Shown in pieces: positions 1 to 64,000 of a stretch of DNA of 64,000 nucleotides; position 1 is the stretch's first letter; every line of letters starts with the position of its first letter. A program made the translations under genes and the position numbers. Below the pieces are notes generated by a model, which saw only the letters and a list, made by a program, of their open reading frames with translations, was not told the origin of the DNA and ran no database searches. Source of the stretch: Taibaiella sp. KBW10. Its GTDB lineage: Bacteria > Bacteroidota > Bacteroidia > Chitinophagales > Chitinophagaceae. The DNA lies in NCBI RefSeq assembly GCF_003852495.1, contig NZ_QAJI01000004.1:553388-617387 (forward strand). Reading direction: 5' to 3'.

Positions 1-36
1 CCCTTTTCTATAACATTTTTATATATCAGAAGCCAT

Positions 37-891
37 CTAAGCCAGTAGCAGATCTGTTATCGTAAATACCGCAAATACTAAACTGATGATGCCATTGGTC
101 GTGCCGAAGGCCAGATTTACTTTACTCAGGTCATGAGGCTTTACCAAGGTATGCTGGTACACCAATAAGGAAAGTACAATGGCTGCGCCAATCCAGTAAA
201 CCCAGTGAAAACCGGCATAAAAGCCTACTGCTATAATCAGCGAAGCAGAAATAACATGTAATACATTGGATACCATCAAAGCGTTTTTCTTTCCTAAAGC
301 TGCCGGTATAGAATTCAAATGATGATCCTTATCAAACTCTTCGTCCTGCAAGGCATAAATAATATCAAATCCTGATACCCAGGTCAGGACAATAAAAGAA
401 AAGAACAGGGGCACCATATCAAAAGTCCCGGTAATAGTCAAATAAGCACCGATAGGTGCCAAAGCCAGGCCCACACCCAATACCAAGTGGCACAAAGCGG
501 TAAAGCGCTTGGTGTAGCTGTAAAACAGCACAACAAATAAAGCGACAGGCGATAAGTAAAAACACAAAGGATTAATGAAGTACGTTGCTGTCATGAACAA
601 CAAGGCATTCACAATCGTGAAGACTAAAGCATTATTAGCAGAAATCAGACCGGCAGGCACCTCGCGGGAAGCCGTTCTTGGATTTTTAGCATCAAATTTA
701 CGATCCAGAAAACGGTTAAATGCCATGGCAGCATTACGTGCCGTAACCATGCACACCAGCATTAATAACAAAATTTTCCAGTCAAAAGCATAATCCTGTT
801 TATAAAAAACAGCCAGCGCAAACCCAATAAGGGCAAAAGGTAAAGCAAAGATCGTGTGACTAAACTTTACCAGGGATAAGTATTTCTTCAA
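37..891 (-). CDS. UbiA-family prenyltransferase, MqnP/4-hydroxybenzoate polyprenyltransferase-like
   Basis: Integral-membrane aromatic prenyltransferase of 284 residues, the usual family length. Two Asp-rich motifs that bind Mg-diphosphate are visible: NRxxDxxxD at residues 59-67 and DEEFD at 183-187, with about eight hydrophobic segments between and after them. The stretch around the first motif (ARNAAMAFNRFLDRKFDAKN) is of the 'ubiA_other' type, which in menaquinone-only bacteria is MqnP of the futalosine pathway. It would attach the isoprenoid tail to the quinone headgroup at the inner membrane. A role in menaquinone synthesis is inferred from family and host; no other men or mqn gene is in the window. 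It follows the DUF1573 gene on the same strand with a 15-base gap and may be cotranscribed. Confidence 0.85.
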   Translation of the reverse strand: MKKYLSLVKFSHTIFALPFALIGFALAVFYKQDYAFDWKILLLMLVCMVTARNAAMAFNRFLDRKFDAKNPRTASREVPAGLISANNALVFTIVNALLFMTATYFINPLCFYLSPVALFVVLFYSYTKRFTALCHLVLGVGLALAPIGAYLTITGTFDMVPLFFSFIVLTWVSGFDIIYALQDEEFDKDHHLNSIPAALGKKNALMVSNVLHVISASLIIAVGFYAGFHWVYWIGAAIVLSLLVYQHTLVKPHDLSKVNLAFGTTNGIISLVFAVFTITDLLLA

Positions 892-906
892 AACGAAATG
901 ATAATA

Positions 907-1419
907 TTATTGTACAAGGGCTTTAAACTTCAGGGGAATACGATCCTGCTCGGCATTAGAGATCACCGTAATGGCTTTATCTACATTGCCCGCTTTCCCT
1001 TTAGAATTAAAAGAGATTTTGATTTCTCCGTTTTGTCCCGGAGGTACAGGTGTTTTTGTATAAGAAGGAATGGTACAACCACAAGTTGCAATCACATCAT
1101 CAATAATCAGCGGATTAGCACCTGTATTTTTAAATTTATACGTATGTTCTACCACATCACCATCTTTAATTGTTCCAAAATTAAACGTGTCTTTATCAAA
1201 TCTGACCGTTGTTTTCGGCCGGTCGCTTTGTGCTGGTGTTTTTAATTCTTTTAAGTTACCCGTGGATTCCAGGTTGTGTGCCGCATTCGCTTTATTTCCC
1301 TGCATATTCAGCTTATTCAATAAAGCAGTTTTGCTTACACCGGATAATTCTACCAACGCGATCGTAAAACAAGATAGGGTCAGCACTGTTAACAGAATCG
1401 TCTTTAGATTAGAGTTCAT
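907..1419 (-). CDS. DUF1573 domain exported protein
   Basis: 170 residues with an N-terminal hydrophobic anchor or signal (about 6-24), a linker, then a DUF1573 Ig-like beta domain from about residue 72 to the end. The domain hallmark 'tfnFGtIkdGdvv...F.ntG..PL.I..v...CGCT' is clear, with the CGC at 113-115. The family is abundant in Bacteroidota and sits in the periplasm or on the surface; the exact role is unknown. A TATATTTG promoter element lies just upstream on the minus strand (1445-1452). It is followed after 15 bases by the prenyltransferase, without an obvious functional link. Confidence 0.85.
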   Translation of the reverse strand: MNSNLKTILLTVLTLSCFTIALVELSGVSKTALLNKLNMQGNKANAAHNLESTGNLKELKTPAQSDRPKTTVRFDKDTFNFGTIKDGDVVEHTYKFKNTGANPLIIDDVIATCGCTIPSYTKTPVPPGQNGEIKISFNSKGKAGNVDKAITVISNAEQDRIPLKFKALVQ

Positions 1420-1444
1420 GAGTTAAAATAATGTTATTTAACGG

Positions 1445-1452
1445 CAAATATA
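1445..1452 (-). promoter_or_regulatory. Bacteroidota -7 element (TATATTTG)
   Basis: On the minus strand this reads TATATTTG, a perfect TAnnTTTG element, 25 bases before the DUF1573 start codon. No clear -33 TTG was found at the usual spacing, so the call rests on the -7 element alone. Confidence 0.5.
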
Positions 1453-1502
1453 CCAATTATACAAAATAAAAATACGAAAAGTAAGAGTTCAAACTGTTAT
1501 TC

Positions 1503-2318
1503 TTACCAACTTCCACTGGCACCGCCACCACCAAAACTACCACCGCCAAATCCACCAAATCCGCCGCCACCGCTACTTCCACCACCCCAGCTACCGCCAG
1601 AAGAACCCCGTCCACTCATCATTTCTCCTAAAATAGAACCCAGAAATATATCGGAGCCTCTGCGGCTGATATACCTTCCGCCACCACCACCCCCGCCACC
1701 GCGGGAAGCAAAGAAGATAACAAAGACAATAATGAGCACTATAATTGCAATGGCACCCTTGGGTACGCCTTTCTCTACATTATCTTCGGGATCTGCTTTA
1801 TACTCTCCTTTAGAAACCTTTATAATGGCATCAGCCCCATTCACAAATCCCTGATAATAATTACCTGATTTAAAGAAGGGGGTTATTTCATTACGGATGA
1901 TGCGTCCGGCCAGACCATCGGGAAGCACCCCTTCAAGTCCGTAACCTGTAGAGATATTTATCTTACGGTCACTGATGGCAGCCAAAATCAAAGCTCCGTT
2001 GTCCTTTCCTTTACGGCCTATCCCCCACCGGTTGCCCAGTTCAACAGCATACTGTGAAATATCATATTGCCCGGTACTCCGCACAATTACGATAGAAATC
2101 TGGGTAGAAGTTGCTCGATCAAAGCTATCTAAACGGGCCTCTAAAGCACTGACCTCTGAAGCATTCAGTATCCCCGCATAATCGTTGACCAGTTTAGGAG
2201 GATTGGGTTTTGCAGGAAAATCTTTATCTGATTGCGCTAGTGCCTGAAATGTGCCCAAACTCAACAGGAGGACACAGCACAGCTTTATATACTGCAGGAA
2301 TTTAATTCTTAATAACAT
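1503..2318 (-). CDS. TPM-domain (TLP18.3/Psb32/MOLO-1) membrane protein with glycine-rich tail
   Basis: 271 residues. Signal peptide to about residue 28 (cleavage near ALA/Q), TPM phosphatase-like domain at about 43-170 (VNDYAGIL start, later GYGLEGVLPDG), one transmembrane segment at about 189-204, then a very Gly/Ser-rich tail (207-271). This is the standard layout of the YgcG-type TPM proteins: an extracytoplasmic domain, an anchor and a disordered tail. The next gene upstream (2331-2792) is a second TPM protein lacking signal and anchor, and the two are 12 bases apart. In many Bacteroidota the pair sits behind lemA; here lemA is at 30.1 kb instead. Function is unproven; a role in envelope or photosystem-like protein quality control is known only for plant relatives. 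Confidence 0.85.
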   Translation of the reverse strand: MLLRIKFLQYIKLCCVLLLSLGTFQALAQSDKDFPAKPNPPKLVNDYAGILNASEVSALEARLDSFDRATSTQISIVIVRSTGQYDISQYAVELGNRWGIGRKGKDNGALILAAISDRKINISTGYGLEGVLPDGLAGRIIRNEITPFFKSGNYYQGFVNGADAIIKVSKGEYKADPEDNVEKGVPKGAIAIIVLIIVFVIFFASRGGGGGGGGRYISRRGSDIFLGSILGEMMSGRGSSGGSWGGGSSGGGGFGGFGGGSFGGGGASGSW

Positions 2319-2330
2319 TCATTTTTTCTT

Positions 2331-2792
2331 TTAGTGGCCAAAGACGATATCGTCCGGAATTTCGTTTTTATCTTCTTTCTCGGAATGCGGAAAATGCGTT
2401 CCCAAGTCTGTTCCGATGTCTTTAATGACGGTCACAAGCCCTTCTACAATTTTATCTTCCTTACAAAAATCCTGTAATATCCGCAGTTCCTTTTTCCAGT
2501 ACTGCTCCTTTCCTACCTTATGATGAATGCCTTCATCGCCCACGATTGCAATCTGGCGATCTTTGAGTGCCATATAAATCAATACGGCATTGCGCTGCTG
2601 TGTCAGGTGCATCTTCAGTTGTTCAAAAACTTCCCATGCCCGATCCGCCGCATTTACATATGTACAATGTGACTCTATATATACCCGCAATTCTCCCGAA
2701 GTAATACCCTCGGCATATTGTATGGCGCCCACAACCTCCTGCGCTTCATCAGCAGAAAGTAAGGGCTTTTTAGATGTAGAAAAAATAGCCAT
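2331..2792 (-). CDS. TPM-domain protein, no signal peptide
   Basis: 153 residues. The TPM fold runs from about residue 12 (LSADEAQEVVGAIQYAEGIT) to 130, with the conserved GELRVYIE strand and the 'nAVLIYmalkDRqiAIVGDeGI' core. There is no signal peptide or membrane segment, so it is probably cytosolic or held by its partner. The C-terminus is acidic. It lies immediately before the membrane-anchored TPM gene on the same strand, so they are likely one operon. Confidence 0.8.
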   Translation of the reverse strand: MAIFSTSKKPLLSADEAQEVVGAIQYAEGITSGELRVYIESHCTYVNAADRAWEVFEQLKMHLTQQRNAVLIYMALKDRQIAIVGDEGIHHKVGKEQYWKKELRILQDFCKEDKIVEGLVTVIKDIGTDLGTHFPHSEKEDKNEIPDDIVFGH

Positions 2793-2942
2793 TCGAACCC
2801 TTTGAAATTAATTCCAAATTTAGGATTAAAAATCAATATCATCGGCAGAATTTCCACTTATGACAAGGGAATATATACAAGATAGCCATGGGCATTCGTA
2901 AAAATTGATTAATTTGCAGGAATTCAGCAATCTAAAAATTTT

Positions 2943-4400
2943 ATGTCGAAAATTAAACAAAAAGAAATCAATGTATCTTCAGAAACAGGAACCTTAAAAC
3001 GCCTTTTGGTACACAGCCCCGATAGCGGCTTAGGCAAAGTGGTACCTTCAAAAGCACAAGACTGGTTATTTGAAGACATTGTGCATTTGGATACCATTCG
3101 CAGAAAAGAATACGATTACTATACCAAACTACTCCTCTACTTCCTTGACCCCGAAAAAATAAAGGGAAAATTGAATAAAATCGATGATCCCAGAAGTAAA
3201 CGCAATTTTTACAAACCGGAACATAAAGACTTTCATGCTTCGGATAAAGTTATAGAATTACAGTTGTTGCTCAGCCAGATCCTGGCACAGGAAAACATCC
3301 GCATCAAACTGATCGCATCAGTATGTGCTATTGAAAACTGTAGCTATGAAACCCAACAAAAATTAATGGGTTACAAACCGGATCAATTGGCTAAAATATT
3401 CATTAGCGGTACGCATAATGAAAACGAAATGATTTTCCCGCCCATCCCGAATTTTATCTTTACAAGAGATATCGGCATTACGGTAAATGAGTTTATCTTA
3501 TTAAATAAACCGGCGAAAAAAGCCCGTACAAGAGAGGCTTTGTTATCGAAATACATTTTCTTTAACCACCCTTATTTTGCCCATTATAAAGACAATATCA
3601 TAGAACTGCCCGATTTGCAGCATCATTTCTTATTGCCCAAGGAAGCGGAAGAACATAAAGTGACCCTGGAAGGTGGTGATGTTATGGTGGTGAGCAAAGA
3701 TCATTTATTGGTTGGGGTGAGTGAGCGTACCAGCTGGGATGCCGCTTATCAAACCATTAAAGTATTGTTTGATAAAAAAGTAGTGAAGAAAATTACGGTT
3801 GTAAAAATTCCGCGTAAGCGCGATTATATGCACATCGATACAGTATTTACACAGGTGAAGAAAAACATCTGGGTGATGCTGGGTATTTTCTCCGACAAAT
3901 CGGTAAAACACCTGGATGGAGATAGTGTGCAAAGGAACCTGGGTATTGTACAAAAGTCAAAAGATGATAAATTAAAGATCATCCAGTTCAATAGTAAAAA
4001 TATAGACAATCCGAGCTATTTTGAAAGTCTGGAGGAGCTGCTGATCGACATCAGTACCAAAGACCTGGGTTGTAAAGAGAAAGATGTAAAGATCATTTTA
4101 TCAGGTAATGATGAGTTCCCTTATGATGTGCGTGAGCAATGGACGGACAGCTGTAACCTGTTGGCTATTAAAGAAGGTGTAGTTCTAGGCTATGACCGGA
4201 ATGATAAAACAGTTGAAGCATTTGAAGCGGCCGGGTTTAAATCGGTAAAGGTTGAGGACCTTATCCAGGCATTGGAAACCGATAAAATACAAGTGAAGGA
4301 TATTAAAGATACCATCATCCTCATGCCTTCTGCCGAGCTCTCCCGAGCAAGGGGTGGTTTCCACTGTATGAGTATGCCTATATTAAGAGATAACGATTAA
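2943..4400 (+). CDS. Arginine deiminase family protein (guanidino-group hydrolase/amidinotransferase fold)
   Basis: 485 residues of the pentein fold. It opens like arginine deiminase (SSETGTLKRLLVHSPDSGL), and carries the family's catalytic set: FTRD at 173-176, EGGD at 243-246, His297 and Asp299 in MHIDTVF, and the nucleophile Cys475 in GGFHCMSMP near the C-terminus (arginine deiminase has RCMSMP there). It should hydrolyse a guanidino substrate, probably arginine to citrulline. At 485 residues it is longer than classic ArcA (~410), with extra sequence at about 70-110. It starts a tight plus-strand operon with a CtlX-like hydrolase (19-base gap) and recN. Arginine/citrulline use by the pair is inferred; no transporter or arcBC is nearby. 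Confidence 0.8.
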   Translation: MSKIKQKEINVSSETGTLKRLLVHSPDSGLGKVVPSKAQDWLFEDIVHLDTIRRKEYDYYTKLLLYFLDPEKIKGKLNKIDDPRSKRNFYKPEHKDFHASDKVIELQLLLSQILAQENIRIKLIASVCAIENCSYETQQKLMGYKPDQLAKIFISGTHNENEMIFPPIPNFIFTRDIGITVNEFILLNKPAKKARTREALLSKYIFFNHPYFAHYKDNIIELPDLQHHFLLPKEAEEHKVTLEGGDVMVVSKDHLLVGVSERTSWDAAYQTIKVLFDKKVVKKITVVKIPRKRDYMHIDTVFTQVKKNIWVMLGIFSDKSVKHLDGDSVQRNLGIVQKSKDDKLKIIQFNSKNIDNPSYFESLEELLIDISTKDLGCKEKDVKIILSGNDEFPYDVREQWTDSCNLLAIKEGVVLGYDRNDKTVEAFEAAGFKSVKVEDLIQALETDKIQVKDIKDTIILMPSAELSRARGGFHCMSMPILRDND

Positions 4401-4419
4401 AAAATAAACGGGACACATT

Positions 4420-5325
4420 ATGAGTAGTTATGCCTTATTGATGGTACGCCCTTCCCGTTTCGGATTTAATGCCGAAACGGCTGTAAACAATGCGTTTCAG
4501 GTGGCCGGTAATCAAAACGACGTACAAGAAAAAGCCTTAAAAGAATTTGACGATTTCGTCACCCTATTACGCGATCAGCACATAGACGTTATCGTGGTAG
4601 AAGATACTGTAGCGCCACATACGCCCGACAGTATCTTCCCCAATAACTGGATCAGTTTTCATAAAAACAGTACGATTGTACTCTACCCCATGTTTGCCGA
4701 AAACAGAAGACTGGAGCGGAAGGAATCCGTAATGGACGCCATTCGCAACCAATTCAGTATCGACAATACCATAGACCTGACCAAGAATGAATCGCAGGAC
4801 ATTTTCCTGGAAGGTACCGGGAGCATTATCTTAGACCGTAAGCAGAAGATTGCTTATGCTAATATTTCGCCACGTACCGACGAGAATCTGTTTAAAGAAT
4901 TTTGTGAGGAAATGGGTTATCAACCGGTCATTTTCGAAGCAAAAGATGAGCAGGGACAAGACATCTATCATACCAATGTAATGATGTGTGTGGGTGACCA
5001 TTATGCCGTTATATGCCTGGAATGTATCCCGGAAGCACAGCGGAGTATGGTTAAAGAAACCCTGGAAAACAGTGGCAAAACGATCATCGAAATCAGCTAT
5101 GATCAAATGAATCATTTTGCGGGCAATATGCTACAGGTAGAGAATACAGCCGGAGAGAAATTCCTCGTCATGTCTGCCCAGGCCTATGCCTCGCTGAACC
5201 CTATGCAAATAGAAACCTTAACCCGTTTTAACCCCATCTTACAAACTCCCTTATATACCATAGAGCAAAATGGCGGTGGTAGCGCAAGATGTATGATGGC
5301 AGAAATACTATTACCTAAAAAATAA
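4420..5325 (+). CDS. ctlX: Citrulline utilization hydrolase CtlX-like (amidinotransferase family)
   Basis: 301 residues, pentein fold. It starts with LLMVRPSRFGFNAETAVNN, typical of CtlX, and shows FPNNWIS (about 71-77), FLEGTGSIILDR (about 129-140) and a C-terminal nucleophile Cys291 in GGGSARCMMAEI. CtlX hydrolyses citrulline to ornithine. Placed 19 bases after the arginine deiminase-like gene, it suggests a two-step arginine to citrulline to ornithine route in the cytosol. Gene identity is by family resemblance; closely related dimethylarginine hydrolases cannot be ruled out by eye. Confidence 0.8.
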   Translation: MSSYALLMVRPSRFGFNAETAVNNAFQVAGNQNDVQEKALKEFDDFVTLLRDQHIDVIVVEDTVAPHTPDSIFPNNWISFHKNSTIVLYPMFAENRRLERKESVMDAIRNQFSIDNTIDLTKNESQDIFLEGTGSIILDRKQKIAYANISPRTDENLFKEFCEEMGYQPVIFEAKDEQGQDIYHTNVMMCVGDHYAVICLECIPEAQRSMVKETLENSGKTIIEISYDQMNHFAGNMLQVENTAGEKFLVMSAQAYASLNPMQIETLTRFNPILQTPLYTIEQNGGGSARCMMAEILLPKK

Positions 5326-5340
5326 TTCAGCAACAAGAAG

Positions 5341-7002
5341 GTGTTACAGAAATTACTGATCAGGAATTATGCGATTATAGACGAACTAACAATAACGTTC
5401 GATGAACACCTGAATGTCATTACCGGAGAGACAGGTGCCGGTAAGTCCATCATTCTGGGAGCGATCTCTTTAATTTTAGGAGAGCGTGCCGATACTTCTG
5501 TATTGATTAATGTAGCCGAAAAATGTATTGTAGAGGCGCATTTTGACACCGCTGGCAATGCAGCATTCACGCAATTACTACAGGAGCAGGAATTAGATAT
5601 AGAGCCGATAACCATCATCAGGAGGGAAATCAGTACTTCGGGTAAATCGCGTGCTTTTGTAAACGACACTCCCGTAACGCTGACCATCCTTAATGAACTC
5701 ACGTCTACCCTTGTAGACCTGCACCGGCAGTTTGACAACCGTTCGCTGGACGATAGCGGCTTTATGTATGCCGCGCTCGATGCCGTAGCTGAAACACAAA
5801 CTTTAGCTACGCAGTACCAGAACGCTTTTGAGGACTATAAATTATTACAAAAACAATATCAGCAACTACTACAGGACCAGGCGGCCTGGCAGAAAGAAGC
5901 GGACTATAACCAATTTCTTTTTGATGAGTTGGAAGCGGCAGATTTTAAGGAACAGGAGATTGAGAGCCTGGAAACACAGCTGAAGCAATTAAGCAATGCA
6001 GAGCTTATCAAAAACACCTTAAGCGAAGGTTATATGGTATTGGCAGAAGGGGAACAACCCTTAACAGCCGAAATCAAAAGGATCGTACAACAGTTACAAC
6101 ACATTATTCCGGTATATCCAGATGCTCACGATATTGCAACAAGACTGAATAGTGCCTATGAGGAGCTGAAAGATTTGGCCAATGAATTGTCGCACCTCCA
6201 GGAGGCTGTAGACCTTGATGCAGGCCAATTGCAGGAAATGCAGGAACGCCTGGACCTTGGGAATCGTTTATTAAAAAAACATGCCCTGAGCGATACGGAA
6301 GCCTTACGTGCAGTACACCAACAACTGGCCGGTATCCTCTCTGCACAACAACAGGCCGATACAACTTTAGAGCAGTTAAAAGCAGCCATAAGTCAATCAG
6401 AAGCCGGACTCGAAAAGCAAGCGCAATCCTTGTTCAAACAACGTATCGCCAAAGCACCGGTTTTTGCAAAAGACATCAATGAATTATTGCAATTGATTGG
6501 CATGCCCAATGCTGCCTTCAAGATAGAATTGCAGCCGGCGACACAGTTCAATGCTTTTGGTAAAGACAGTATTCAATACCTTTTGGATGCCAACAAAAGC
6601 GGCAAATTTGCGACAGTACAGAAAGCTGCATCGGGCGGGGAACTGAGCCGGATTATGCTCAGTATTAAAACCCTCACGGCAAAAGCCCTGCAACTCCCTA
6701 CCCTGATCTTTGATGAGGTGGATACCGGCATTTCAGGTGAGGCGGCCAAACAAGTAGGTATTCTGCTTCGCTCACTGGGTGCTTATCACCAGGTATTGTG
6801 CATCACGCACCAACCACAGGTAGCCGGCAAAGGACACAAACACTTCTATGTATACAAAGCCATGGAGCAAGGTAAAATCAATACCCGTATAAAAGCATTG
6901 GATATGGATGAGCGCATACAACTGATTGCACAAATGATTGGCGGCGAACAACCTTCTGAGGCGGCATTAAACAATGCAAAAGAATTGGTCACTGTTTCCT
7001 GA
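5341..7002 (+). CDS. recN: DNA repair protein RecN
   Basis: 553 residues, SMC-like ATPase for double-strand-break repair. Walker A GETGAGKS at 29-36, ABC signature SGGELSR at 431-437, Walker B LIFDEVDTGISGE around 456-467, with a long coiled-coil middle (about 150-380) rich in Gln, Glu and Leu. Length matches the family. The start is GTG at 5341, which gives the canonical MLQKLLIRNYAIID opening; no ATG fits. It is 15 bases behind the CtlX gene, so it is the last gene of that operon, and a strong hairpin follows at 7022-7062. Confidence 0.95.
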   Translation: MLQKLLIRNYAIIDELTITFDEHLNVITGETGAGKSIILGAISLILGERADTSVLINVAEKCIVEAHFDTAGNAAFTQLLQEQELDIEPITIIRREISTSGKSRAFVNDTPVTLTILNELTSTLVDLHRQFDNRSLDDSGFMYAALDAVAETQTLATQYQNAFEDYKLLQKQYQQLLQDQAAWQKEADYNQFLFDELEAADFKEQEIESLETQLKQLSNAELIKNTLSEGYMVLAEGEQPLTAEIKRIVQQLQHIIPVYPDAHDIATRLNSAYEELKDLANELSHLQEAVDLDAGQLQEMQERLDLGNRLLKKHALSDTEALRAVHQQLAGILSAQQQADTTLEQLKAAISQSEAGLEKQAQSLFKQRIAKAPVFAKDINELLQLIGMPNAAFKIELQPATQFNAFGKDSIQYLLDANKSGKFATVQKAASGGELSRIMLSIKTLTAKALQLPTLIFDEVDTGISGEAAKQVGILLRSLGAYHQVLCITHQPQVAGKGHKHFYVYKAMEQGKINTRIKALDMDERIQLIAQMIGGEQPSEAALNNAKELVTVS

Positions 7003-7021
7003 TCGCACTAATATCAAATTA

Positions 7022-7062
7022 TTTACAAAATGCCTGCATAAATTGTGCAGGCATTTTGTAAA
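7022..7062. terminator. Perfect 17-bp inverted repeat after recN
   Basis: Arms 7022-7038 and 7046-7062 are perfectly complementary around a 7-base loop. The A/T-rich outer ends would give an A-tract before and a T-rich end after the GC core, so it can terminate in both directions. It lies 20 bases after the recN stop. Confidence 0.8.
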
Positions 7063-7276
7063 TATGATTACAGATGCGATCGGCTATAATTCCTATTATC
7101 GTGGCGGCTATATCAACCAAATAGATGCGCACAATTTTGCTTTTGCGCTACTTGTTTTAAACAAAGGCTTTCAGGCATCTACATTTTACAAAAAAGAACT
7201 ACTCAAAGGCAAACCTTCATTTATAATAGATCAAACTTAAAAAATCATAGCCCTTTTCCCAAATGATAAGCGCTTC

Positions 7277-7816
7277 TTATTTAATTTTTACTCTTTTCCC
7301 GAATTGATATCTAATTTCTACTACACCTCTCCATACGTTTAAATTCCAGGAATAGGCTTTATAAGACCATAAATCATGCTCAAATTCCAATCCTGTTTCA
7401 AGCAAAAAACTAAGATTTTGTAATTTTTTGAACGGGGTAACTTCTACACCTAATGGCACAGAAACAAAGAAATTTGTACTATTAATAGTACCGGGGAAAA
7501 AATACTTTTGTCGCCAAAACTTTAATTTATACTCCAGGCCTGTATATAAATTTATACTTTTTTCATTCAAAATATTGTATACAACACCAACTGTAGGAGT
7601 ATGCTTATATCCATGGACTTGATCTGGTGTAAAGGGTACTTCCCAATATTCATAATAATATCTTGTATATAAAGTAGCATTCTTATACTTAAGCCCTAGT
7701 CCAATACCTTCAGAACCAATGGAGCCAAATGTCTTCAGTTTATCTTGTGCATTCAATGAACTGGTTATTAAAAATGCTGATAAAACTAATTGTAAAAATT
7801 TAGATGTTGAATGCAT
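7277..7816 (-). CDS. Hypothetical exported protein, probable outer-membrane beta-barrel
   Basis: 179 residues with a signal peptide (MHSTSKFLQLVLSAFLITSSLNAQ, cut near residue 23-24). The mature part has alternating hydrophobic/aromatic strands ending in RYQFGKRVKIK, which fits a small 8-strand beta-barrel of the outer membrane. I recognise no specific family. It is monocistronic, isolated by AT-rich DNA on the right (7817-8488), and converges on the recN operon. Base composition is lower in G+C than the neighbouring housekeeping genes. Confidence 0.6.
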   Translation of the reverse strand: MHSTSKFLQLVLSAFLITSSLNAQDKLKTFGSIGSEGIGLGLKYKNATLYTRYYYEYWEVPFTPDQVHGYKHTPTVGVVYNILNEKSINLYTGLEYKLKFWRQKYFFPGTINSTNFFVSVPLGVEVTPFKKLQNLSFLLETGLEFEHDLWSYKAYSWNLNVWRGVVEIRYQFGKRVKIK

Positions 7817-8383
7817 TTCTTAAATTGATTTTTTATAATTTGTTCAAAAAAGTTAATCTTATTTCAAACTACCAACTTATTATTATTCTGTTCTTGTAAG
7901 TACCAAAAAAGAGAACGAAATCACTAAAGACATACTTGATCGTTGATAGTTTGATTTTCCAAGCAGCAAACATAGCCAACTTTTCCTATATATCAATTTC
8001 CATTTGTTCATAGATATTACAAAAATAAACCAGACTTATCGTCACCTTTTTTGTAGAAATAGAAATGGTATAATACCCGAAAAATAGTTAATTAAAATCG
8101 TTTCAAATCTTTTATAGTCTTAAATGGGTTTACCAGAGAATGGAAATTTCAAAAATTGCTACCCATTTTCGATACCCTTGCAAAGGATATTGATTCATAT
8201 CAAAGTACTCAATTTATGCTACGCTGCCGGGTACAGCGCTGCTCTAACCAATCCGAAAGACAAAAAAACACTTTAAAACCTCAAAAAAGATGTTATCTTT
8301 CCAACTAATTCAAAAATGATTTCATTTTTAATATTGATTATCAATAAGTTATGGAGATAGCGTAAAAATAATTAATAAAACTG
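7817..8383. other. AT-rich intergenic region before rplM; no gene seen
   Basis: No open frame of note. Minus-strand positions 8221-8251 resemble a tRNA D-arm plus anticodon arm (see findings), but no complete cloverleaf is formed. The rplM promoter lies at the right end. Confidence 0.4.
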
Positions 8384-8414
8384 TTGGAAAAATAATGCGG
8401 GATACCTACCTTTG
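8384..8414 (+). promoter_or_regulatory. Promoter of the rplM-rpsI operon
   Basis: TTG at 8384-8386 and TACCTTTG at 8407-8414 with a 20-base spacer, matching the Bacteroidota sigma-ABfr -33/-7 pattern. Transcription would start near 8420, leaving a leader of about 70 bases before rplM. Confidence 0.75.
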
Positions 8415-8488
8415 CGCTCCCTTTGTATGCAATGTAATCATGCATTGTTTACTTAAGTATTAATCATTAAAAGAAAAACAGGAAAAAA

Positions 8489-8938
8489 ATGTCTCTAAAT
8501 CAATTGAGCTACAGAACACAGTCTGCCAACGAGAAAATCGTAAAACGTGATTGGTTCGTTGCAGATGCAACAAATCAAACATTAGGCCGCTTTTGCTCTA
8601 AAATCGCTGCAGTATTGCGCGGTAAAAACAAAGCGTACTTTACACCCCACTTCGATTGTGGTGATTATGTAATTGTTACGAATTCTTCTAAAATTACCAT
8701 GACCGGTAACAAATTAGATCAAAAAGATTACCAAACTTATTCTGGTTATCCAAATGGTCAAAAACACGAAAGTGCTAAAAACTTATTAGCACGTCGTCCT
8801 AACGCTGTTATCGAGCGCGGTGTAAAAGGTATGTTACCTAAAAACAGTTTAGGTCGTCAAATGATTAAGAAATTATTCGTTTACGATGGTGCAGAGCATC
8901 CTCATGCAGCACAACAACCTAAAGAATTCAAATATTAA
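8489..8938 (+). CDS. rplM: 50S ribosomal protein L13
   Basis: 149 residues, full family length. It shows KRDWFVADATNQTLGR near the start, the FDCGDYVIV strand, and the conserved GVKGMLPKNSLGRQM and LFVYDGAEHPH stretches. L13 binds 23S rRNA early in large-subunit assembly. It is the first gene of rplM-rpsI(-rpsB), the conserved bacterial order, behind a good promoter at 8384-8414. Codon use is strongly biased, as expected for a highly expressed gene. Confidence 0.97.
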   Translation: MSLNQLSYRTQSANEKIVKRDWFVADATNQTLGRFCSKIAAVLRGKNKAYFTPHFDCGDYVIVTNSSKITMTGNKLDQKDYQTYSGYPNGQKHESAKNLLARRPNAVIERGVKGMLPKNSLGRQMIKKLFVYDGAEHPHAAQQPKEFKY

Positions 8939-8978
8939 TATCATTTCTCCCCGGGAGGCAAAATATTACAAATAATAA

Positions 8979-9368
8979 ATGGAAAAGCAAACAAATGCAA
9001 TTGGTCGTCGTAAGGAAGCCGTAGCTCGTGTTTATTTAAGCAAGGGTTCTGGTGATATAAAAGTAAACGACAAAGAATACAAAAACTACTTCCCATTAAT
9101 CTACTTACAAAACCAAGTAGAATTACCATTCAAAACAATTGAAGGTGCTGATAAATTTGACGTTGTTGTAAACGTTAAAGGCGGTGGCCCTAAAGGACAA
9201 GCAGAAGCGATTAAATTGGCTATTGCCCGTGCTTTGTGTGAAGTAAATGCAGAGTATCGTCCTTCATTGAAAAAAGAAGGTTTATTACACCGCGATCCTC
9301 GTGCTGTTGAGCGTAAGAAATTCGGTAAGCGTAAAGCGCGTCGTAGCTTCCAGTTCTCAAAACGTTAA
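8979..9368 (+). CDS. rpsI: 30S ribosomal protein S9
   Basis: 129 residues. IGRRKEAVARVYLSKGSG at the N-terminus, KGGGPKGQAEAIKLAIARAL in the middle and the basic C-terminal tail KFGKRKARRSFQFSKR, which reaches the ribosomal P site in known structures. It follows rplM by 40 bases in the standard operon. Confidence 0.97.
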   Translation: MEKQTNAIGRRKEAVARVYLSKGSGDIKVNDKEYKNYFPLIYLQNQVELPFKTIEGADKFDVVVNVKGGGPKGQAEAIKLAIARALCEVNAEYRPSLKKEGLLHRDPRAVERKKFGKRKARRSFQFSKR

Positions 9369-9444
9369 TATCGTATTTTACACTTCTTTTTTGGAGTGTG
9401 CCTAGTAAAAATTTTTTCAAAACAATATTTAATATATTCCAACA

Positions 9445-10320
9445 ATGGAAGAAAATAAATCATTACATCAGCAGTTACTTGAAGCGGGCGTTCACTTTGG
9501 TCACCAAAGAAAAAAATGGAACCCAAAAATGTTGCCATACATCTTCAATGAAAAAAATGGTATCCATATCATCGATTTGAACAGAACAATCGAAGGTTTG
9601 GAAGAGTCTGCTGCAGCTTTAAAACAAATTGCTAAAAGCGGTAAAAAGATCATGTTTGTTGCTACTAAAAAGCAAGCAAAAGAAATCGTAGCCGAAGCAG
9701 CAGAAAAAGTAAATATGCCTTTCGTTACAGAAAGATGGTTAGGTGGTATGTTGACCAACTTCCAAACAATCCGTAAGAGCGTTAAGAAAATGCAGTCTAT
9801 CGAGAAAATGTTGAATGACGGTACTTTGGACAGCGTTACTAAGAAAGAGCGTTTGACTTTAACCCGTAGCAAAGACAAAATGGAAAAAGTATTAGGTGGT
9901 ATCGCTCAAATGGGTCGTGCTCCAGCTGCTTTATTCATCGTAGATATCAGCCACGAGCATATCGCTTTGTCTGAAGCAAAACGTCTAGGTATCGCTACTT
10001 TCGCTATGGTAGATACTAACAGTGATCCTACAAAAGTAGATTTCGCAGTACCTTCTAACGATGATGCTACAAAATCTATCGCTATTATCACAAACTACTT
10101 AACTGCCGCTATTATGGAAGGTCTTGAAGAAAGAGCTCAAAATAAAGAAGCAGATGCTGAAGAGCAAGAAGTAGAAGTTGCAGAACGTTTACGTGGTTTA
10201 GACTTAGACGAAGAAGAAGCAGCTAAAGAAGGCAAAAAACCAACTGCGGGTAACCGTCGTCCTGGTGCTCCTGCCGGTGGTGGTGCTAACCGTCGCCCGG
10301 GTGGTCCTGCTAAAAAATAA
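9445..10320 (+). CDS. rpsB: 30S ribosomal protein S2 with extended C-terminal tail
   Basis: 291 residues. The S2 core (about 1-230) is canonical: LLEAGVHFGHQRKKWNPKM, ERWLGGMLTNFQTI, VDTNSDP and IAIITNYLTAAI. The last ~60 residues are an added tail: an acidic part (ADAEEQEVEVAERLRG) and then a Pro/Gly/Arg-rich repeat (about 270-291). Such tails occur in other Bacteroidota S2. It is 76 bases after rpsI. The usual next gene, tsf, is missing: a terminator follows directly. Confidence 0.96.
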   Translation: MEENKSLHQQLLEAGVHFGHQRKKWNPKMLPYIFNEKNGIHIIDLNRTIEGLEESAAALKQIAKSGKKIMFVATKKQAKEIVAEAAEKVNMPFVTERWLGGMLTNFQTIRKSVKKMQSIEKMLNDGTLDSVTKKERLTLTRSKDKMEKVLGGIAQMGRAPAALFIVDISHEHIALSEAKRLGIATFAMVDTNSDPTKVDFAVPSNDDATKSIAIITNYLTAAIMEGLEERAQNKEADAEEQEVEVAERLRGLDLDEEEAAKEGKKPTAGNRRPGAPAGGGANRRPGGPAKK

Positions 10321-10345
10321 AATTTACAAAATTTTATATATAAAT

Positions 10346-10378
10346 AAAAAAGGTGTTTCGTAATGAAACACCTTTTTT
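10346..10378 (+). terminator. Intrinsic terminator of rpsB
   Basis: 14-base arms 10346-10359 and 10365-10378 around a 5-base loop; a GGTGTTTC core and a closing run of six T. Confidence 0.9.
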
Positions 10379-10423
10379 ATTTATCTTTACAGTCTTATTT
10401 TTTATTGTTCCTAATTATTTTTC

Positions 10424-10588
10424 ATGCAAGAAAGACTTGTAGCGCCCTGTAGAGAATTGTTTTTAAGTGCCCGTGATCATGAACAGCTGTCCAATTCCTT
10501 TTTGCGTTGTGTACAACAATGTGAGCATAAAAAGTGCTGTAAAAAATACAAAAGAGGAAAACGATGTAAATCTTGTCCCAAGCGATAA
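10424..10588 (+). CDS. 54-residue cysteine-rich small protein
   Basis: A complete short frame from ATG 10424 to TAA 10588. The product is basic and has seven cysteines (9, 29, 33, 38, 39, 48, 51) in spacings C-x3-C-x4-CC-x8-C-x2-C, with a KKCCKKYKRGKRCKSCPKR end. There is no signal peptide. The paired Cys and Lys/Arg pattern suggests a small zinc-binding, possibly nucleic-acid-binding protein, but I do not recognise a named family. It lies alone between the rpsB terminator and the convergent dnaB terminator. Overlapping frames in other phases on both strands look non-coding by comparison. Confidence 0.55.
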   Translation: MQERLVAPCRELFLSARDHEQLSNSFLRCVQQCEHKKCCKKYKRGKRCKSCPKR

Positions 10589-10632
10589 AACACAGTACAC
10601 ATACTACAGACTGCCCACAGCGGTCATAAGAC

Positions 10633-10686
10633 AAAAAAAATCCCCTTAACAGATATACCAGGATGGTACACGGTTAAGGGGATTTT
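10633..10686 (-). terminator. dnaB terminator
   Basis: Arms 10637-10650 and 10673-10686 (GTTAAGGGGATTTT and its complement) with a 22-base loop. On the minus strand it ends in a T run, 14 bases after the dnaB stop; it could also close the 54-residue gene on the plus strand. Confidence 0.75.
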
Positions 10687-10699
10687 ACTACATACTATT

Positions 10700-12343
10700 T
10701 TAGAACGGAACATCACCGTCATCCGGTGGCGGCTTAAAGCCTTTAAAATTACCGCCCATATTATCTTCATCATCAAAGTCAACAAAGTTATTCGCTTTGG
10801 ACTGTAGCGTTTTAAACGAACTGTTATCCGGCCCGCCTTGGGTGTACACCCCGCTGTTCCCGAAATCATCAGTATTCGCAAGGCCACTAAAGGATTGATG
10901 GCCACCACCACCCCAGTCATTTTCACTCGGTAATTCAACAAATCTCTGGTATTCAAGTTCTGCTTTGAGCTTCACACTATCCAAGCGGCCATTACGGTGT
11001 TTGGCGATATTGATATGCGTTTCCCCTTTTACAGTTTCACCATTCTCATCACTATTCACCCCATGATATTCAGGACGGTAAATAAACATTACCATATCCG
11101 CATCCTGCTCAATCGCACCCGATTCTCTCAAATCGCTCAACTGTGGTATTTTGCCCTTCTCACTGGAACGGGTCTCTACGGCACGGCTCAACTGAGACAA
11201 GGCAATAATGGGGATATTGAGCTCCTTAGCCAGCCCTTTCAGCTCTCGCGAGATCTTACTGATCTCTTGCTCACGGTTACCATTCTTACTATCATTCGTG
11301 CCATGCATCAATTGCAAATAATCGATGATGACCAATTGAATATCATGTTTTACTTTCAGCCTTCTACACTTTGCCCTTAATTCAAAAATGTTCAAACCTG
11401 CCTGATCATCCAGAAACAAAGGCGCTTTAACCAGTTTATCCATCCTTTCGGTCAGCTGCACCATTTCGTAATCTTCCATCTTACCACGGCTGATGCTTTC
11501 CAGCTTCACCTCGGTTACCATACTCAACAAACGTTTTACGAGCTGTGTATTACCCATCTCCAAAGAGAATACGGCAACACCCATAGGCTTGGCATTCAAC
11601 GCTGCATTAACCGCCAGGTTTAGGGCAAAAGCCGTTTTACCCACTGAGGGACGTGCCGCCAGAATAATCAGATCCGTTTTCTGCCAACCTCCGGTAATCT
11701 CATCTAGAGAAGGGAAACCGGTAGGTACACCGGTAAGATCGTCTTTATTTTTACGTGCTTCTTCAATTTCATCCAGGGTACGTACGAGAATATCTTTGAT
11801 CGACTCAGAGTCTTTTTTCAAATAACTGTTCCCGATATCGAAAAGGTCTTGTTCTGCCTTATCCATCAATTCAAACACATCCGTTTTATCTTCAAAAGAG
11901 TCCGAAACAATCTCTCCTCCGATACGGATTAATTCCCTTTGGATATATTTCTGCATAACCACACGGGCATGTGAGATAACATGCGAACTGGTTACTACAG
12001 ACTGAGTAATTTTGGTTAACTGATACGCGCCGCCGATCAATTCCAGCTCATCCGTTCTGCGCAATTCTTCCATGACCGTTAACAGGTCAATTTCTGATTT
12101 TTTATCTTGTAAACGCTGTATGGCACTATAAATTACCTGATGGGCATTTACATAGAAACACTCCGGCTTGGGGAGGATCTCCATCACATCAGAGAGTTTA
12201 TCCTTCTCCAGCAAAATAGCACCTAATACGGCCTCTTCAATCTCTCTGGCCTGCGGAGGTACTTTACCATAAATACTTGCGGATAAATCCGTGGCTTTAG
12301 TTTTTCGTCCGGGGGTCAAATTCTTTTTTACATTCACATCCAT
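10700..12343 (-). CDS. dnaB: Replicative DNA helicase DnaB
   Basis: 547 residues. N-terminal DnaB domain from about 30 (PPQAREIEEAVLGAILLEKD) to 140, then a RecA-type helicase domain with Walker A ARPSVGKT ending at residues 235-237, VFSLEMG, the LVIIDYLQLM Walker B and the ALSQLSRAVE / SDLRESGAIEQDADMV motifs. A ~60-residue Gly/Asp-rich disordered tail ends in DDGDVPF. It unwinds DNA ahead of the fork as a hexamer. No intein or insertion is seen. It is divergent from rpe, with DnaA-box-like sites in the 348-bp space between. Confidence 0.96.
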   Translation of the reverse strand: MDVNVKKNLTPGRKTKATDLSASIYGKVPPQAREIEEAVLGAILLEKDKLSDVMEILPKPECFYVNAHQVIYSAIQRLQDKKSEIDLLTVMEELRRTDELELIGGAYQLTKITQSVVTSSHVISHARVVMQKYIQRELIRIGGEIVSDSFEDKTDVFELMDKAEQDLFDIGNSYLKKDSESIKDILVRTLDEIEEARKNKDDLTGVPTGFPSLDEITGGWQKTDLIILAARPSVGKTAFALNLAVNAALNAKPMGVAVFSLEMGNTQLVKRLLSMVTEVKLESISRGKMEDYEMVQLTERMDKLVKAPLFLDDQAGLNIFELRAKCRRLKVKHDIQLVIIDYLQLMHGTNDSKNGNREQEISKISRELKGLAKELNIPIIALSQLSRAVETRSSEKGKIPQLSDLRESGAIEQDADMVMFIYRPEYHGVNSDENGETVKGETHINIAKHRNGRLDSVKLKAELEYQRFVELPSENDWGGGGHQSFSGLANTDDFGNSGVYTQGGPDNSSFKTLQSKANNFVDFDDEDNMGGNFKGFKPPPDDGDVPF

Positions 12344-12480
12344 AGCGCCAATATTTTCTAATACTTATAGGTAGAAAAGGAGAAAAATCCCCCTCCTTTT
12401 TGGGGATAGCGAAGTTAAGTTCAAAATTGCTAGGAAAGAGATTTCATTTGAAATTAATTTTTTAGCCTTACGAAGTTTGG

Positions 12481-12582
12481 TTATCCACCTAAATATCGGC
12501 TTTTCCCCATCGGAAAAAGGGTTTTTAACATATTTCTATAATTATGCACATAAGTTAATGCTATATCTACATCTTATCCACA
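12481..12582. promoter_or_regulatory. Cluster of DnaA-box-like sequences upstream of dnaB
   Basis: Within about 100 bp of AT-rich DNA: TTATCCACC (12481-12489, one mismatch), TTATGCACA (12542-12550, one mismatch) and a perfect TTATCCACA (12574-12582), all in the same orientation. This could be a DnaA-controlled promoter or part of a replication origin. The clustering is seen directly; the function is inferred. Confidence 0.45.
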
Positions 12583-12648
12583 ATTTAAACCAAGCAAAAC
12601 CAGTGCATACTCCGGAGGAAAAACAGCTTAAATCCCACGAATAAGCTG

Positions 12649-12656
12649 TACCTTTG
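12649..12656 (+). promoter_or_regulatory. -7 element (TACCTTTG) before rpe
   Basis: Perfect TAnnTTTG, 35 bases before the rpe start codon; no clear -33 TTG at normal spacing. Confidence 0.55.
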
Positions 12657-12691
12657 CAGGCTATTAACCAATTATAAAATTCTACTATACA

Positions 12692-13339
12692 ATGGCTTTA
12701 ATAGCACCTTCTATCTTATCAGCCAACTTCCTGAATTTATCAAAAGATATCGATATGATCAATCAGTCGCAAGCTGATTGGTTTCATCTGGATGTCATGG
12801 ATGGCAGATTTGTACCCAATATCAGTTTCGGATTGCCCGTGATTGATGCAATCAGCAAAGCGGCACAGAAGACCCTTGATGTACACCTGATGATTGTAGA
12901 ACCGGAAAAATATGTAGGTGCTTTTGCTCAGGCTGGCGCACATAACCTTACGGTACATATCGAAGCGAGCACACACTTGCACCGTATCATACAAATGATT
13001 AAAGCAGAAGGGATGAAAGCCGGTGTAGCCGTGAATCCGCATACGCCTATCCATCTCCTGAATGACATTATTGAAGACCTGGATCTGGTCTGTTTAATGA
13101 GTGTAAATCCGGGTTTTGGCGGACAAAAATTTATTCCGCAGACTTTAAAGAAAATACAACAATTGCGCCAGTTGATTACCGAAAGTAACAGCAATGCGCT
13201 GATCGAAATTGATGGTGGGGTAACCCTCGAAAATGCGAAAACCATTATTGATGCGGGTGCAGATGTATTGGTGGCGGGCAATACGGTGTTCAGTGCACCG
13301 GATCCGGTTGCCATGATTGCTCATTTAAAACAAATCTGA
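12692..13339 (+). CDS. rpe: Ribulose-phosphate 3-epimerase
   Basis: 215 residues, TIM barrel. It shows APSILSANF at the start, HLDVMDGRFVPNISFG with catalytic Asp, DVHLMIVEPE, VNPGFGGQKFI and the phosphate-binding EIDGGV / ADVLVAGNTVF loops. It interconverts ribulose-5-phosphate and xylulose-5-phosphate in the pentose phosphate pathway. Single gene, closed by a perfect two-way terminator at 13354-13400. Confidence 0.95.
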   Translation: MALIAPSILSANFLNLSKDIDMINQSQADWFHLDVMDGRFVPNISFGLPVIDAISKAAQKTLDVHLMIVEPEKYVGAFAQAGAHNLTVHIEASTHLHRIIQMIKAEGMKAGVAVNPHTPIHLLNDIIEDLDLVCLMSVNPGFGGQKFIPQTLKKIQQLRQLITESNSNALIEIDGGVTLENAKTIIDAGADVLVAGNTVFSAPDPVAMIAHLKQI

Positions 13340-13353
13340 TAAGCAGCTTATCT

Positions 13354-13400
13354 ATAAAAGTAAAACCCTGTACGGATTGCGTACAGGGTTTTACTTTTAT
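13354..13400. terminator. Two-way terminator between rpe and the saccharopine dehydrogenase-like gene
   Basis: 20-base arms (13354-13373, 13381-13400), perfectly complementary with a 7-base loop; A/T ends outside a GTACAGGG core serve both converging genes. Confidence 0.85.
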
Positions 13401-13420
13401 AAAATAAAGACGAGCAGGGA

Positions 13421-14752
13421 TTAACCCACAATATCCATAAATTCAACACCACATTTTTTCAATTCTTTCAGTACCGGAACATACACTTCGGGCATTACCG
13501 GAATATGCACACCGGTAAGGTTTCTGGAAGGTAAGCCGTCCTGAATCATACGCTTGGCCAAGATCGCCATAGGCAAGCCTACGGTTTTTGCCATCGCACT
13601 AAACAAACGGTTTTCCCCTTTCACCACCAGATTGGAGGTCAGGTGTACCGGAACGCCTTTACGCTCATAGGCAACCTGATGTTGCATCACCACCATATCC
13701 TTATCCATCACACCCAGTTTCCATTTTTCTTCCAGGATATCCTGTAAAATATCTGCCGCACTATAGGTGCCCTGGCGTCTGATTAATTTTTTCGCATCAA
13801 AAAGATCGAGCCATTCTAAAGCCTTCAGCACTTTGTCCTCGATCACATATTTCTCTGCTACGGTCATTCTCAAATGCTCATCGTTGGCGACACCGGTTTT
13901 AAACGCAATCCAGTCGGCATAGGTCTTACCACTCGTATCAAAGCTGTCTTCCTCATTCGTAAGATCCATTTTAACGATATAATTCCAGGCTTTGGAAAAC
14001 GCCGGATGACGTAAAGTGGCTCTCACAAAAGTGCCGATGTCATTAATATCATACAAATCAAGGTATTTCAAAGAATCTCTGTTGGGATAATAACTCAAAC
14101 TACCCACGCCTTCCACTTTCACTTTTTTATTGTTGGCATACAAATCGGCATACTCCAGTTTTTGTATTTTCCCATTTTCCAGCCATTCTGCTCCGGCTTT
14201 ACCCGCCATTACAATATTCCGCGGATTCCAGCTAATCTTGTAATGCCAAGGATTATCGTCGCTTTCGGGTGCCACTAAGCCTCCGCAAAAGCTTTTAAAA
14301 CTTTTGATTTCTCCAGCTATTTTCTGAATACTGTGAATGATCTGCATGGCCGACATATGGTCTATACCGGGGTCAAGGCCCATCTCACACATAAACAATA
14401 AACCGGCTTCTTTAACAGCCGCATCCATCGCTTTTATTTCCGGCGAAACATAGGAGGAAGTGATCAGGTTTTTCTTGTACTTCAAACAATCCTGCGCCAA
14501 TAGGTAATGCAGGCTGGGCGGCAATATAGACAATACGATATCCGCATTTTGCACCAGTGCTTCTCTTTGCGCATTATTGGTAACATCTATTACTGCAGCG
14601 ATACCTTTCGGATGGTTATTCAGCTTCTCCGCAATGGCTTCGGCGGAGGCGTCCATTACGACAACCTTCCATTCTTGTCGGGCATTTTTGAGCAAATAGT
14701 CAATGAGGTATGTTGAGGATTTACCTGCGCCGGCTACGAGTATCGTTTTCAT
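13421..14752 (-). CDS. Saccharopine dehydrogenase family oxidoreductase
   Basis: 443 residues. N-terminal Rossmann motif VAGAGKSSTYLIDYLL (about 6-21), then LITSSYVSPEIKAMD, EMGLDPGIDHMSAMQ and SFCGGLVAPESDDNPWHYKISW, which are hallmarks of the saccharopine dehydrogenase / homospermidine-synthase-like group. It probably acts on an amino-dicarboxylate in lysine metabolism with NAD(P); the true substrate in Bacteroidota is not clear. Single gene between two divergent or convergent neighbours. Confidence 0.85.
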   Translation of the reverse strand: MKTILVAGAGKSSTYLIDYLLKNARQEWKVVVMDASAEAIAEKLNNHPKGIAAVIDVTNNAQREALVQNADIVLSILPPSLHYLLAQDCLKYKKNLITSSYVSPEIKAMDAAVKEAGLLFMCEMGLDPGIDHMSAMQIIHSIQKIAGEIKSFKSFCGGLVAPESDDNPWHYKISWNPRNIVMAGKAGAEWLENGKIQKLEYADLYANNKKVKVEGVGSLSYYPNRDSLKYLDLYDINDIGTFVRATLRHPAFSKAWNYIVKMDLTNEEDSFDTSGKTYADWIAFKTGVANDEHLRMTVAEKYVIEDKVLKALEWLDLFDAKKLIRRQGTYSAADILQDILEEKWKLGVMDKDMVVMQHQVAYERKGVPVHLTSNLVVKGENRLFSAMAKTVGLPMAILAKRMIQDGLPSRNLTGVHIPVMPEVYVPVLKELKKCGVEFMDIVG

Positions 14753-14890
14753 GATTAATATTAAATGGTCTATTTTTGTAAATCCTTGAAGATTAATTTA
14801 GTGTCTTCTCAAATCTCTTGCAATTTCAGGAAAAGTATTCAATAAAAACATTTTCTTTTGCAAAAATAAAAAATCTAAACTAAAATAAAC

Positions 14891-15322
14891 ATGATCTGGT
14901 ATAATGGCATCCCATCCCTGGCGCAACTGAACGAAATGACTACAGGTACGCTGTCGGCACATTTGAATATGAAATTTACCGATGTGGGGGAAGATTATCT
15001 TTCGGCAAGCATGCCCGTAAACCCTACAACACACCAGCCCATGGGTTTATTGCATGGTGGTGCCTCTGCGGCGCTGGCCGAAACAGTCGGGAGTGTGGCA
15101 GGATGGTTGTGTATTAATAAAGAAAAGCAGGACTGTGTAGGCATTGAACTCAACTGCAACCATATAAAAGGCAAAAGAGAAGGGCTGGTAACTGCTACCG
15201 CACGTCCGCTGCATATAGGCGCCAGCACACAGGTTTGGGATATTAAGCTGACCGATGAAAACAATAAATTGATTTGTGTGGGCAGGCTTACAGTAGCCGT
15301 GATCAAGAAAGTGCAGCTGTAA
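14891..15322 (+). CDS. Hotdog-fold thioesterase (PaaI/MenI-like)
   Basis: 143 residues, full length. Core motif THQPMGLLHGGASAALAETV with HGG at 55-57 and catalytic Glu64; then GIELNCNHIKGKREGLVTATA and WDIKLTDENNKLICVGRLT, all classic for the DHNA-CoA/phenylacetyl-CoA thioesterase group. It hydrolyses an acyl-CoA in the cytosol; which one is not shown. It converges on ispH through a two-way terminator. Confidence 0.88.
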   Translation: MIWYNGIPSLAQLNEMTTGTLSAHLNMKFTDVGEDYLSASMPVNPTTHQPMGLLHGGASAALAETVGSVAGWLCINKEKQDCVGIELNCNHIKGKREGLVTATARPLHIGASTQVWDIKLTDENNKLICVGRLTVAVIKKVQL

Positions 15323-15363
15323 GCATAAAAAATACGCGTGAAGGTCACGCGTATTTTTTATGC
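15323..15363. terminator. Two-way terminator, thioesterase/ispH
   Basis: 19-base perfectly complementary arms (15323-15341, 15345-15363) with an ACGCGTGA core and flanking A/T runs; lies between two converging genes. Confidence 0.85.
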
Positions 15364-15372
15364 TGTATATGC

Positions 15373-16599
15373 CTATTGATATTGTTTCATCGCTTCTTCC
15401 AAGCGTTCCGGATCATCGAACAGTTCTGATAATCTCCGAATCACATTTTCCACCAAAGCATCCGGACAACTGGCTCCTGAAGTGATCATTACGCGGAGGG
15501 GCGATTTACCAAAAGTATAATCTTTTGTGATATGTTCCTGCTTGTCCGACAACACAAAGTGTTTGATGGTTGCGGCATCGATGAGGCAGGTCTCATTATT
15601 TATAAAATAAGTAGGCAGCACTTCTTCACAAAGATCAACCAGGTGAGAGGTATTACTGGAATTATAGCCACCGATCACCAAAGCAATGTCTGCTTCGTAT
15701 TGTAACATCTCTGTTACTGCATTCTGATTATCATTTGTTGCATAACAAAGGGTATCGCGGGTATCTGCAAATTGCAGCTTAAGGCCCTCCTCATCTAAAT
15801 TGTAATACGTTTTGATCGTTTGCTTCAGGTATTCGGCAATTCCCTGCGTGTCGCTGGCCAGCATGGTGGTCTGATTCACCACACCGATCCGATGCAGGTC
15901 TTTGGTTACGTCAAAACCTGCGGAATATTGCCCTTTAAATTCTTCATAAAATTTTTCAGCATCTTCTGTACCCACAATATATTGTGCCAGGCGCTCCGTC
16001 TGTGCCATGTCTTTTACAACTATAGTTGGCGTGTTGGCTTTACTGTGAGAGAAAGTTGCTCTGGTCTCTTCATGATTAGGTTTACCGTGTACCACAATCG
16101 TATACCCATCATTGCCAATCTTTTCGGAACGGTTCCAGACCTTTTCTACAAAGGGACAAGTGGTATTGTATAAAGCAGGCTCAATACCCTTCTCTTTGAG
16201 GATTGCTTCGATTTCTAAAGTCGTGCCGAAAGCGGGTACAATCACAATGTCTTCACGATGTAATTCATCCCAGGAGATCAGTTGGTTTCCCTTGGTATCC
16301 ATAATAAACTGCAGGCCCTCTGCAATCAGGTCTGCATTTACCTGCGGATTATGAATCATCTCACTCAATAAAAAAATACGTTTCCCTACATTATCATGAA
16401 TCGCCTTAAAAGCGATCTCAATCGCATTCTCCACCCCATAACAAAAGCCGAAATGCCTCGCCAGTACAATTTCCAGATTAGGTAACCTGATGATACTCGG
16501 TGCAAAATCTTTTTTTAATTTATCCAGGCCTTTCCGATAGGACTTGATTGCGGTAATTATAGGACTTCTATAATGAATAGGGACATCAAACGATTTCAT
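15373..16599 (-). CDS. ispH: 4-hydroxy-3-methylbut-2-enyl diphosphate reductase
   Basis: 408 residues. The three [4Fe-4S] ligands are present: Cys53 (ARHFGFCYGVENAI), Cys148 (NTTCPFVEKVWNR) and Cys378 (TSGASCPDALVEN). The TVVHGKPNHEETRAT and VVNQTTMLASDT stretches fit the family. It makes IPP and DMAPP, the last step of the MEP pathway. It is ~90 residues longer than E. coli IspH, with an N-terminal extension (~40) and inserts around 205-235, as in the longer IspH type of other Bacteroidota. Its ATG lies about where transcription should start from the element at 16605-16612. Confidence 0.93.
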   Translation of the reverse strand: MKSFDVPIHYRSPIITAIKSYRKGLDKLKKDFAPSIIRLPNLEIVLARHFGFCYGVENAIEIAFKAIHDNVGKRIFLLSEMIHNPQVNADLIAEGLQFIMDTKGNQLISWDELHREDIVIVPAFGTTLEIEAILKEKGIEPALYNTTCPFVEKVWNRSEKIGNDGYTIVVHGKPNHEETRATFSHSKANTPTIVVKDMAQTERLAQYIVGTEDAEKFYEEFKGQYSAGFDVTKDLHRIGVVNQTTMLASDTQGIAEYLKQTIKTYYNLDEEGLKLQFADTRDTLCYATNDNQNAVTEMLQYEADIALVIGGYNSSNTSHLVDLCEEVLPTYFINNETCLIDAATIKHFVLSDKQEHITKDYTFGKSPLRVMITSGASCPDALVENVIRRLSELFDDPERLEEAMKQYQ

Positions 16600-16604
16600 T
16601 GATG

Positions 16605-16612
16605 CAAATATA
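16605..16612 (-). promoter_or_regulatory. -7 element (TATATTTG) abutting ispH
   Basis: Reads TATATTTG on the minus strand and ends 5 bases before the ispH ATG (16597-16599), so a transcript from it would be nearly leaderless. Confidence 0.45.
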
Positions 16613-16723
16613 TAGCTTTATTCTCATTAAGAAAGACGGCCATATTATATATCAAAAAAGAACCTATATTCGCAATAATCAATGCTAGCAAGGGTTTTAA
16701 TTATTAAAAAAATATAAAATAAA

Positions 16724-16754
16724 TTTGGTTATGTAGAAATATAGCCTATTTTTG
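16724..16754 (+). promoter_or_regulatory. Promoter of the HU gene
   Basis: TTTG at 16724-16727, a 19-base spacer and TATTTTTG at 16747-16754: both elements of the Bacteroidota consensus. Start codon is 49 bases downstream. Confidence 0.75.
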
Positions 16755-16802
16755 CTATACACAAAAAACAATATTTCATCATTTAAAAAACAATAAAAGA
16801 TT

Positions 16803-17087
16803 ATGAACAAAGCAGAATTAATCGACAAAATTTCAAAAGACGCTGGTATCACAAAAGTACAAGCTAACGAAGCTTTAGATTCTTTTACAAGCAGCGTTAT
16901 CGGAGCATTGAAAGGTGGTGACAAAGTTACTTTAGTGGGTTTCGGTACATTTTCTGTATCTGAACGTTCTGCTCGTAACGGCCGCAACCCTCAAACTGGT
17001 GCCGTTATCAAAATCAAAGCGCGCAAAGTACCAAAATTCAAAGCGGGTAAAGAATTCTCAACAAAAATCGGTGGTAAGAAAAAATAA
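16803..17087 (+). CDS. HU family DNA-binding protein
   Basis: 94 residues: [20 protein letters not shown] start, [28 protein letters not shown]-binding arm and an [13 protein letters not shown]-type end, all classic HU. It compacts and bends DNA as a dimer. It has its own strong promoter and a terminator (17110-17143), and very biased codons, fitting high expression. Confidence 0.95.
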
Positions 17088-17109
17088 TTTTACCTCATAT
17101 TATATTTTT

Positions 17110-17143
17110 AAAAAAGCAGAACTCAAAAGTTCCGCTTTTTTTT
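17110..17143 (+). terminator. Terminator of the HU gene
   Basis: 14-base arms (17110-17123, 17128-17141) with one A-C mismatch, 4-base loop and a run of eight T. Confidence 0.85.
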
Positions 17144-17144
17144 A

Positions 17145-17152
17145 TACATTTG
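17145..17152 (+). promoter_or_regulatory. -7 element (TACATTTG) before the THX gene
   Basis: Perfect TAnnTTTG, 40 bases before the start of the 34-codon gene and directly after the HU terminator. Confidence 0.55.
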
Positions 17153-17192
17153 CAGCAATTCATTAAATACAAACGTTTTAAATTTATTTACC

Positions 17193-17297
17193 ATGGGTAG
17201 AGGTGACAACCGTTCTAAAAGAGGTAAAATTTCAAGTGGTACATTTGGAGTAAGCCGTCCTAAGAAAACAAGAAATGCAAAAAAAGCAAAAGCTTAA
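17193..17297 (+). CDS. 30S ribosomal protein THX (S31 family)
   Basis: A 34-residue basic protein, ATG 17193 to TAA 17297. It reads MGRGDNRSKRGKISSGTFG then a Lys/Arg-rich end, matching the S31/THX family that sits in the head of the small subunit in Thermus and is common in Bacteroidota. It has its own promoter element (17145-17152) and terminator (17305-17346), so it is an independent unit next to HU. The frame is easily missed because of its size. Confidence 0.88.
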   Translation: MGRGDNRSKRGKISSGTFGVSRPKKTRNAKKAKA

Positions 17298-17304
17298 TTT
17301 GATG

Positions 17305-17346
17305 AAATCTTTCCTAAATAAGTATTAACTTTAGGAAAGATTTTTT
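17305..17346 (+). terminator. Terminator of the THX gene
   Basis: 14-base perfect arms (17305-17318, 17330-17343), 11-base loop, followed by further T residues. Confidence 0.85.
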
Positions 17347-17377
17347 GTTTAAAACAAGATTGTATAACTGTATCGCT

Positions 17378-17608
17378 ATGGAAAACCGTTTATTACGACT
17401 AAAGAACTTTGTAGAGTATCAGGCTTTTGGCGTGTGCAGTAAAATAGGCGAAAAAATGGGTATTGCTTCGGGCAAAATCAGGTTATGGTTTATCTATATC
17501 TCTTTTCTCACCCTCGGTTCCCCGATTATTATTTATATGATTCTGGCCTTCTTTATGAATATCAGAAACTATATCTTGTTGCGTAAACGTAATCCCCTGC
17601 GTTTTTAA
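17378..17608 (+). CDS. PspC-domain family membrane protein
   Basis: 76 residues from ATG 17378, chosen over an upstream alternative start because that lies in the THX terminator T-run. The sequence has VEYQAFGVCSKIGEKMGIASGKIRLWFIYISFL followed by a hydrophobic hairpin, the PspC layout (a short helical segment then membrane helices). Members are small inner-membrane proteins linked to envelope stress; no psp partners are nearby. Confidence 0.7.
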   Translation: MENRLLRLKNFVEYQAFGVCSKIGEKMGIASGKIRLWFIYISFLTLGSPIIIYMILAFFMNIRNYILLRKRNPLRF

Positions 17609-17664
17609 TTTACACTTTTCTGTGTTTTAAGTTTTCCTTAAGCAAATACTACCGTATATTTCGT

Positions 17665-17672
17665 TACTTTTG
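17665..17672 (+). promoter_or_regulatory. -7 element (TACTTTTG) before the DedA gene
   Basis: Perfect TAnnTTTG, 28 bases before the start codon at 17701. Confidence 0.55.
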
Positions 17673-17700
17673 CGTCCATATTAACCCCCCTCGGAATCAA

Positions 17701-18378
17701 ATGGACGTTATCCTTAATTTCTTTCACAACCTTACTGACCCCAACTGGATCATTAACCACGGCGGCTACTATATCGTATTGGCTATTGTATTTGCAGAAA
17801 CAGGTTTATTACTCGGCTTTATCCTTCCCGGCGATTTTTTATTGTTTATCACCGGAACGATCATTGCGAAACCAGAAGCCTTAATTCCTTTTGACGATCA
17901 TTTGCATAATATGATTTTCTGGGAAGTGATGATTATTCTGGCAGCAGTATTGGGTAATATGGTTGGCTATTGGTTCGGAAAGAAATCGGGTAAATACTTA
18001 TTTGAACGAAAAGACACTTGGTATTTTAAGAAAAAACATATTGTTCAGGCCAAAGATTTTTATGAAAGAAAAGGTGGCGGCGCCATTATTATGGCCCGTT
18101 TCCTCCCGGTAGTCAGAACCTTTGCTCCTATCGTAGCCGGTGTTGTCGGTATGAATTATAAGAAATTCATGTTGTACAATGTAATCGGTGCGGTAATTTG
18201 GGTAGGTGTACTGGTAACTGTAGGTTATTTCTTGGGTAGAAATCCATGGGTAGAGCGCAATTTAGAATATATCGTTTTAGGCATGGTTGCGGTAACCACG
18301 ATACCGGTACTGGCCAAAATGATCTTTGGCAAAACCAAGCCAACCGATGAAGTGACTGCTAACGGGAAAACAGTTTAA
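17701..18378 (+). CDS. DedA family membrane protein
   Basis: 225 residues, with about five hydrophobic segments. The DedA hallmarks are visible: ETGLLLGFILPGDFLL near residue 35-50, a GNMVGYWFGKKSGKYLFER stretch, and the R-x-x-P motif in MARFLPVVRTFAPIVAGVVGM. DedA/VTT proteins are inner-membrane lipid scramblase or undecaprenyl-phosphate flippase-like proteins. The TonB-receptor gene starts 3 bases after its stop, so the two are cotranscribed. Confidence 0.92.
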   Translation: MDVILNFFHNLTDPNWIINHGGYYIVLAIVFAETGLLLGFILPGDFLLFITGTIIAKPEALIPFDDHLHNMIFWEVMIILAAVLGNMVGYWFGKKSGKYLFERKDTWYFKKKHIVQAKDFYERKGGGAIIMARFLPVVRTFAPIVAGVVGMNYKKFMLYNVIGAVIWVGVLVTVGYFLGRNPWVERNLEYIVLGMVAVTTIPVLAKMIFGKTKPTDEVTANGKTV

Positions 18379-18381
18379 ACA

Positions 18382-20322
18382 TTGCATTTTCTTCGCAAAA
18401 CCATATTTATCCTTATTTGTCTACTGCCCATCGCATCCAAAGCGGTGGGTCAAGTATTTTATGACACCCTGAAAAACGTACAGGTTACCGAACAGAAAAA
18501 GCAATTCAATAATGACCTGAAGGCCGGTATGCAAACCGGCCAGACCAGAGATACCATCAGTAGCCTGACCCTAAGGCAATACCAACAATTCTCTTTAGCG
18601 ACTTTACTGAGCCAGCAGACTACCGTATTTGTAAAGTCCTATGGCATTAACAGTATGGCGACGCTCTCCTTTCGGGGGGCTTCTTCGGCACAGTCTGCCG
18701 TACTCTGGAAAGGTGTTCCCATTCTGAATCCGGCTTTAGGCGTATCGGATGTTTCTATGCTGCAAACCGGTTTGTTTGATAAGATCACCTTACAATATGG
18801 CAGCAATGCGGCACTTTTGGGCAGTGGTAATATCGGAGGCGCATTACTGCTTGATAACCAACAGGACTACCCAAAGCAAAACAGCCTTAAATTAGGCCTT
18901 GGTATGGGCAGCTATGGCCGTAAGGAGGGCAATGTACAAGCACTGTGGCAATCGAAAAAATGGATTATCAAATGGAATGCCTTCGGCTTAGCCGCCAAAA
19001 ATAATTTCCGCTTTGTAAATAATAATCAGGAAACAGAGGCGACAAGCCATGCAGATCTTAAAGCCTTCGGAAGCATTTTAGCAACAACCTATAAGATTGA
19101 TCCTACCCAGCACATTAGCCTCGACCTCTGGTATCAGCGTTATTACCGGGAAATACCCAAAGCGCTGTTTGAAAGTCAATCCAGCAAGGAGCAAACCGAT
19201 GCGGCTTTCCGCAGCTTATTGCACTGGGAAAAGCAACATCGTCTGCATACCTTTTACGCAAAATTTTCTTTGAATAAAGAATACCTGAAGTATACGGATA
19301 CCTTTTACCAGATCAACACACAGAATACAGTCAATCAGTACTATCAGGAGCTGGGTTGGAAAAACACCTTTCAGCTGCGGCAAACTGCGGCACAACATAC
19401 GGTATTGGTCACTTTACCCTTTCAGTATGTAGCCATTCGTTTACTATCGGGCGAAACCTATTTCCAAAACAGGCCCGCCCTGACCGGAACCTATCGCTAC
19501 ACGCATGGCCATCAGAAGCTCAGCCTGCAGGCCAATATACGGCAGGAATGGAACCAGGGTAAAGCCTTACCCCTGCTTTCGGGTACGGGTATCCACTATG
19601 ATATTGTAAAAAATACTTCCTGGCAAATCGGCCTCAATGGAACCATACAAAGGACCTACAGGCTGCCCACTTTAAATGAATTATATAATTTCCCGGGGGG
19701 CAATCAGGAGCTCAAACCGGAACAAGGTTGGAACCGTGAAGTCTCCTATACCCTCTCCTGGTCTTCTCCTCATCAGAAAGTGCAGGTCGATCATCAGCTT
19801 AATTATTTCAACCGGCATATCAAAGACTGGATCTACTGGCTGGGTGGCGCGATCTGGACACCGCATAATATCGCACAGGTACATAACCGCGGGCTGGAAA
19901 GCAATAATACATTACGCATTCAAATCAGTGCACCCGTACAGTTACAATTAGGGCTGAAGACGGCTTATATCCTATCCACTACCGAACAAAGCTATATACC
20001 CAATGACAATAGTATCGGCAAGCAAATACCCTATACCCCCCGTTATAACGGCCAGGTGAACATCGGGCTGCACTGGAAGGAACTCTATCTTAATTATAAC
20101 CATACCTATACCGGTTATCGCTTTGTGACGACCGATGAATCACAATTTACCCTACCCTATCAAACGGGTAATGTGCAAGCCTTATATAGCTTTCCTTTGG
20201 CCAAAGTACGCTGCAATGCTTCTGTACAGGTACAGAATATCTGGAATGCACGCTATGTAGTGATTGCCCAGAGACCGATGCCACAACGATATGTAGTTGC
20301 CGGTTTGCAATTTGAACTTTAA
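18382..20322 (+). CDS. TonB-dependent receptor (BtuB/FhuA type)
   Basis: 646 residues. A signal peptide (to about residue 24), a plug domain at about 30-155 (ATLLSQQTTVFVKSYGINS, TLSFRGASSAQSAVLWKGVP, GGALLLD) and a ~490-residue 22-strand barrel with the NELYNFPGGNQELKPEQGWN signature and an aromatic C-terminal end (VAGLQFEL). There is no carboxypeptidase-like SusC extension, so it is a classic small-ligand receptor, possibly for a cobalamin or iron complex. The start is TTG at 18382, three bases after dedA. The ligand is not shown. Confidence 0.88.
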   Translation: MHFLRKTIFILICLLPIASKAVGQVFYDTLKNVQVTEQKKQFNNDLKAGMQTGQTRDTISSLTLRQYQQFSLATLLSQQTTVFVKSYGINSMATLSFRGASSAQSAVLWKGVPILNPALGVSDVSMLQTGLFDKITLQYGSNAALLGSGNIGGALLLDNQQDYPKQNSLKLGLGMGSYGRKEGNVQALWQSKKWIIKWNAFGLAAKNNFRFVNNNQETEATSHADLKAFGSILATTYKIDPTQHISLDLWYQRYYREIPKALFESQSSKEQTDAAFRSLLHWEKQHRLHTFYAKFSLNKEYLKYTDTFYQINTQNTVNQYYQELGWKNTFQLRQTAAQHTVLVTLPFQYVAIRLLSGETYFQNRPALTGTYRYTHGHQKLSLQANIRQEWNQGKALPLLSGTGIHYDIVKNTSWQIGLNGTIQRTYRLPTLNELYNFPGGNQELKPEQGWNREVSYTLSWSSPHQKVQVDHQLNYFNRHIKDWIYWLGGAIWTPHNIAQVHNRGLESNNTLRIQISAPVQLQLGLKTAYILSTTEQSYIPNDNSIGKQIPYTPRYNGQVNIGLHWKELYLNYNHTYTGYRFVTTDESQFTLPYQTGNVQALYSFPLAKVRCNASVQVQNIWNARYVVIAQRPMPQRYVVAGLQFEL

Positions 20323-20331
20323 TTTTACCAC

Positions 20332-21696
20332 ATGATGCATCAGGATACTATCGTTGCTTTAGCGACCGCTCCCGCCACCGGCGCCATTGGCGTCATCCGC
20401 TTGTCGGGCAGCCAGGCACTCTCCATTACCGCCCGTTTGTTTAAAGGTAAAGACCTGTACAAGCAAGCAAGCCATACGGTACATTTCGGAGCCATCATAC
20501 AGCCCGAAACCGGCGTTTTGGTAGATGAAGTAGTCGTGACGCTCTTTCTCGGCGGCAAAAGCTATACCGGCGAAGATACCGTGGAGATCAGCGGACATGG
20601 TTCCTTATACGTATTGCATCAGATCATCGAATTATGCGTGGCTCAGGGCGCGCGTTTGGCCGCTCCGGGAGAATATACCCAGAGAGCCTATTTAAATGGA
20701 AAATTAGACCTCGCACAGGCCGAAGCGGTGGCCGATCTGATCGCAGCTGAAAACAAAGCTTCCCACCAGATCGCGCTAACCCAAATGCGGGGCGGCATTA
20801 GTTCCGAGCTACAGGGTTTGCGCGAAAAGCTGATTAATTTTACGGCGCTGATTGAGCTGGAGTTAGATTTCGCGGAGGAAGATGTGGAATTTGCCGATCG
20901 TACGGCCTTTAAACAATTAATAGAAGAGATCGACCAACATACCTTACAACTGATCCAGACCTTTGAATATGGTAATGCCATTAAGAATGGGGTTCCGGTA
21001 GCCATTATCGGTAAACCTAATGCCGGTAAATCCAGCCTGTTGAATGCCCTGCTGAAAGAGGAACGTGCCATTGTAAGTAATATTGCTGGTACCACCCGTG
21101 ATACGATCGAGGAGGTATTGAATATCGAAGGGATTAATTTCCGCTTTATTGATACCGCCGGTTTGCGGGAGACAGAAGATGTGGTGGAGGCCATTGGGGT
21201 ACACAAAGCCAAAGAAAAAATCGCTCAGGCCCAACTGATCCTGCATTTATATGAAGGCAATGATACCGAACTTTTAACCGAACTGGCAGAGAGCCTGAAA
21301 GGAAAGACCGTCTTTAATCTCCGTAATAAAGTGGATGAGCCTGAAGTGGCTGCTGATTCTCAGCTAAGCATAGAGGAAGGCTATATTTCTCTGGACATTT
21401 CGGCCAAAACGGGTTATCATTTAGCTGTGTTAAAAACGCAATTGGTTCAGCTGATCAAAGGAAGTCATTCAGAATCATCGGTGATCATTACCAATACCCG
21501 CCATAAAGAAGCTCTGGTTAAAGCACAGGAAGCCTTGCAGGAAGTACGCCATGGCCTGGAGATCAATCTGAGCGGTGACCTGCTTTCTTTTCACCTCAAA
21601 GATGCGCTACTTCATCTGGGTTCCATCACCGGCAAAATAGATATCGACCGGGATATACTCGGAACTATTTTCGGAAAGTTTTGTATCGGAAAGTAA
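20332..21696 (+). CDS. mnmE: tRNA modification GTPase MnmE
   Basis: 454 residues. N-terminal folate-binding domain (TIVALATAPATGAIGVIRLSG), a helical domain, an inserted G domain with G1 GKPNAGKSS, G2/G3 GTTRDT and DTAGLRETED, and the C-terminal FCIGK whose Cys is catalytic. With MnmG it makes the cmnm5 modification on U34 of several tRNAs. It starts 9 bases after the receptor gene, and probably is cotranscribed. MnmG is not in the window. Confidence 0.95.
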   Translation: MMHQDTIVALATAPATGAIGVIRLSGSQALSITARLFKGKDLYKQASHTVHFGAIIQPETGVLVDEVVVTLFLGGKSYTGEDTVEISGHGSLYVLHQIIELCVAQGARLAAPGEYTQRAYLNGKLDLAQAEAVADLIAAENKASHQIALTQMRGGISSELQGLREKLINFTALIELELDFAEEDVEFADRTAFKQLIEEIDQHTLQLIQTFEYGNAIKNGVPVAIIGKPNAGKSSLLNALLKEERAIVSNIAGTTRDTIEEVLNIEGINFRFIDTAGLRETEDVVEAIGVHKAKEKIAQAQLILHLYEGNDTELLTELAESLKGKTVFNLRNKVDEPEVAADSQLSIEEGYISLDISAKTGYHLAVLKTQLVQLIKGSHSESSVIITNTRHKEALVKAQEALQEVRHGLEINLSGDLLSFHLKDALLHLGSITGKIDIDRDILGTIFGKFCIGK

Positions 21697-21906
21697 AAAC
21701 AGTTTGGCAATTCATGGTTGGATCTGCTCCTGGAATTTCCATGCCTTTTCCTTACTAAATATTGCGCACATATGCTGTAGTAATTTAACTACAACATCAG
21801 TAAAATTAAATATTTGTATAAATTATAAATAACTGAATATAAAATGCTTATATAAAAAATAAGGTAAAAAAATATGCTTTTTCTATGTCTTTAGAAAAAG
21901 CTTTTT

Positions 21907-21914
21907 TACTTTTG
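21907..21914 (+). promoter_or_regulatory. -7 element (TACTTTTG) before the LamG protein gene
   Basis: Perfect TAnnTTTG, 37 bases before the start codon; no good -33 element seen. Confidence 0.5.
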
Positions 21915-21951
21915 GCCCGCACAAAACATTTCCACTATTCAAGTCCTTTTT

Positions 21952-24489
21952 ATGAACAAATTTTTAACGGCATCGCTATTATTATTGCTTTGTCCGAAAC
22001 TCCATGCCCAGACATTGCCGGTAACCAACGGTCTGCAACTTTGGCTGGATGCTTCTGATGTAAATGCAACCGGCACCAACCTGGTCAATGGTGCTACTTT
22101 CTCGACCTGGAAAGATAAGTCTTCCAATAATCGAACGGTAGCCCAAATTACTAACCAGAACGTTGCGGTATTGAATTACAACCAGATCAATGGAAAACCG
22201 GTCGTACACTTTACCCGCAGTACTGCATTTAATGGATCTGTATTTAATGTAGCCGGACTGGATATTCGTTCCAGCAGCATGAATGCAGTGACCATTTTTA
22301 CGGTGTACCGCCAGGGAACCAATACAGATGCACAACAAGGACTTTGGGGTAATGATAACGGAGACTGGGACCGTTTTTTCATGACTGTATACAGTGGCAG
22401 TACAGGTGTCGTCGCCATCGGGCCTACAGCACCATACAATGTTTCTATCCCTAACGCAGGCGTTACAGGGGTCACCAAATTACTGACCGCTGTTTATGAC
22501 CGTGGAGTAACGAATGGTTCCACCATTTATTACAATGGTGTACCGGCCCAATCGGTTACCGATAATACACATCCTACCGCTGCCCAGAATTCTTTTTTCA
22601 TTGGCTGGGATGGTGATGATAATACGTTTGACGGAGACATTGCGGAGCTAATGGTTTTTAACCGAAAGCTGACGCTTTGTGAAATCCAGCAAGTGAATAA
22701 ATACCTGGGTACCAAATATGGTTATACTTATTCTACTGTAACCATTACACCGGGTGGCAGTACGGCATTGTATCCCGGCAATAATGTAATCCTTTCTGCC
22801 AGTAGCGGCACGGCTTATCAATGGCTGCGCAATGGCAGTCTAATCAGCAATGCTACTACGGCCAACTATACCGCAACAACTGCAGGTAATTACCAGGTCA
22901 TTGTGACGAATGGTTGTGCCGATACTTCTGCAGTACAAGAGGTAACGCAAGTGACAATGCCCGCACCGGGACATGCCCTTAATTTCCTAGGTGGCAGTAC
23001 CGGTGACGATTATGTTGATTTAGGGAACATCCCTGCAACAAGTGTAAAAAGTATGGAGTGCTGGGTAAAGTTTAATGACCTTACCGGTAGCCAGGAAATC
23101 ATGAACAGATCAATTACCGGTTATGGTATTGAATTATTAGTTTTTAATAACAACCTGGCCTTTTTCTGTATGGACGGCACCAATAACTCCAGTGTAACCT
23201 ACACAGACGGGGACATTGTACCGGGAAGGTGGTATCATATTGCGGCTACCTGGAATGGTGTCAATAAAAACACCATGAAACTGTACCTTAATGGTAAAAG
23301 TGTGGGCAATCTGAGTATTGTTGGTAATCCGGTTAGTGGTGTCAGCAATAGCGCCTCCTCTTTTAAACTGGGTCGCTGGTCCGATACACAACCGCGCTCG
23401 CTCAACGGGGCTTTAGATGAGGTGCGCATCTGGAATACAGAACGCACGGAAGCGGAAATACAGGCGGGTATGTACGTGCCCTTATCCCTTCCGGCTAGCG
23501 GACTAATCGGGTATTATATGTTTGATAATGGTGCGGCTATCGCGAATGGTAATAATGCCGGCCGCAATACAGTTTATGATTACTCGGGCAGCGGCAATAC
23601 CGGTACCATCACCAATTTCACCCTGAATGGTACGACATCTAACTGGACAGAAAGTTATGCAATGGTTCGTCCGATCATGACCGGCGAATCTGCGTACAGC
23701 GCTTCTGGCTTCACGGCAAACTGGACTGCGCCGATTACCGGTACCGTTCAGTATTATACTCTGGATGTAGCTACGGATACTTTATTCAACAACAAGATAA
23801 GTGGCTACAATGCACGTAATGTCGGTAATGTAACTTCTTTCAATGTTACGGGCTTAACCAATAACCAGAAATATTTTTACCGCGTCACACCGGTTAAAGC
23901 AACCACAGACGGCGTAGCCGGACCATCTGCAACACGCATTGTAATGACCGGTACGCCACTAGATTTCACATTGGTATCCTTTGAGGCCAAGGCTTTGGCG
24001 CAAAGCGTACAACTCCACTGGATAACGGCAAAAGAAACGGAAACAGATGCATTTGAAATCGAACGCAGCACTAATGGTACTGACTTTATCATAGCAGGTC
24101 GTGTAGCTGCTGCCGGAAATAGTGCACAGCCGACCGAGTACCTGTTTATGGATCATTACCCGGTAAAAGGGCTGAACCTGTATCGCCTAAAAATGATTAA
24201 CAAAGACGGCACCTGGTCTTATTCACCGATTCGCAATGTACGCTTCCAGGCGGAGGACATTTCCACTCATCAGCTTTATCCTGCACCGGCCAAAAATAGA
24301 GTTACGCTGAAATTATCGGCTGCACCATCCACGACCCTGCATGCCTACCTGTATGATATGCATGGCCGCGTGATAAAGCAGCAGCACATTATACAGCAAG
24401 AAACGGCTATTGATCTCCTGGATATTGCCCCTGGACAGTATTTATTGGTATTGAGCGATGGCACCAGCTTTAAAATGGAAAAGATGTAA
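21952..24489 (+). CDS. T9SS-exported LamG/FN3 multidomain surface protein
   Basis: 845 residues. Signal peptide to about 20 (HAQ end); a LamG-like jelly roll at about 26-255 (GLQLWLDASDVN ... AELMVFNRKLTLCEIQQVNKY); an Ig/PKD-like segment (about 262-335, YQWLRNGSLIS); a second LamG at about 343-500 (DYVDLG ... LDEVRIWNTERTEAEIQ); a fibronectin-III-like part (about 575-665); and a T9SS type-A tail at about 770-845 (HQLYPAPAKNRVTLKL ... GQYLLVLSDGTSFKMEKM). It should be secreted and anchored at the cell surface, with carbohydrate- or protein-binding domains and no catalytic one. Binding targets are unknown. Confidence 0.85.
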   Translation: MNKFLTASLLLLLCPKLHAQTLPVTNGLQLWLDASDVNATGTNLVNGATFSTWKDKSSNNRTVAQITNQNVAVLNYNQINGKPVVHFTRSTAFNGSVFNVAGLDIRSSSMNAVTIFTVYRQGTNTDAQQGLWGNDNGDWDRFFMTVYSGSTGVVAIGPTAPYNVSIPNAGVTGVTKLLTAVYDRGVTNGSTIYYNGVPAQSVTDNTHPTAAQNSFFIGWDGDDNTFDGDIAELMVFNRKLTLCEIQQVNKYLGTKYGYTYSTVTITPGGSTALYPGNNVILSASSGTAYQWLRNGSLISNATTANYTATTAGNYQVIVTNGCADTSAVQEVTQVTMPAPGHALNFLGGSTGDDYVDLGNIPATSVKSMECWVKFNDLTGSQEIMNRSITGYGIELLVFNNNLAFFCMDGTNNSSVTYTDGDIVPGRWYHIAATWNGVNKNTMKLYLNGKSVGNLSIVGNPVSGVSNSASSFKLGRWSDTQPRSLNGALDEVRIWNTERTEAEIQAGMYVPLSLPASGLIGYYMFDNGAAIANGNNAGRNTVYDYSGSGNTGTITNFTLNGTTSNWTESYAMVRPIMTGESAYSASGFTANWTAPITGTVQYYTLDVATDTLFNNKISGYNARNVGNVTSFNVTGLTNNQKYFYRVTPVKATTDGVAGPSATRIVMTGTPLDFTLVSFEAKALAQSVQLHWITAKETETDAFEIERSTNGTDFIIAGRVAAAGNSAQPTEYLFMDHYPVKGLNLYRLKMINKDGTWSYSPIRNVRFQAEDISTHQLYPAPAKNRVTLKLSAAPSTTLHAYLYDMHGRVIKQQHIIQQETAIDLLDIAPGQYLLVLSDGTSFKMEKM

Positions 24490-24507
24490 GTGAATAGCTT
24501 ATAACTT

Positions 24508-24552
24508 AATTAAGAAAGGGCAGCAATTTATTATTGCTGCCCTTTCTTAATT
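24508..24552. terminator. Terminator of the LamG protein gene
   Basis: Perfect 20-base arms (24508-24527, 24533-24552) around a 5-base loop, with a GGGCAGC core and A/T ends; may also stop transcripts coming from the right. Confidence 0.85.
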
Positions 24553-24692
24553 GTAACAAAATATCTTTTCTAATTGCAATTTGATAGTGTAACTGGTTTT
24601 ATAAGTATTATAATCCCCCTTACTCCATTTTCATTCCTGGAGAAGTATGTTTATATGGGTTCTATAGACTTTATTGGGCACTCGGATATTGC

Positions 24693-24899
24693 TCATCTAC
24701 GCTGATCTTTCTGTGTCTTATGGGGATGATTTCTTTTGTACGGCTGTTGTTTTTTGAGCATATTAGTATCCTGCTGTGTGCTTAACAGCTCCATTGCCGT
24801 ATTGGGCGTCTTGTACCTTACGAGTTCACTGTTTGTATAGCCTAAAGCAGCACCCATAAAGGCCATTAGCATGGTTGTAATAACTAGTGTACCTTTCAT
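24693..24899 (-). CDS. Small exported or membrane protein, hypothetical
   Basis: 68 residues. A hydrophobic N-terminus (MKGTLVITTMLMAFMGAALG) looks like a signal peptide or anchor, and the remainder is short and basic (ending HPHKTQKDQRR). No family is recognised. It is alone between two unrelated genes; coding status rests on the clean signal-like start only. Confidence 0.4.
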   Translation of the reverse strand: MKGTLVITTMLMAFMGAALGYTNSELVRYKTPNTAMELLSTQQDTNMLKKQQPYKRNHPHKTQKDQRR

Positions 24900-24993
24900 G
24901 ATAATTCATTTTAAGAGGAATAATGGATCAATATGAAAATCATTTACAATGCTATTGGTTTTTGCTTCCAGAGGGGGCTATTGGAGCAGATAT

Positions 24994-25344
24994 TTACCAG
25001 TCTGTTTCAGAATCACTAACGGGAATCTGTTTCAGAAAATCGTCAAAAGCCGGGCCGGTATGATCCGAATTACTACCATACACATCCATAATATAACCGA
25101 TAGCCTGATCTTTATCCTGTACCAAATAAAGGGCGGTGTTATCAGCCGGATCAGAAAAGCCTTCAAAACGGTAGGTTTTAATAATGGTCAGGTCATCCGG
25201 TGTATAGACCTTATCCATGCCTTGCATTTTCCCATGATCCGATAGGAGGAGCTCATTATCGTACCCTTTGTTTTTCAATTTGTTTAATACTTCGCTTAGC
25301 GTTCTCATCGGAGAAGGCATCATGTCTTCTGGTTCGTTGTTCAT
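24994..25344 (-). CDS. Conserved small protein (family often misnamed phosphoribosylpyrophosphate synthetase)
   Basis: 116 residues from the ATG at 25344; a longer frame exists but its first 16 residues look non-coding. The pattern LSEVLNKLKNKGYDNEL ... YTPDDLTIIKTYRFEGFSDPADNTALYLVQ ... GYIMDVYGSNSD matches a ~100-residue Bacteroidota family that carries that wrong name in databases; it has no PRPP-synthetase motifs. It is acidic and cytosolic; function unknown. Single gene. Confidence 0.65.
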   Translation of the reverse strand: MNNEPEDMMPSPMRTLSEVLNKLKNKGYDNELLLSDHGKMQGMDKVYTPDDLTIIKTYRFEGFSDPADNTALYLVQDKDQAIGYIMDVYGSNSDHTGPAFDDFLKQIPVSDSETDW

Positions 25345-25392
25345 AATTCCTGTTTTTAACGTTAAGGCTGTAAAGCGTATGCCCAACAGCAT

Positions 25393-25656
25393 GAAAATAC
25401 TTGTATAAATGTAATTATTAAATCACAATAAATTGATTACAAATAAGTTAAAATAAACTAAGGTTTTAGACAAGGCTTTGTTATATACCAATAAATGCTA
25501 TCGGTCCCATTTAGAATTATGACTGCATTTAAGGGTTTTAATAGATTCCTTCTTTAGTCCGAAGGACACATACGATCTGTATATTTTACTCATTCATTTG
25601 ACTGTAGCGAAACAAATAAAGCTTTAAAGGAATAATATTTACAAGTGGAATGTCCA
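25393..25656. other. Intergenic region, nothing recognised
   Basis: AT-rich gap left of the dnaJ terminator; I see no gene, repeat or RNA. Confidence 0.5.
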
Positions 25657-25691
25657 TAAAAAAAGGGATGATCTGTAGCAGATCATCCCTT
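25657..25691 (-). terminator. Terminator of grpE-dnaJ
   Basis: 13-base arms (25663-25675, 25679-25691) with a 3-base loop; on the minus strand it is followed by a run of T. Confidence 0.85.
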
Positions 25692-25709
25692 CCTCAATAT
25701 TATACGTAT

Positions 25710-26870
25710 TTAATTAAATACATCTTTTATCTTTTCGAAAAAACTTTTCTCTTTTCGCGCTTCTTCTCCCGGTTGAATATTGGGAGAATCCTTTAAAGAT
25801 TCAATGGCAATACGCTCCGCGTCACTTAAATGCTGCGGTGTCCATATTTTCACTAAAACCAATTGGTCTCCACGGCCATAGCCATTAATATCGGGGAATC
25901 CTTTTCCTTTTAAACGGAAGATCTTACCACTTTGCGTTCCGGCAGGAATCTTGATCTTGGCCTTGCCATCAATGGTAGGCACTTCGATTTGCGATCCAAA
26001 TACGGCGTCGGGGAAGGATAAAGACAATACATATTGCACATCGCTGCCATCGCGAGTCAATTCTGCATGTTTTTCTTCTTCAATCAGGATAATCAGGTCG
26101 CCCGGAGGACCACCACGTTCACCCATATTTCCGCGTCCGCTCATGCTTAACTGCATACCGTCCTGTACACCGGCCGGTACATCGATAGAGATTGTCTCTT
26201 CACCATATACTCTGCCCTCGCCTTTACAGCTGGTACATTTAGACGTAATCGTACTGCCCTGGCCATTACAGGTCGGACAGGGAGATACGGTCTGCATCTG
26301 CCCCATAAAAGTATTGGTCACGCGCCTTACCTGGCCGCTACCGCCACAGGTATTACATTTCTGCACTGAATTGCTGTCTTTTGCCCCTGTATTATTACAG
26401 GTATTACAACCTACATATTTTTTAACCTTAATCTTTTTATTCACGCCGTTGGCAATTTCTGCGTAGGTCAACTTGAGTTTTACCCGCAGGTTAGAACCAC
26501 GGTTTACCTGTGCACCACCACGGCCACCGCCAAACATATCACCAAAGCCGCCGCCACCGCCGCCGCCGAAGATGTCGCCGAAATGACTGAAGATATCATC
26601 CATATTCATGCCACCGCCATTAAAGCCGCCGCCGCCTGCTGCGCCACTCATACCGGCATGACCAAAGCGATCGTATTTCGCTTTTTTATCCTCATTGCTC
26701 AGTACATCGTAAGCCTCTGCCGCTTCTTTAAATTTTTCTTCTGCAGCATGGTCGCCGGGATTCCGGTCGGGGTGGTATTGTAATGCTAATTTACGGTAAG
26801 CCTTCTTGATTTCGTCGGCTGCTGCCGTTTTGCTTACGCCCAACACCTCATAATAGTCTCTCTTGCTCAT
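25710..26870 (-). CDS. dnaJ: Chaperone protein DnaJ
   Basis: 386 residues: J domain (about 4-68) with YHPDRNPGD (HPD), a long Gly/Phe region (about 74-125), four zinc motifs CxxCxGxG-like ([32 protein letters not shown]; the first has Asn in place of Gly) and the substrate-binding C-terminal domains. It delivers clients to DnaK and stimulates its ATPase. It follows grpE by 47 bases. dnaK itself is not in the window. Confidence 0.95.
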
Positions 26871-26917
26871 GGTTATAATTTGCCTTCGGCTGTATAAAAA
26901 TAATGTATCTTAAAATC

Positions 26918-27487
26918 TTATTTACCCACCACTACTTTAGCGTGGCGAATAATTTTGTCGTTTAAATAGTATCCTTTTTGCAATTCATCAATCACTTTAC
27001 CCTGCATATCCGCATTCGGCGCCGGAATTTCGGTAATGGCTTCATGGAACTCCACATCAAAATCAGCACCTTTTGTTTCCATAGCCTTTAAACCTTTGGC
27101 TTCCAGTATCCTTTTCAGTTTATTCAACACCAAAGCAGTTCCGCTTTTGATTTGCGTCAGATCATCAGATTGTTCCATTTGCTGCAAGGCCCTGTCACTA
27201 TCATCCAGTACATCCAGCAGCTCTACAATTACGTCTTTGCCGGCCGTTTGCATTAATTCCAGGCGTTCTTTGGCATTTCTTTTACGGAAATTATCAAATT
27301 CGGCAACCTGGCGTAAATATTTATCTTTCATTTCTGCCAACTCGGCTTTCACTTTCTCTAATTCCGACAATTCGTCACTACCTGTCTGGGCCGTTTCTGA
27401 TGGGCTTGTCGTGCCGTCATTTGTATTATCCAATGCCTCTTTATTCAAATCCTGCTCCTGATTCCCGTTTTGATCCATTGTTTCCAT
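26918..27487 (-). CDS. grpE: Nucleotide exchange factor GrpE
   Basis: 189 residues. An acidic disordered start (about 1-40), a long coiled coil (about 42-95, with LRQVAEFDNFRKRNAKERLE), then the beta domain (FHEAITEIPAPNADMQGKVIDELQKGYYLNDKIIRHAKVVVGK, an exact family-style end). It releases ADP from DnaK. First gene of grpE-dnaJ. Confidence 0.95.
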   Translation of the reverse strand: METMDQNGNQEQDLNKEALDNTNDGTTSPSETAQTGSDELSELEKVKAELAEMKDKYLRQVAEFDNFRKRNAKERLELMQTAGKDVIVELLDVLDDSDRALQQMEQSDDLTQIKSGTALVLNKLKRILEAKGLKAMETKGADFDVEFHEAITEIPAPNADMQGKVIDELQKGYYLNDKIIRHAKVVVGK

Positions 27488-27764
27488 ATATAAATTAGTT
27501 TATTAAATGATATGTTTTTGTTTATTATAATAGACATGTTCAATTTTATTGCCAAAGTAAAATTATTGTCAAAATGTCGGAATGGGGCTTGAGTGTATTG
27601 CAACGGCCTTATAGGCGGAATCTACACAATAGACTTAGTTAGATAGCTCGCTGCGCTCAAAATGACAAATATGATCACTCTTTCTTTGAAAGACAAGAAA
27701 TACATCCCCATCCGAAATGATCCGTTAATCCTTCTTTTTGAAGGAGGGCATCCATATAAAATAG

Positions 27765-27772
27765 TACCTTTG
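27765..27772 (+). promoter_or_regulatory. -7 element (TACCTTTG) abutting the Omp85-like gene
   Basis: Perfect TAnnTTTG that ends 5 bases before the GTG start at 27778. A TTTG lies at 27737-27740, but the 24-base spacer is long. Transcripts would be nearly leaderless. Confidence 0.45.
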
Positions 27773-27777
27773 CGCCC

Positions 27778-29139
27778 GTGCGTCAAAACCTGCTTTTTTT
27801 CCTCCTGATGCTCTGTGCTCAATTTTCCACTGCTCAAAACCTGTTTTGTGTGGATTCTATTGCCTTTGAGGGTAATCATCGGTCTAAAGCTTCGGCTTTG
27901 TTACGGGACCTGAATATAGCGGAAGGCACTTGTTTTGCACAGGATTCACTGAAAGCGGTACTGGAAGTGGCAGAACAACGTTTGTTCAATACGCAATTAT
28001 TTAACCAGGTTATCGCCGATACGCAAACAGTAAACGGACGCAATACGGTGCGCTTTAACCTGAAAGAACGTTTTCCTATATTTCCCAAACCGAATCTTGA
28101 ATTTGCCGATCGTAATTTTAATGTCTGGTGGACGGAGCAAAACCGCAAACTAAACCGTTTGAATGTGGGACTTACCCTATTGCATAATAATGTGAATGGT
28201 ATGCGTGAGGTGTTGGGTGTGGGGGCACAGGTAGGTTATACCCAAAAATTCTTGCTTAGCTATGAAAAGCCTTTTGTAGATCGCAAGAAACAACATGGCT
28301 TTGGTGCTTCGGTACAATACCTGCAAAACCTGGAACTCAGTTACCAAACAGAAGCGAATAAACTCCGGTTTATCCGGTTTGAGCGCCAACCCGCACTACA
28401 GCTTTTTGAAGGGGCTTTATGGTATACATACCGACCGCAATTCTCTACCAAACACATCTTCAAAACTACCCTACAGCAATATCGAATTCATGATAGTATT
28501 GCAAACCGCTACAATCCAGATTATCTGGGCGAAGGCCGCAAACAGGCTACAGTCCTGGGTTTGGAATACCGTATGGAATGGAACAAGGTGGACAACTGGA
28601 ACTATCCCTTATCGGGACAGCGCTTTATCGGTATTGCGACCTATCAGCAAATGCTGAACGGAAAAGGTATGCCCAGCATGCACCTGCAATATGACTGGTA
28701 TAAAAACCCTTATCCACATTGGTATGTTTCTGCTATTGGCCGGGCCAGATGGGCCTTGAACCAAACCGTACCCTATATATTTCAAAGGAATCTGGGGTAT
28801 GATTATGATGTACTGCGGGGTTATGAGTATTTTGTAATGGATGGCAGTTTATTCGGCCTTGCCCGTCTAAATGTAAAACGGACTTTGATCCATAAAAACA
28901 TTAAACTACCCATACGGTATTTTCAGGTGATCCCGATTCGTATTTATGCCAAAGCATTTGGTGATGCCGGATATACCTATCAAAAAGAACCGGGCAATAA
29001 TAGCTTAAACAATAAATTTCTGTATAGCTACGGAATTGGATTAGATATAGTAACTTTATATGACATAAAAATCCGGCTGGAATATACGATCAACAGGCAA
29101 GGGCTGAGAGATTTGTATATCCATAAATCGGGAGAATAA
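27778..29139 (+). CDS. Omp85/BamA-like outer-membrane protein
   Basis: 453 residues. Signal peptide (to about 19, STAQ), one POTRA-like domain at about 22-97 (VDSIAFEGNHRSKASALLRDL ... AEQRLFNTQLFNQVI), and a beta-barrel carrying the Omp85 lid motif VLRGYEYFVMDG (RGYE) with an aromatic-rich end. The single POTRA makes it much shorter than BamA (five POTRAs), closer to TamA-like or patatin-linked surface antigens. Start is GTG at 27778; the next Met (27808) would destroy the signal peptide. nadK follows 8 bases later. The transported substrate is unknown. Confidence 0.8.
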   Translation: MRQNLLFFLLMLCAQFSTAQNLFCVDSIAFEGNHRSKASALLRDLNIAEGTCFAQDSLKAVLEVAEQRLFNTQLFNQVIADTQTVNGRNTVRFNLKERFPIFPKPNLEFADRNFNVWWTEQNRKLNRLNVGLTLLHNNVNGMREVLGVGAQVGYTQKFLLSYEKPFVDRKKQHGFGASVQYLQNLELSYQTEANKLRFIRFERQPALQLFEGALWYTYRPQFSTKHIFKTTLQQYRIHDSIANRYNPDYLGEGRKQATVLGLEYRMEWNKVDNWNYPLSGQRFIGIATYQQMLNGKGMPSMHLQYDWYKNPYPHWYVSAIGRARWALNQTVPYIFQRNLGYDYDVLRGYEYFVMDGSLFGLARLNVKRTLIHKNIKLPIRYFQVIPIRIYAKAFGDAGYTYQKEPGNNSLNNKFLYSYGIGLDIVTLYDIKIRLEYTINRQGLRDLYIHKSGE

Positions 29140-29144
29140 TTTTG
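29112..29144 (+). promoter_or_regulatory. Possible internal promoter before nadK
   Basis: TTTG at 29112-29115, 21-base spacer, TAATTTTG at 29137-29144, overlapping the stop codon of the preceding gene and ending 3 bases before the nadK ATG. A transcript from it would be leaderless or start within the gene, so this may be chance. Confidence 0.3.
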
Positions 29145-29147
29145 CCC

Positions 29148-30026
29148 ATGAGAATAGCATTATACAACAGGGTTTTTGAACCTACAGACATTCCTTTTTT
29201 CCAGCAACTGATTGCTCTGTTACAAGCCCAGCGTTTTGAGATCGTGTTGTACAAAGATTTTTATGAGCGCCTGCAAAGCAGCATGGAGCTTCATTTTACA
29301 CCTGCTCTATTTACCAGCCACAAGGACCTGAATCAGGATGTAGACCTGATGCTCAGCCTGGGAGGAGACGGTACGATGCTGGACACGGTGTGTTTTGTTC
29401 ATGATTCGGATATTCCTACTTTAGGTGTAAACCTCGGTAGACTGGGCTTTTTGGCTGATGTAAACCAGCATGAAATTGCTTTTGCGATCAAGGCTTTGGC
29501 TTTGGGTTCTTATTCCATAGAAAAACGCTCTTTGATTCACCTCGATTCCAGTGAGTCCTTGTTTGGAGATTATCCCTTTGCCCTGAATGAGTTTACCCTG
29601 CACCGGAAGGATTCTTCTTCCATGATCAAGATCCACACATTTTTAAACGGAGATTTCCTGAACACTTATTGGGCTGATGGCCTGATCGTAGCGACCCCGA
29701 CCGGTTCTACAGGCTATTCTTTAAGTTGTAGCGGACCATTGGTATTCCCAACAGCGGGTAATTTTATCTTAACCCCGGTAGCACCGCATAATTTAAATAT
29801 ACGCCCCATCATTGTTCCGGACGATACGATCATCTCTTTTGAAGTAGAGGGTAGAACCGATCAGTTTCTCTGTACGCTCGATTCCCGTGTAGCTACCATT
29901 ACCAGTAAGGTGCAGCTGGCCATCAAGAAAGAACGCTTCGGACTGAACCTTATCCGGCTGGATGAACACAACTTTCTCAATACCATTCGCAAAAAACTAT
30001 ATTGGGGTATTGATACCCGAAATTAA
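29148..30026 (+). CDS. nadK: NAD kinase
   Basis: 292 residues from ATG 29148 (an upstream TTG frame adds two residues only). The GGDGT motif (72-76), the NE pair at 147-148 (ALNEFTLHR) and TPTGSTGYSLS (183-193) are all present. It phosphorylates NAD to NADP. It follows the Omp85-like gene by 8 bases, so it is likely cotranscribed. Confidence 0.95.
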   Translation: MRIALYNRVFEPTDIPFFQQLIALLQAQRFEIVLYKDFYERLQSSMELHFTPALFTSHKDLNQDVDLMLSLGGDGTMLDTVCFVHDSDIPTLGVNLGRLGFLADVNQHEIAFAIKALALGSYSIEKRSLIHLDSSESLFGDYPFALNEFTLHRKDSSSMIKIHTFLNGDFLNTYWADGLIVATPTGSTGYSLSCSGPLVFPTAGNFILTPVAPHNLNIRPIIVPDDTIISFEVEGRTDQFLCTLDSRVATITSKVQLAIKKERFGLNLIRLDEHNFLNTIRKKLYWGIDTRN

Positions 30027-30094
30027 AAGCTCCGGTACCCATGTATTGTATTTGGGATTATTGTATTTTTGATAAAATTTAAAAACAAAAAAAT

Positions 30095-30676
30095 ATGAAA
30101 AAACGCATCTTACCTTTATTAGGCCTCCTTGCTGTAATGTTTTTCTTTAGCTCTTGCAGCTATAATTCTATGGTTAAAAAGGATGAAACCATTAAATCTA
30201 AATGGGGCGAAGTACAAACACAATATCAACGCAGATCTGATCTGATCAATAACCTGGTAGCCACGGTAAAAGGTGCTGCTGCCAATGAAAGAGGAACTTT
30301 AGAAGCAGTGGTTAATGCCCGTGCAAAAGCCACGCAAATTACCGTAAATGCAGATGATCTTTCTCCGGAAAAAATCAAGGCTTATCAGGCTGCTCAGGGA
30401 GAATTAACCCAGGCTTTGGGAAAATTATTATCGATCACAGAAGCTTATCCTGATCTAAAAACGAACCAGAATTTCCTGGCTTTACAGGACGAGATTGCCG
30501 GTACAGAAAACAGAATCGGTGTCGCCCGCAAGAACTTCAATGAATCAGTACAGGATTATAATAGCTCGATCAGAACCTTCCCGGCCAATATAACTGCGAA
30601 AATGTTCGGTTTTAAAGAGAAAGGATACTTTGAAGCAGATGCTACTTCACAAAAAGCACCGGAAGTAAAATTCTAA
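30095..30676 (+). CDS. LemA family lipoprotein
   Basis: 193 residues. Lipoprotein signal with a lipobox ending at Cys21 (FFSSCSYNSM), then the LemA helical repeat fold (KWGEVQTQYQRRSDLINNLVATVKGAA; AYPDLKTNQNFLALQDEIAGTENRIGVARKNFNESVQDYN). Family members are membrane-attached helical bundles, often beside TPM-domain genes. Here two TPM genes sit 28 kb away and lemA stands alone. Function in the envelope is not defined. Confidence 0.92.
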   Translation: MKKRILPLLGLLAVMFFFSSCSYNSMVKKDETIKSKWGEVQTQYQRRSDLINNLVATVKGAAANERGTLEAVVNARAKATQITVNADDLSPEKIKAYQAAQGELTQALGKLLSITEAYPDLKTNQNFLALQDEIAGTENRIGVARKNFNESVQDYNSSIRTFPANITAKMFGFKEKGYFEADATSQKAPEVKF

Positions 30677-30691
30677 TCTTATAAAGGAAAT

Positions 30692-30734
30692 AAAAGAAAG
30701 ACGGCTAGCAAAGTTTGCTAGCCGTCTTTCTTTT
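30692..30734. terminator. Two-way terminator, lemA/SRPBCC gene
   Basis: Nearly continuous 20-base palindrome (AAAAGAAAGACGGCTAGC on the left arm) between two converging genes, with A/T runs at both ends. Confidence 0.85.
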
Positions 30735-30754
30735 TAATTGAAATCTCTTCGTTC

Positions 30755-31285
30755 TTATTTTGCTTCGCTCATGGCTTTAAGGTTGTTCAAACCCGTGCCA
30801 TAATCTTTATCCATAAATTTATCCATAAACAAACCCATCACAAAATTCATAGGGTATTGCATTTCGCTGTCCAGGGTCCAGGTCACTTTACTTTTAGTAC
30901 TATCGCCAGATAATAAAATATTGGCCTGAGAAATGGTTTTGCTTGGGCCGAACTGTAGGTCCAAACCTGTTTTCTCCATGGGCGTCAAGCTGTTTATTTT
31001 CATGCTACCATCACCTAATTCTTCGCTTTTCCAAGTGTACGTCGCGCCGACATTACCATCATCTCCGGTAATCTGTGAGGTCATTTTAGGGTCCATTTTC
31101 ATCCAGGGCATCCATTTGATCATGGAACTCAAAGAGTTCATATTGTTCCATACTTTTTCCTTTCCGGCAGCAATTTCGATGCTTTTTTCGAAATGATATT
31201 TTTTAGGAACAATGAGCCCTCCAACCAATACGATTGCAATAATCAGTAATAAGAAGAGGCCTAAAAATTTGAGCACTTTTTTCAT
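30755..31285 (-). CDS. SRPBCC (START/polyketide-cyclase-like) protein with membrane anchor
   Basis: 176 residues. An N-terminal anchor (about 4-26, KVLKFLGLFLLLIIAIVLVGG), then an SRPBCC fold: HFEKSIEIAAGKEKVWNNMN, GDDGNVGATYTWKSEELGDGSM, TGLDLQFG and KVTWTLDSEMQYPMN. Such domains bind hydrophobic ligands; the ligand here is unknown. A -7 element sits at 31308-31315 on its strand. Confidence 0.8.
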   Translation of the reverse strand: MKKVLKFLGLFLLLIIAIVLVGGLIVPKKYHFEKSIEIAAGKEKVWNNMNSLSSMIKWMPWMKMDPKMTSQITGDDGNVGATYTWKSEELGDGSMKINSLTPMEKTGLDLQFGPSKTISQANILLSGDSTKSKVTWTLDSEMQYPMNFVMGLFMDKFMDKDYGTGLNNLKAMSEAK

Positions 31286-31307
31286 AAATACCTTGTTTTT
31301 GTTTTCA

Positions 31308-31315
31308 CAAAAATA
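31308..31315 (-). promoter_or_regulatory. -7 element (TATTTTTG) before the SRPBCC gene
   Basis: Reads TATTTTTG on the minus strand, 22 bases before the start codon. Confidence 0.5.
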
Positions 31316-31353
31316 CTACTTTTAGACAAAAAGCAAGAAAACAGGCCAGATTT

Positions 31354-31806
31354 ATGAAGTTAGTGATTCAAAGGGTATCGGAAGCAGCGATCAGCATTGA
31401 GGATAAGGTATATGCCCGTATCGACCAGGGACTACTGGTCTTAATTGGCATCGGGCATGAGGATGATGCAAAAGACATCAGCTATTTGGTACAGAAATTA
31501 GTACAGTTGCGCATTTTCGGTGATGAACAGGGTTTAATGAACCGTTCGGTCAGAGACATTGACGGCGACATTCTTTTAGTCAGCCAGTTTACTTTATTTG
31601 CCGCAACCAAAAAAGGAAACCGGCCTTCTTTTATGCAGGCAGCCAGACCGGATATTGCTGTACCACTTTATGAACAATTTAAAACGGAGCTGGAAGCACA
31701 CTTGGGAAAACCAGTTGCGACAGGTGTCTTTGGCGCAGATATGAAAGTATCGCTGGTCAATGATGGGCCGGTTACCATCCTGATGGATAGTAAGTTTATT
31801 GTATAA
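31354..31806 (+). CDS. dtd: D-aminoacyl-tRNA deacylase
   Basis: 150 residues, exact family length. MKLVIQRVSEAAISI start, SQFTLFAATKKGNRPSF, and GVFGADMKVSLVNDGPVTI containing the cross-subunit Gly-Pro motif. It removes D-amino acids from mischarged tRNA. Its stop codon lies in the left arm of the terminator at 31804-31837. Confidence 0.95.
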   Translation: MKLVIQRVSEAAISIEDKVYARIDQGLLVLIGIGHEDDAKDISYLVQKLVQLRIFGDEQGLMNRSVRDIDGDILLVSQFTLFAATKKGNRPSFMQAARPDIAVPLYEQFKTELEAHLGKPVATGVFGADMKVSLVNDGPVTILMDSKFIV

Positions 31807-31837
31807 CAAAGGCAAAGCGGGTGCTTTGCCTTTGTTA
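31804..31837. terminator. Two-way terminator after dtd
   Basis: Perfect 15-base arms (31804-31818, 31823-31837) with a 4-base loop; the left arm contains the dtd stop codon. Confidence 0.75.
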
Positions 31838-31889
31838 GCTTATCTCTAATCATGATTGCAGCGTATCAATTTTTTTAACGGATACTCAT

Positions 31890-32870
31890 TTATTTTATAT
31901 AATTGGCCAGTTTACGCAAGTCTTTATGCTTAAAATTATAAGAAACTGCTACATAAACAGTGTACAGCATAGCCCCCGTCTTGCTGTCAAATACACTAAC
32001 GTGCTTATCGGTACTGCTTTTAATATAAGAAAGGTATTTTATGCCATTAGGATTTTGTACCGCCAACCGGTTTAATTCCTTCAGGGACACATAGCGTACC
32101 GGATATTTATACGCCGCCTGCAATTCTGCAGCATCCTCTTCCGTATCTTTTTCGCCCATGGTAAACATATTGAATTTGATGTTTACATAGTCCGGAATGT
32201 AGAGTGTGTCATTTTTTAAAACCTGCAGGGCTTCTTTATTAATCGTTTCTTTAAAAACAGAACGGGTTTCTTCCTGCAGCAAATGATCATTGATCACTTT
32301 CAGGTAACCGCTTAAGGTAACCGGAGACCAGTTGTTTAATTCTGATTTGCCGTATATATAGGGAATAATCTTTTGAGAAAATACTTTGTCTCTGCTGTGC
32401 GCATATCTCATGGTTTCGCTATAAGTATCGGCATCGGGATGCAACATAATTTTGGCGTATAACTTCTTATCCGGATTACCCTTCTTATCTTTTTCAAGCA
32501 TAAATAAATCATAAGAAAGATGGGTATGATAGCTGGTGGTGCTTTGCCCTCTGCGCACGGTCATAAACCCACCAAAGAAAAAGAAGCTGGTTTGTTTTTT
32601 ATTCGCGGTATTGATGTCTTCGGGTTTTACAATTTTGAAGGGCGTTACCGTCCAGACTTTTGCAATTGCCTCACGATAGGCTTCTTCCTGTGCATAGTCT
32701 TTTTCCTGAAGTACGAAGAAAGTGGTGGTTTTTTTAAAAGATTCGAAATCTTCTTTATCGATCTTTCCCGGATTAGGACTGCTTTCATTACTACCTATCT
32801 GGATTTGCGCTTTGGCGGATAAGGCCATGCCTAAAAGACAACATAGGATGAGGAGGGCATTTTTGTTCAT
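31890..32870 (-). CDS. Hypothetical exported protein
   Basis: 326 residues with a signal peptide (MNKNALLILCCLLGMALSAKAQ). The mature part is mixed and basic, with no recognised motif; a repeated Tyr/Lys pattern (DKKLYAKIMLHPDADTYS) and a C-terminal strand-rich part (GAMLYTVYVAVSYNFKHKDL) suggest a periplasmic fold. Single gene with a promoter at 32890-32897. It may be a lineage-specific envelope protein. Confidence 0.6.
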   Translation of the reverse strand: MNKNALLILCCLLGMALSAKAQIQIGSNESSPNPGKIDKEDFESFKKTTTFFVLQEKDYAQEEAYREAIAKVWTVTPFKIVKPEDINTANKKQTSFFFFGGFMTVRRGQSTTSYHTHLSYDLFMLEKDKKGNPDKKLYAKIMLHPDADTYSETMRYAHSRDKVFSQKIIPYIYGKSELNNWSPVTLSGYLKVINDHLLQEETRSVFKETINKEALQVLKNDTLYIPDYVNIKFNMFTMGEKDTEEDAAELQAAYKYPVRYVSLKELNRLAVQNPNGIKYLSYIKSSTDKHVSVFDSKTGAMLYTVYVAVSYNFKHKDLRKLANYIK

Positions 32871-32889
32871 GCTTTGTTTTTTATGCGGG

Positions 32890-32897
32890 CAAAAATA
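32890..32897 (-). promoter_or_regulatory. -7 element (TATTTTTG)
   Basis: Reads TATTTTTG on the minus strand, 19 bases before the start of the exported protein gene at 32870. Confidence 0.5.
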
Positions 32898-32950
32898 CTA
32901 TTTTAGCCCAAAAAGTCGCATGAATCGGTCTTTTTCTTAAGGAATATGGT

Positions 32951-33235
32951 TTAGCGAATAACATCTGCAAATGCCTGAGTACCATCGATCCGGATATTGG
33001 TGATGCCCGTACTTTCAGGATATAATTTCAGCGCAGCTTTCCTGAGTTGCCGGGCTATTTTATTTTCATTGCCGACGCCGGAAGCCCCCTCTGTAGAGAT
33101 AGCCACGGTGCCCATTACCATGACTCTGGATACGCGCTCATAACTGCCTTCATCATTTTTAGGATGTCGTTCGATATCTTCATTACAAGACCATATTCCA
33201 CTACTCAAACATAGGAGCCACAATATCTTTCTCAA
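32951..33235 (-). CDS. Small lipoprotein, hypothetical
   Basis: 94 residues with a lipobox (SSGIWSCNED, Cys at 17). The remainder is a compact alpha/beta domain (RVMVMGTVAIS ... ITNIRIDGTQAFADVI) that recalls small dodecin- or YbjQ-like folds, without a clear family. It sits upstream of the exported protein gene on the same strand but is separated by about 80 bases with its own promoter element, so they are probably separate units. Confidence 0.6.
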   Translation of the reverse strand: MRKILWLLCLSSGIWSCNEDIERHPKNDEGSYERVSRVMVMGTVAISTEGASGVGNENKIARQLRKAALKLYPESTGITNIRIDGTQAFADVIR

Positions 33236-33473
33236 TTCAATTATTTTTCACAAAAATGTGTAAAATAATTGAACTACAAAAATATATTATTTACCTGCAG
33301 GATAGGGAGCCGTCTTAATTTATAGGAAATGGCCTGGTTTTATCAAGACAATTACTGCGCGACACAATAGTGCTACCCTTTCGTACTTTAATGAAAACGG
33401 AAAAGAGATGATGTATCTATAGCTCAGTTACGGTTTACGAATATCAATTATCGTAAAATGAATAAAAAATGTA

Positions 33474-34403
33474 TCACCAGCGTTTACCCAGGCTAAGCCC
33501 TACAAAAAAAGAAGCCTGCCAATGTGTATTTTTATTTTGCGCCATTATCGGAATTTCCTTCAGGTAATAGGCGACATTGGCTCCGATTGTGAATTTCTGT
33601 ACAAAGCTGGTGTTCCTGTCCGGAGCAAAGATTATTTTGGGGGCCAGGTATATGCCGGGGATATAGTTCAACTCCTTTAATCCATGCGACCATTTATCTG
33701 CTCCCAGTATATTGTTGGGACTTAAGAAAAGGTTTTTGTTCTGTTCGGTATACTTTTCGGAGCTGGCATAGGCCTGCTGCGCCGGATCAACACGAATCAG
33801 GTTCAGGTAAACCGGTTTTACTAAGGCAAGGGCCATACCCGCCTCCATTCCCAGTTTCAGACTGATCTGATCTTGCAATAAAGCCGGAAATACTATGTAC
33901 TCTTTACCAATACCCAACTGCAGGGTATAAGCCTTATTCAGCTTGCCCAATGCATAGGGTTTGAAAGCGCCCAGGTCGCGGTAGACGGTTCCTTTACGCT
34001 GTTGCCGGATTTCTTTTTCCTGCCTTATCTCTCCAAATTGCAGCCTGATAGTAGTCTGATGTGCTTTTTCTTTGTTCAGCAGGTAGCAGACTTCCCCACT
34101 CCATCCGTTGGTATGTAATTGTACCCCCACAAAAATAGCACGGGTATAGCTACTGTCAGTACCCCATTGTTTTAAATGGTTTGTCCAGCCCTTAGCTTTG
34201 GATACCTGTTTATTTTTGGCTTTTTGAAGCGTTCCCTTTTGCTGCTGTACCGTTTGCCATACTTTTTCCTGTGCCCATACGGTTTGCCGGGTTATAAAAA
34301 AGCAGCTTAACAACAGGATACCATAACACCATGTCTTTCTCTTAAACGATCGAATGATCGTATCGGTACAGGAATATGGCTTTCGGAAAATATGGTTTTT
34401 CAT
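33474..34403 (-). CDS. Hypothetical outer-membrane beta-barrel protein
   Basis: 309 residues. A basic N-terminus and a hydrophobic segment (about 26-45, CYGILLLSCFFITRQTVWAQ) form a long signal peptide; the mature part has a coiled stretch (EKVWQTVQQQKGTLQKAKNK) and then strand-rich sequence (YIPGIYLAPKIIFAP ... QASFFVGLSLGKRW) ending in a typical barrel signal. Divergent from the 985-residue outer-membrane protein gene. No family recognised; function unknown. Confidence 0.6.
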   Translation of the reverse strand: MKNHIFRKPYSCTDTIIRSFKRKTWCYGILLLSCFFITRQTVWAQEKVWQTVQQQKGTLQKAKNKQVSKAKGWTNHLKQWGTDSSYTRAIFVGVQLHTNGWSGEVCYLLNKEKAHQTTIRLQFGEIRQEKEIRQQRKGTVYRDLGAFKPYALGKLNKAYTLQLGIGKEYIVFPALLQDQISLKLGMEAGMALALVKPVYLNLIRVDPAQQAYASSEKYTEQNKNLFLSPNNILGADKWSHGLKELNYIPGIYLAPKIIFAPDRNTSFVQKFTIGANVAYYLKEIPIMAQNKNTHWQASFFVGLSLGKRW

Positions 34404-34521
34404 TGTGCTCGAGGAACGTACAGGTTTTTAAACGCCCGATACCGTTCAAAGTTTGGTGCAAGTTAAATTTTTATGGTTAATTTGCCACGCTGTCTTTAAC
34501 AAAACACAAATATCTACAGGT

Positions 34522-37479
34522 ATGCTGCCACAAAAAGAACGACAAATCCTGACCCTTCTGTTTGGGGTTTGCTTTTGTGTTGGCACTGCTTTTACGGTAA
34601 AGGCACAAAACGGACTGAGCCCTTCCGGATATACTACCTATTACCGTTTACCTTATCATCAATACCGCTGGCAGCGCTACCAAACTTCTTTTGCCCAGAT
34701 TTTTTATCCTAAAGACCTGGATAGTGTATGCCGTTTTACCCTGGAGTATTTCCCCCGTATCAAAAAACAAATGGAGCAAAACAGCGGTTTGTCCCTACAG
34801 GGTATACCCAGCCTGATTATTTATCCTTCCGTGACGCAGGCCTATGCCAGCAGAATAGGCGGTAATGAATCTATGCCCAATACCTTCCCTACCATTACGA
34901 CAAAAGGGCACAGGATCATCCTGGGCTTTGAAGGTAGTTACGAAAGGTTTACCGAACAGTTACAGTTGGCCTGCGTACGGAGTATGTGGCAACATACTTT
35001 TAATCCAGGCAGCCAAACAAACCTTGCCCCTACTTATGATCCGGATTTGCGCTGGTTTCAGGAAGGAGCGATACGGTATCTGGCTAGGGGGTTTTCTTTA
35101 GCAGATTACGGGGCTTTACACCAATTGTTTGAGGCAAAGAATTTGCAGCGCTGGACACAGCTAGCAGAAGGAAATTCAGAAACACAGGCACTGGCTATGC
35201 AGGGTTTTTGCTATTTTTTAGCACAGCGATACCGTAAAGATGCGGTGAAACAAGTGGTGTTTCAAATCAAGCGGAAAAAATCTTTAGCTACTGCCCTGCG
35301 CCTGGTTTGCAAAAGGGATATGGCTTATCTGCAACAGGCTTATATCGATTTTCTGTATACTGCTTTTCAGGTGGAACCTATACCTGCAATCCCTCCTGAA
35401 GATAGTGTAATGACACCCAAACCTATGTATCGTTCCACACTGGATTCGGTGCAAAGGCAGGAGGGCATCAATCAAGTATCGTATACAAAAGACAGCAGTA
35501 GTATTGTTTTTGTACAGCATAAAGATCAGCAGCGGACGGTTTGGCTGCTGCAAGGAGGTAAACGACACAAATTATATACTTACAATACGCCACCCTGGAT
35601 CAATACTCCTTATTTTGATGCCTATCCTCTGGTGACTTTGGATGGGCAGGATATTTATATTGTAAGTGTGTGGCATGGACAATCTGTGGTGTATCGTTAT
35701 ACGACTTCAGGGACAAGGATCGCAACAACTTTATTACCCAAAGGCATAGATGGTGTTAGTAGTTTTATCCCAAAAAACGCTACAGAATGGTGGTTGACCG
35801 CCTATACTAAAGGCCGAAGCGATCTGGTCATGTTTCATACGGCTAGCTTGCGCTTAAAGCCTTTGACTGATGATCTTGCGGATAATGATCAGTTGAGGCT
35901 ATCCCTTGCGGATGCCGGCATACCGGAAAACAAACAACTCATTTTTTATCATTCCGGTTATCCCGGCATACCGGTAGAAGATACCGCACATGAGCATCCT
36001 AAGGGCAAGGCTTATGGCTGGTATGGGATTGACCGTTCTGGGAGTACAAAAGAAGAACAGTTTTTGCGCAGTGATAGTGTCGTTTTTGCACAGGCACTGG
36101 ACGGGCTGAATAAAAGAGAAGCAATGGTTCCTGACTATCAGCGCTATTGGCTGGAAGCCTATCTGCGCCGGAAAAAATCGGAAGATAGCCTTGCTGTACT
36201 GGAGGAAAAGTACCGGGCAGCGGATCGCGCGACGCCCTCTTTTCTGCAAGGAGCCCTTAATTATGGTAAGGATACTGCTGCACTTACAGCACAAGATGAG
36301 TCTGTTTTCTCTAAAGAAAAGGTACAGCCTTATATCCTGCAGTTAAACAGTCTTTGGTTTAATGCCGGTTTGAATAACGATTATTTTATCAATCGTCTGC
36401 AACCTTATCAGGGTTATCTGGGAACCTATAAATTCCCTGAAATTGGTGGTATTTTCAGCAGTGGGTACAGCGATATTTTCGAGCAACATCAGTTTAATAT
36501 CGGCTACAAACTCCCGGCCGGTACAGAGGGTAGCGATTTTTTTGCGCGCTACCGCAACCTGTGCAAGCGACTGGACTGGTCGCTGCTGTATTACCGAAAA
36601 GTGGAAAGCCTGAAACCTGATCCGAAACAAGTATGGGTAGATGCGCGCGGAATGCCTTATCCGGCTACGGCCAAGGTAAAGACTTATTATTATGAATTGG
36701 GCTTGAGCTATCCCTTTAATTATTATACAGGGCTGTCTTTTACCTCCGCAATCCGGCAGGGGCGCACGGTTTTCTTAGCGACAGATCAGTATAGCCTGCC
36801 CTATCCTGCCCTTCCGGAAACCTGGAATATCAATAGCCTTTCAGTACAATATAACCGTTTACAGGCCACCCGTAAAAACCCGTTTTTTTATAAGGGTATA
36901 CGCAACAAAATTTTACTGGATGGCATGATGAGTATTGGCAAACAGCAGCAACTGACCTATGCGATCAGCAATGCCTTTGAATGGCATCAGCCGCTACACC
37001 CTTCCGTCAATTGGGTGACGGTTTTGAAGCTGGGCTACAGCGGTGGCGATAAAAAGGTCTTGTACAACTTCGGGGGCATGGATAATAATGTGATTGTACG
37101 GGTAGATTCTACGGTGCTTTTTAAGCAGCAGGCGCCTTATGCTTTCCAGCAATTGGTCACGCAATTAAGGGGTTTTGAACAGAATAGTTTATACGGCAAT
37201 GTATTTGGTCTACTGAACACCGATATATCGGTACAGGTCTTTGATGGCTTGTTTGATTACAAAACGCCTTATCGCTTTATTAACAGGATTCAGTTAGGGG
37301 CATTTGCAGATGTGGCCCTGGCTAAAGAAACATGGAATCCTGCCGCCATCTGGCAGCATCGGAATAGCTTTGGATTAAGTATGAAAACGGTTTTTGCCAG
37401 TTATCCTGTTCGCCTGGACCTGGCGTTCCCCTACAACTTCAGCCATAAGCCTATGTTGCAATTTTCATTAAGGTTATAA
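34522..37479 (+). CDS. Large outer-membrane protein: peptidase-MA/TolB-like beta-propeller plus C-terminal barrel
   Basis: 985 residues from ATG 34522; a TTG start 69 bases upstream would put extra residues before the signal peptide (ATG-encoded MLPQKERQILTLLFGV, ending FTVKAQ). About residues 40-290 resemble an M1/peptidase-MA-like domain (QIFYPKDLDSVCRFTLEYF, LRWFQEGAIRYLARGFSLAD) but lack HExxH, so it is probably not an active peptidase. Residues ~300-540 have beta-propeller-like repeats, and the last ~350 form a surface-antigen-type barrel (KKVLYNFGGMDNNVIVR, LRGFEQNSLYGN). Related Bacteroidota proteins are uncharacterised. It directly precedes the decayed end of the RHS array. Confidence 0.65.
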   Translation: MLPQKERQILTLLFGVCFCVGTAFTVKAQNGLSPSGYTTYYRLPYHQYRWQRYQTSFAQIFYPKDLDSVCRFTLEYFPRIKKQMEQNSGLSLQGIPSLIIYPSVTQAYASRIGGNESMPNTFPTITTKGHRIILGFEGSYERFTEQLQLACVRSMWQHTFNPGSQTNLAPTYDPDLRWFQEGAIRYLARGFSLADYGALHQLFEAKNLQRWTQLAEGNSETQALAMQGFCYFLAQRYRKDAVKQVVFQIKRKKSLATALRLVCKRDMAYLQQAYIDFLYTAFQVEPIPAIPPEDSVMTPKPMYRSTLDSVQRQEGINQVSYTKDSSSIVFVQHKDQQRTVWLLQGGKRHKLYTYNTPPWINTPYFDAYPLVTLDGQDIYIVSVWHGQSVVYRYTTSGTRIATTLLPKGIDGVSSFIPKNATEWWLTAYTKGRSDLVMFHTASLRLKPLTDDLADNDQLRLSLADAGIPENKQLIFYHSGYPGIPVEDTAHEHPKGKAYGWYGIDRSGSTKEEQFLRSDSVVFAQALDGLNKREAMVPDYQRYWLEAYLRRKKSEDSLAVLEEKYRAADRATPSFLQGALNYGKDTAALTAQDESVFSKEKVQPYILQLNSLWFNAGLNNDYFINRLQPYQGYLGTYKFPEIGGIFSSGYSDIFEQHQFNIGYKLPAGTEGSDFFARYRNLCKRLDWSLLYYRKVESLKPDPKQVWVDARGMPYPATAKVKTYYYELGLSYPFNYYTGLSFTSAIRQGRTVFLATDQYSLPYPALPETWNINSLSVQYNRLQATRKNPFFYKGIRNKILLDGMMSIGKQQQLTYAISNAFEWHQPLHPSVNWVTVLKLGYSGGDKKVLYNFGGMDNNVIVRVDSTVLFKQQAPYAFQQLVTQLRGFEQNSLYGNVFGLLNTDISVQVFDGLFDYKTPYRFINRIQLGAFADVALAKETWNPAAIWQHRNSFGLSMKTVFASYPVRLDLAFPYNFSHKPMLQFSLRL

Positions 37480-37559
37480 GTAGTCGTATATAAATCACCT
37501 TTTTTATATTGAACCCTTTCAGAAACATATCTATCCTTATTCCAAATTTCAAAGAATAT

Positions 37560-37867
37560 TCAAATTTCTTTACCGTCAGGATCAATGAACTTTATTGGAT
37601 TATTAGCCACATAGGCCATAGGGCTTAGTCCATAATATTTATCTGCTGACGGATCTACCCCTTTCCATCTTGCAATTTGCGGATCATATTGTCTAGCACC
37701 ATATTCATAAGTCTCCAAGCCGAATGATTGCTCCAACTCCTTACCATTATACTTATATGGCTGTGCTGTACCGCCTGCACTGGTTTGAGCCAAAGTCAAT
37801 CCAAAAAGATAGTAATGATCCTCCTCCAATACCTGGCTGATGTAATGTACACGTATCACATTATCTG
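37560..37867 (-). pseudogene. Decayed RHS C-terminal tip (cassette remnant)
   Basis: A 99-residue frame holding an RHS-core segment (VLEEDHYYLFGLTLAQTSAGG ... YGARQYDPQIARWKGVDP ... DPDGKEI), then a stop directly after the DPDGK hinge where a toxin domain should begin. Its upstream edge is garbled: DNVIRVHYISQVLEED replaces the DNVQVSHYSGQVLEED seen in the other copies, the effect of small indels. It has no start codon, signal peptide or toxin part, and no immunity gene follows. It is the last element of the cassette array. Confidence 0.7.
37564..37865 (-). repeat. RHS-core repeat, copy D (degenerate)
   Basis: Copy of the core DNA found at 39078-39426, 40720-41150, 41359-41451 and 43172-43597; it spans from the DNV segment to the DPDGK hinge and carries several point changes and small indels. 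Confidence 0.8.
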
Positions 37868-37962
37868 GCTATTTAGGAGGAAGCCGATTGAAATTTACAA
37901 TTATTTAGGTGATTTTCATAAAGACACACATTAAGTTTTTCACAGTACTTTACCTCAATTCC

Positions 37963-38388
37963 TTATTGTCCATTTATTAAACATAGACCGTATAATCGAC
38001 TATCATAGAATAAATCACGCACTGTACCTACCTCTTCTATGTGAATAATATCCTTTCCCAAGTGTTTACCACCAAGATGATTAAGAGGCACTATGCTATC
38101 TTCAAAGCAGGATTTCAGAATTAGATCATATTTTTTGTTTTCTATTAATTTACTACATGCCAATTTTTTTTCCTCTCCTTTAAACGATAATACTTTAAAA
38201 ACTGAATCATTCCGTTGAGCATAAATTACATAACCAGCGGTGTACTCTTTAATTTTTATCACTAAATAAGCATTCTTATTATTGATTATATCAGCATTTC
38301 TATGTTTACTGTCTTTTGCTGTTCCACAAGAACAGAAAATAAATAGCAAAAAATAATTAATGTAGTAAACGCGATTTTTCATTATCAT
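37963..38388 (-). CDS. Putative immunity lipoprotein for RHS tip 3
   Basis: 141 residues. Signal with Cys-containing lipobox (LLFIFCSCGTAK); the mature part is ~115 residues, Lys-rich, with no recognised family. It begins 29 bases after the stop of the displaced RHS tip at 38418-39422. It is AT-rich compared with the core-genome genes. An immunity role is inferred from position only: each intact tip in this locus is followed by a different small exported gene. Confidence 0.5.
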   Translation of the reverse strand: MIMKNRVYYINYFLLFIFCSCGTAKDSKHRNADIINNKNAYLVIKIKEYTAGYVIYAQRNDSVFKVLSFKGEEKKLACSKLIENKKYDLILKSCFEDSIVPLNHLGGKHLGKDIIHIEEVGTVRDLFYDSRLYGLCLINGQ

Positions 38389-38417
38389 CTAATTTAAATT
38401 TATTTTATAACACAATT

Positions 38418-39422
38418 TTAAGGATTTACTTGGATTATTAGGGGAGGTTTTACACCATCATCAACACTATATTCCCATTTTACAGTATTCGAAATATCAT
38501 TTGTTTTTTGGCCATTTGCATCAAATCTATCTTCATAGATTTTTCCGGGCTGTTCTGCGCCAATTGCATTTGTAGCCGCATGAGCAGAATTGTAAAACGA
38601 AGCATTTTCTGCAGAATTTACTGCTCCAACCCCCGATTGCTGCGACTCCACAGCTCCCTCATATGCCTCTATTGTTTCATGCATCATATTTGCACCAGGT
38701 TTATTGTAATAATTGTCCATAATTCCCATAACTTCTGGTTTTATAAGCTGAATAGCAGATACCTTATTGTCAAAATTTCCAGGAAAAGACCCTTTATCAA
38801 CATTGTTACCCATAAAACCGGCGGTTACCAAATGTTTAGAATCTGTCGTTCCCATATTGACTTTAATAGTTGGATCATTAATAGCTTGTTCTAAGCGTTT
38901 ATCTGTGGCTGTAATCGCAGTACCCGTAGCATTAATCTTTCCGCTAACAGGATCTCTGGTAATATTTAATGATGTTCCGGCATTCAATTGATTTGTTGCC
39001 ATTACTGCTTCTTGATATTTTTTATTATCTTTCATATTTACAATAGAGACACCGGGATTAATATAAACCTCTGGTTTCATTCCATCCGGATCAACAAACC
39101 TTATTGGGTTATTAAACGCATAGTTATAAGGGGAATACCTTCTCATCTGTTCTGCTAAAGGATCAATACCAAACCATCGACCTAACTGTGGATCTTGCAT
39201 TCTGGCACCATAATCATACATCTCCAAGCCAAAAGATTTCTCCAGCTCCTTACCATTATACTTATACTGCTGTGGCGTACTTCCTGCACTTGTTTGCGCC
39301 AAAGTTAACCCAAACGGATAGTAATGATCCTCCTCCAGTACCTGACCGCTATAATGCGATACCTGTACGTTATCAAACCAAACATCGGTACCGATATTTC
39401 TATTGTCTACATACACGATCAC
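38418..39422 (-). CDS. Displaced RHS C-terminal tip with HETIE motif (orphan cassette)
   Basis: 334 residues. Residues 1-115 are RHS core (GQVLEEDHYYPFGLTLAQ, YDYGARMQDPQLGRWFGIDPL, ending DPDGM at 111-115), and residues ~116-334 form a unique tip. The tip has HETIEAYEGA at 248-257 and His281, a possible metal-binding motif that lacks the standard HExxH spacing. It begins with an in-frame GTG inside the core, without signal peptide or YD repeats, so it is probably silent unless recombined onto the full-length RHS gene. A lipoprotein gene follows after 29 bases. Confidence 0.65.
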   Translation of the reverse strand: MIVYVDNRNIGTDVWFDNVQVSHYSGQVLEEDHYYPFGLTLAQTSAGSTPQQYKYNGKELEKSFGLEMYDYGARMQDPQLGRWFGIDPLAEQMRRYSPYNYAFNNPIRFVDPDGMKPEVYINPGVSIVNMKDNKKYQEAVMATNQLNAGTSLNITRDPVSGKINATGTAITATDKRLEQAINDPTIKVNMGTTDSKHLVTAGFMGNNVDKGSFPGNFDNKVSAIQLIKPEVMGIMDNYYNKPGANMMHETIEAYEGAVESQQSGVGAVNSAENASFYNSAHAATNAIGAEQPGKIYEDRFDANGQKTNDISNTVKWEYSVDDGVKPPLIIQVNP

Positions 39423-39426
39423 ATAA
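39078..39426 (-). repeat. RHS-core repeat, copy C
   Basis: About 350 bp nearly identical to the core in 43172-43597, from the DPDG hinge back to the VIVYVDN segment, where homology stops sharply. Confidence 0.85.
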
Positions 39427-39452
39427 AAAAATTGAGTGGCTTAAGTGCTGAT

Positions 39453-40037
39453 TTATTTTGGAGAATGGCTTAATTTCTGTGCTTTTGACTTCTGTATAGG
39501 TTTTTTATTTTTGATATTGATAGGTATTTTATTTATCAATGTTTTGATACCTATCGGCTTTATGGCCTGATGCTGATATTCAAAATGCAAGGATGCCCCA
39601 TCATTTACCTGTATATCAAAATAATTACGACTACAAACAAAAGGCCAATTATCAGAATATACTTTATAGCTGATTATTACAGGCAGGATATAAAACTGCT
39701 CATATTCGTAACAGTCGCTACTGTCTTTCCCTTTATATAAAAAGGCTGCATTTTTTAATGGCAGGCGGTTATGAATAGAATCCACCCTTAAACCTTTCTT
39801 GAACGATATGGCTATATTGGGTTCTGTAAGCCAGTTGCTATCAAAATCGGATACAGGAAAGAAAAAATCGTGAAATCCTAACAATCTCATTTCTTCTCCT
39901 CTGTAATCATACAAGTAATTATAAGTGGATAAAAAAAGAAAGCCTTTTTGCTCCTTTACAACAATGGTATCACTTTGAGCAGTGCTAATAAATACAGAAC
40001 TCACCAGTAAGCTTATAATAGTTATTGTTTTTTTCAT
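39453..40037 (-). CDS. Putative exported immunity protein for RHS tip 2
   Basis: 194 residues with a clear signal peptide (MKKTITIISLLVSSVFISTAQ). The mature part is mixed alpha/beta and ends in a Lys/Gln/Ser-rich tail (NIKNKKPIQKSKAQKLSHSPK). No family recognised. It starts 6 bases after the stop of the tip at 40044-41120, so it is tightly linked to it. Export fits a toxin that acts outside the cytoplasm. Role inferred. Confidence 0.5.
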   Translation of the reverse strand: MKKTITIISLLVSSVFISTAQSDTIVVKEQKGFLFLSTYNYLYDYRGEEMRLLGFHDFFFPVSDFDSNWLTEPNIAISFKKGLRVDSIHNRLPLKNAAFLYKGKDSSDCYEYEQFYILPVIISYKVYSDNWPFVCSRNYFDIQVNDGASLHFEYQHQAIKPIGIKTLINKIPINIKNKKPIQKSKAQKLSHSPK

Positions 40038-40043
40038 AATATA

Positions 40044-41120
40044 TTATCTTTTTATCCAGCCACTAGGTATATCTCCCTCGGCTACTGATGAATTAATTAC
40101 ACCAACCCCACCACTCGGCACTTTTAAAGTAGAAGAACGGTATGGGGGTAGTAGATGCTTCTGCCCCTGATTGACTTTAAAATCATAATAATGTACATAG
40201 TCATTATAATGGGTCTGTACCAAATTTAATTTTGATCTTCCCATCAAATCATTTTTAAATCCTTCGTGAGTAAATGAAGACCATTCTTTTTGATTTTTAG
40301 AATTCATATAATCTGTATATCTATCTCTTAATCCGAACATATGCCCCATTTCGTGAACCGCTACATTCCCACCCGTATTTTGAATGTATCCCATATTGCC
40401 CTGTACGTTGGGACGTTTACCTCCTCCGGGTTGATTCAACCCTGCGTTTTCATTATCAACAACCATTATGTTCTCACCTGTCTTTAAATCTCCTTTTGTT
40501 ATCGTTTCATTTATCTCTGCCGTAACATCAAATTTAACGGTGTATTCCAGATCCCCCTCTGTTCCTGTCCTTCCCTTGAATGTGGATTGTAAATCTGCAT
40601 TGATTTGCTTCATATACTCTGCACGAGCTTCATTTCCTTTTGGTAAATCCTTACCTTGAAAATATACCTTAGCACTTATCGTTAGTGTATTGGTTGCCTT
40701 GTCAAAGGTCATTGTCGCATCCTTTCCATTAGGATCTATATAGTTGATAGGACTATTATTCATCGAACCGTAAGGTGATATATGTGTATAGCGGTCTGCA
40801 TGAGGATCTAACTGCCAAGTTCTTGCTAATTGAGGGTCTACCATCCTCGCACTAAAGTCATACATTTCCAAACCAAAACCCTTCTCCAACTCCTTACCCT
40901 GATACTTATAAGGCTGTGGTGTACTGATAGTATTATTGTTCTCCGTAATCGCCAGCCCGAATGGATAATAATGATCCTCCTCCAGTACCTGACCACTGTA
41001 ATGCGATACCTGGACATTATCAAACCATACATCGGTACCGATATTTCGGTTGTCTACATACACGATCACATAACCGGGTTCCGTCGATACCACGGGGGTA
41101 TGGCTTATATTGTTAAACAC
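40044..41120 (-). CDS. Displaced RHS C-terminal tip, snapalysin-like metallopeptidase (orphan cassette)
   Basis: 358 residues. RHS core at 1-133 (GQVLEEDHYYPFGLAITENN, DFSARMVDPQLARTWQLDPH, DPNGKD), then a unique tip with HEMGHMFGLRD at 256-266: HExxHxxGxxD, the third-ligand-Asp form known from snapalysin, followed by a Met-turn-like DLMG at 291-294. The spacing fits a metzincin-type protease. It starts at a GTG within the core and has no signal, so it is probably silent unless joined to the full-length gene. The next gene (39453-40037) is 6 bases away. Confidence 0.65.
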   Translation of the reverse strand: MFNNISHTPVVSTEPGYVIVYVDNRNIGTDVWFDNVQVSHYSGQVLEEDHYYPFGLAITENNNTISTPQPYKYQGKELEKGFGLEMYDFSARMVDPQLARTWQLDPHADRYTHISPYGSMNNSPINYIDPNGKDATMTFDKATNTLTISAKVYFQGKDLPKGNEARAEYMKQINADLQSTFKGRTGTEGDLEYTVKFDVTAEINETITKGDLKTGENIMVVDNENAGLNQPGGGKRPNVQGNMGYIQNTGGNVAVHEMGHMFGLRDRYTDYMNSKNQKEWSSFTHEGFKNDLMGRSKLNLVQTHYNDYVHYYDFKVNQGQKHLLPPYRSSTLKVPSGGVGVINSSVAEGDIPSGWIKR

Positions 41121-41150
41121 ACCGGGAGTTGCCGTAATGGGATGGCTACC
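40720..41150 (-). repeat. RHS-core repeat, copy B
   Basis: 431 bp matching 43172-43597, the longest displaced copy; it extends upstream through the FNNISHTPVVSTEPGY segment to a shared GGCTACC edge at 41150. Confidence 0.85.
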
Positions 41151-41634
41151 GCCCAGGTCACGATATTCTCAAATTGAAAAACTCCTAAAAATATTTAAAC
41201 AATGATTTTATTTATACTTAATTGAATGAATTATATATAGGACTTGATTTTGCGTAGTAGAATCGAGATCTTTTCCATACATAGAAAAACGCATTCCATT
41301 TTTTAAATTGGGGGTATTATATATTCCCGTTATTCCTTTACCAATTCTCTTTGGCTGAACGACTTTTCCAACTCCTTACCATTATACTTATATGGCTGTG
41401 GCGTACTTCCATTATTACTTTCCGCGTTGGTTAATCCAAAGGATAATAGTATGTATAATTATTTTATTAGTTCAGGTAAATTAGATTGCACTGTCTTTCT
41501 TCCCTCATCTGTTTTTCGTGCTATATTAATTAAATAGTCGTTACTAAAAAGTAGAGGAATAATCATTTCTGTCTATTCCTCCTTAAAACCATTAAAATTA
41601 TTAGAATACTATTGAATTTCAGTTAATTCATATT
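41151..41634. other. Intercassette spacer with gene remnants
   Basis: 484 bp. It holds a fragment of RHS core at 41359-41451. On the minus strand an open stretch ends at a TAA at 41208-41210 and reads like the C-terminus of an unrelated protein (GITGIYNTPNLKNGMRFSMY ...). These look like leftovers of earlier tip/immunity insertions. No complete gene is present. Confidence 0.45.
41359..41451 (-). repeat. RHS-core repeat, copy E (fragment)
   Basis: About 93 bp encoding an FGLTNAESNNGSTPQPYKYN-like part of the core and then KSF; the reading frame ends shortly after. Confidence 0.7.
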
Positions 41635-42471
41635 TTACTTCTCTATAACAGTTCTAATAAACACTGGAATTCTAACTTTACCTCCATATACATCATTTAA
41701 TATAATAGCAACTGGAGTTCCCGACTTCGACATTTCATACTCATAGAAGGGGTCTGTTAGAGAATAAAAATTTGAGTATTTAGTTAGAGCATAGGAAGGA
41801 GGCGAACCGAATGATTCCTTAAAGAGATTGGGGAAATCATGAGAGAATTTCAACCAGTCTTTTGATTTGATGATTTCTTGATCTTTTGGGGATAATAATT
41901 GCCAATAGTCTAAATCAACAAAATATCGGGAATTATCAAAATTGATTTGATTATTCTTATTAGCGTATGAATAATAATCAGGAAATAATTTCTTGAATAG
42001 TTTAAAATTTATTGCATCCAAAGATAATTCAAAATTAGATATGTTCTTTTTAAACAAAAGGCGGCCCGCAAAGTCATATAAAACAATATTATACTGACTC
42101 TCCATTGCCCTTGATAATCCCAAAATCAGTTTATTTGAATCATTAATGATCAAATTGTCTATCGGAATTGTTGGGACAACAATTGATTTATAACTCGACT
42201 TATTTGTTATATAAAGCAGTGAGAAATTATTAAAACTATCAGCAAAAATACCATCACGAGCAAAAAGTACTTTTTTATCTAATCCCATCTTTCGATGTAA
42301 AACATGATAAACTTCTAATTTATTGCTACTATATTTTACGGAGTCTGTAGAAGAATAAAAATATTCCTCTTTATATGTTCTTCCTAAAGAATCTTTTTGT
42401 GCATACATACTATAATTATTACAAAATAAAGATAGTAGAGCAATTATTTGGGTTTTAAATATAGTCTTCAT
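41635..42471 (-). CDS. Putative exported immunity protein for the full-length RHS
   Basis: 278 residues from the ATG at 42471, 10 bases after the RHS stop; an earlier ATG at 42495 overlaps the RHS end and would spoil the signal peptide. Signal: MKTIFKTQIIALLSLFCNNY with a YAQ cut site. The mature part is AT-rich, Lys/Asn/Ser-rich and of mixed fold (GRTYKEEYFYSS ... LFARDGIFADSF). No family recognised. Tight linkage to the RHS toxin end is the reason for the immunity proposal. Confidence 0.5.
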   Translation of the reverse strand: MKTIFKTQIIALLSLFCNNYSMYAQKDSLGRTYKEEYFYSSTDSVKYSSNKLEVYHVLHRKMGLDKKVLFARDGIFADSFNNFSLLYITNKSSYKSIVVPTIPIDNLIINDSNKLILGLSRAMESQYNIVLYDFAGRLLFKKNISNFELSLDAINFKLFKKLFPDYYSYANKNNQINFDNSRYFVDLDYWQLLSPKDQEIIKSKDWLKFSHDFPNLFKESFGSPPSYALTKYSNFYSLTDPFYEYEMSKSGTPVAIILNDVYGGKVRIPVFIRTVIEK

Positions 42472-42481
42472 AAATATAAAC

Positions 42482-45400
42482 TTATTTAGTAGCATTAAAT
42501 CTAGTTTTCTGTTCTTCTTGTGAGGGATTCAAATTTACATCGCTGGTATTATTACGATAATCTATATCCGCATCGTGGTTTTTTCTTTTTTGTTGATGTG
42601 ATCCTTTACTACCATTTTTTGCCTTTTCTAAGGCATTTATCTGGTCAATATAAACCATTTCATGTTTCTCAGTATTTTCTCTCTCTTCTTTTGTTCCATA
42701 CTGTGCATCATAACCGAAATTTTCCTCTTCTGTATCAGCTATATATTTTGACCATGCTTTTCCCCCAATACCAAAAGCCAAGGCATTAATCATATTGACT
42801 ACATGACCTAATTCATGTACAAGTACGGTAGATGGTGACATCATCCCTTCTACAAATGGCCCATCTCCAACTAAAACTTTGGAATTGTAATCCCATTCTA
42901 ACTTCCCTAAATTTACATCTTCATTTTTACGATCATTAACAATTGGCTGAAAATGATTGACGTCTCTATCAGCTACAGTTGCATCTCTAAAATTAATATT
43001 TACTACCTTTTCACTATTACCTACAGTATTCCAAATTTCCTTTCCCATGTTTGTCTGCATAGAATACACTGCTGCCTCATGAACTTTCATAAGTATCTCA
43101 GGAGAACCGGCTGCTGGTTTAACACCTGGTGTATATTGATACGATTCTTTGTTATGATGCACCACAATTTTCTTTCCATCAGGATCAATATATTTAACAG
43201 GATTATTTGCTACATAAACAAAAGGACTTATTCCGTAGTACTTATTAGCTAACGGATCAACCCCCTTCCATCTTGCAATTTGCGGATCATATTGTCTAGC
43301 ACCATATTCATACGTCTCCAATCCAAAACTCTTCTCCAACTCCTTACCATTGTACTTATACGGCTGTGGCGTACCGCCTGCACTGGTTTGCGCCAAAGTC
43401 AGCCCAAACGGATAGTAATGATCCTCCTCTAATACCTGACCGCTGTAATGCGATACCTGTACATTATCAAACCATACATCGGTACCTATGTTTCTGTTAT
43501 CTACATACACGATCACATAACCCGGTTCGGTGGAGACCACTGGGGTATGGCTTATATTGTTAAACACACCGGGAGTTGCCGTAACCGGAAGGCTACCACT
43601 GATTTGGTTCATCAGCTTCATATTTTTATCAAAGAACAAATAGTTCAGGCCTGCCTTGGGGCCATTGCCGGTATAAGTTTGATTCAGGATGTTTTCCAAT
43701 TGGTTGCCCAGTCCAGCATTGCCCAAAGCCTGGTTGATCAGGTTGCTGCTATTACCGCTCTCACTTACTGGCATACCGCCTACGGTACCACCGGTTAAGG
43801 CAGCGGTTAATGAAGTTACGATATCTTCGGCAGAACTATTGTCTAGCTCATGATTGGGTTCTGTTTCATAATAGGCATCGGTGGCAAAGGTCAGTTTATC
43901 GCCGGGCATTACGCGCAGCATTATAGCGGTACCAATGCGTTTATTGGGATTATTGGCGATCAGTTTTGCGGCCTTCACATCATCTGGATTTATACTGCCC
44001 GGTTTATCCTCTCTTACCGCGGCAATATTATCAAAGACCAGTTGCTCGGCATTGGCGGTGGCTATTTCATGACGTGCCAGGTACTGTGCACTATCCGGTG
44101 CAGCACTGATTGTACTGCGTACATTCCCCAAATGATCTTTGATAAAGTAATCGTATACAAATTTGGTCTGCCCGCTCTGGCTGCCGCTGGTCACGCCTTG
44201 CGGACGGCTTCTACCTTCTTCATTAATTATATATTGCAGTTGGTCGTCTTTGTACACAAAGTTGCCGATATAGTCCCATATCTCGGTAGTGGCGTTGGTA
44301 TAGTCTTTGATCTTCTTTCTTAAACGGTTGCCTGCGGCATCGTAGGTATAAGTGATCTTGCCTTTACTACCAACCGCGATTAGCTCCGGCTTGTTCAGGT
44401 AGTTATAGACCACTTTGGTGATGTCTTTATTGGCATCGCTCAGCAGGTTGCCGTTATCGTCATAGGTATATTCTTCATCCTCATTGGCATTGTCTTTAAA
44501 GTCGGGTAAGGCATTGGTGGTCGCGGCGGCTACGGCATCGCTTACTTTAACCAGTTTATTGCTGTTGGGTGCATAGGTATAGCTCAGTATATCCATATCG
44601 CCGGGGCTGCCGCCAATATTGCCTCTGTGGTTCATGGTCTGGATATTGCCTAAAGCATCGTAGCTGATATTACTGTTGGTATAATCGAAATTGTCTTTTA
44701 CCCAATTATTCGGGCTGGCAATATTATTACGGTACTCGGCATGGGTCAGTCTGTTTACTTGATCATAGCTATAGCCATAAGCATGTTTCTGTGCATTATC
44801 ATCGGTATTATAATAGTTCCAGGTAATCCCTGCAATATTGCCATTGTATAGTTTGCTGCCAAAGCCTTGGTCATAATGCAGGGTCTCATTAAAGTAGTTA
44901 ATGTCCTGGTCTACAGGATTGCGTGCCTGGATATGTTTGAGCCAGCCCCGGATATTGTATTCCTGCAAAACATTGGCGATGGTGTATTGCTTGACAACGG
45001 GCTGTCCTAAATGGTTGTAATCGTAATAGGCGATGTTATAAGCGGTACCGTCATTGATGCTTTGCTGTATGTTCCAAACCTGGTCATTACCCCCAAAGCC
45101 GAGGTTGCGTTTGTATTTCTTATCGAGTTTAATACTGGTTAAGGCGGCATTGGCACCGGGAATGATCTTGGCATCGGGGTTCTGATGGTAGTTTACATTT
45201 TCATAAGCCATGCCCTGGAAAAAGTAAAGGTTGCTGTTGATCTCGGTACCGCCTTTCAGGTTGTTCTGCTGGCTTTGGATCATCCGGCCTTTGGCATCGT
45301 AATAGTTTACGGTGGTGATCCAATCATTGCCATTGGGGTTTTCCGGGTCCATGATCCTTAGTTTCGTTCCGGTCACCAGGCCTTTTACACTATTGCTGTT

Positions 45401-46702
45401 GATGGAGGGCACAATGGTGTTGTCATTTGTCGGGGGTGCCGGTACTTTGGAAGGATCGAAGCTAAAACCGCTTAACTGTGTATAGTTATCATAATAGGTA
45501 TAACTCAGGATCGTGGCATCTGTTATATCGGATGGGTAGCTGTTGAACTGGCTATAATTGTTCAGGTAATATCCTGCTTCCGGTGCGGTATACCCGCTAC
45601 TGTTGATCATAAGGTTCAGGTCTTCTCTGGAATTGGTGGTGTTCCATAATGCGGTTACGGTAGGCCGGTTCAGCGCATCATAGATCGTCATAAACCACTG
45701 TTCCCGGGCCCGCAGATTCCCGTCCTGGCTGAGTACGGGGCGGTCTCTTTTATCATAGACGATGTACTCTACGGCTTTTCCGGGAATTTTCTTTTCGGTC
45801 ACCCTGCCGCGTGCATCATACACATAGCTGTAACACAGCTCGGCTAATTGCTCTTCTGTAGGTACGGTCCAGTTATGGTTATAATGGCTGATGGGCGGAT
45901 AAATGTTTGGATTGCCCGGCTTCTGCTCTATCGTAAAGGAGCAGGAGGACGGTGGTAATACAAAACGCAATCTCCCTAAGTCATCATAAACATAAAAGGT
46001 ATAGTGGTAATTGGCCGGGAACATCGCTGCCGGTGCACCGGCAGGATACAAACTGTTGATGAGCTGTTTTGCTAAGGTTCTTTTGATCACGACTCTGCCC
46101 AACTTGTCTTTGATCTCTTCGCTCACATGGCCGTCTTCGTCGGTCACTGTAGTGATATATAGGGTGCCGTTGGCATAGTTCTCTTTGTACTTTACCGTAT
46201 TGTTGCCCGGCTCTACTATAAATCGTGGGAAACTCCCATTGACGATAATGGTCGGGATGGGGTTATTGATGGTACCGCTCATGTATTGCGGACTGGTATT
46301 GGTGCTGTATTGCATACTCGTACCGCGGTTACTGCCCACCCAGCTTTTACCGGGTGCCAGTTGTTTGGTAACGCGGTTTAAGGGAGAGTTATCATATTCT
46401 GTTTTGCTATAGGGCAATTCTCCCTGTGCTAGGGGGTAAAAGGTTTCGACGCGTGCTTTTGGGGAATAGTCGATCTGTCCACCGGAACTGACTTCTTGCT
46501 TGGCATTGGGCAGGTATTGGAGGGCTTCTCTTCCGGCGGCATCATAGATATGGTATTGCACCAGGTCATTGCCATCGGCATGGGCTCTTTTTTGTACGGT
46601 TTGTAAGGGACGACCCAGGCCGTCTACAAAATCGGTTACCTGACGGTGTTTAATATTATTGTTCTGTATGGTGGTGGGCGCATCGGGAATCCAGGTGCGC
46701 AC
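42482..46702 (-). CDS. RHS repeat-associated core protein (DUF6443 type) with HELGH metallopeptidase tip
   Basis: 1406 residues in this frame. Near the N-terminus is the DUF6443 pattern VTDFVDGLGRPLQTVQKRA; then many degenerate YD repeats (YNYLNKPELIAV, YTYDAAGNRLRKK), an RHS hinge (DHLGNVRSTISAAPDS), the core YNGKELEKSFGLETYEYGARQYDPQ, and the DPDGKK hinge near residue 1175. The unique tip (about 1177-1406) has HELGH at 1296-1300 and a charged tail, suggesting a zinc peptidase toxin. Reading starts at GTG 46702 only because of a one-base loss: the signal peptide lies in another frame at 46636-46878. An intact gene would begin at 46878. The other tips in the array can plausibly replace its C-terminus. 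Confidence 0.8.
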   Translation of the reverse strand: MRTWIPDAPTTIQNNNIKHRQVTDFVDGLGRPLQTVQKRAHADGNDLVQYHIYDAAGREALQYLPNAKQEVSSGGQIDYSPKARVETFYPLAQGELPYSKTEYDNSPLNRVTKQLAPGKSWVGSNRGTSMQYSTNTSPQYMSGTINNPIPTIIVNGSFPRFIVEPGNNTVKYKENYANGTLYITTVTDEDGHVSEEIKDKLGRVVIKRTLAKQLINSLYPAGAPAAMFPANYHYTFYVYDDLGRLRFVLPPSSCSFTIEQKPGNPNIYPPISHYNHNWTVPTEEQLAELCYSYVYDARGRVTEKKIPGKAVEYIVYDKRDRPVLSQDGNLRAREQWFMTIYDALNRPTVTALWNTTNSREDLNLMINSSGYTAPEAGYYLNNYSQFNSYPSDITDATILSYTYYDNYTQLSGFSFDPSKVPAPPTNDNTIVPSINSNSVKGLVTGTKLRIMDPENPNGNDWITTVNYYDAKGRMIQSQQNNLKGGTEINSNLYFFQGMAYENVNYHQNPDAKIIPGANAALTSIKLDKKYKRNLGFGGNDQVWNIQQSINDGTAYNIAYYDYNHLGQPVVKQYTIANVLQEYNIRGWLKHIQARNPVDQDINYFNETLHYDQGFGSKLYNGNIAGITWNYYNTDDNAQKHAYGYSYDQVNRLTHAEYRNNIASPNNWVKDNFDYTNSNISYDALGNIQTMNHRGNIGGSPGDMDILSYTYAPNSNKLVKVSDAVAAATTNALPDFKDNANEDEEYTYDDNGNLLSDANKDITKVVYNYLNKPELIAVGSKGKITYTYDAAGNRLRKKIKDYTNATTEIWDYIGNFVYKDDQLQYIINEEGRSRPQGVTSGSQSGQTKFVYDYFIKDHLGNVRSTISAAPDSAQYLARHEIATANAEQLVFDNIAAVREDKPGSINPDDVKAAKLIANNPNKRIGTAIMLRVMPGDKLTFATDAYYETEPNHELDNSSAEDIVTSLTAALTGGTVGGMPVSESGNSSNLINQALGNAGLGNQLENILNQTYTGNGPKAGLNYLFFDKNMKLMNQISGSLPVTATPGVFNNISHTPVVSTEPGYVIVYVDNRNIGTDVWFDNVQVSHYSGQVLEEDHYYPFGLTLAQTSAGGTPQPYKYNGKELEKSFGLETYEYGARQYDPQIARWKGVDPLANKYYGISPFVYVANNPVKYIDPDGKKIVVHHNKESYQYTPGVKPAAGSPEILMKVHEAAVYSMQTNMGKEIWNTVGNSEKVVNINFRDATVADRDVNHFQPIVNDRKNEDVNLGKLEWDYNSKVLVGDGPFVEGMMSPSTVLVHELGHVVNMINALAFGIGGKAWSKYIADTEEENFGYDAQYGTKEERENTEKHEMVYIDQINALEKAKNGSKGSHQQKRKNHDADIDYRNNTSDVNLNPSQEEQKTRFNATK
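43172..43597 (-). repeat. RHS-core repeat, copy A (in the full-length gene)
   Basis: The parental 426-bp core segment from DPDGKK back to the GSLPVTATPGVF segment; the four displaced copies downstream match parts of it. Confidence 0.85.
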
Positions 46703-46878
46703 ATAGTTTTCTTCAGGGTAGAAGCAAAATTGTACAAACCGGGATAACTGCTGACCGGTGCAGGCGCGGTTACCGCAGCCGGAATATTAGTGGCCGGATC
46801 GGACACTTGCTGTGCACTGAGGGTATAGGTGCTACCCAACAGTAAACCATTAAGGAGGAGGATATATTTTGAGGACAT
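46636..46878 (-). pseudogene. Frameshifted N-terminal signal-peptide part of the RHS protein
   Basis: 80-residue frame with a good signal peptide (MSSKYILLLNGLLLGSTYTL, SAQQ cut site) and a Pro/Ala linker (PAAVTAPAPVSSYPGLYNF). At the T-run 46707-46710 (A-run on the coding strand) adding one A would join ...ASTLKK directly to NYVRTWIPDAP of the large frame, the usual DUF6443 opening. So this is the true N-terminus of the RHS gene split by a single-base deletion or a sequencing error. Confidence 0.75.
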
Positions 46879-46890
46879 GTGTGTAGGTTT

Positions 46891-49800
46891 TTAGTTGGTA
46901 CTTTGGAATTGGTATTCATGGGTCTTTAAAAGATTACCATTCAGGTCTTTTACCCTGATCAGCCTGCCCAATGCATCATATTCGTAATAGGAAATATTGT
47001 TCTTATCGTCACATACGGAAGTGATCTGTGCTTTGCTATTGTAGGTGACGGTTTGCAGGGTGGCGGCGATGGGCATTAGCCGTAACTCATCTATAATACC
47101 GGTACCGGTTAATTGTAACTGGCTGTTTTGAAAATCATACTCGTAGAGTTTCCAGCCATTGATGGCAGGATTAGTGCTGCTGAGCAAGGTACCGTTAGCA
47201 TAAACATTTGCAGCCCCTTGTGCCCAGAAGCTTACTCGGTAAGGTGTAGCGGTGTTCAGGCCACTTTTGGTGAGGCTGCCGCTACCCAGGTTACAGGCGC
47301 TCGTGCCGGTAAGGCCGCTGCTCTGGTAACTAATGCCGCTACCGGTCCAGGCATCGGTACTCGCGTTTTCAAAAGAAGTTGCCGATACCGTCGCTATATC
47401 TGCTCCGGCTACTACGGTGCTGATCTGGCCCAGTCTCGGGTTGTGATAGGTTTTGGAAAATAACTGATCATTGACGGTATAGCTGGTCGGGCTTCCGGCG
47501 CTATAGGATAATACGCCCAGGTCTTTGGTATAACGGCTGTCTTTATCTATTTGGGTACCATTAACGGTTGCCGGGCTGTAATCATCAATCGCATCGCTCA
47601 GTTTAAGGCTATAGATATTTTTGGGGGCACCGATCGGATTGCTGGCGACTTCCATATAATTACCGGCGGTCACCTTCTCTCCGTCCTCGTCCGAGGTGGT
47701 CTGGTATAATTCTAAAGGCACATTGTAGATGCGATTATCCTGAAGGCTTTTGATGCCTTGCAGTTCTCCGGATAAAGTACCGGTAGCCGGCAGGCTAAAA
47801 TCACGGGCGTATTTAAAATTACTGATCTCTTTGGTACCATCGTTAAAAATGGTGGTAATGGTCGAAGGGGATTTTTGTTCGGGCGTATTATAGGTATAAT
47901 TGGTGGTGGTGACCATTTCCTGTCCATTCAAATATTCTTTATTGACTTCCTGTGCCACTTGTACACTGGCGGATTTGATCTCGTATTTAATCAAGCGGAT
48001 AAAATCAGAACCGGATGCCATTGCGTTGGTTGTTGTTTTAAAAGCATAAACACCATAACTGGATGTTGCAGCCGGAAAGCTGTTCGTATAATTCTTCTGT
48101 TGTTTGAGTACACCATTTTCATCGAAAGTCTTTGTACCGGCTAATTGTCCATTCTTATAGCTTTCAGACATAAAGAATGCGGGCAGCCCTTGGGGAACGA
48201 CCATTGGCAAGCCTTGATTACGGTAGGTATTTACGATCTTACCATTAGCCGCACCGGTAATCTTTTTACTCACCTGACGATAGTAAATCGGAGAACCGAT
48301 AACACCACCACTATTAACCAGATCATTAAATTGAAAAGTATAATAATCACTATACTGGATAATAGTAGGCCTAAGTGGATCGAGCGTCTCTTGCTCACAT
48401 TTCATCGTCCATTCTTTGATCACATCCGGATATGAAAAAAGGATACCGCTGGAGTGCCCTGCACTGTCTGTTTCGTAGGTATAGGCTGTTGTTTGGGTCT
48501 TGTTACTATACTGGTCATAGTTCTCGATTGAAGCGATGCGCAAACCCGGGCCGATCTTGCTGTGGTTGTAGCCAATCACTTTATACTCTTTACTGTTCAC
48601 CCTGACCATGGCAGTGGTACAGGTATCTTGTTGGATCGTACTTTCAAAATGATAGGTACCCGGATCCAATTCTATATCAAAATCCATTTCTTCTGCAAAA
48701 GATAAAATAGCACCGAAAGTTCCATTTTTGTATAGCACCGCACTTCCTGCGTAAGGACAAGGGCCTTGAGGGTTACCTGAAGAGCTATAATGGATAATGC
48801 TGGGGCTGAAAAAGCTGCTAAAGTGAAACCTGGTGGTCGTCGTAATCGTAAAAGGCGTCGTTATAGGTGTGGCATAATTAACGGTATTGGCATTAGTGGC
48901 ATTGGTACGGCTAATCACTTGGTATACCGGTTCATTGACCCAATACCGGTTATTTTCAAAATTAAAATTGGTGTAACCACCTGTCGGGTAGGTGATTTTA
49001 GACAGGGTTCCGGCGATGGTTTCGGTTCCGGGCATACGGCTCTCGGAAGAATAATTATATTGAAATGTTGATGGGCCTCCATTACTACCTTGTAATAAAA
49101 GCTCTTCTTTTACAGGAAATTTAATGGCGCCAATCCTGTAATAACCCCATAGGTCCTGTAAGGTATCATTTCTTGCAGGTAAGGGAGTGCTGTTATAGTC
49201 AAAAGTGTATTCCCCGATGACCTGGTTATTGGAAGGGTCAAGTTGCTGTACTTTCTCCAATTTTAAGCGCTTGGCCGTATTGCCCATACCGGTAGCAGCG
49301 GTAAAATAATCAGTGGCCAGTAGGGTTTTCTGTACCAGGTTATTATTTTTATAGACACTGACATTATCCAATGCCTTAGTTCCCAATACATCTAAACGAT
49401 TAGTTGTTGCCGCATTAAAATCGATCCGGGTATTTTCATAGTTGATGGATTTCAAACGTAAAGAAAGAATGCGCGAATAGGCATCTCTGCTTACCTGGGG
49501 AGATAAAGAGCAATAGCTGACCGCCCCCGGTTTGGCAATCGTTTTTTGAAAGTCCCAAATCTTATCTGTTTCCAACGTATCTACTTCATAGCTAAAGCTT
49601 ACGGTAGATCCGGTTTTAGGATCGGAGATAGAACCCAAATACCAGGCGGTATTTACTGAAGCATCGTAAGTTGGAGCTGGAGATGGATTAGTAGTAGACA
49701 GGTTGTCCAGGTTTTTTTCAATCTTATTGAACAAATAGATCAGTCCATTATCATCGGTAACTTTAAAGGAGGTTAATTTACCGGGTAAGGGTAAACTGGC

Positions 49801-50436
49801 CTCCACTTTGATATCATCATTTGGAGTAAGGATGGCCTTCAGCTGCATCTCGTTGTTCTGCTGACCTTCGGGAAGTAATGTAAAGGTCCCCGACCTCCCG
49901 GCAAAGTTATAAGAGAACAGATCGGGCATAAAGTCATAACGGCCTTCGTCAATGGCCATTTTGAAATCCATAAAAGGGAGACCCTGTTGCTGGGCATCGT
50001 TAATTTCTATACCTGAAGTCACGTTATTAATGGTCTGGTAATTATAAAAGTAACCTGCATTACCGGCGCCAACAACGGCATCATCGGCCAAACCCTGTAC
50101 GCGGCGAGTCACAACCCCACCCGCATCCAGCGAAAATCCAGCCCCTACCCAAGAGGTCTGCTCGCTTACTTTAATCCCCGAACCATGATAGGAAAGGCTA
50201 ATAGGAAAGCTGATGTTGCCGACACTTACATTATATATAGGAATTTGGATATTGGGGGTACCAGTGCTTTCATTTACCGGGTACTCGCCATACTTGCCCA
50301 GCTCTGCCGCATTGGGCGATTGCGCCACTGCGGTCATGTTCTGTGTTAAGCTCTGGAAATAATTGTTCTGCTGCGCCGAAAGATGCCCCAAAGTCAATAG
50401 GGAAAAACAACTCAACAGGAAGGTGGTTTTAGTCAT
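46891..50436 (-). CDS. SpvB/TcB-like exported YD-repeat protein, partner of the RHS protein
   Basis: 1181 residues. Signal peptide (to about 21, SAQ). At 75-115 it has ISFPISLSYHGSGIKV and WVGAGFSLDAGGVVTR, very like the start of SpvB/TcdB-type proteins (pISLsY..G.G ... WslslgsItR). A long middle of beta-rich repeats follows, and the last 50 residues are a YD repeat (YYEYDALGRLIRVKDLNGNL). It lies 12 bases upstream of the RHS signal-peptide frame. By analogy with Tc toxins it could form the first half of a shell that the RHS protein closes; that is inference. Confidence 0.7.
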   Translation of the reverse strand: MTKTTFLLSCFSLLTLGHLSAQQNNYFQSLTQNMTAVAQSPNAAELGKYGEYPVNESTGTPNIQIPIYNVSVGNISFPISLSYHGSGIKVSEQTSWVGAGFSLDAGGVVTRRVQGLADDAVVGAGNAGYFYNYQTINNVTSGIEINDAQQQGLPFMDFKMAIDEGRYDFMPDLFSYNFAGRSGTFTLLPEGQQNNEMQLKAILTPNDDIKVEASLPLPGKLTSFKVTDDNGLIYLFNKIEKNLDNLSTTNPSPAPTYDASVNTAWYLGSISDPKTGSTVSFSYEVDTLETDKIWDFQKTIAKPGAVSYCSLSPQVSRDAYSRILSLRLKSINYENTRIDFNAATTNRLDVLGTKALDNVSVYKNNNLVQKTLLATDYFTAATGMGNTAKRLKLEKVQQLDPSNNQVIGEYTFDYNSTPLPARNDTLQDLWGYYRIGAIKFPVKEELLLQGSNGGPSTFQYNYSSESRMPGTETIAGTLSKITYPTGGYTNFNFENNRYWVNEPVYQVISRTNATNANTVNYATPITTPFTITTTTRFHFSSFFSPSIIHYSSSGNPQGPCPYAGSAVLYKNGTFGAILSFAEEMDFDIELDPGTYHFESTIQQDTCTTAMVRVNSKEYKVIGYNHSKIGPGLRIASIENYDQYSNKTQTTAYTYETDSAGHSSGILFSYPDVIKEWTMKCEQETLDPLRPTIIQYSDYYTFQFNDLVNSGGVIGSPIYYRQVSKKITGAANGKIVNTYRNQGLPMVVPQGLPAFFMSESYKNGQLAGTKTFDENGVLKQQKNYTNSFPAATSSYGVYAFKTTTNAMASGSDFIRLIKYEIKSASVQVAQEVNKEYLNGQEMVTTTNYTYNTPEQKSPSTITTIFNDGTKEISNFKYARDFSLPATGTLSGELQGIKSLQDNRIYNVPLELYQTTSDEDGEKVTAGNYMEVASNPIGAPKNIYSLKLSDAIDDYSPATVNGTQIDKDSRYTKDLGVLSYSAGSPTSYTVNDQLFSKTYHNPRLGQISTVVAGADIATVSATSFENASTDAWTGSGISYQSSGLTGTSACNLGSGSLTKSGLNTATPYRVSFWAQGAANVYANGTLLSSTNPAINGWKLYEYDFQNSQLQLTGTGIIDELRLMPIAATLQTVTYNSKAQITSVCDDKNNISYYEYDALGRLIRVKDLNGNLLKTHEYQFQSTN

Positions 50437-50486
50437 AGTATAGATTAAATATTAATGTGGTTATAAGTGTATTTCATTTTAGCATT

Positions 50487-52025
50487 TTATAATTTCCATC
50501 CCAACCTGATCATCCATGGCGAATTGATCCCTGATTTATCGCTCAGAAAGTTGTAGCCGATCAGGAAAGTACCTTGTGCTTTACTGTTGACTTTATAGCT
50601 TTTCATCACGCCTAAATAAGCGGCATCCTGTAACAAGCCCATAGCGGTTTTCAGGTTACTGCTGTTGCCATATTGCTCCTGTAGTTGCACGTAGGGACGA
50701 TTATTGGGGCGCAGGCTCTTTTCGTAACCGCCTTGCAGGCTAATACCCCAGATAACTTTGTAATCTAAGTATACCCTGGCTGTAATTCCTTCATAACTGA
50801 GTTTGAGGTGCTGCCAGTCTTTACCCAAGCCCAGGCTGCCATCTAAGCCGACACCAAAGCTCAGTTTTGGGGTTTGCCGGTAAGCTGCGTTTATCCCCGT
50901 TTGCACCATTACGGGTTTTAAACCATCGGCCGAGGCTCTTTGACTTTGAAAGTTGTATTGCAGCTCCCAACGATGCCAGAAAGGAATACCTCTCATGGGA
51001 TTTTTAAGTTCTTTTCCGGTACGCTTAAGGTTTTGTTTGCCCTCTTTAAGGCTGTTCTGCGTCTCTTTAACTAAGGCCTTATTTTCTTTTATCGTATTAT
51101 TTACTTTCTTAACCTGGTTCAAGTGCTTATCGATTCCCAATTGCTTACTATATTCCTGTACCTGCTGCCCGGCCTGTTGTTGTAATTGATCCAGCTGATT
51201 GCCAAACTGCTGCTGCATGCCTGCAGCAACGCTGGCTTTGGTCTGAAAACCCATTTGTTGCAGTTCTTCTGCACTGATATTCGGATTATTCATCGCCGCC
51301 ATATTATGGACGCCATTGGCCTTACTCAGGTATTCATTAAAACCTTCTATCCCCTGCAGGTAATCCAGCGCTTTTTGTTCGGCCTCATCAGGATCCTGTA
51401 CGATCTGTTTCCAATAGCCTACCTGTTGCTGTCCATAACCAAAGGTTTGTTTCAGTTTAGCGGCCTTATCGGCAAGTGCTGTATTATTCAGGAGTTTTCC
51501 CAGATCGGTATTTCTTTGTTTAAGCCGGTTCTGAATATAGCTTTGTACATTCAGTTTTTGGTTAAGCTGCTCCAGTCCGGGTATATTGACGGCATTATTC
51601 GGTACCAACAGACCTGCCTTGTTTTGTATAAAATTCTGTATTTTCTTAAGACTATCCAGCGCTTTGCTAGGATATTTGGCTTGCGCCTGTTTCAAAAAAG
51701 TGGAATCTTTAAGGCTTTTGCCCAAACTATCGAAACTGAGGGAGCTTAATTTCCGGTAACGGGCATACAGCAGGGAATCGCTGCGCTGCAATTGGCGGGC
51801 CAACTGGTTTTCCTGTCTTTGCAGCCGCTTGAGTAAGCGGCGCTGGCTACGGCCGGCCTTCTTTTCGTATCGGGTATAATGCCCGGATTGTTTTTTAATA
51901 TAAACCTTTGCAGCATGAACAATCTCGCTGCTGTCCGAAGCATAAATTAGGGTTTGATCCTGTGCCAGACTAGCGAAACAGGAGCTCATCAATAGAAGGA
52001 CGATCAATAAAAAAGGATATTTCAA
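50487..52025 (-). CDS. Exported coiled-coil and beta-barrel protein upstream of the RHS genes
   Basis: 512 residues. Signal peptide (MKYPFLLIVLLLMSSCFASL; a lipoprotein-like SSC is present but the cut after SLAQ looks better). Residues ~30-340 are Gln/Lys/Leu-rich helices with coiled-coil pattern (RRLLKRLQRQENQLARQLQR; QLDQLQQQAGQQVQEYSKQL). The last ~170 form strands with barrel character (LSFGVGLDGSLGLG ... SPWMIRLGWKL). It is 50 bases upstream of the SpvB-like gene on the same strand. A role in surface export or anchoring of the RHS complex is possible; no known family recognised. Confidence 0.6.
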   Translation of the reverse strand: MKYPFLLIVLLLMSSCFASLAQDQTLIYASDSSEIVHAAKVYIKKQSGHYTRYEKKAGRSQRRLLKRLQRQENQLARQLQRSDSLLYARYRKLSSLSFDSLGKSLKDSTFLKQAQAKYPSKALDSLKKIQNFIQNKAGLLVPNNAVNIPGLEQLNQKLNVQSYIQNRLKQRNTDLGKLLNNTALADKAAKLKQTFGYGQQQVGYWKQIVQDPDEAEQKALDYLQGIEGFNEYLSKANGVHNMAAMNNPNISAEELQQMGFQTKASVAAGMQQQFGNQLDQLQQQAGQQVQEYSKQLGIDKHLNQVKKVNNTIKENKALVKETQNSLKEGKQNLKRTGKELKNPMRGIPFWHRWELQYNFQSQRASADGLKPVMVQTGINAAYRQTPKLSFGVGLDGSLGLGKDWQHLKLSYEGITARVYLDYKVIWGISLQGGYEKSLRPNNRPYVQLQEQYGNSSNLKTAMGLLQDAAYLGVMKSYKVNSKAQGTFLIGYNFLSDKSGINSPWMIRLGWKL

Positions 52026-52280
52026 GGGCGCTAAAGAAAATTTCAGGCGAAAATATTACGTTAATTTTAATTATTTCCTAAAACGATCACATAAATAAAA
52101 TAATATATATTATTACCTAATGATCAAATTTATTAATCTGTAAAAAGCACAAATAACAATATTATTTACATATATTTTACTGCAAATATTTTACTTATCT
52201 TTCTTAGGGCACTATCAGGCTTATATATTTATCGTTATAAATTCTTTAGTATAGATAGTAGCGGCTTCCTTTCCTGCAAA
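52026..52280. other. AT-rich intergenic region, nothing recognised
   Basis: Upstream region of the coiled-coil protein gene; very AT-rich with no clear TAnnTTTG element in the correct orientation and no gene. Confidence 0.4.
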
Positions 52281-52317
52281 AAAAATCAGCAGCGAAAGGA
52301 GTCTTTCGCTGCTGATT
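52281..52317 (-). terminator. Terminator of the small Cys-rich exported protein gene
   Basis: Perfect 15-base arms (52284-52298, 52303-52317) around a 4-base loop; the minus strand continues into a run of T. Confidence 0.8.
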
Positions 52318-52420
52318 GCTTTAATGCGGATCATGAGGTGCAGATGATCGTTTGTGTTGTTTTTGTTTTTAGCCTAGGTAATGTGTTTGTATAACTGATC
52401 GGGAGATAAACCCGTTATAT

Positions 52421-52891
52421 TTAATAGAAAATGAGTTGGGCATATTCCTGGCAATTATTGGCCGGAATCCATCTTACCCTTATGTCGCTGCAACGCTCAC
52501 ATTGATACCCTAAACCCAGATAGCTATAGTTCAAGGGTAATGTACATGCGGGAGCAGGTTGCCCTACAACACCGGTCGTTGGGTTTTGACAAGCCGGAGA
52601 ACCGCTATAGATCAGGGCACCGGTAATGCCTTTAGGAATTGGAGGATAGGATCCGGGTAAGGGGAAAAACGTTGTATTCGCGTAAGTTGCGGTACCACCG
52701 GGTGCCAAAGACATTATCCCGCTCTGATAATTGCGGCCACAGACACAGATCTCATCTCCGATAACACTATAAAAGACAGGACAATTGGTTTGGTTAACAA
52801 CCCGCAGGGAATAAGCAGAGGGTGCTTGGGCAAATAAGGCACTGCTGCAAAGCAGCATCATTACAAATAAATATATTCTTTTCATAATCAT
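52421..52891 (-). CDS. Small Cys-rich exported protein, hypothetical
   Basis: 156 residues from the ATG at 52891 (an ATG 6 bases later is also possible; a TTG at 52897 is less likely). Signal peptide ends at about LFAQ. The mature ~130 residues have eight Cys (CPVF, CVCG, ACQ, ACT, QCERC, NCQ) which would form disulfides in the periplasm or outside, plus Gly/Pro-rich loops. No family recognised. Related Bacteroidota genomes often carry families of such proteins. Single gene with a terminator. Confidence 0.6.
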   Translation of the reverse strand: MIMKRIYLFVMMLLCSSALFAQAPSAYSLRVVNQTNCPVFYSVIGDEICVCGRNYQSGIMSLAPGGTATYANTTFFPLPGSYPPIPKGITGALIYSGSPACQNPTTGVVGQPAPACTLPLNYSYLGLGYQCERCSDIRVRWIPANNCQEYAQLIFY

Positions 52892-52897
52892 TTCCAA

Positions 52898-53525
52898 TTT
52901 TATAAACTCAAAAACCGGGAAAAACGTTTAGAAGGATAAAACATTTTTTTTGCAATAGCCACTTACAAGGCAAATGGTTTAAAACAAGTAAAGAGGGGCC
53001 TACTTTTTTCTAAAGGTTTTCGGATACATTCCTTTGATGTAAAATTCACAATATCAATAACTTATACAAAGGGGAAATCCCTTTTTTATAGAGAGCACAA
53101 AAAACTACTCTCTTATATGTGATTTAAAAAATACCCTAAAACATAATACTGGCATAAGCTGCAAAGGAAAAGAAGCCTATTTCTCAATTAAGTGTTTACT
53201 AAAAAAAAGCAGAACAAACAAAGGAATTCCTATATTTATTTAAGCAAAAAGGCGATCATTTTAAACAGTAAATGCCTAAAAATGAGTCAATTATATATAA
53301 TATTGTCATCACAGTATAAGCAACCATTTTGTTCATCCTTTTGTCCGGCAACAGAAAAACCCACCGGAAATTATCCGGGGTCATAAACTCATTGACGGAT
53401 ACTTTCTGAAATATATTCATGTGCAGCAAGGGCTACCCCACCCTCTAGTAACTAATCGCTCAAAAAAAGACCATTATCAGCATCATCTTGAAGTAGTGTA
53501 AAAGGTCTTCCCTTTTTATTCAAGC
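52898..53525. other. AT-rich intergenic region, nothing recognised
   Basis: About 630 bp. A 64-codon frame on the plus strand (53192-53386) has low-complexity Lys/Ser/Tyr composition and no signal or start context, so I do not call it a gene. Confidence 0.4.
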
Positions 53526-53554
53526 AAAAAAAAATCGGGGTTTAAAACCCCGAT
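53526..53554 (-). terminator. Terminator of the T9SS-exported beta protein gene
   Basis: Ten-base perfect arms (53534-53543, 53545-53554) with an ATCGGGG core and a T-run of eight on the minus strand. Confidence 0.85.
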
Positions 53555-53599
53555 CTCTCTTTTATTCAGAACTGTAATGAAACAGACTGAGTATAATTA

Positions 53600-55270
53600 T
53601 TATTGTTTTGCAATCACTTGCGTACTGTTTTTCTGACCATTAATGGTTGTGGTTAAAAAGTAGGTACCGGCATTCAGCTGATCCAGTCCGTCCATTTTAA
53701 CAAGATGATATCCTTTAGGAAGCGTTACCGTGCGTTGTGCAACCATACGGCCGGTTACGTCAGTAAGGCTCAGCTGTACCAAACCTTGCTCATTCATTGT
53801 TACTGTATTAGTAAACGCGGCATGAAAAGGATTAGGGTAAGCAACTGTCTGAACGGCTGCCGCTACATATTGGCTGGCATGTTTGCCACAATCAGCGTGA
53901 AACTGGGGAGGTGTTGAGCCACCGCCTCTAAACACAGGATTGTTCCATTTGTGGAAAGCATGATGTAGCAAATAGTTACTACTGCCGGAACTTTTTTCTG
54001 TGAAATAAGTCGCGTACAGGAAGTCCGGAGCTAATCCGCCCTGGCCGTCACTTATCTTACTGAATGCTATAGCAGAGACAGGGTAAGAAAATGAATTAAG
54101 AGAATTAGGCAAACGCATATAATCCGGAGCACTGATGAGTGATGTACCACTTTCTTTCATTTCCAGAGCAATGTATTGGGAGCCGATGCCACCCGTAGTA
54201 TACCAACCCACAGTAATCTGTCCGGTAGTACCACCCGCACCACCATCACCGTAGTGTAAAGCAGGTGCCGTCGCTTTGTATCTGCGGTCTGTCGCGGCAT
54301 TACCCAATGATCCGTTATTAACAATCACTGTTGCCGGAGCGCTTGCAGAATGATAATCCATATGGCGTACATAAATCCTGCTGCCATCGGTATAAGAATA
54401 AGCCCAGTTTTCTACATCATAGTGATCAGGACAATCCAGTACCAGATCGGAGATGGAGGCTGGTCCTGAATTTACATCTTCCACAAGAGCAGTCATGGTA
54501 GCGGTACTGCCAAAAGGAACAGCCAACAACACATTCCAGTCTAATACCGATTCAATGATCGTGCCGGTTGGTGGATTTTTATACACAAAATGTACATTAA
54601 GCGGTCCGGAGCTGTGGCTAAAAGCGACATCAGGACCTGAATATTTTTTGGTACCGGAAAGCGTGGTTATACCACTCCAGTTGCCTGCATTGCCCACCAT
54701 GGTTTGGATACCGATACCGGGATAGTCCCAGGTGATGGCTACGCCATAAAGTTTATGGCTATCCATACGTATACGGCCATAAGTGGATGAGCTGGATAAG
54801 TTGATAGTGGTTCCCAGGGATAAAGGGCTACCAGGCGAACCGGTCATATTGTATATATCAAGATAGTGGCCCCCCATACTAAAACTATAGTAAGAAACCA
54901 GTACCACATAATCACTGATATTGCCGTCCCATACAATGCCTACGTTTATATCTGTGGCATCCGGGTACTGAAATGCACCTTGAGAGACGGTGCTGGTGGG
55001 GTTAGAAGGATTGGTGAAATGATAAATAAATTCACCGGCTGTACCAGGAAGGTTAGAATTCCAGGCAGAAAGGTAAAGGTCTGTCAAACCGAAGCCGGTA
55101 TTAACATTTTTCATGGAGTAATTAGCGGTTCCGGTCGGTTTTTTGACCCCAAAAGGAGCATAAATGAATTCGCTGGCTAAAGGTGTGGTAAATACCTGTG
55201 CAGAAATTGTATCCGATCCGGCGATGAGTAGGGAAAGAGGAATGACCAACTTTTTTAGAGATTTTAACAT
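53600..55270 (-). CDS. T9SS-exported beta-rich protein, hypothetical
   Basis: 556 residues. Signal peptide (to about 24, ISAQ); mature sequence rich in Gly/Ser/Tyr strands with repeated 'D-x-x-x-W/Y' blocks (NWAYSYTDGSRIYVRHMDYH) that look like a beta-propeller, and a type-A sorting tail at about 475-556 (VAYPNPFHAAFTNTVTM ... GTYFLTTTINGQKNSTQVIA). Exported across the outer membrane and probably surface-attached. No catalytic motif found. Single gene with its own terminator. Confidence 0.7.
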   Translation of the reverse strand: MLKSLKKLVIPLSLLIAGSDTISAQVFTTPLASEFIYAPFGVKKPTGTANYSMKNVNTGFGLTDLYLSAWNSNLPGTAGEFIYHFTNPSNPTSTVSQGAFQYPDATDINVGIVWDGNISDYVVLVSYYSFSMGGHYLDIYNMTGSPGSPLSLGTTINLSSSSTYGRIRMDSHKLYGVAITWDYPGIGIQTMVGNAGNWSGITTLSGTKKYSGPDVAFSHSSGPLNVHFVYKNPPTGTIIESVLDWNVLLAVPFGSTATMTALVEDVNSGPASISDLVLDCPDHYDVENWAYSYTDGSRIYVRHMDYHSASAPATVIVNNGSLGNAATDRRYKATAPALHYGDGGAGGTTGQITVGWYTTGGIGSQYIALEMKESGTSLISAPDYMRLPNSLNSFSYPVSAIAFSKISDGQGGLAPDFLYATYFTEKSSGSSNYLLHHAFHKWNNPVFRGGGSTPPQFHADCGKHASQYVAAAVQTVAYPNPFHAAFTNTVTMNEQGLVQLSLTDVTGRMVAQRTVTLPKGYHLVKMDGLDQLNAGTYFLTTTINGQKNSTQVIAKQ

Positions 55271-55808
55271 GGGATAAATTGTTGATTAGTGAATAATATT
55301 TAAATAATCAATTGCCGATAGGTTATTAGCTATAAAACATGGATAATGGTACTTCCTTTTGAAGGCTATTATCCCGTTTTATCTACGGGCAAGCACCGAT
55401 GTCTACCGGTTCGTCTACTTTGTAAAATACCTGCCTCCTTCCAGGTCGTTTTAGGATATATTTTGGTTAACAGAAGGTTAAATATAATTATCATTTTTTT
55501 TAATTCCAAATGATATGATTTATTTAAAATGTTATAAAAAACTTAAAACCAGTGAAATAGAAGTAAAAGTGAATCTAGGCATAGGATACCATCGGAAGAA
55601 AAAATTATCGCAGCTAAAACATGAGCATATAACAATGCTGATAACCGGAACATTTGCGGACACGGAGCAAGATTGGGCTTAGGAAGGCCCGGAATTGATC
55701 GGGGCGGGGTAAATATGGGGAGACATAAAACACTTTTATACGGCCTTGGGTTTCAGCCCCCGGAACAAACGCCTGCCCTACTTCCCATATCCATTAAAGT
55801 GCAATAAC
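55271..55808. other. Intergenic region, nothing recognised
   Basis: 538 bp between two minus-strand genes; no gene, repeat or clear promoter seen. Confidence 0.4.
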
Positions 55809-56651
55809 TTATTGTTTGGCAAATGCCAACCTGAAGGCTTTGGGGCTTTTACCGCGCTGGGTTTTAAAAAATTTATTAAGATGGCTTTCATCGGTGAAAC
55901 CCAGCTCATCGGCGATTTCTGTAATACGCCTGTCGCTGTGTTTCAAGCGGTGTTCAATCAATGTGGTTTTATAATTATTGATAAATGATTGTAGGGTCTC
56001 GCCGCTATGTTTCTTAAAATATTTGCCCAGGTAATTTTCAGAGATGCCAAATGCTTTACAGATGCTTTCTGTACGGATTTTTTCAGGCTCATATATGTGG
56101 CACTGTATATAGTTGAGCATTTCAATAATACGCGCTTCTGAAGATTCATCAATATTCTGCGGCAGGTATTTGGCAATATTACGCGCCACCACCATAATCA
56201 ATGTGTTGACCAATTGTCCGGTCAGTTCGCCATGGTACAGGTCTTTGTTTACTGCCTCGCGGATCAGCGCTTCTACCAGCGGACGTACAAGTGTTTTATC
56301 GCTTTGGTTTTTTAAGATACAGCCCGGCTTATGGTTGGCATTTTGCAGGATAAATTCCAGCCGCTGTATATTTTCCTGAGAAAATCCATTCCCTTTCAGG
56401 TAAATATTACGGAAACGCAGGAAGAAAAACCGTGTGGTACTGTCGATAGAGAACTGGCTGCAGTCCTGTGGTGTCAGCAAAAACATGTGGTTTTCGTAAT
56501 ACGAAAAACGATGCTGGTTAATGCAGTGCTGCCCGCTTCCGGACAAGATAAACACCAATTCGAAAAAATTCTTTTTACCCTGCAGTTCAGGAAATGTATC
56601 AAGGGTTTCGAAATGGATGTTATAAGGTTCGTATAAAAAATTGGGCTTCAT
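55809..56651 (-). CDS. AraC-family transcriptional regulator
   Basis: 280 residues. An N-terminal AraC ligand-binding cupin (about 1-110, LVFILSGSGQHCINQHRFSY) and a C-terminal double HTH (about 175-280: IRTESICKAFGISENYLGKYFKKHSGETL, then ITEIADELGFTDESHLNKFFKTQRG with the family signature). It likely senses a small ligand and controls the divergent acetolactate decarboxylase operon starting 114 bases away, as well as itself. The ligand is unknown. Confidence 0.9.
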   Translation of the reverse strand: MKPNFLYEPYNIHFETLDTFPELQGKKNFFELVFILSGSGQHCINQHRFSYYENHMFLLTPQDCSQFSIDSTTRFFFLRFRNIYLKGNGFSQENIQRLEFILQNANHKPGCILKNQSDKTLVRPLVEALIREAVNKDLYHGELTGQLVNTLIMVVARNIAKYLPQNIDESSEARIIEMLNYIQCHIYEPEKIRTESICKAFGISENYLGKYFKKHSGETLQSFINNYKTTLIEHRLKHSDRRITEIADELGFTDESHLNKFFKTQRGKSPKAFRLAFAKQ

Positions 56652-56671
56652 ACCGACAAAATTAATAGGAG

Positions 56672-56679
56672 CAAATATA
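56672..56679 (-). promoter_or_regulatory. -7 element (TATATTTG) of the araC gene
   Basis: Minus-strand TATATTTG, 20 bases before the regulator start codon; back-to-back with the element at 56727-56734. Confidence 0.55.
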
Positions 56680-56726
56680 TACCTAATTAAAGCAATTTTA
56701 TACTACACAACAGCCATTTAACGGTA

Positions 56727-56734
56727 TATTTTTG
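56727..56734 (+). promoter_or_regulatory. -7 element (TATTTTTG) of the acetolactate decarboxylase operon
   Basis: Plus-strand TATTTTTG, 30 bases before the ATG at 56765. The 47 bases between this and the araC element are the likely operator zone. Confidence 0.55.
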
Positions 56735-56764
56735 CTTTATCAAATCAACAAAATACGATTAAGC

Positions 56765-57532
56765 ATGAGAGCAATAATAGGCGCAACGATTTTAATACTG
56801 GCGGCAACACCCCTCAAGGCGCAACAAAAAGCGGACAAAATTTTTCATTATTCGACTATGGATGCGATGCGCAACGGCGTATATACCGGCGGGCTCAGTG
56901 TAAAAGAGGCAAAGCAAAAGGGCGATTTCGGCTTAGGCACCTTCCATCTGCTGGATGGGGAACTGATTGCCCTAAACGGAACCATTTACCGGGTGGCCAC
57001 CGACGGCACTGTAGCGATAGCCAGTGATCAGCGCAGCATTCCTTTCGGTTCTTTTACCTTTTTCAAAGCAGACCATACTATAATATTAAAAGACATAAAC
57101 ACAATTGATGATTTACAAAAAGAGTTATTAAATCATCTGCCTTCTAAAAACCGTTTTTACGCCCTTAAAATTGAAGCTACTTTCAATAATATATCACTGG
57201 GAGGTGCGATCAAAACCCATGAATCGGATACTACCGGCATCGCTGCCTTTATGAAAAACAGACCGGTATATACCAAATCGAATGTCCGGGGCACCATCGT
57301 AGGCTTTTATAACCCGCCCTATATTAGCGGTATCGATCTGTCGCCTTTTCACTTTCATTTCCTTTCTACCGACAAAAACTTTGGCGGGCACTTAATGAAC
57401 GGAAAGCTATCTTCTGCAACAATCACGGTTTACGCAGATGAAAAAGACAGCTATGAGCTGGCGCTGCCAAACACAGACAATGCGGGATACCGGCGACACT
57501 GGAAAACATCTGAAACAACCGCTACATACTAA
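56765..57532 (+). CDS. Exported alpha-acetolactate decarboxylase
   Basis: 255 residues from ATG 56765; a longer frame starting at a TTG inside the -7 element is rejected. Family motifs: YSTMDAMRNGVYTGGLSVKE, GDFGLGTFHLLDGELI, and the zinc site His196, His198, His209 in SPFHFHFLSTDKNFGGHL, whose spacing equals that of the Bacillus enzyme. It decarboxylates 2-acetolactate to acetoin. Unlike the cytosolic enzymes, it has a clear signal peptide (IGATILILAATPLKAQ), so it acts in the periplasm or outside. It is followed 31 bases later by the cupin/MRJP gene and divergent from the araC gene. Confidence 0.88.
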   Translation: MRAIIGATILILAATPLKAQQKADKIFHYSTMDAMRNGVYTGGLSVKEAKQKGDFGLGTFHLLDGELIALNGTIYRVATDGTVAIASDQRSIPFGSFTFFKADHTIILKDINTIDDLQKELLNHLPSKNRFYALKIEATFNNISLGGAIKTHESDTTGIAAFMKNRPVYTKSNVRGTIVGFYNPPYISGIDLSPFHFHFLSTDKNFGGHLMNGKLSSATITVYADEKDSYELALPNTDNAGYRRHWKTSETTATY

Positions 57533-57563
57533 TTCTTAACCATACATTTTAATCTTTCACACA

Positions 57564-58967
57564 ATGAAAAGGACAAAGAAATTCCTGCTTTTAACGGCTA
57601 CAAGCCTACTCTTTAATCAGGCAAATGCACAAGAACGCATACTACAAACAGACTTTAGCAAAGGGAGCTGGGAACAAGTGGGCAAAGGCCTGCAGCGTAA
57701 ATGGGTAACCGGTTCTGAAAGCACTTTTGCCCATTGGAAAATGGATAAAGGTGCTCACGTACCGCCACATCAGCACCCTAACGAGCAGGTCACTTATATT
57801 ACCAGCGGCAGCGTAAAGGTGATTATGGATGGGAAAGATCATATTGTAAAAGCAGGGGGCGTACTCGTCATTCCTCCGAATACAACGCATGAATTTTTCT
57901 GCCTGGAAGATGGCACGGTAGACCTCGATTTTTTCGCCCCGGCCCGTAAAGATTGGATAGAAGGTACGGCCAATTATATTCCACAACAGCAACGTAGCAT
58001 AGAAAAGGTCGCACAATTTGATGATGTACGGCCGGGCAACGTAGCGGTAAGTAAAGATGGACGTGTGTTTGCCACCATTCATCCACTAGGTAATCCTAAG
58101 CAGCAATTGGTAGAGATTATAAATGGCAAAGCCATTCCTTTCCCCTCGCTTGCCCTTCAAAAAAACGGAAATCCGGCCAGTGATAAAACCTTTGATACCC
58201 CTCTGGGTATAACCGTAGACGATAATAACCAACTGTGGATGATCGATATGGGATTGGAACTGGGAAAAACCCGCTTATGGCGTTTCGATTTAAAAAAGAA
58301 TACTGTAGCAGAGACAATATACTTTTCTCCGGAAATCGCGCCTAAAGGAAGTTTTCTGCAGGATGTCGCTATTGATGCAAAAAGAGGATGGGCTTACCTG
58401 GCCGACATTACGAATCCGGGTATCATTACCTTGAATCTTAAAACAAAAAAGGCCCAAAGATTTAGCGGTCACGCAGCCTTGCAGGCAGAAGATGTGGATA
58501 TGATGATTGGCGGACGGGTTATCAACTTTGGTGGCAAACCGGCACGTGTCGGCATCAATCCGATTACGCTTTCAGCAGATGGAGAAACGCTTTTCTTCGG
58601 CTCTATGAATGGTACTACCTGGTATAAAGTACCGGCAAAACTATTTCGTGAAAACGCCGATGAGCTTACGATTGGCAATGCCATACAAAAATTTGGCGAC
58701 AAGCCTATCAGTGATGGGGTGGCAACAGATGCCCAAGGCAATCATTATATGACCAACCTGGGTGGCTATAGCATCAGCAAACTGGATGCAAAGGGCCAAC
58801 TCAGTAATTGGGTAACGGACAGGGCTTTGAACTGGCCGGATAATATAGCATTATCTCCGGATGGATACCTGTATATTTCGGTTAACCAACTATACACGAC
58901 GCCGGCCTTTACCGGTGGTACTGACCAGGGCAGACCACCCTATTTCATTTACCGTATCAAACTATAA
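57564..58967 (+). CDS. Exported cupin + major-royal-jelly/yellow-like fusion protein
   Basis: 467 residues. Signal peptide (to about 23, NANAQ), then a single cupin at about 45-125 with HQHPNEQ (His69, His71, Glu74) and PPNTTHEFF (His109). Residues ~147-467 resemble the MRJP/yellow beta-propeller: NQLWMIDMGLELGKTRLWRF, VDMMIGG..., GINPITLSADGETLFFGSMNG and ISDGVATDAQGNHYMTN. The cupin is likely a metal site and the propeller a ligand-binding or lactonase-like part. The combination is unusual. It lies between acetolactate decarboxylase and an oxidoreductase in one operon. Confidence 0.75.
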   Translation: MKRTKKFLLLTATSLLFNQANAQERILQTDFSKGSWEQVGKGLQRKWVTGSESTFAHWKMDKGAHVPPHQHPNEQVTYITSGSVKVIMDGKDHIVKAGGVLVIPPNTTHEFFCLEDGTVDLDFFAPARKDWIEGTANYIPQQQRSIEKVAQFDDVRPGNVAVSKDGRVFATIHPLGNPKQQLVEIINGKAIPFPSLALQKNGNPASDKTFDTPLGITVDDNNQLWMIDMGLELGKTRLWRFDLKKNTVAETIYFSPEIAPKGSFLQDVAIDAKRGWAYLADITNPGIITLNLKTKKAQRFSGHAALQAEDVDMMIGGRVINFGGKPARVGINPITLSADGETLFFGSMNGTTWYKVPAKLFRENADELTIGNAIQKFGDKPISDGVATDAQGNHYMTNLGGYSISKLDAKGQLSNWVTDRALNWPDNIALSPDGYLYISVNQLYTTPAFTGGTDQGRPPYFIYRIKL

Positions 58968-59033
58968 AAAAGCGGTTACCGATCTCAAAGCCGCCGCTGA
59001 ACCGTATATAAATAACATTTTAAAAATATTCTA

Positions 59034-60047
59034 ATGAAAGCCATCGGATTTAAAACCTCTTTGCCCCTTACCGAAGCGGAAAGTTTCCTCGCATTTGAAA
59101 AAGATATTCCCAGCCCTTTGGGGCACGACCTGCTGGTAAAAATAGAAGCTATCGGCATCAATCCGGTAGATTTCAAGATTCGTCAAAATAGCTTGAAAAA
59201 TCAGGTACTGGATAGCCCTAAAATAATCGGCTGGGATGCCGTGGGTACGGTAGCAGCAGTGGGCAACCAGGTTTCACTTTTCAAAATAGGCGATAAAGTT
59301 TTTTATGCAGGCGATATTAACAAAGATGGTTGCAACCAGGAATTCCAATTGGTTGATGAACGTATTGTGGGTTTTGCCCCTAGAAAGATAAGTGCCGCGG
59401 AAGCGGCTGCGATACCATTAACCGCACTTACTGCATTTGAATTATTATTTGACCGGATGCGGTTGCATCCGGAAAAGGACAAGGGCAAGTCAATCCTGAT
59501 TATCGGGGGTGCAGGCGGTGTAGGCTCTATTGCCATCCAAATAGCTAAAAAGCTTTTGGGTTTAACCGTAATTGCTACGGCATCAAGACCGGAAAGTATG
59601 GCCTGGTGTACGACACAAGGTGCCGATTTTGTGGTAAACCATAAAAACCTGGTAACAGAAGTAAGGCAGAGGGGCCACGAAACGGTAGATTTCATACTGG
59701 ATCTGGTTGATGTGAATCAGTATTGGGATGCTTTTGTACAGCTGATTAAACCACAGGGTAGCATCGGTAGCATCAGTGATCCGGTAGCACCGGTCAATCT
59801 TCGTCAGTTAAAGGGAAAGAGTGTCAGTTTCCATTGGGAGCTGATGTTTACCAGGAGTATGTTTCAAACGGATGATATGATCGGGCAGCATCATATACTG
59901 AATACTGTAGCGGAGCTTTTGGATAAGGGTATTCTACAAACCACGTTACAAAAAACCTTTAATGGGTTTAGCGTTGAGCATTTAAAAGCCGCGCACCATT
60001 TACAAGAGAGCGGCCAGACCATCGGAAAAACGGTTCTTGTATATTAA
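59034..60047 (+). CDS. Medium-chain dehydrogenase/reductase, quinone-oxidoreductase type
   Basis: 337 residues. GroES-like N-domain (KIEAIGINPVDFKIRQNS, GWDAVGTVAAVGNQVSLFKIGDKVFYAGD) and Rossmann domain with IIGGAGGVGSIAIQIAKKL near residue 155-173. Typical zinc ligands (GHE) are absent, so it is of the zinc-free quinone/enone reductase class (ZADH-like), NADPH-dependent in the cytosol. It is 66 bases after the cupin/MRJP gene, and is the last gene of the araC-linked operon. Its substrate is unknown; diketones such as diacetyl are a speculative fit. Confidence 0.85.
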   Translation: MKAIGFKTSLPLTEAESFLAFEKDIPSPLGHDLLVKIEAIGINPVDFKIRQNSLKNQVLDSPKIIGWDAVGTVAAVGNQVSLFKIGDKVFYAGDINKDGCNQEFQLVDERIVGFAPRKISAAEAAAIPLTALTAFELLFDRMRLHPEKDKGKSILIIGGAGGVGSIAIQIAKKLLGLTVIATASRPESMAWCTTQGADFVVNHKNLVTEVRQRGHETVDFILDLVDVNQYWDAFVQLIKPQGSIGSISDPVAPVNLRQLKGKSVSFHWELMFTRSMFQTDDMIGQHHILNTVAELLDKGILQTTLQKTFNGFSVEHLKAAHHLQESGQTIGKTVLVY

Positions 60048-60076
60048 TTTATCTGAAATCCGGATCTAGGCAACTA

Positions 60077-60113
60077 TTTTTTCGTCCTTTTATGGCCACA
60101 AAAGGACGAAAAA
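60077..60113 (+). terminator. Probable terminator of the araC-linked operon
   Basis: 14-15-base complementary arms (60077-60091, 60100-60113) built on TTCGTCCTTTT and its complement, 8-base loop; it lies 30 bases after the oxidoreductase stop. No T-run follows on the plus strand, so termination strength is uncertain. Confidence 0.5.
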
Positions 60114-60174
60114 TGCTATCGCTGTGATGAAAACAATAAGTAATCTGTACAAAACAGATCGCTTAGGACCGGTA

Positions 60175-60544
60175 TTATAAATCCGGCGTTAAGAAAATCA
60201 TTGGCTCGGTCGATAAAGGCGTAAACCATTGTCTGAGCGCAGCGAGTTTGGTTTGCGACCGACCGACACCTTGATTTTTAGCCATGGATTTATATAGCCT
60301 TGATTTTTGGGCGCTACCTTTTGCATCAAGGCAAAAGGTAGCATAACGATAAATGAAAACCAAAAGAATAAAGAAAGTCTTTATTTCCTAAAAGCGGATA
60401 CTCAATTAATTTTAATAGCGTCTTGATCCTGAAAATTAAAGGAAATGCAGCCAATAAGATTGATCGGAAGAAGACATATCGCAATCTTTCGCTATTGATC
60501 GGGCTGCTTCCTTTTACAGCATGCAAGCCCTGTGACGGAATATT
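60175..60544. other. Intergenic region with repeat-like elements
   Basis: No gene. It contains GAGCGCAGCGAG at about 60236-60247, also found inverted near 27647, and a perfect 12-bp inverted repeat at 60313-60342. Such phrases are typical of dispersed noncoding repeats in Bacteroidota genomes. Confidence 0.4.
60313..60342. repeat. Perfect 12-bp inverted repeat
   Basis: GCTACCTTTTGC at 60313-60324 and its complement at 60331-60342 with a 6-base loop (ATCAAG); no neighbouring stop codon nearby, so it is more likely a dispersed repeat than a terminator. Confidence 0.55.
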
Positions 60545-63500
60545 TTATTGCTTTACAATTTTATAAGACTGACCGTTGACGAGTATAGTGTAAATACCTT
60601 GGGACAATTGTCCCATATGTAACTGCAGCTGTTTACCATAATGTCTTATACCCACCATTATGGTCACGTCTTTACCCTGTTCGTTAAAAACCCGGATTCT
60701 ATCTGATGATATATCTGTTTGGGCTACGAGATAAACGAATTGTGTAACCGGGTTAGGATATACCTCCATCAAAGCTTGCGCACAATCAATATCATTTCTC
60801 AATACTTTGCTGTAGATCGATGCGCCGCCAATATAGTTAATCTTAATCCTAAAAAATCCGGCTCCGGGATAGGTGTAACTTTTTACAGTTCCATCCAGGA
60901 TGGCCAGCGGACGCCATACTATGCCATCTTTACTATAGCCCAGTTCAATACCGGATACGATTTCCGCATCCGTTGCGATAGTCCAGTTCAAAACAGTATG
61001 GCAGTCTTTGGTCTGTACAGAGAAGTCTTTGACACTAATCGGAAGTGGCGAAGGTATAGACAATATAAGCTGTTCGGGAAAGCCATTTTTGGTATTAAAA
61101 CGCAGCTCGGTAGTGGTATCTCCCGGCTGCAGAGAAACATTGGCATTGGCGGAGTCTATAGCCCATAGTCCCCTTAATACGATGGTTACCGTATCGGTCT
61201 GCGCCACACGATGTAAACGGGAAGCGACACCACTAATCTGTCCCCAGCTATAGGATTCATTAGCGGCCAGCAGGCCCAGGTTGGGGTTCGTAAGACTGAC
61301 CTTTATCTTTTGCCCGCCATTCATTTTCCGGGTCATGATTATTGCAGGTTTATTGCTTTTAACAAACACGTCTGTGCTTGCCAGCGCGGCATTCTTCCAC
61401 ACGACATAGCAATAGGTAGAATCGGGCTTATGCAATACAATATGCGCCAGGCTATCCTGCTGTATTACAGAAAAGTAATTATTAAAATTTTGCAGGAAAT
61501 CTGCAGTAGCTGCCCCACCCTGCACCTTTATACCATATTGATAGCTACCCACAGCCGGAGCGATTCCATGATCCAAATATGCTTTTGTAAAATTGCCGGT
61601 CAGTACAGACGTATTAGATTCATCCGGAGCAGACTGGCTCGCCCGGCTCAATACAACGGTATGGGCATTATAGCTGTTAGCCGGTACTACGTAGCCATTA
61701 CCCATAGCATCAGTAGCCCACAGTCCGCCGCCATTCTGGCTAAAATTATAATTATTACCAGAAACGGTCGTTCCGTTTACCAGGCTGGTATTCGTACCGC
61801 TAATTGCATTCTGAAATAAGGTTGTATGAATTGGGTATGTGCCACCTATATCCTTAATATTGGATCCCAGGCAAAGGATCTGATCTCCAAAGAAGAAATA
61901 TGTCTTCAATGCAGTCATACCGCTTGTAGAATTATAATCTTTATAGTCCATTGCAAAAATACCGGAGGACTGATCCAGATGGGCATGCGCCAGAAAATCC
62001 TTTCCGTTCATTTGGCGCATGGCAAAGTTTGCCATAGTCGCAAAGGGTACATCAGCTACCGTCGTACCGGGAAGGTGCGCCCAGTCCCAGCCGGCGAAGG
62101 AAAGGCCATTGCTGTCCGGGCTTACCGGATTGCCGTGGGTCAGTATTTCCAGGACGCCTGCAGCACCGTAGGCGCCCAGCCGGTTTTCGGCATCCCCATT
62201 TTCAAAATGCCAGATGATCTTGCTGGTGCCTTTTACGCTTATTTGCCAGCCATTGTATTTATGTATACTAAGCCCTGCATACGGGAACCCGAAATGCCCG
62301 TTTGTCAGCTCCGCTAATGGCGCGAGACCGGCATCCAGTACATTTACCATATCCTGTATGCCACCCATACTATGGATCATATTAATACTGAGCACATTAC
62401 TTCTCTGCAGATTTGTATTAGCAGTAGGCGATAATGCCCAAAGCCTTACAAATTCACTACCTGCATCTGCATTGATGATGGGATCTGCCGCATACAAATA
62501 GGCTAAAGCAGGCCGGAGGATATTTAAGGATGAGGTATTTGTAGGGAACCGACCTGCTAATCCACGGGGCATGGTAAAATCGATACTGAATTTACGATAA
62601 TTCATTACCGCTTTTTTAAGATTATCCTTCGCTACTGCACCCAACTGGTAAGGGCTACCGGAAAGCATGAGGCAGAGGATGGACGCCTGATGCAAGGCAT
62701 CTACCCCATAGGTATTGGCATAGGCACCGCGGTGGTGATAGGTTATAAAATCTGGCTTGATACAATCTGCCCAGCCATTACTAACTAATAGAGAATTATT
62801 GATAAAAGCCGAGAGATGATCCATATTGGCCAAACGGCTTGCAGCAGTATCATCCTGTGCCAGCACATAACAAAGACGCTGCTGTAGAGAGGCCCTGATC
62901 ACATCGCTGTTGTAACCCGGATAAGTAAAATTAAAGTAAGGAAATTCCGGAGCGACAAATTTGGTAATCCCGTTTAGCGCGCCCATGTGGTGTACAAATT
63001 TCCCGGCAGCTTTTAGTTCCTCTTTCATCAAGAAAATAGCCGTGGCATAGGCAGAGGAGCGCAAAGCGATTCCGTGACTACTCGTAACTACTTCTTCGTT
63101 TCCTAAAATAAGGTCATACGCAAAATCGGTGGTATCGCTTACACCTTTGGCCGCTATGTAATCAAAGATCATAAGGATCGTATCCCTTAATGTAGTCCGG
63201 TTATAATCCGGATTAGGACTGGTCGCTCCCCCGGGTATGCTATAGAGCATCACCAGCCGGATCAGCTTTTGCTCGGTCAGCAAAAAGAATTGGTTTTTGT
63301 CCACAGTCTGGTCAAAATTCCATGGCGCTCCAGGATTGGCAAAATCAAAGGCGGAAAGATCCCTGGCCGCTATACCCGCATTACGAAAGCGGATATAGCG
63401 GTCATTGACAATAGTGTGGCCATAGTTCACACTAGTGCCGCTAAGCCAATTCCGGTACTTTACAGCAACACTATTAATTGCTGTATTTTGTGTATAACTT

Positions 63501-63574
63501 ACTGTGGCCCATGCCATCAACAGGACTAATAATATAAATCGCTTCACAACATTGATTTTTAAGAAATTAAGCAT
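60545..63574 (-). CDS. T9SS-exported PL8-family polysaccharide lyase (chondroitin/hyaluronan lyase-like)
   Basis: 1009 residues, matching chondroitin ABC-lyase length. Signal peptide (ends about TVSYTQ), an N-terminal alpha-helical (alpha/alpha) domain at ~30-390 with the candidate catalytic region KPDFITYHHRGAYANTYG (His280/His281, Tyr285/Tyr289), a central super-sandwich (~400-660), further beta domains, and a type-A sorting tail (YPNPVTQFVYLVAQTDIS ... GIYTILVNGQSYKIVKQ). PL8 enzymes cut uronic-acid-containing glycosaminoglycans by beta-elimination. The exact substrate is not shown. No SusC/SusD, sulfatase or other PUL gene is seen beside it within the window. Confidence 0.82.
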   Translation of the reverse strand: MLNFLKINVVKRFILLVLLMAWATVSYTQNTAINSVAVKYRNWLSGTSVNYGHTIVNDRYIRFRNAGIAARDLSAFDFANPGAPWNFDQTVDKNQFFLLTEQKLIRLVMLYSIPGGATSPNPDYNRTTLRDTILMIFDYIAAKGVSDTTDFAYDLILGNEEVVTSSHGIALRSSAYATAIFLMKEELKAAGKFVHHMGALNGITKFVAPEFPYFNFTYPGYNSDVIRASLQQRLCYVLAQDDTAASRLANMDHLSAFINNSLLVSNGWADCIKPDFITYHHRGAYANTYGVDALHQASILCLMLSGSPYQLGAVAKDNLKKAVMNYRKFSIDFTMPRGLAGRFPTNTSSLNILRPALAYLYAADPIINADAGSEFVRLWALSPTANTNLQRSNVLSINMIHSMGGIQDMVNVLDAGLAPLAELTNGHFGFPYAGLSIHKYNGWQISVKGTSKIIWHFENGDAENRLGAYGAAGVLEILTHGNPVSPDSNGLSFAGWDWAHLPGTTVADVPFATMANFAMRQMNGKDFLAHAHLDQSSGIFAMDYKDYNSTSGMTALKTYFFFGDQILCLGSNIKDIGGTYPIHTTLFQNAISGTNTSLVNGTTVSGNNYNFSQNGGGLWATDAMGNGYVVPANSYNAHTVVLSRASQSAPDESNTSVLTGNFTKAYLDHGIAPAVGSYQYGIKVQGGAATADFLQNFNNYFSVIQQDSLAHIVLHKPDSTYCYVVWKNAALASTDVFVKSNKPAIIMTRKMNGGQKIKVSLTNPNLGLLAANESYSWGQISGVASRLHRVAQTDTVTIVLRGLWAIDSANANVSLQPGDTTTELRFNTKNGFPEQLILSIPSPLPISVKDFSVQTKDCHTVLNWTIATDAEIVSGIELGYSKDGIVWRPLAILDGTVKSYTYPGAGFFRIKINYIGGASIYSKVLRNDIDCAQALMEVYPNPVTQFVYLVAQTDISSDRIRVFNEQGKDVTIMVGIRHYGKQLQLHMGQLSQGIYTILVNGQSYKIVKQ

Positions 63575-64000
63575 TTCATCAATGGTAAAATTATATTGTT
63601 CTTCTTTAGCTACACATCACCCTAAAAGGTGAATTTTTACAAAAACAGATGCTTTATGTTTCATCAGTAGACCCAACACTTATAATAATTAGCGCAGGAA
63701 TAAAATCACAATAAACCATTCCATCATTTGGGATGACCATAAAAGAATAGAAAATACCTACTTCATTAAGGCGATCGCCACCTATCATGAGTTCAATTGG
63801 TTTCTTGTATATTTATTTTGAGCCTTAAACGAGCCGGGTACACTGTACAACAATTGCAGCGCTAAGTACAAAATTATTATCGAAATGATGAAATCGGATA
63901 AGCACGGAACAGCTAAACACCGGATTACGGTAAGGTATACCTCGGCTTATTTTATTAGGGTCTGATCGATCTGCTTGGGATCCAGTGCTCCATCTATTTT
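63575..64000. other. Right-edge region, nothing recognised
   Basis: 426 bp upstream of the lyase gene to the end of the window; no gene or repeat seen. A gene may begin beyond the edge. Confidence 0.4.

Follow-up and report, generated by a model that had tools for sequence, protein, structure and literature searches.

A yellow-type propeller joined to a KdgF-type cupin in an AraC-linked operon of Taibaiella sp. KBW10, with a possible role in the disposal of a reactive small molecule

Insects are the best-known source of yellow/MRJP proteins. Literature searches found no biochemical role for the bacterial members and no enzyme activity of a bacterial yellow protein. The only one found there with a deletion phenotype was Deinococcus DR1790, whose deletion reportedly affected growth, membrane permeability and survival of H2O2 and radiation (PMC4507557, PMC8533742). 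DR1790 belongs to the same propeller family as the protein described here, but it is reported as a membrane protein with a pleiotropic stress phenotype (PMC4507557). A bacterial origin has been proposed for yellow/MRJP proteins, and the list, as given in excerpts of that paper, of domains that accompany MRJP in a small number of proteins from bacteria and fungi does not contain a cupin (PMC6678240). A cupin placed N-terminally to MRJP is mentioned in a single sentence for Flavobacterium akiainvivens and F. hydatis (the genome of the latter corresponds to our locus L112), but the section of that paper that mentions it gives no operon, structure, residues or function (PMC6801697). The first-pass annotation had stated that no function was described for the combination. 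That part stands with respect to this source, but the bare architecture had already been published. Full-text literature searches found no description of a cupin-propeller operon and no paper joining cupin, acetolactate decarboxylase (ALDC), AraC and quinone.

The window analysed here is the whole stretch of 64,000 nucleotides from contig NZ_QAJI01000004.1 of Taibaiella sp. KBW10. It contains an ORF that starts with ATG, encodes 467 aa and is free of internal stops (Table 1). A cupin and an MRJP/yellow propeller had been proposed to share one secreted polypeptide, and Pfam places both in this single ORF above their cut-offs: Cupin_2 at residues 57-119 (54.8 bits vs 27.2) and MRJP (PF03022) at residues 215-412 (66.5 bits vs 19.8). 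Judged by eye from its signal-like N-terminus, the protein looks exported, in line with the proposed secretion. An AlphaFold2 model computed from 68 aligned window and genome-contig sequences (mean pLDDT 89.5) consists of a strand-rich N-terminal domain followed by a propeller, and its residues 1-27 have a pLDDT below 50, as a signal peptide would give. The model built from the fusion sequence alone (mean pLDDT 41.2) was set aside. Since the same fusion was found at 25 loci of other genomes, it is not a chance read-through. The genome has no second PF03022 match. An Rfam search of the window returned no match.

Table 1. Features of the operon region, in positions of the window
Feature	Position	Strand	Evidence
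Divergent AraC-family regulator	55809..56651	-	ORF, Pfam
Operator-like half-site 1 (AGCAANNNTATAC)	56670..56682	+	repeat pattern
Operator-like half-site 2, direct repeat 21 bases from site 1	56691..56703	+	repeat pattern
Operator-like half-site 3, inverted	56724..56736	-	repeat pattern
Exported-looking acetolactate decarboxylase (ALDC)	56765..57532	+	TIGR01252, alignment; ORF listed from TTG 56732
Cupin-propeller fusion CDS, 467 aa, signal-like N-terminus + KdgF-type cupin + yellow/MRJP propeller	57564..58967	+	Pfam, PDB sequences, model
Cupin domain, residues about 27-135	57642..57968	+	Pfam, alignment to BeKdgF
Yellow/MRJP propeller, residues about 145-467	57996..58964	+	Pfam, PDB sequence and structure matches
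Zinc-binding alcohol dehydrogenase family protein (TIGR02817; quinone/enone-reductase-like), operon gene 3	59034..60047	+	
PL8-type polysaccharide lyase with type-9 secretion tail	60545..63574	-	Pfam

The propeller is of the yellow/MRJP type, by its sequence matches and by structure matches that rank yellow-type entries first and the SMP-30-type entry 2P4O lower. In a PDB sequence search it matched 2QE8 at 1.5e-48. The same bacterial entry is the top structural match to the modelled propeller (Z 44.8), followed by the Aedes dopachrome conversion enzyme 9W1K (Z 36.8, 313 residues, 2.3 A), the MRJP1 entries 5YYL (Z 35.8) and 7ASD (Z 34.5), and the sand-fly salivary protein 3Q6K in fifth place (Z 33.9). 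No paper on 9W1K was found in a literature search. 2QE8 (Ava_4197) is thus the nearest solved fold and belongs to the same propeller family, but its matched 336-residue chain consists of the propeller only. The insect dopachrome conversion enzyme/yellow/MRJP1 proteins match the fold at Z 34.5-36.8, but they share only 16-18% identity with the window propeller and have no cupin. Further down, the Deinococcus Cu/Zn-superoxide dismutase 9M58/9M59 (residues 140-461, Z 29.3) is another bacterial enzyme with such a propeller attached, although its partner enzyme differs from those of the window. Two Diels-Alderases also match (Z 28.6-28.8). An SMP-30/gluconolactonase identity was considered and rejected. 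Instead of the SMP-30 hit without MRJP that would have spoken against the first-pass assignment, SGL/SMP-30 (PF08450) reached 27.8 bits (cut-off 26.3) over residues 332-418 only, against the MRJP score given above, and 2P4O scored Z 28.2 vs 33.9-44.8 for the yellow-type entries.

For the cupin, the PDB sequence search gave 7ZYB (3.8e-14), entries named KdgF or pectin degradation protein (about 1e-12) and, near these, the "cellulose oxidative enzyme" 9BWF (2e-11). In the BeKdgF paper, the metal ligands are His50, His52, Gln at 56 and His90, and Asp102, Phe104 and Arg108 are the counterparts of YeKdgF residues proposed to be important for catalysis; for residue 56 a figure legend prints Glu56 and the text says one glutamine (PMC11381880). 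Through a sequence alignment with 7ZYB, whose chain numbering was taken to be 20 above that of the paper, the ligands map to H69, H71, Q75 and H109 of the fusion protein, and the Asp, Phe and Arg to D122, F124 and R128. All seven residues are invariant in 25/25 cupin-covering rows (the window itself plus all but one of the 25 fused loci) of an alignment with 67 related rows (A2) from which near-copies such as L110 were excluded. The domain thus carries the residue set of a ring-opening cupin. The structure-match list of the fusion model was filled by propellers and is therefore no test of the cupin fold. The domain shares with KdgF the four metal ligands and the D/F/R set, but here it is fused and exported-looking, and its relatives lack a PL8 neighbour. 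In another locus (L046:1498-3150, minus strand) a 550-aa ORF ends in a KdgF-type cupin, and what precedes the cupin resembles repeats of a different domain.

Two alternative functions bear directly on these matches. In the first, the cupin is a true KdgF that linearises a 4,5-unsaturated uronate released by lyases such as the nearby PL8-type enzyme, and the propeller works on the product as a lactonase. The best cupin matches (7ZYB and the entries named after KdgF or pectin degradation), the retention of 7/7 functional residues and the presence of the PL8 gene agree with uronate processing. However, that gene is convergent with the operon, lies 497 bases past the end of the reductase gene and has no homologue among the ORFs of the 79 related loci described below, for which reason a direct link of the lyase to the operon was dropped. 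With identified neighbours that are mostly redox-type enzymes, and a propeller closer to MRJP than to SMP-30, this function is decidedly unlikely. In the second, the propeller serves as a scaffold for ligand binding and the cupin binds the ligand or works like that of 9BWF, in binding/sensing or in polysaccharide oxidation. Sand-fly salivary proteins such as 3Q6K bind ligands, and the propeller could likewise bind rather than catalyse. Both the proximity of 9BWF to the KdgF entries and the presence of 3Q6K among the nearest folds fit such a role, but the KdgF set, including D/F/R, is invariant in the 25 rows and the operon partners are enzymes; a binding or polysaccharide-oxidising role is considered unlikely.

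The ALDC gene ends 31 bases upstream of the fusion and its likely start is ATG 56765. Its product scores 187.4 bits with TIGR01252 (equivalog cut-off 180.65), has a signal-like N-terminus suggestive of export and, in an alignment to solved ALDCs, keeps the HxH...GGH (HFHF...GGH) and LDGE motifs. The His residues of the ALDC motif bind zinc. Like other members of TIGR01252 it passes the cut-off, but it differs in sitting with a cupin-propeller and an AraC gene. The operon with an exported-looking ALDC reported at first pass is thus recovered; its extent was understated, since the set also includes the divergent AraC gene and the reductase (TIGR02817, 415.2 bits vs 284.05). The resulting order is divergent AraC, ALDC, cupin-propeller fusion and zinc-ADH-family reductase. 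Elsewhere in the window are an arginine deiminase-family protein (2943-4397, plus strand; PF02274, 189.6 bits) and a 1406-aa protein with DUF6443 and RHS repeats (42482-46702, minus strand). For the large ORFs neighbouring the latter (46891-50436 and 50487-52025), Pfam returned nothing at 0.001.

Between the AraC and ALDC genes there are three putative operator half-sites (at 56670, 56691 and 56724). The third overlaps TAnnTTTG at 56727-56734, which we take to be a Bacteroidota -7-like element. The AGCAANNNTATAC pattern occurs three times in the whole window, always in this intergenic region, against 0.27 expected, and 1/100 shuffles contained three. The pattern was derived from the same alignment that it describes, so the weight of the half-sites comes from conservation. 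The direct pair (spacing 20-22 bases, at least 8/12 matches) is present in 12/18 AraC-linked intergenic regions, mostly of close Chryseobacterium relatives; 300 single-base shuffles gave 0.7 such regions on average and never more than 4. In the genome the exact tandem pair was found once. A wide regulon was rejected on this ground, and the single pair points to a probably local regulator.

The fusion is rare and patchy, yet it recurs in Chryseobacterium, Flavobacterium and Pedobacter. Including its own genome, it was found, by matches across both domains, in at least 2/147 sampled genomes of the family, in at least 2/396 of the order and in at least 4/395 of the phylum (both at E <= 1e-18); the three samples overlap and these figures are lower bounds. 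Four other genomes of the genus gave no match to the fusion at E <= 1e-18 and none to the operon reductase at E <= 1e-20. A single-protein search of genome contigs found no relative. An alignment-based search with two patterns from close propellers gave 79 loci among the best 80 of 85 matches. Seven were dropped as they had no propeller ORF after overlap filtering (L122, L141, L145, L149, L154, L165, L172), leaving 72 analysable loci, 25 fused and 47 unfused. Because of the way the patterns were made and the restriction to the best 80 of 85 matches, the 25 fused loci are not a prevalence. Many of them are close relatives in one genus, so that locus counts are not independent, and some genomes were seen twice (the contigs of L110, L140, L121 and L171 are apparently those of G713, G788, G101 and G746). 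The fused hosts are Chryseobacterium, Flavobacterium, Pedobacter and one other member of Flavobacteriaceae.

The search of genome contigs also found related propellers in other phyla. This argues against a secreted mimic of a eukaryotic protein that acts on a plant host, a role suggested for F. akiainvivens and for bacterial MRJP proteins (PMC6801697). The cytosolic reductase in the operon and the local regulator also argue for the cell's own metabolism, and host mimicry appears highly improbable.

The pairing of fusion and operon noted at first pass was upheld in the survey, as ALDC lies directly upstream of the fusion in 20 of the 25 fused loci; the remaining five have no adjacent ALDC. Within three genes, the fused loci have ALDC in 20 cases, AraC in 21, ABM in 11 and ADH-type genes in 6 (n=25), and the unfused ones have 1, 8, 4 and 9, respectively (n=47). 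The sole unfused locus with ALDC, from Tenacibaculum (L131), has a Cupin_2 protein two genes on. ABM or ADH-type genes are found within three genes in 16/25 fused loci and neither is found in 9/25. ORFs within three genes of the propeller (near, 428) were also compared with those five or more genes away (far, 528) across the 72 loci, which are related to each other and hence not independent. ALDC was found in 21 near vs 0 far ORFs, ADH-type in 15 vs 1, ABM in 15 vs 0, nitroreductase in 6 vs 0 and AraC in 32 vs 5. There was no support for CMD (0 vs 1) or FMN reductase (0 vs 0). The gene set recurs in part or whole in other Bacteroidota. In a fused locus of Flavobacterium (L108) it continues with deacetylase-family, glyoxalase-family (just over cut-off), ADH-type, weakly cupin-like and NADH:flavin-oxidoreductase-family genes. 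Downstream of the Chryseobacterium operon small ORFs were seen with a GG-type leader-like sequence and several cysteines (L098:10001-10246, L106:10941-11189).

Redox-type genes are also near the propeller in 6/10 annotated plasmid loci, which were hand-picked from 40 listed rows of 344 records without a control set. These are Enterobacter sp. (nfsB and NAD(P)H oxidoreductase), Pseudoalteromonas (zinc-ADH), Rhizobium (zinc-ADH, quinol monooxygenase, SDR), Phaeobacter (CMD and NADPH:quinone reductase), Sphingomonas (NADH:flavin oxidoreductase) and Pantoea (zinc-ADH and ABM). No redox neighbour was present in the other four (E. asburiae, Methylomagnum, Vibrio, Gloeothece).

The strongest rival explanation concerns dicarbonyls derived from acetolactate. 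The exported ALDC would turn leaked acetolactate into acetoin before its oxidation to diacetyl, the reductase would reduce dicarbonyls or acetoin, and the cupin-propeller would act on a related alpha-hydroxyketone; as a whole this explanation is rather unlikely. The TIGR01252 score and conserved motifs of the ALDC favour this explanation, as does its co-occurrence with the fused cupin (20/25 vs 1/47). In Chryseobacterium L098 the sole NCBIfam match of the ABM protein next to the fusion is LsrG, a dione isomerase, far below cut-off (36.7 vs 135 bits). However, related propellers have ADH-type or ABM neighbours in loci without ALDC, and acetolactate is therefore unlikely to be the whole story. 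Moreover, no acetolactate synthase or butanediol gene is found among the adjacent genes in the window.

Ten other ALDC regions were inspected. None (0/10) had a KdgF-type cupin among the four ORFs on each side, so the ALDC-cupin link is seen in the fusion group only, and these regions gave no sign of a general link outside it. The same family queries found no reductase or ABM in six of them (L201, L202, L203, L207, L208, L210). L204 and L209 have ALDC with a single oxidoreductase-family partner. L205 (G650) has a run of nitroreductase, ABM, ALDC and ADH-type genes, in which ALDC has a lipoprotein-like start and no MRJP gene adjoins. In L206 (G200; 381-1952, plus strand) a single ORF carries ALDC behind a part that looks propeller-like. 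This part matches Cj1041c (22GU) at 1.8e-26 and propeller families only below their cut-offs, and its propeller fold is therefore putative. At L204:6417-7998 ALDC and a propeller-like part resembling Cj1041c were seen in different frames.

In the propeller tree the window protein groups with the Chryseobacterium rows and G674 (SH-aLRT 99). This grouping, together with the absence of the fusion from the sampled genus, suggests gene transfer. The propellers of a second fused group (G114, G799) are far from the first. One clade uniting the fused propellers of both groups was rejected (p-AU 4.6e-43), and so was the close fused group alone as one propeller clade (p-AU 2.0e-30), as unfused forms are found inside it; these tests used 52 of 122 rows, picked for speed. 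For the fused cupins of the two groups a single clade was not rejected (p-AU 0.295, few columns). Two wholly independent fusion events were dropped as an explanation, given that the propellers reject one clade and the cupins do not. From these two outcomes it appears that cupin and propellers were combined more than once, through repeated recombination, and two unrelated origins are not claimed.

Variant arrangements were also found. Chryseobacterium culicis (L117) retains the fused form's signal region and its first residues; the cupin is absent in frame and no ALDC adjoins. In the Tenacibaculum locus the order is propeller, ALDC and a protein with an SGL-like part (sub-threshold, 20.4 vs 26.3 bits) before Cupin_2. 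Repeated joining of this kind would usually be a sign of a shared pathway. Other MRJP loci showed further combinations. The 654-aa protein of L132:7938-9899 combines two propellers, one of MRJP type and behind it one of SGL/NHL type, and L125, L127 and L130 have ORFs of the same length (654 aa). Genes of the cupin-like DUF4437 with export-like N-termini adjoin MRJP genes in L085 (9586-10419, minus strand), L089 (7808-8662), L128 (8985-9884) and L134 (9086-9952), making DUF4437 a second cupin type tied to MRJP propellers. L082:9268-11917 and L083:9467-12096 each have a stand-alone MRJP gene directly upstream of a cupin-MRJP fusion of the second type.

The explanation that we tentatively prefer, as possible though somewhat short of probable, is that the fusion is the periplasmic arm of an inducible, AraC-controlled operon which disposes of a reactive small molecule of the quinone/electrophile type. 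It builds on the computed domains, propeller fold, conserved residues, operon order, operator-like repeats and gene-set recurrence. The six plasmid loci with redox-type genes, the gene run of L205 and the deletion phenotype of DR1790 also speak for it. The reductase families seen in these neighbourhoods typically belong to cellular responses to quinones and other electrophiles, and the proposed role follows from their presence. The neighbour families are broad, and the term "quinone" rests partly on family names. We know of no quinone chemistry for ALDC.

In the disposal scheme, the compound or a derivative would trigger the divergent AraC protein at the repeated half-sites, upon which ALDC, cupin-propeller and reductase would be made together. 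The periplasmic KdgF-type cupin, with its metal presumably held by H69, H71, Q75 and H109 and with D122, F124 and R128 in the pocket, would open or tautomerise a cyclic enol-type compound. The tethered yellow-type propeller might isomerise this compound or the one that follows it, in the manner of dopachrome conversion. The exported ALDC would decarboxylate a keto-acid product, and the cytosolic reductase (with ABM in relatives) would handle what enters the cell. Export, induction, catalysis by each domain, the order of steps and the class of substrate are what we infer in this scheme.

In this operon a yellow-type propeller shares its polypeptide chain with a domain whose active site is of a known type, and ALDC and a reductase stand with it under one local regulator. 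For this reason the class of substrate is narrowed and the question becomes testable. The gene set recurs and is under local regulation, and it may serve to clear away a reactive small molecule. More speculatively, yellow-type propeller, KdgF-type cupin and exported ALDC could form an undescribed, recurrently re-fused extracytoplasmic module for quinone-like electrophiles, which we regard as doubtful. If true, bacterial yellow proteins would gain their first defined metabolic role, and the module would serve as a model of how the chemistry of dopachrome conversion originated before there were animals.
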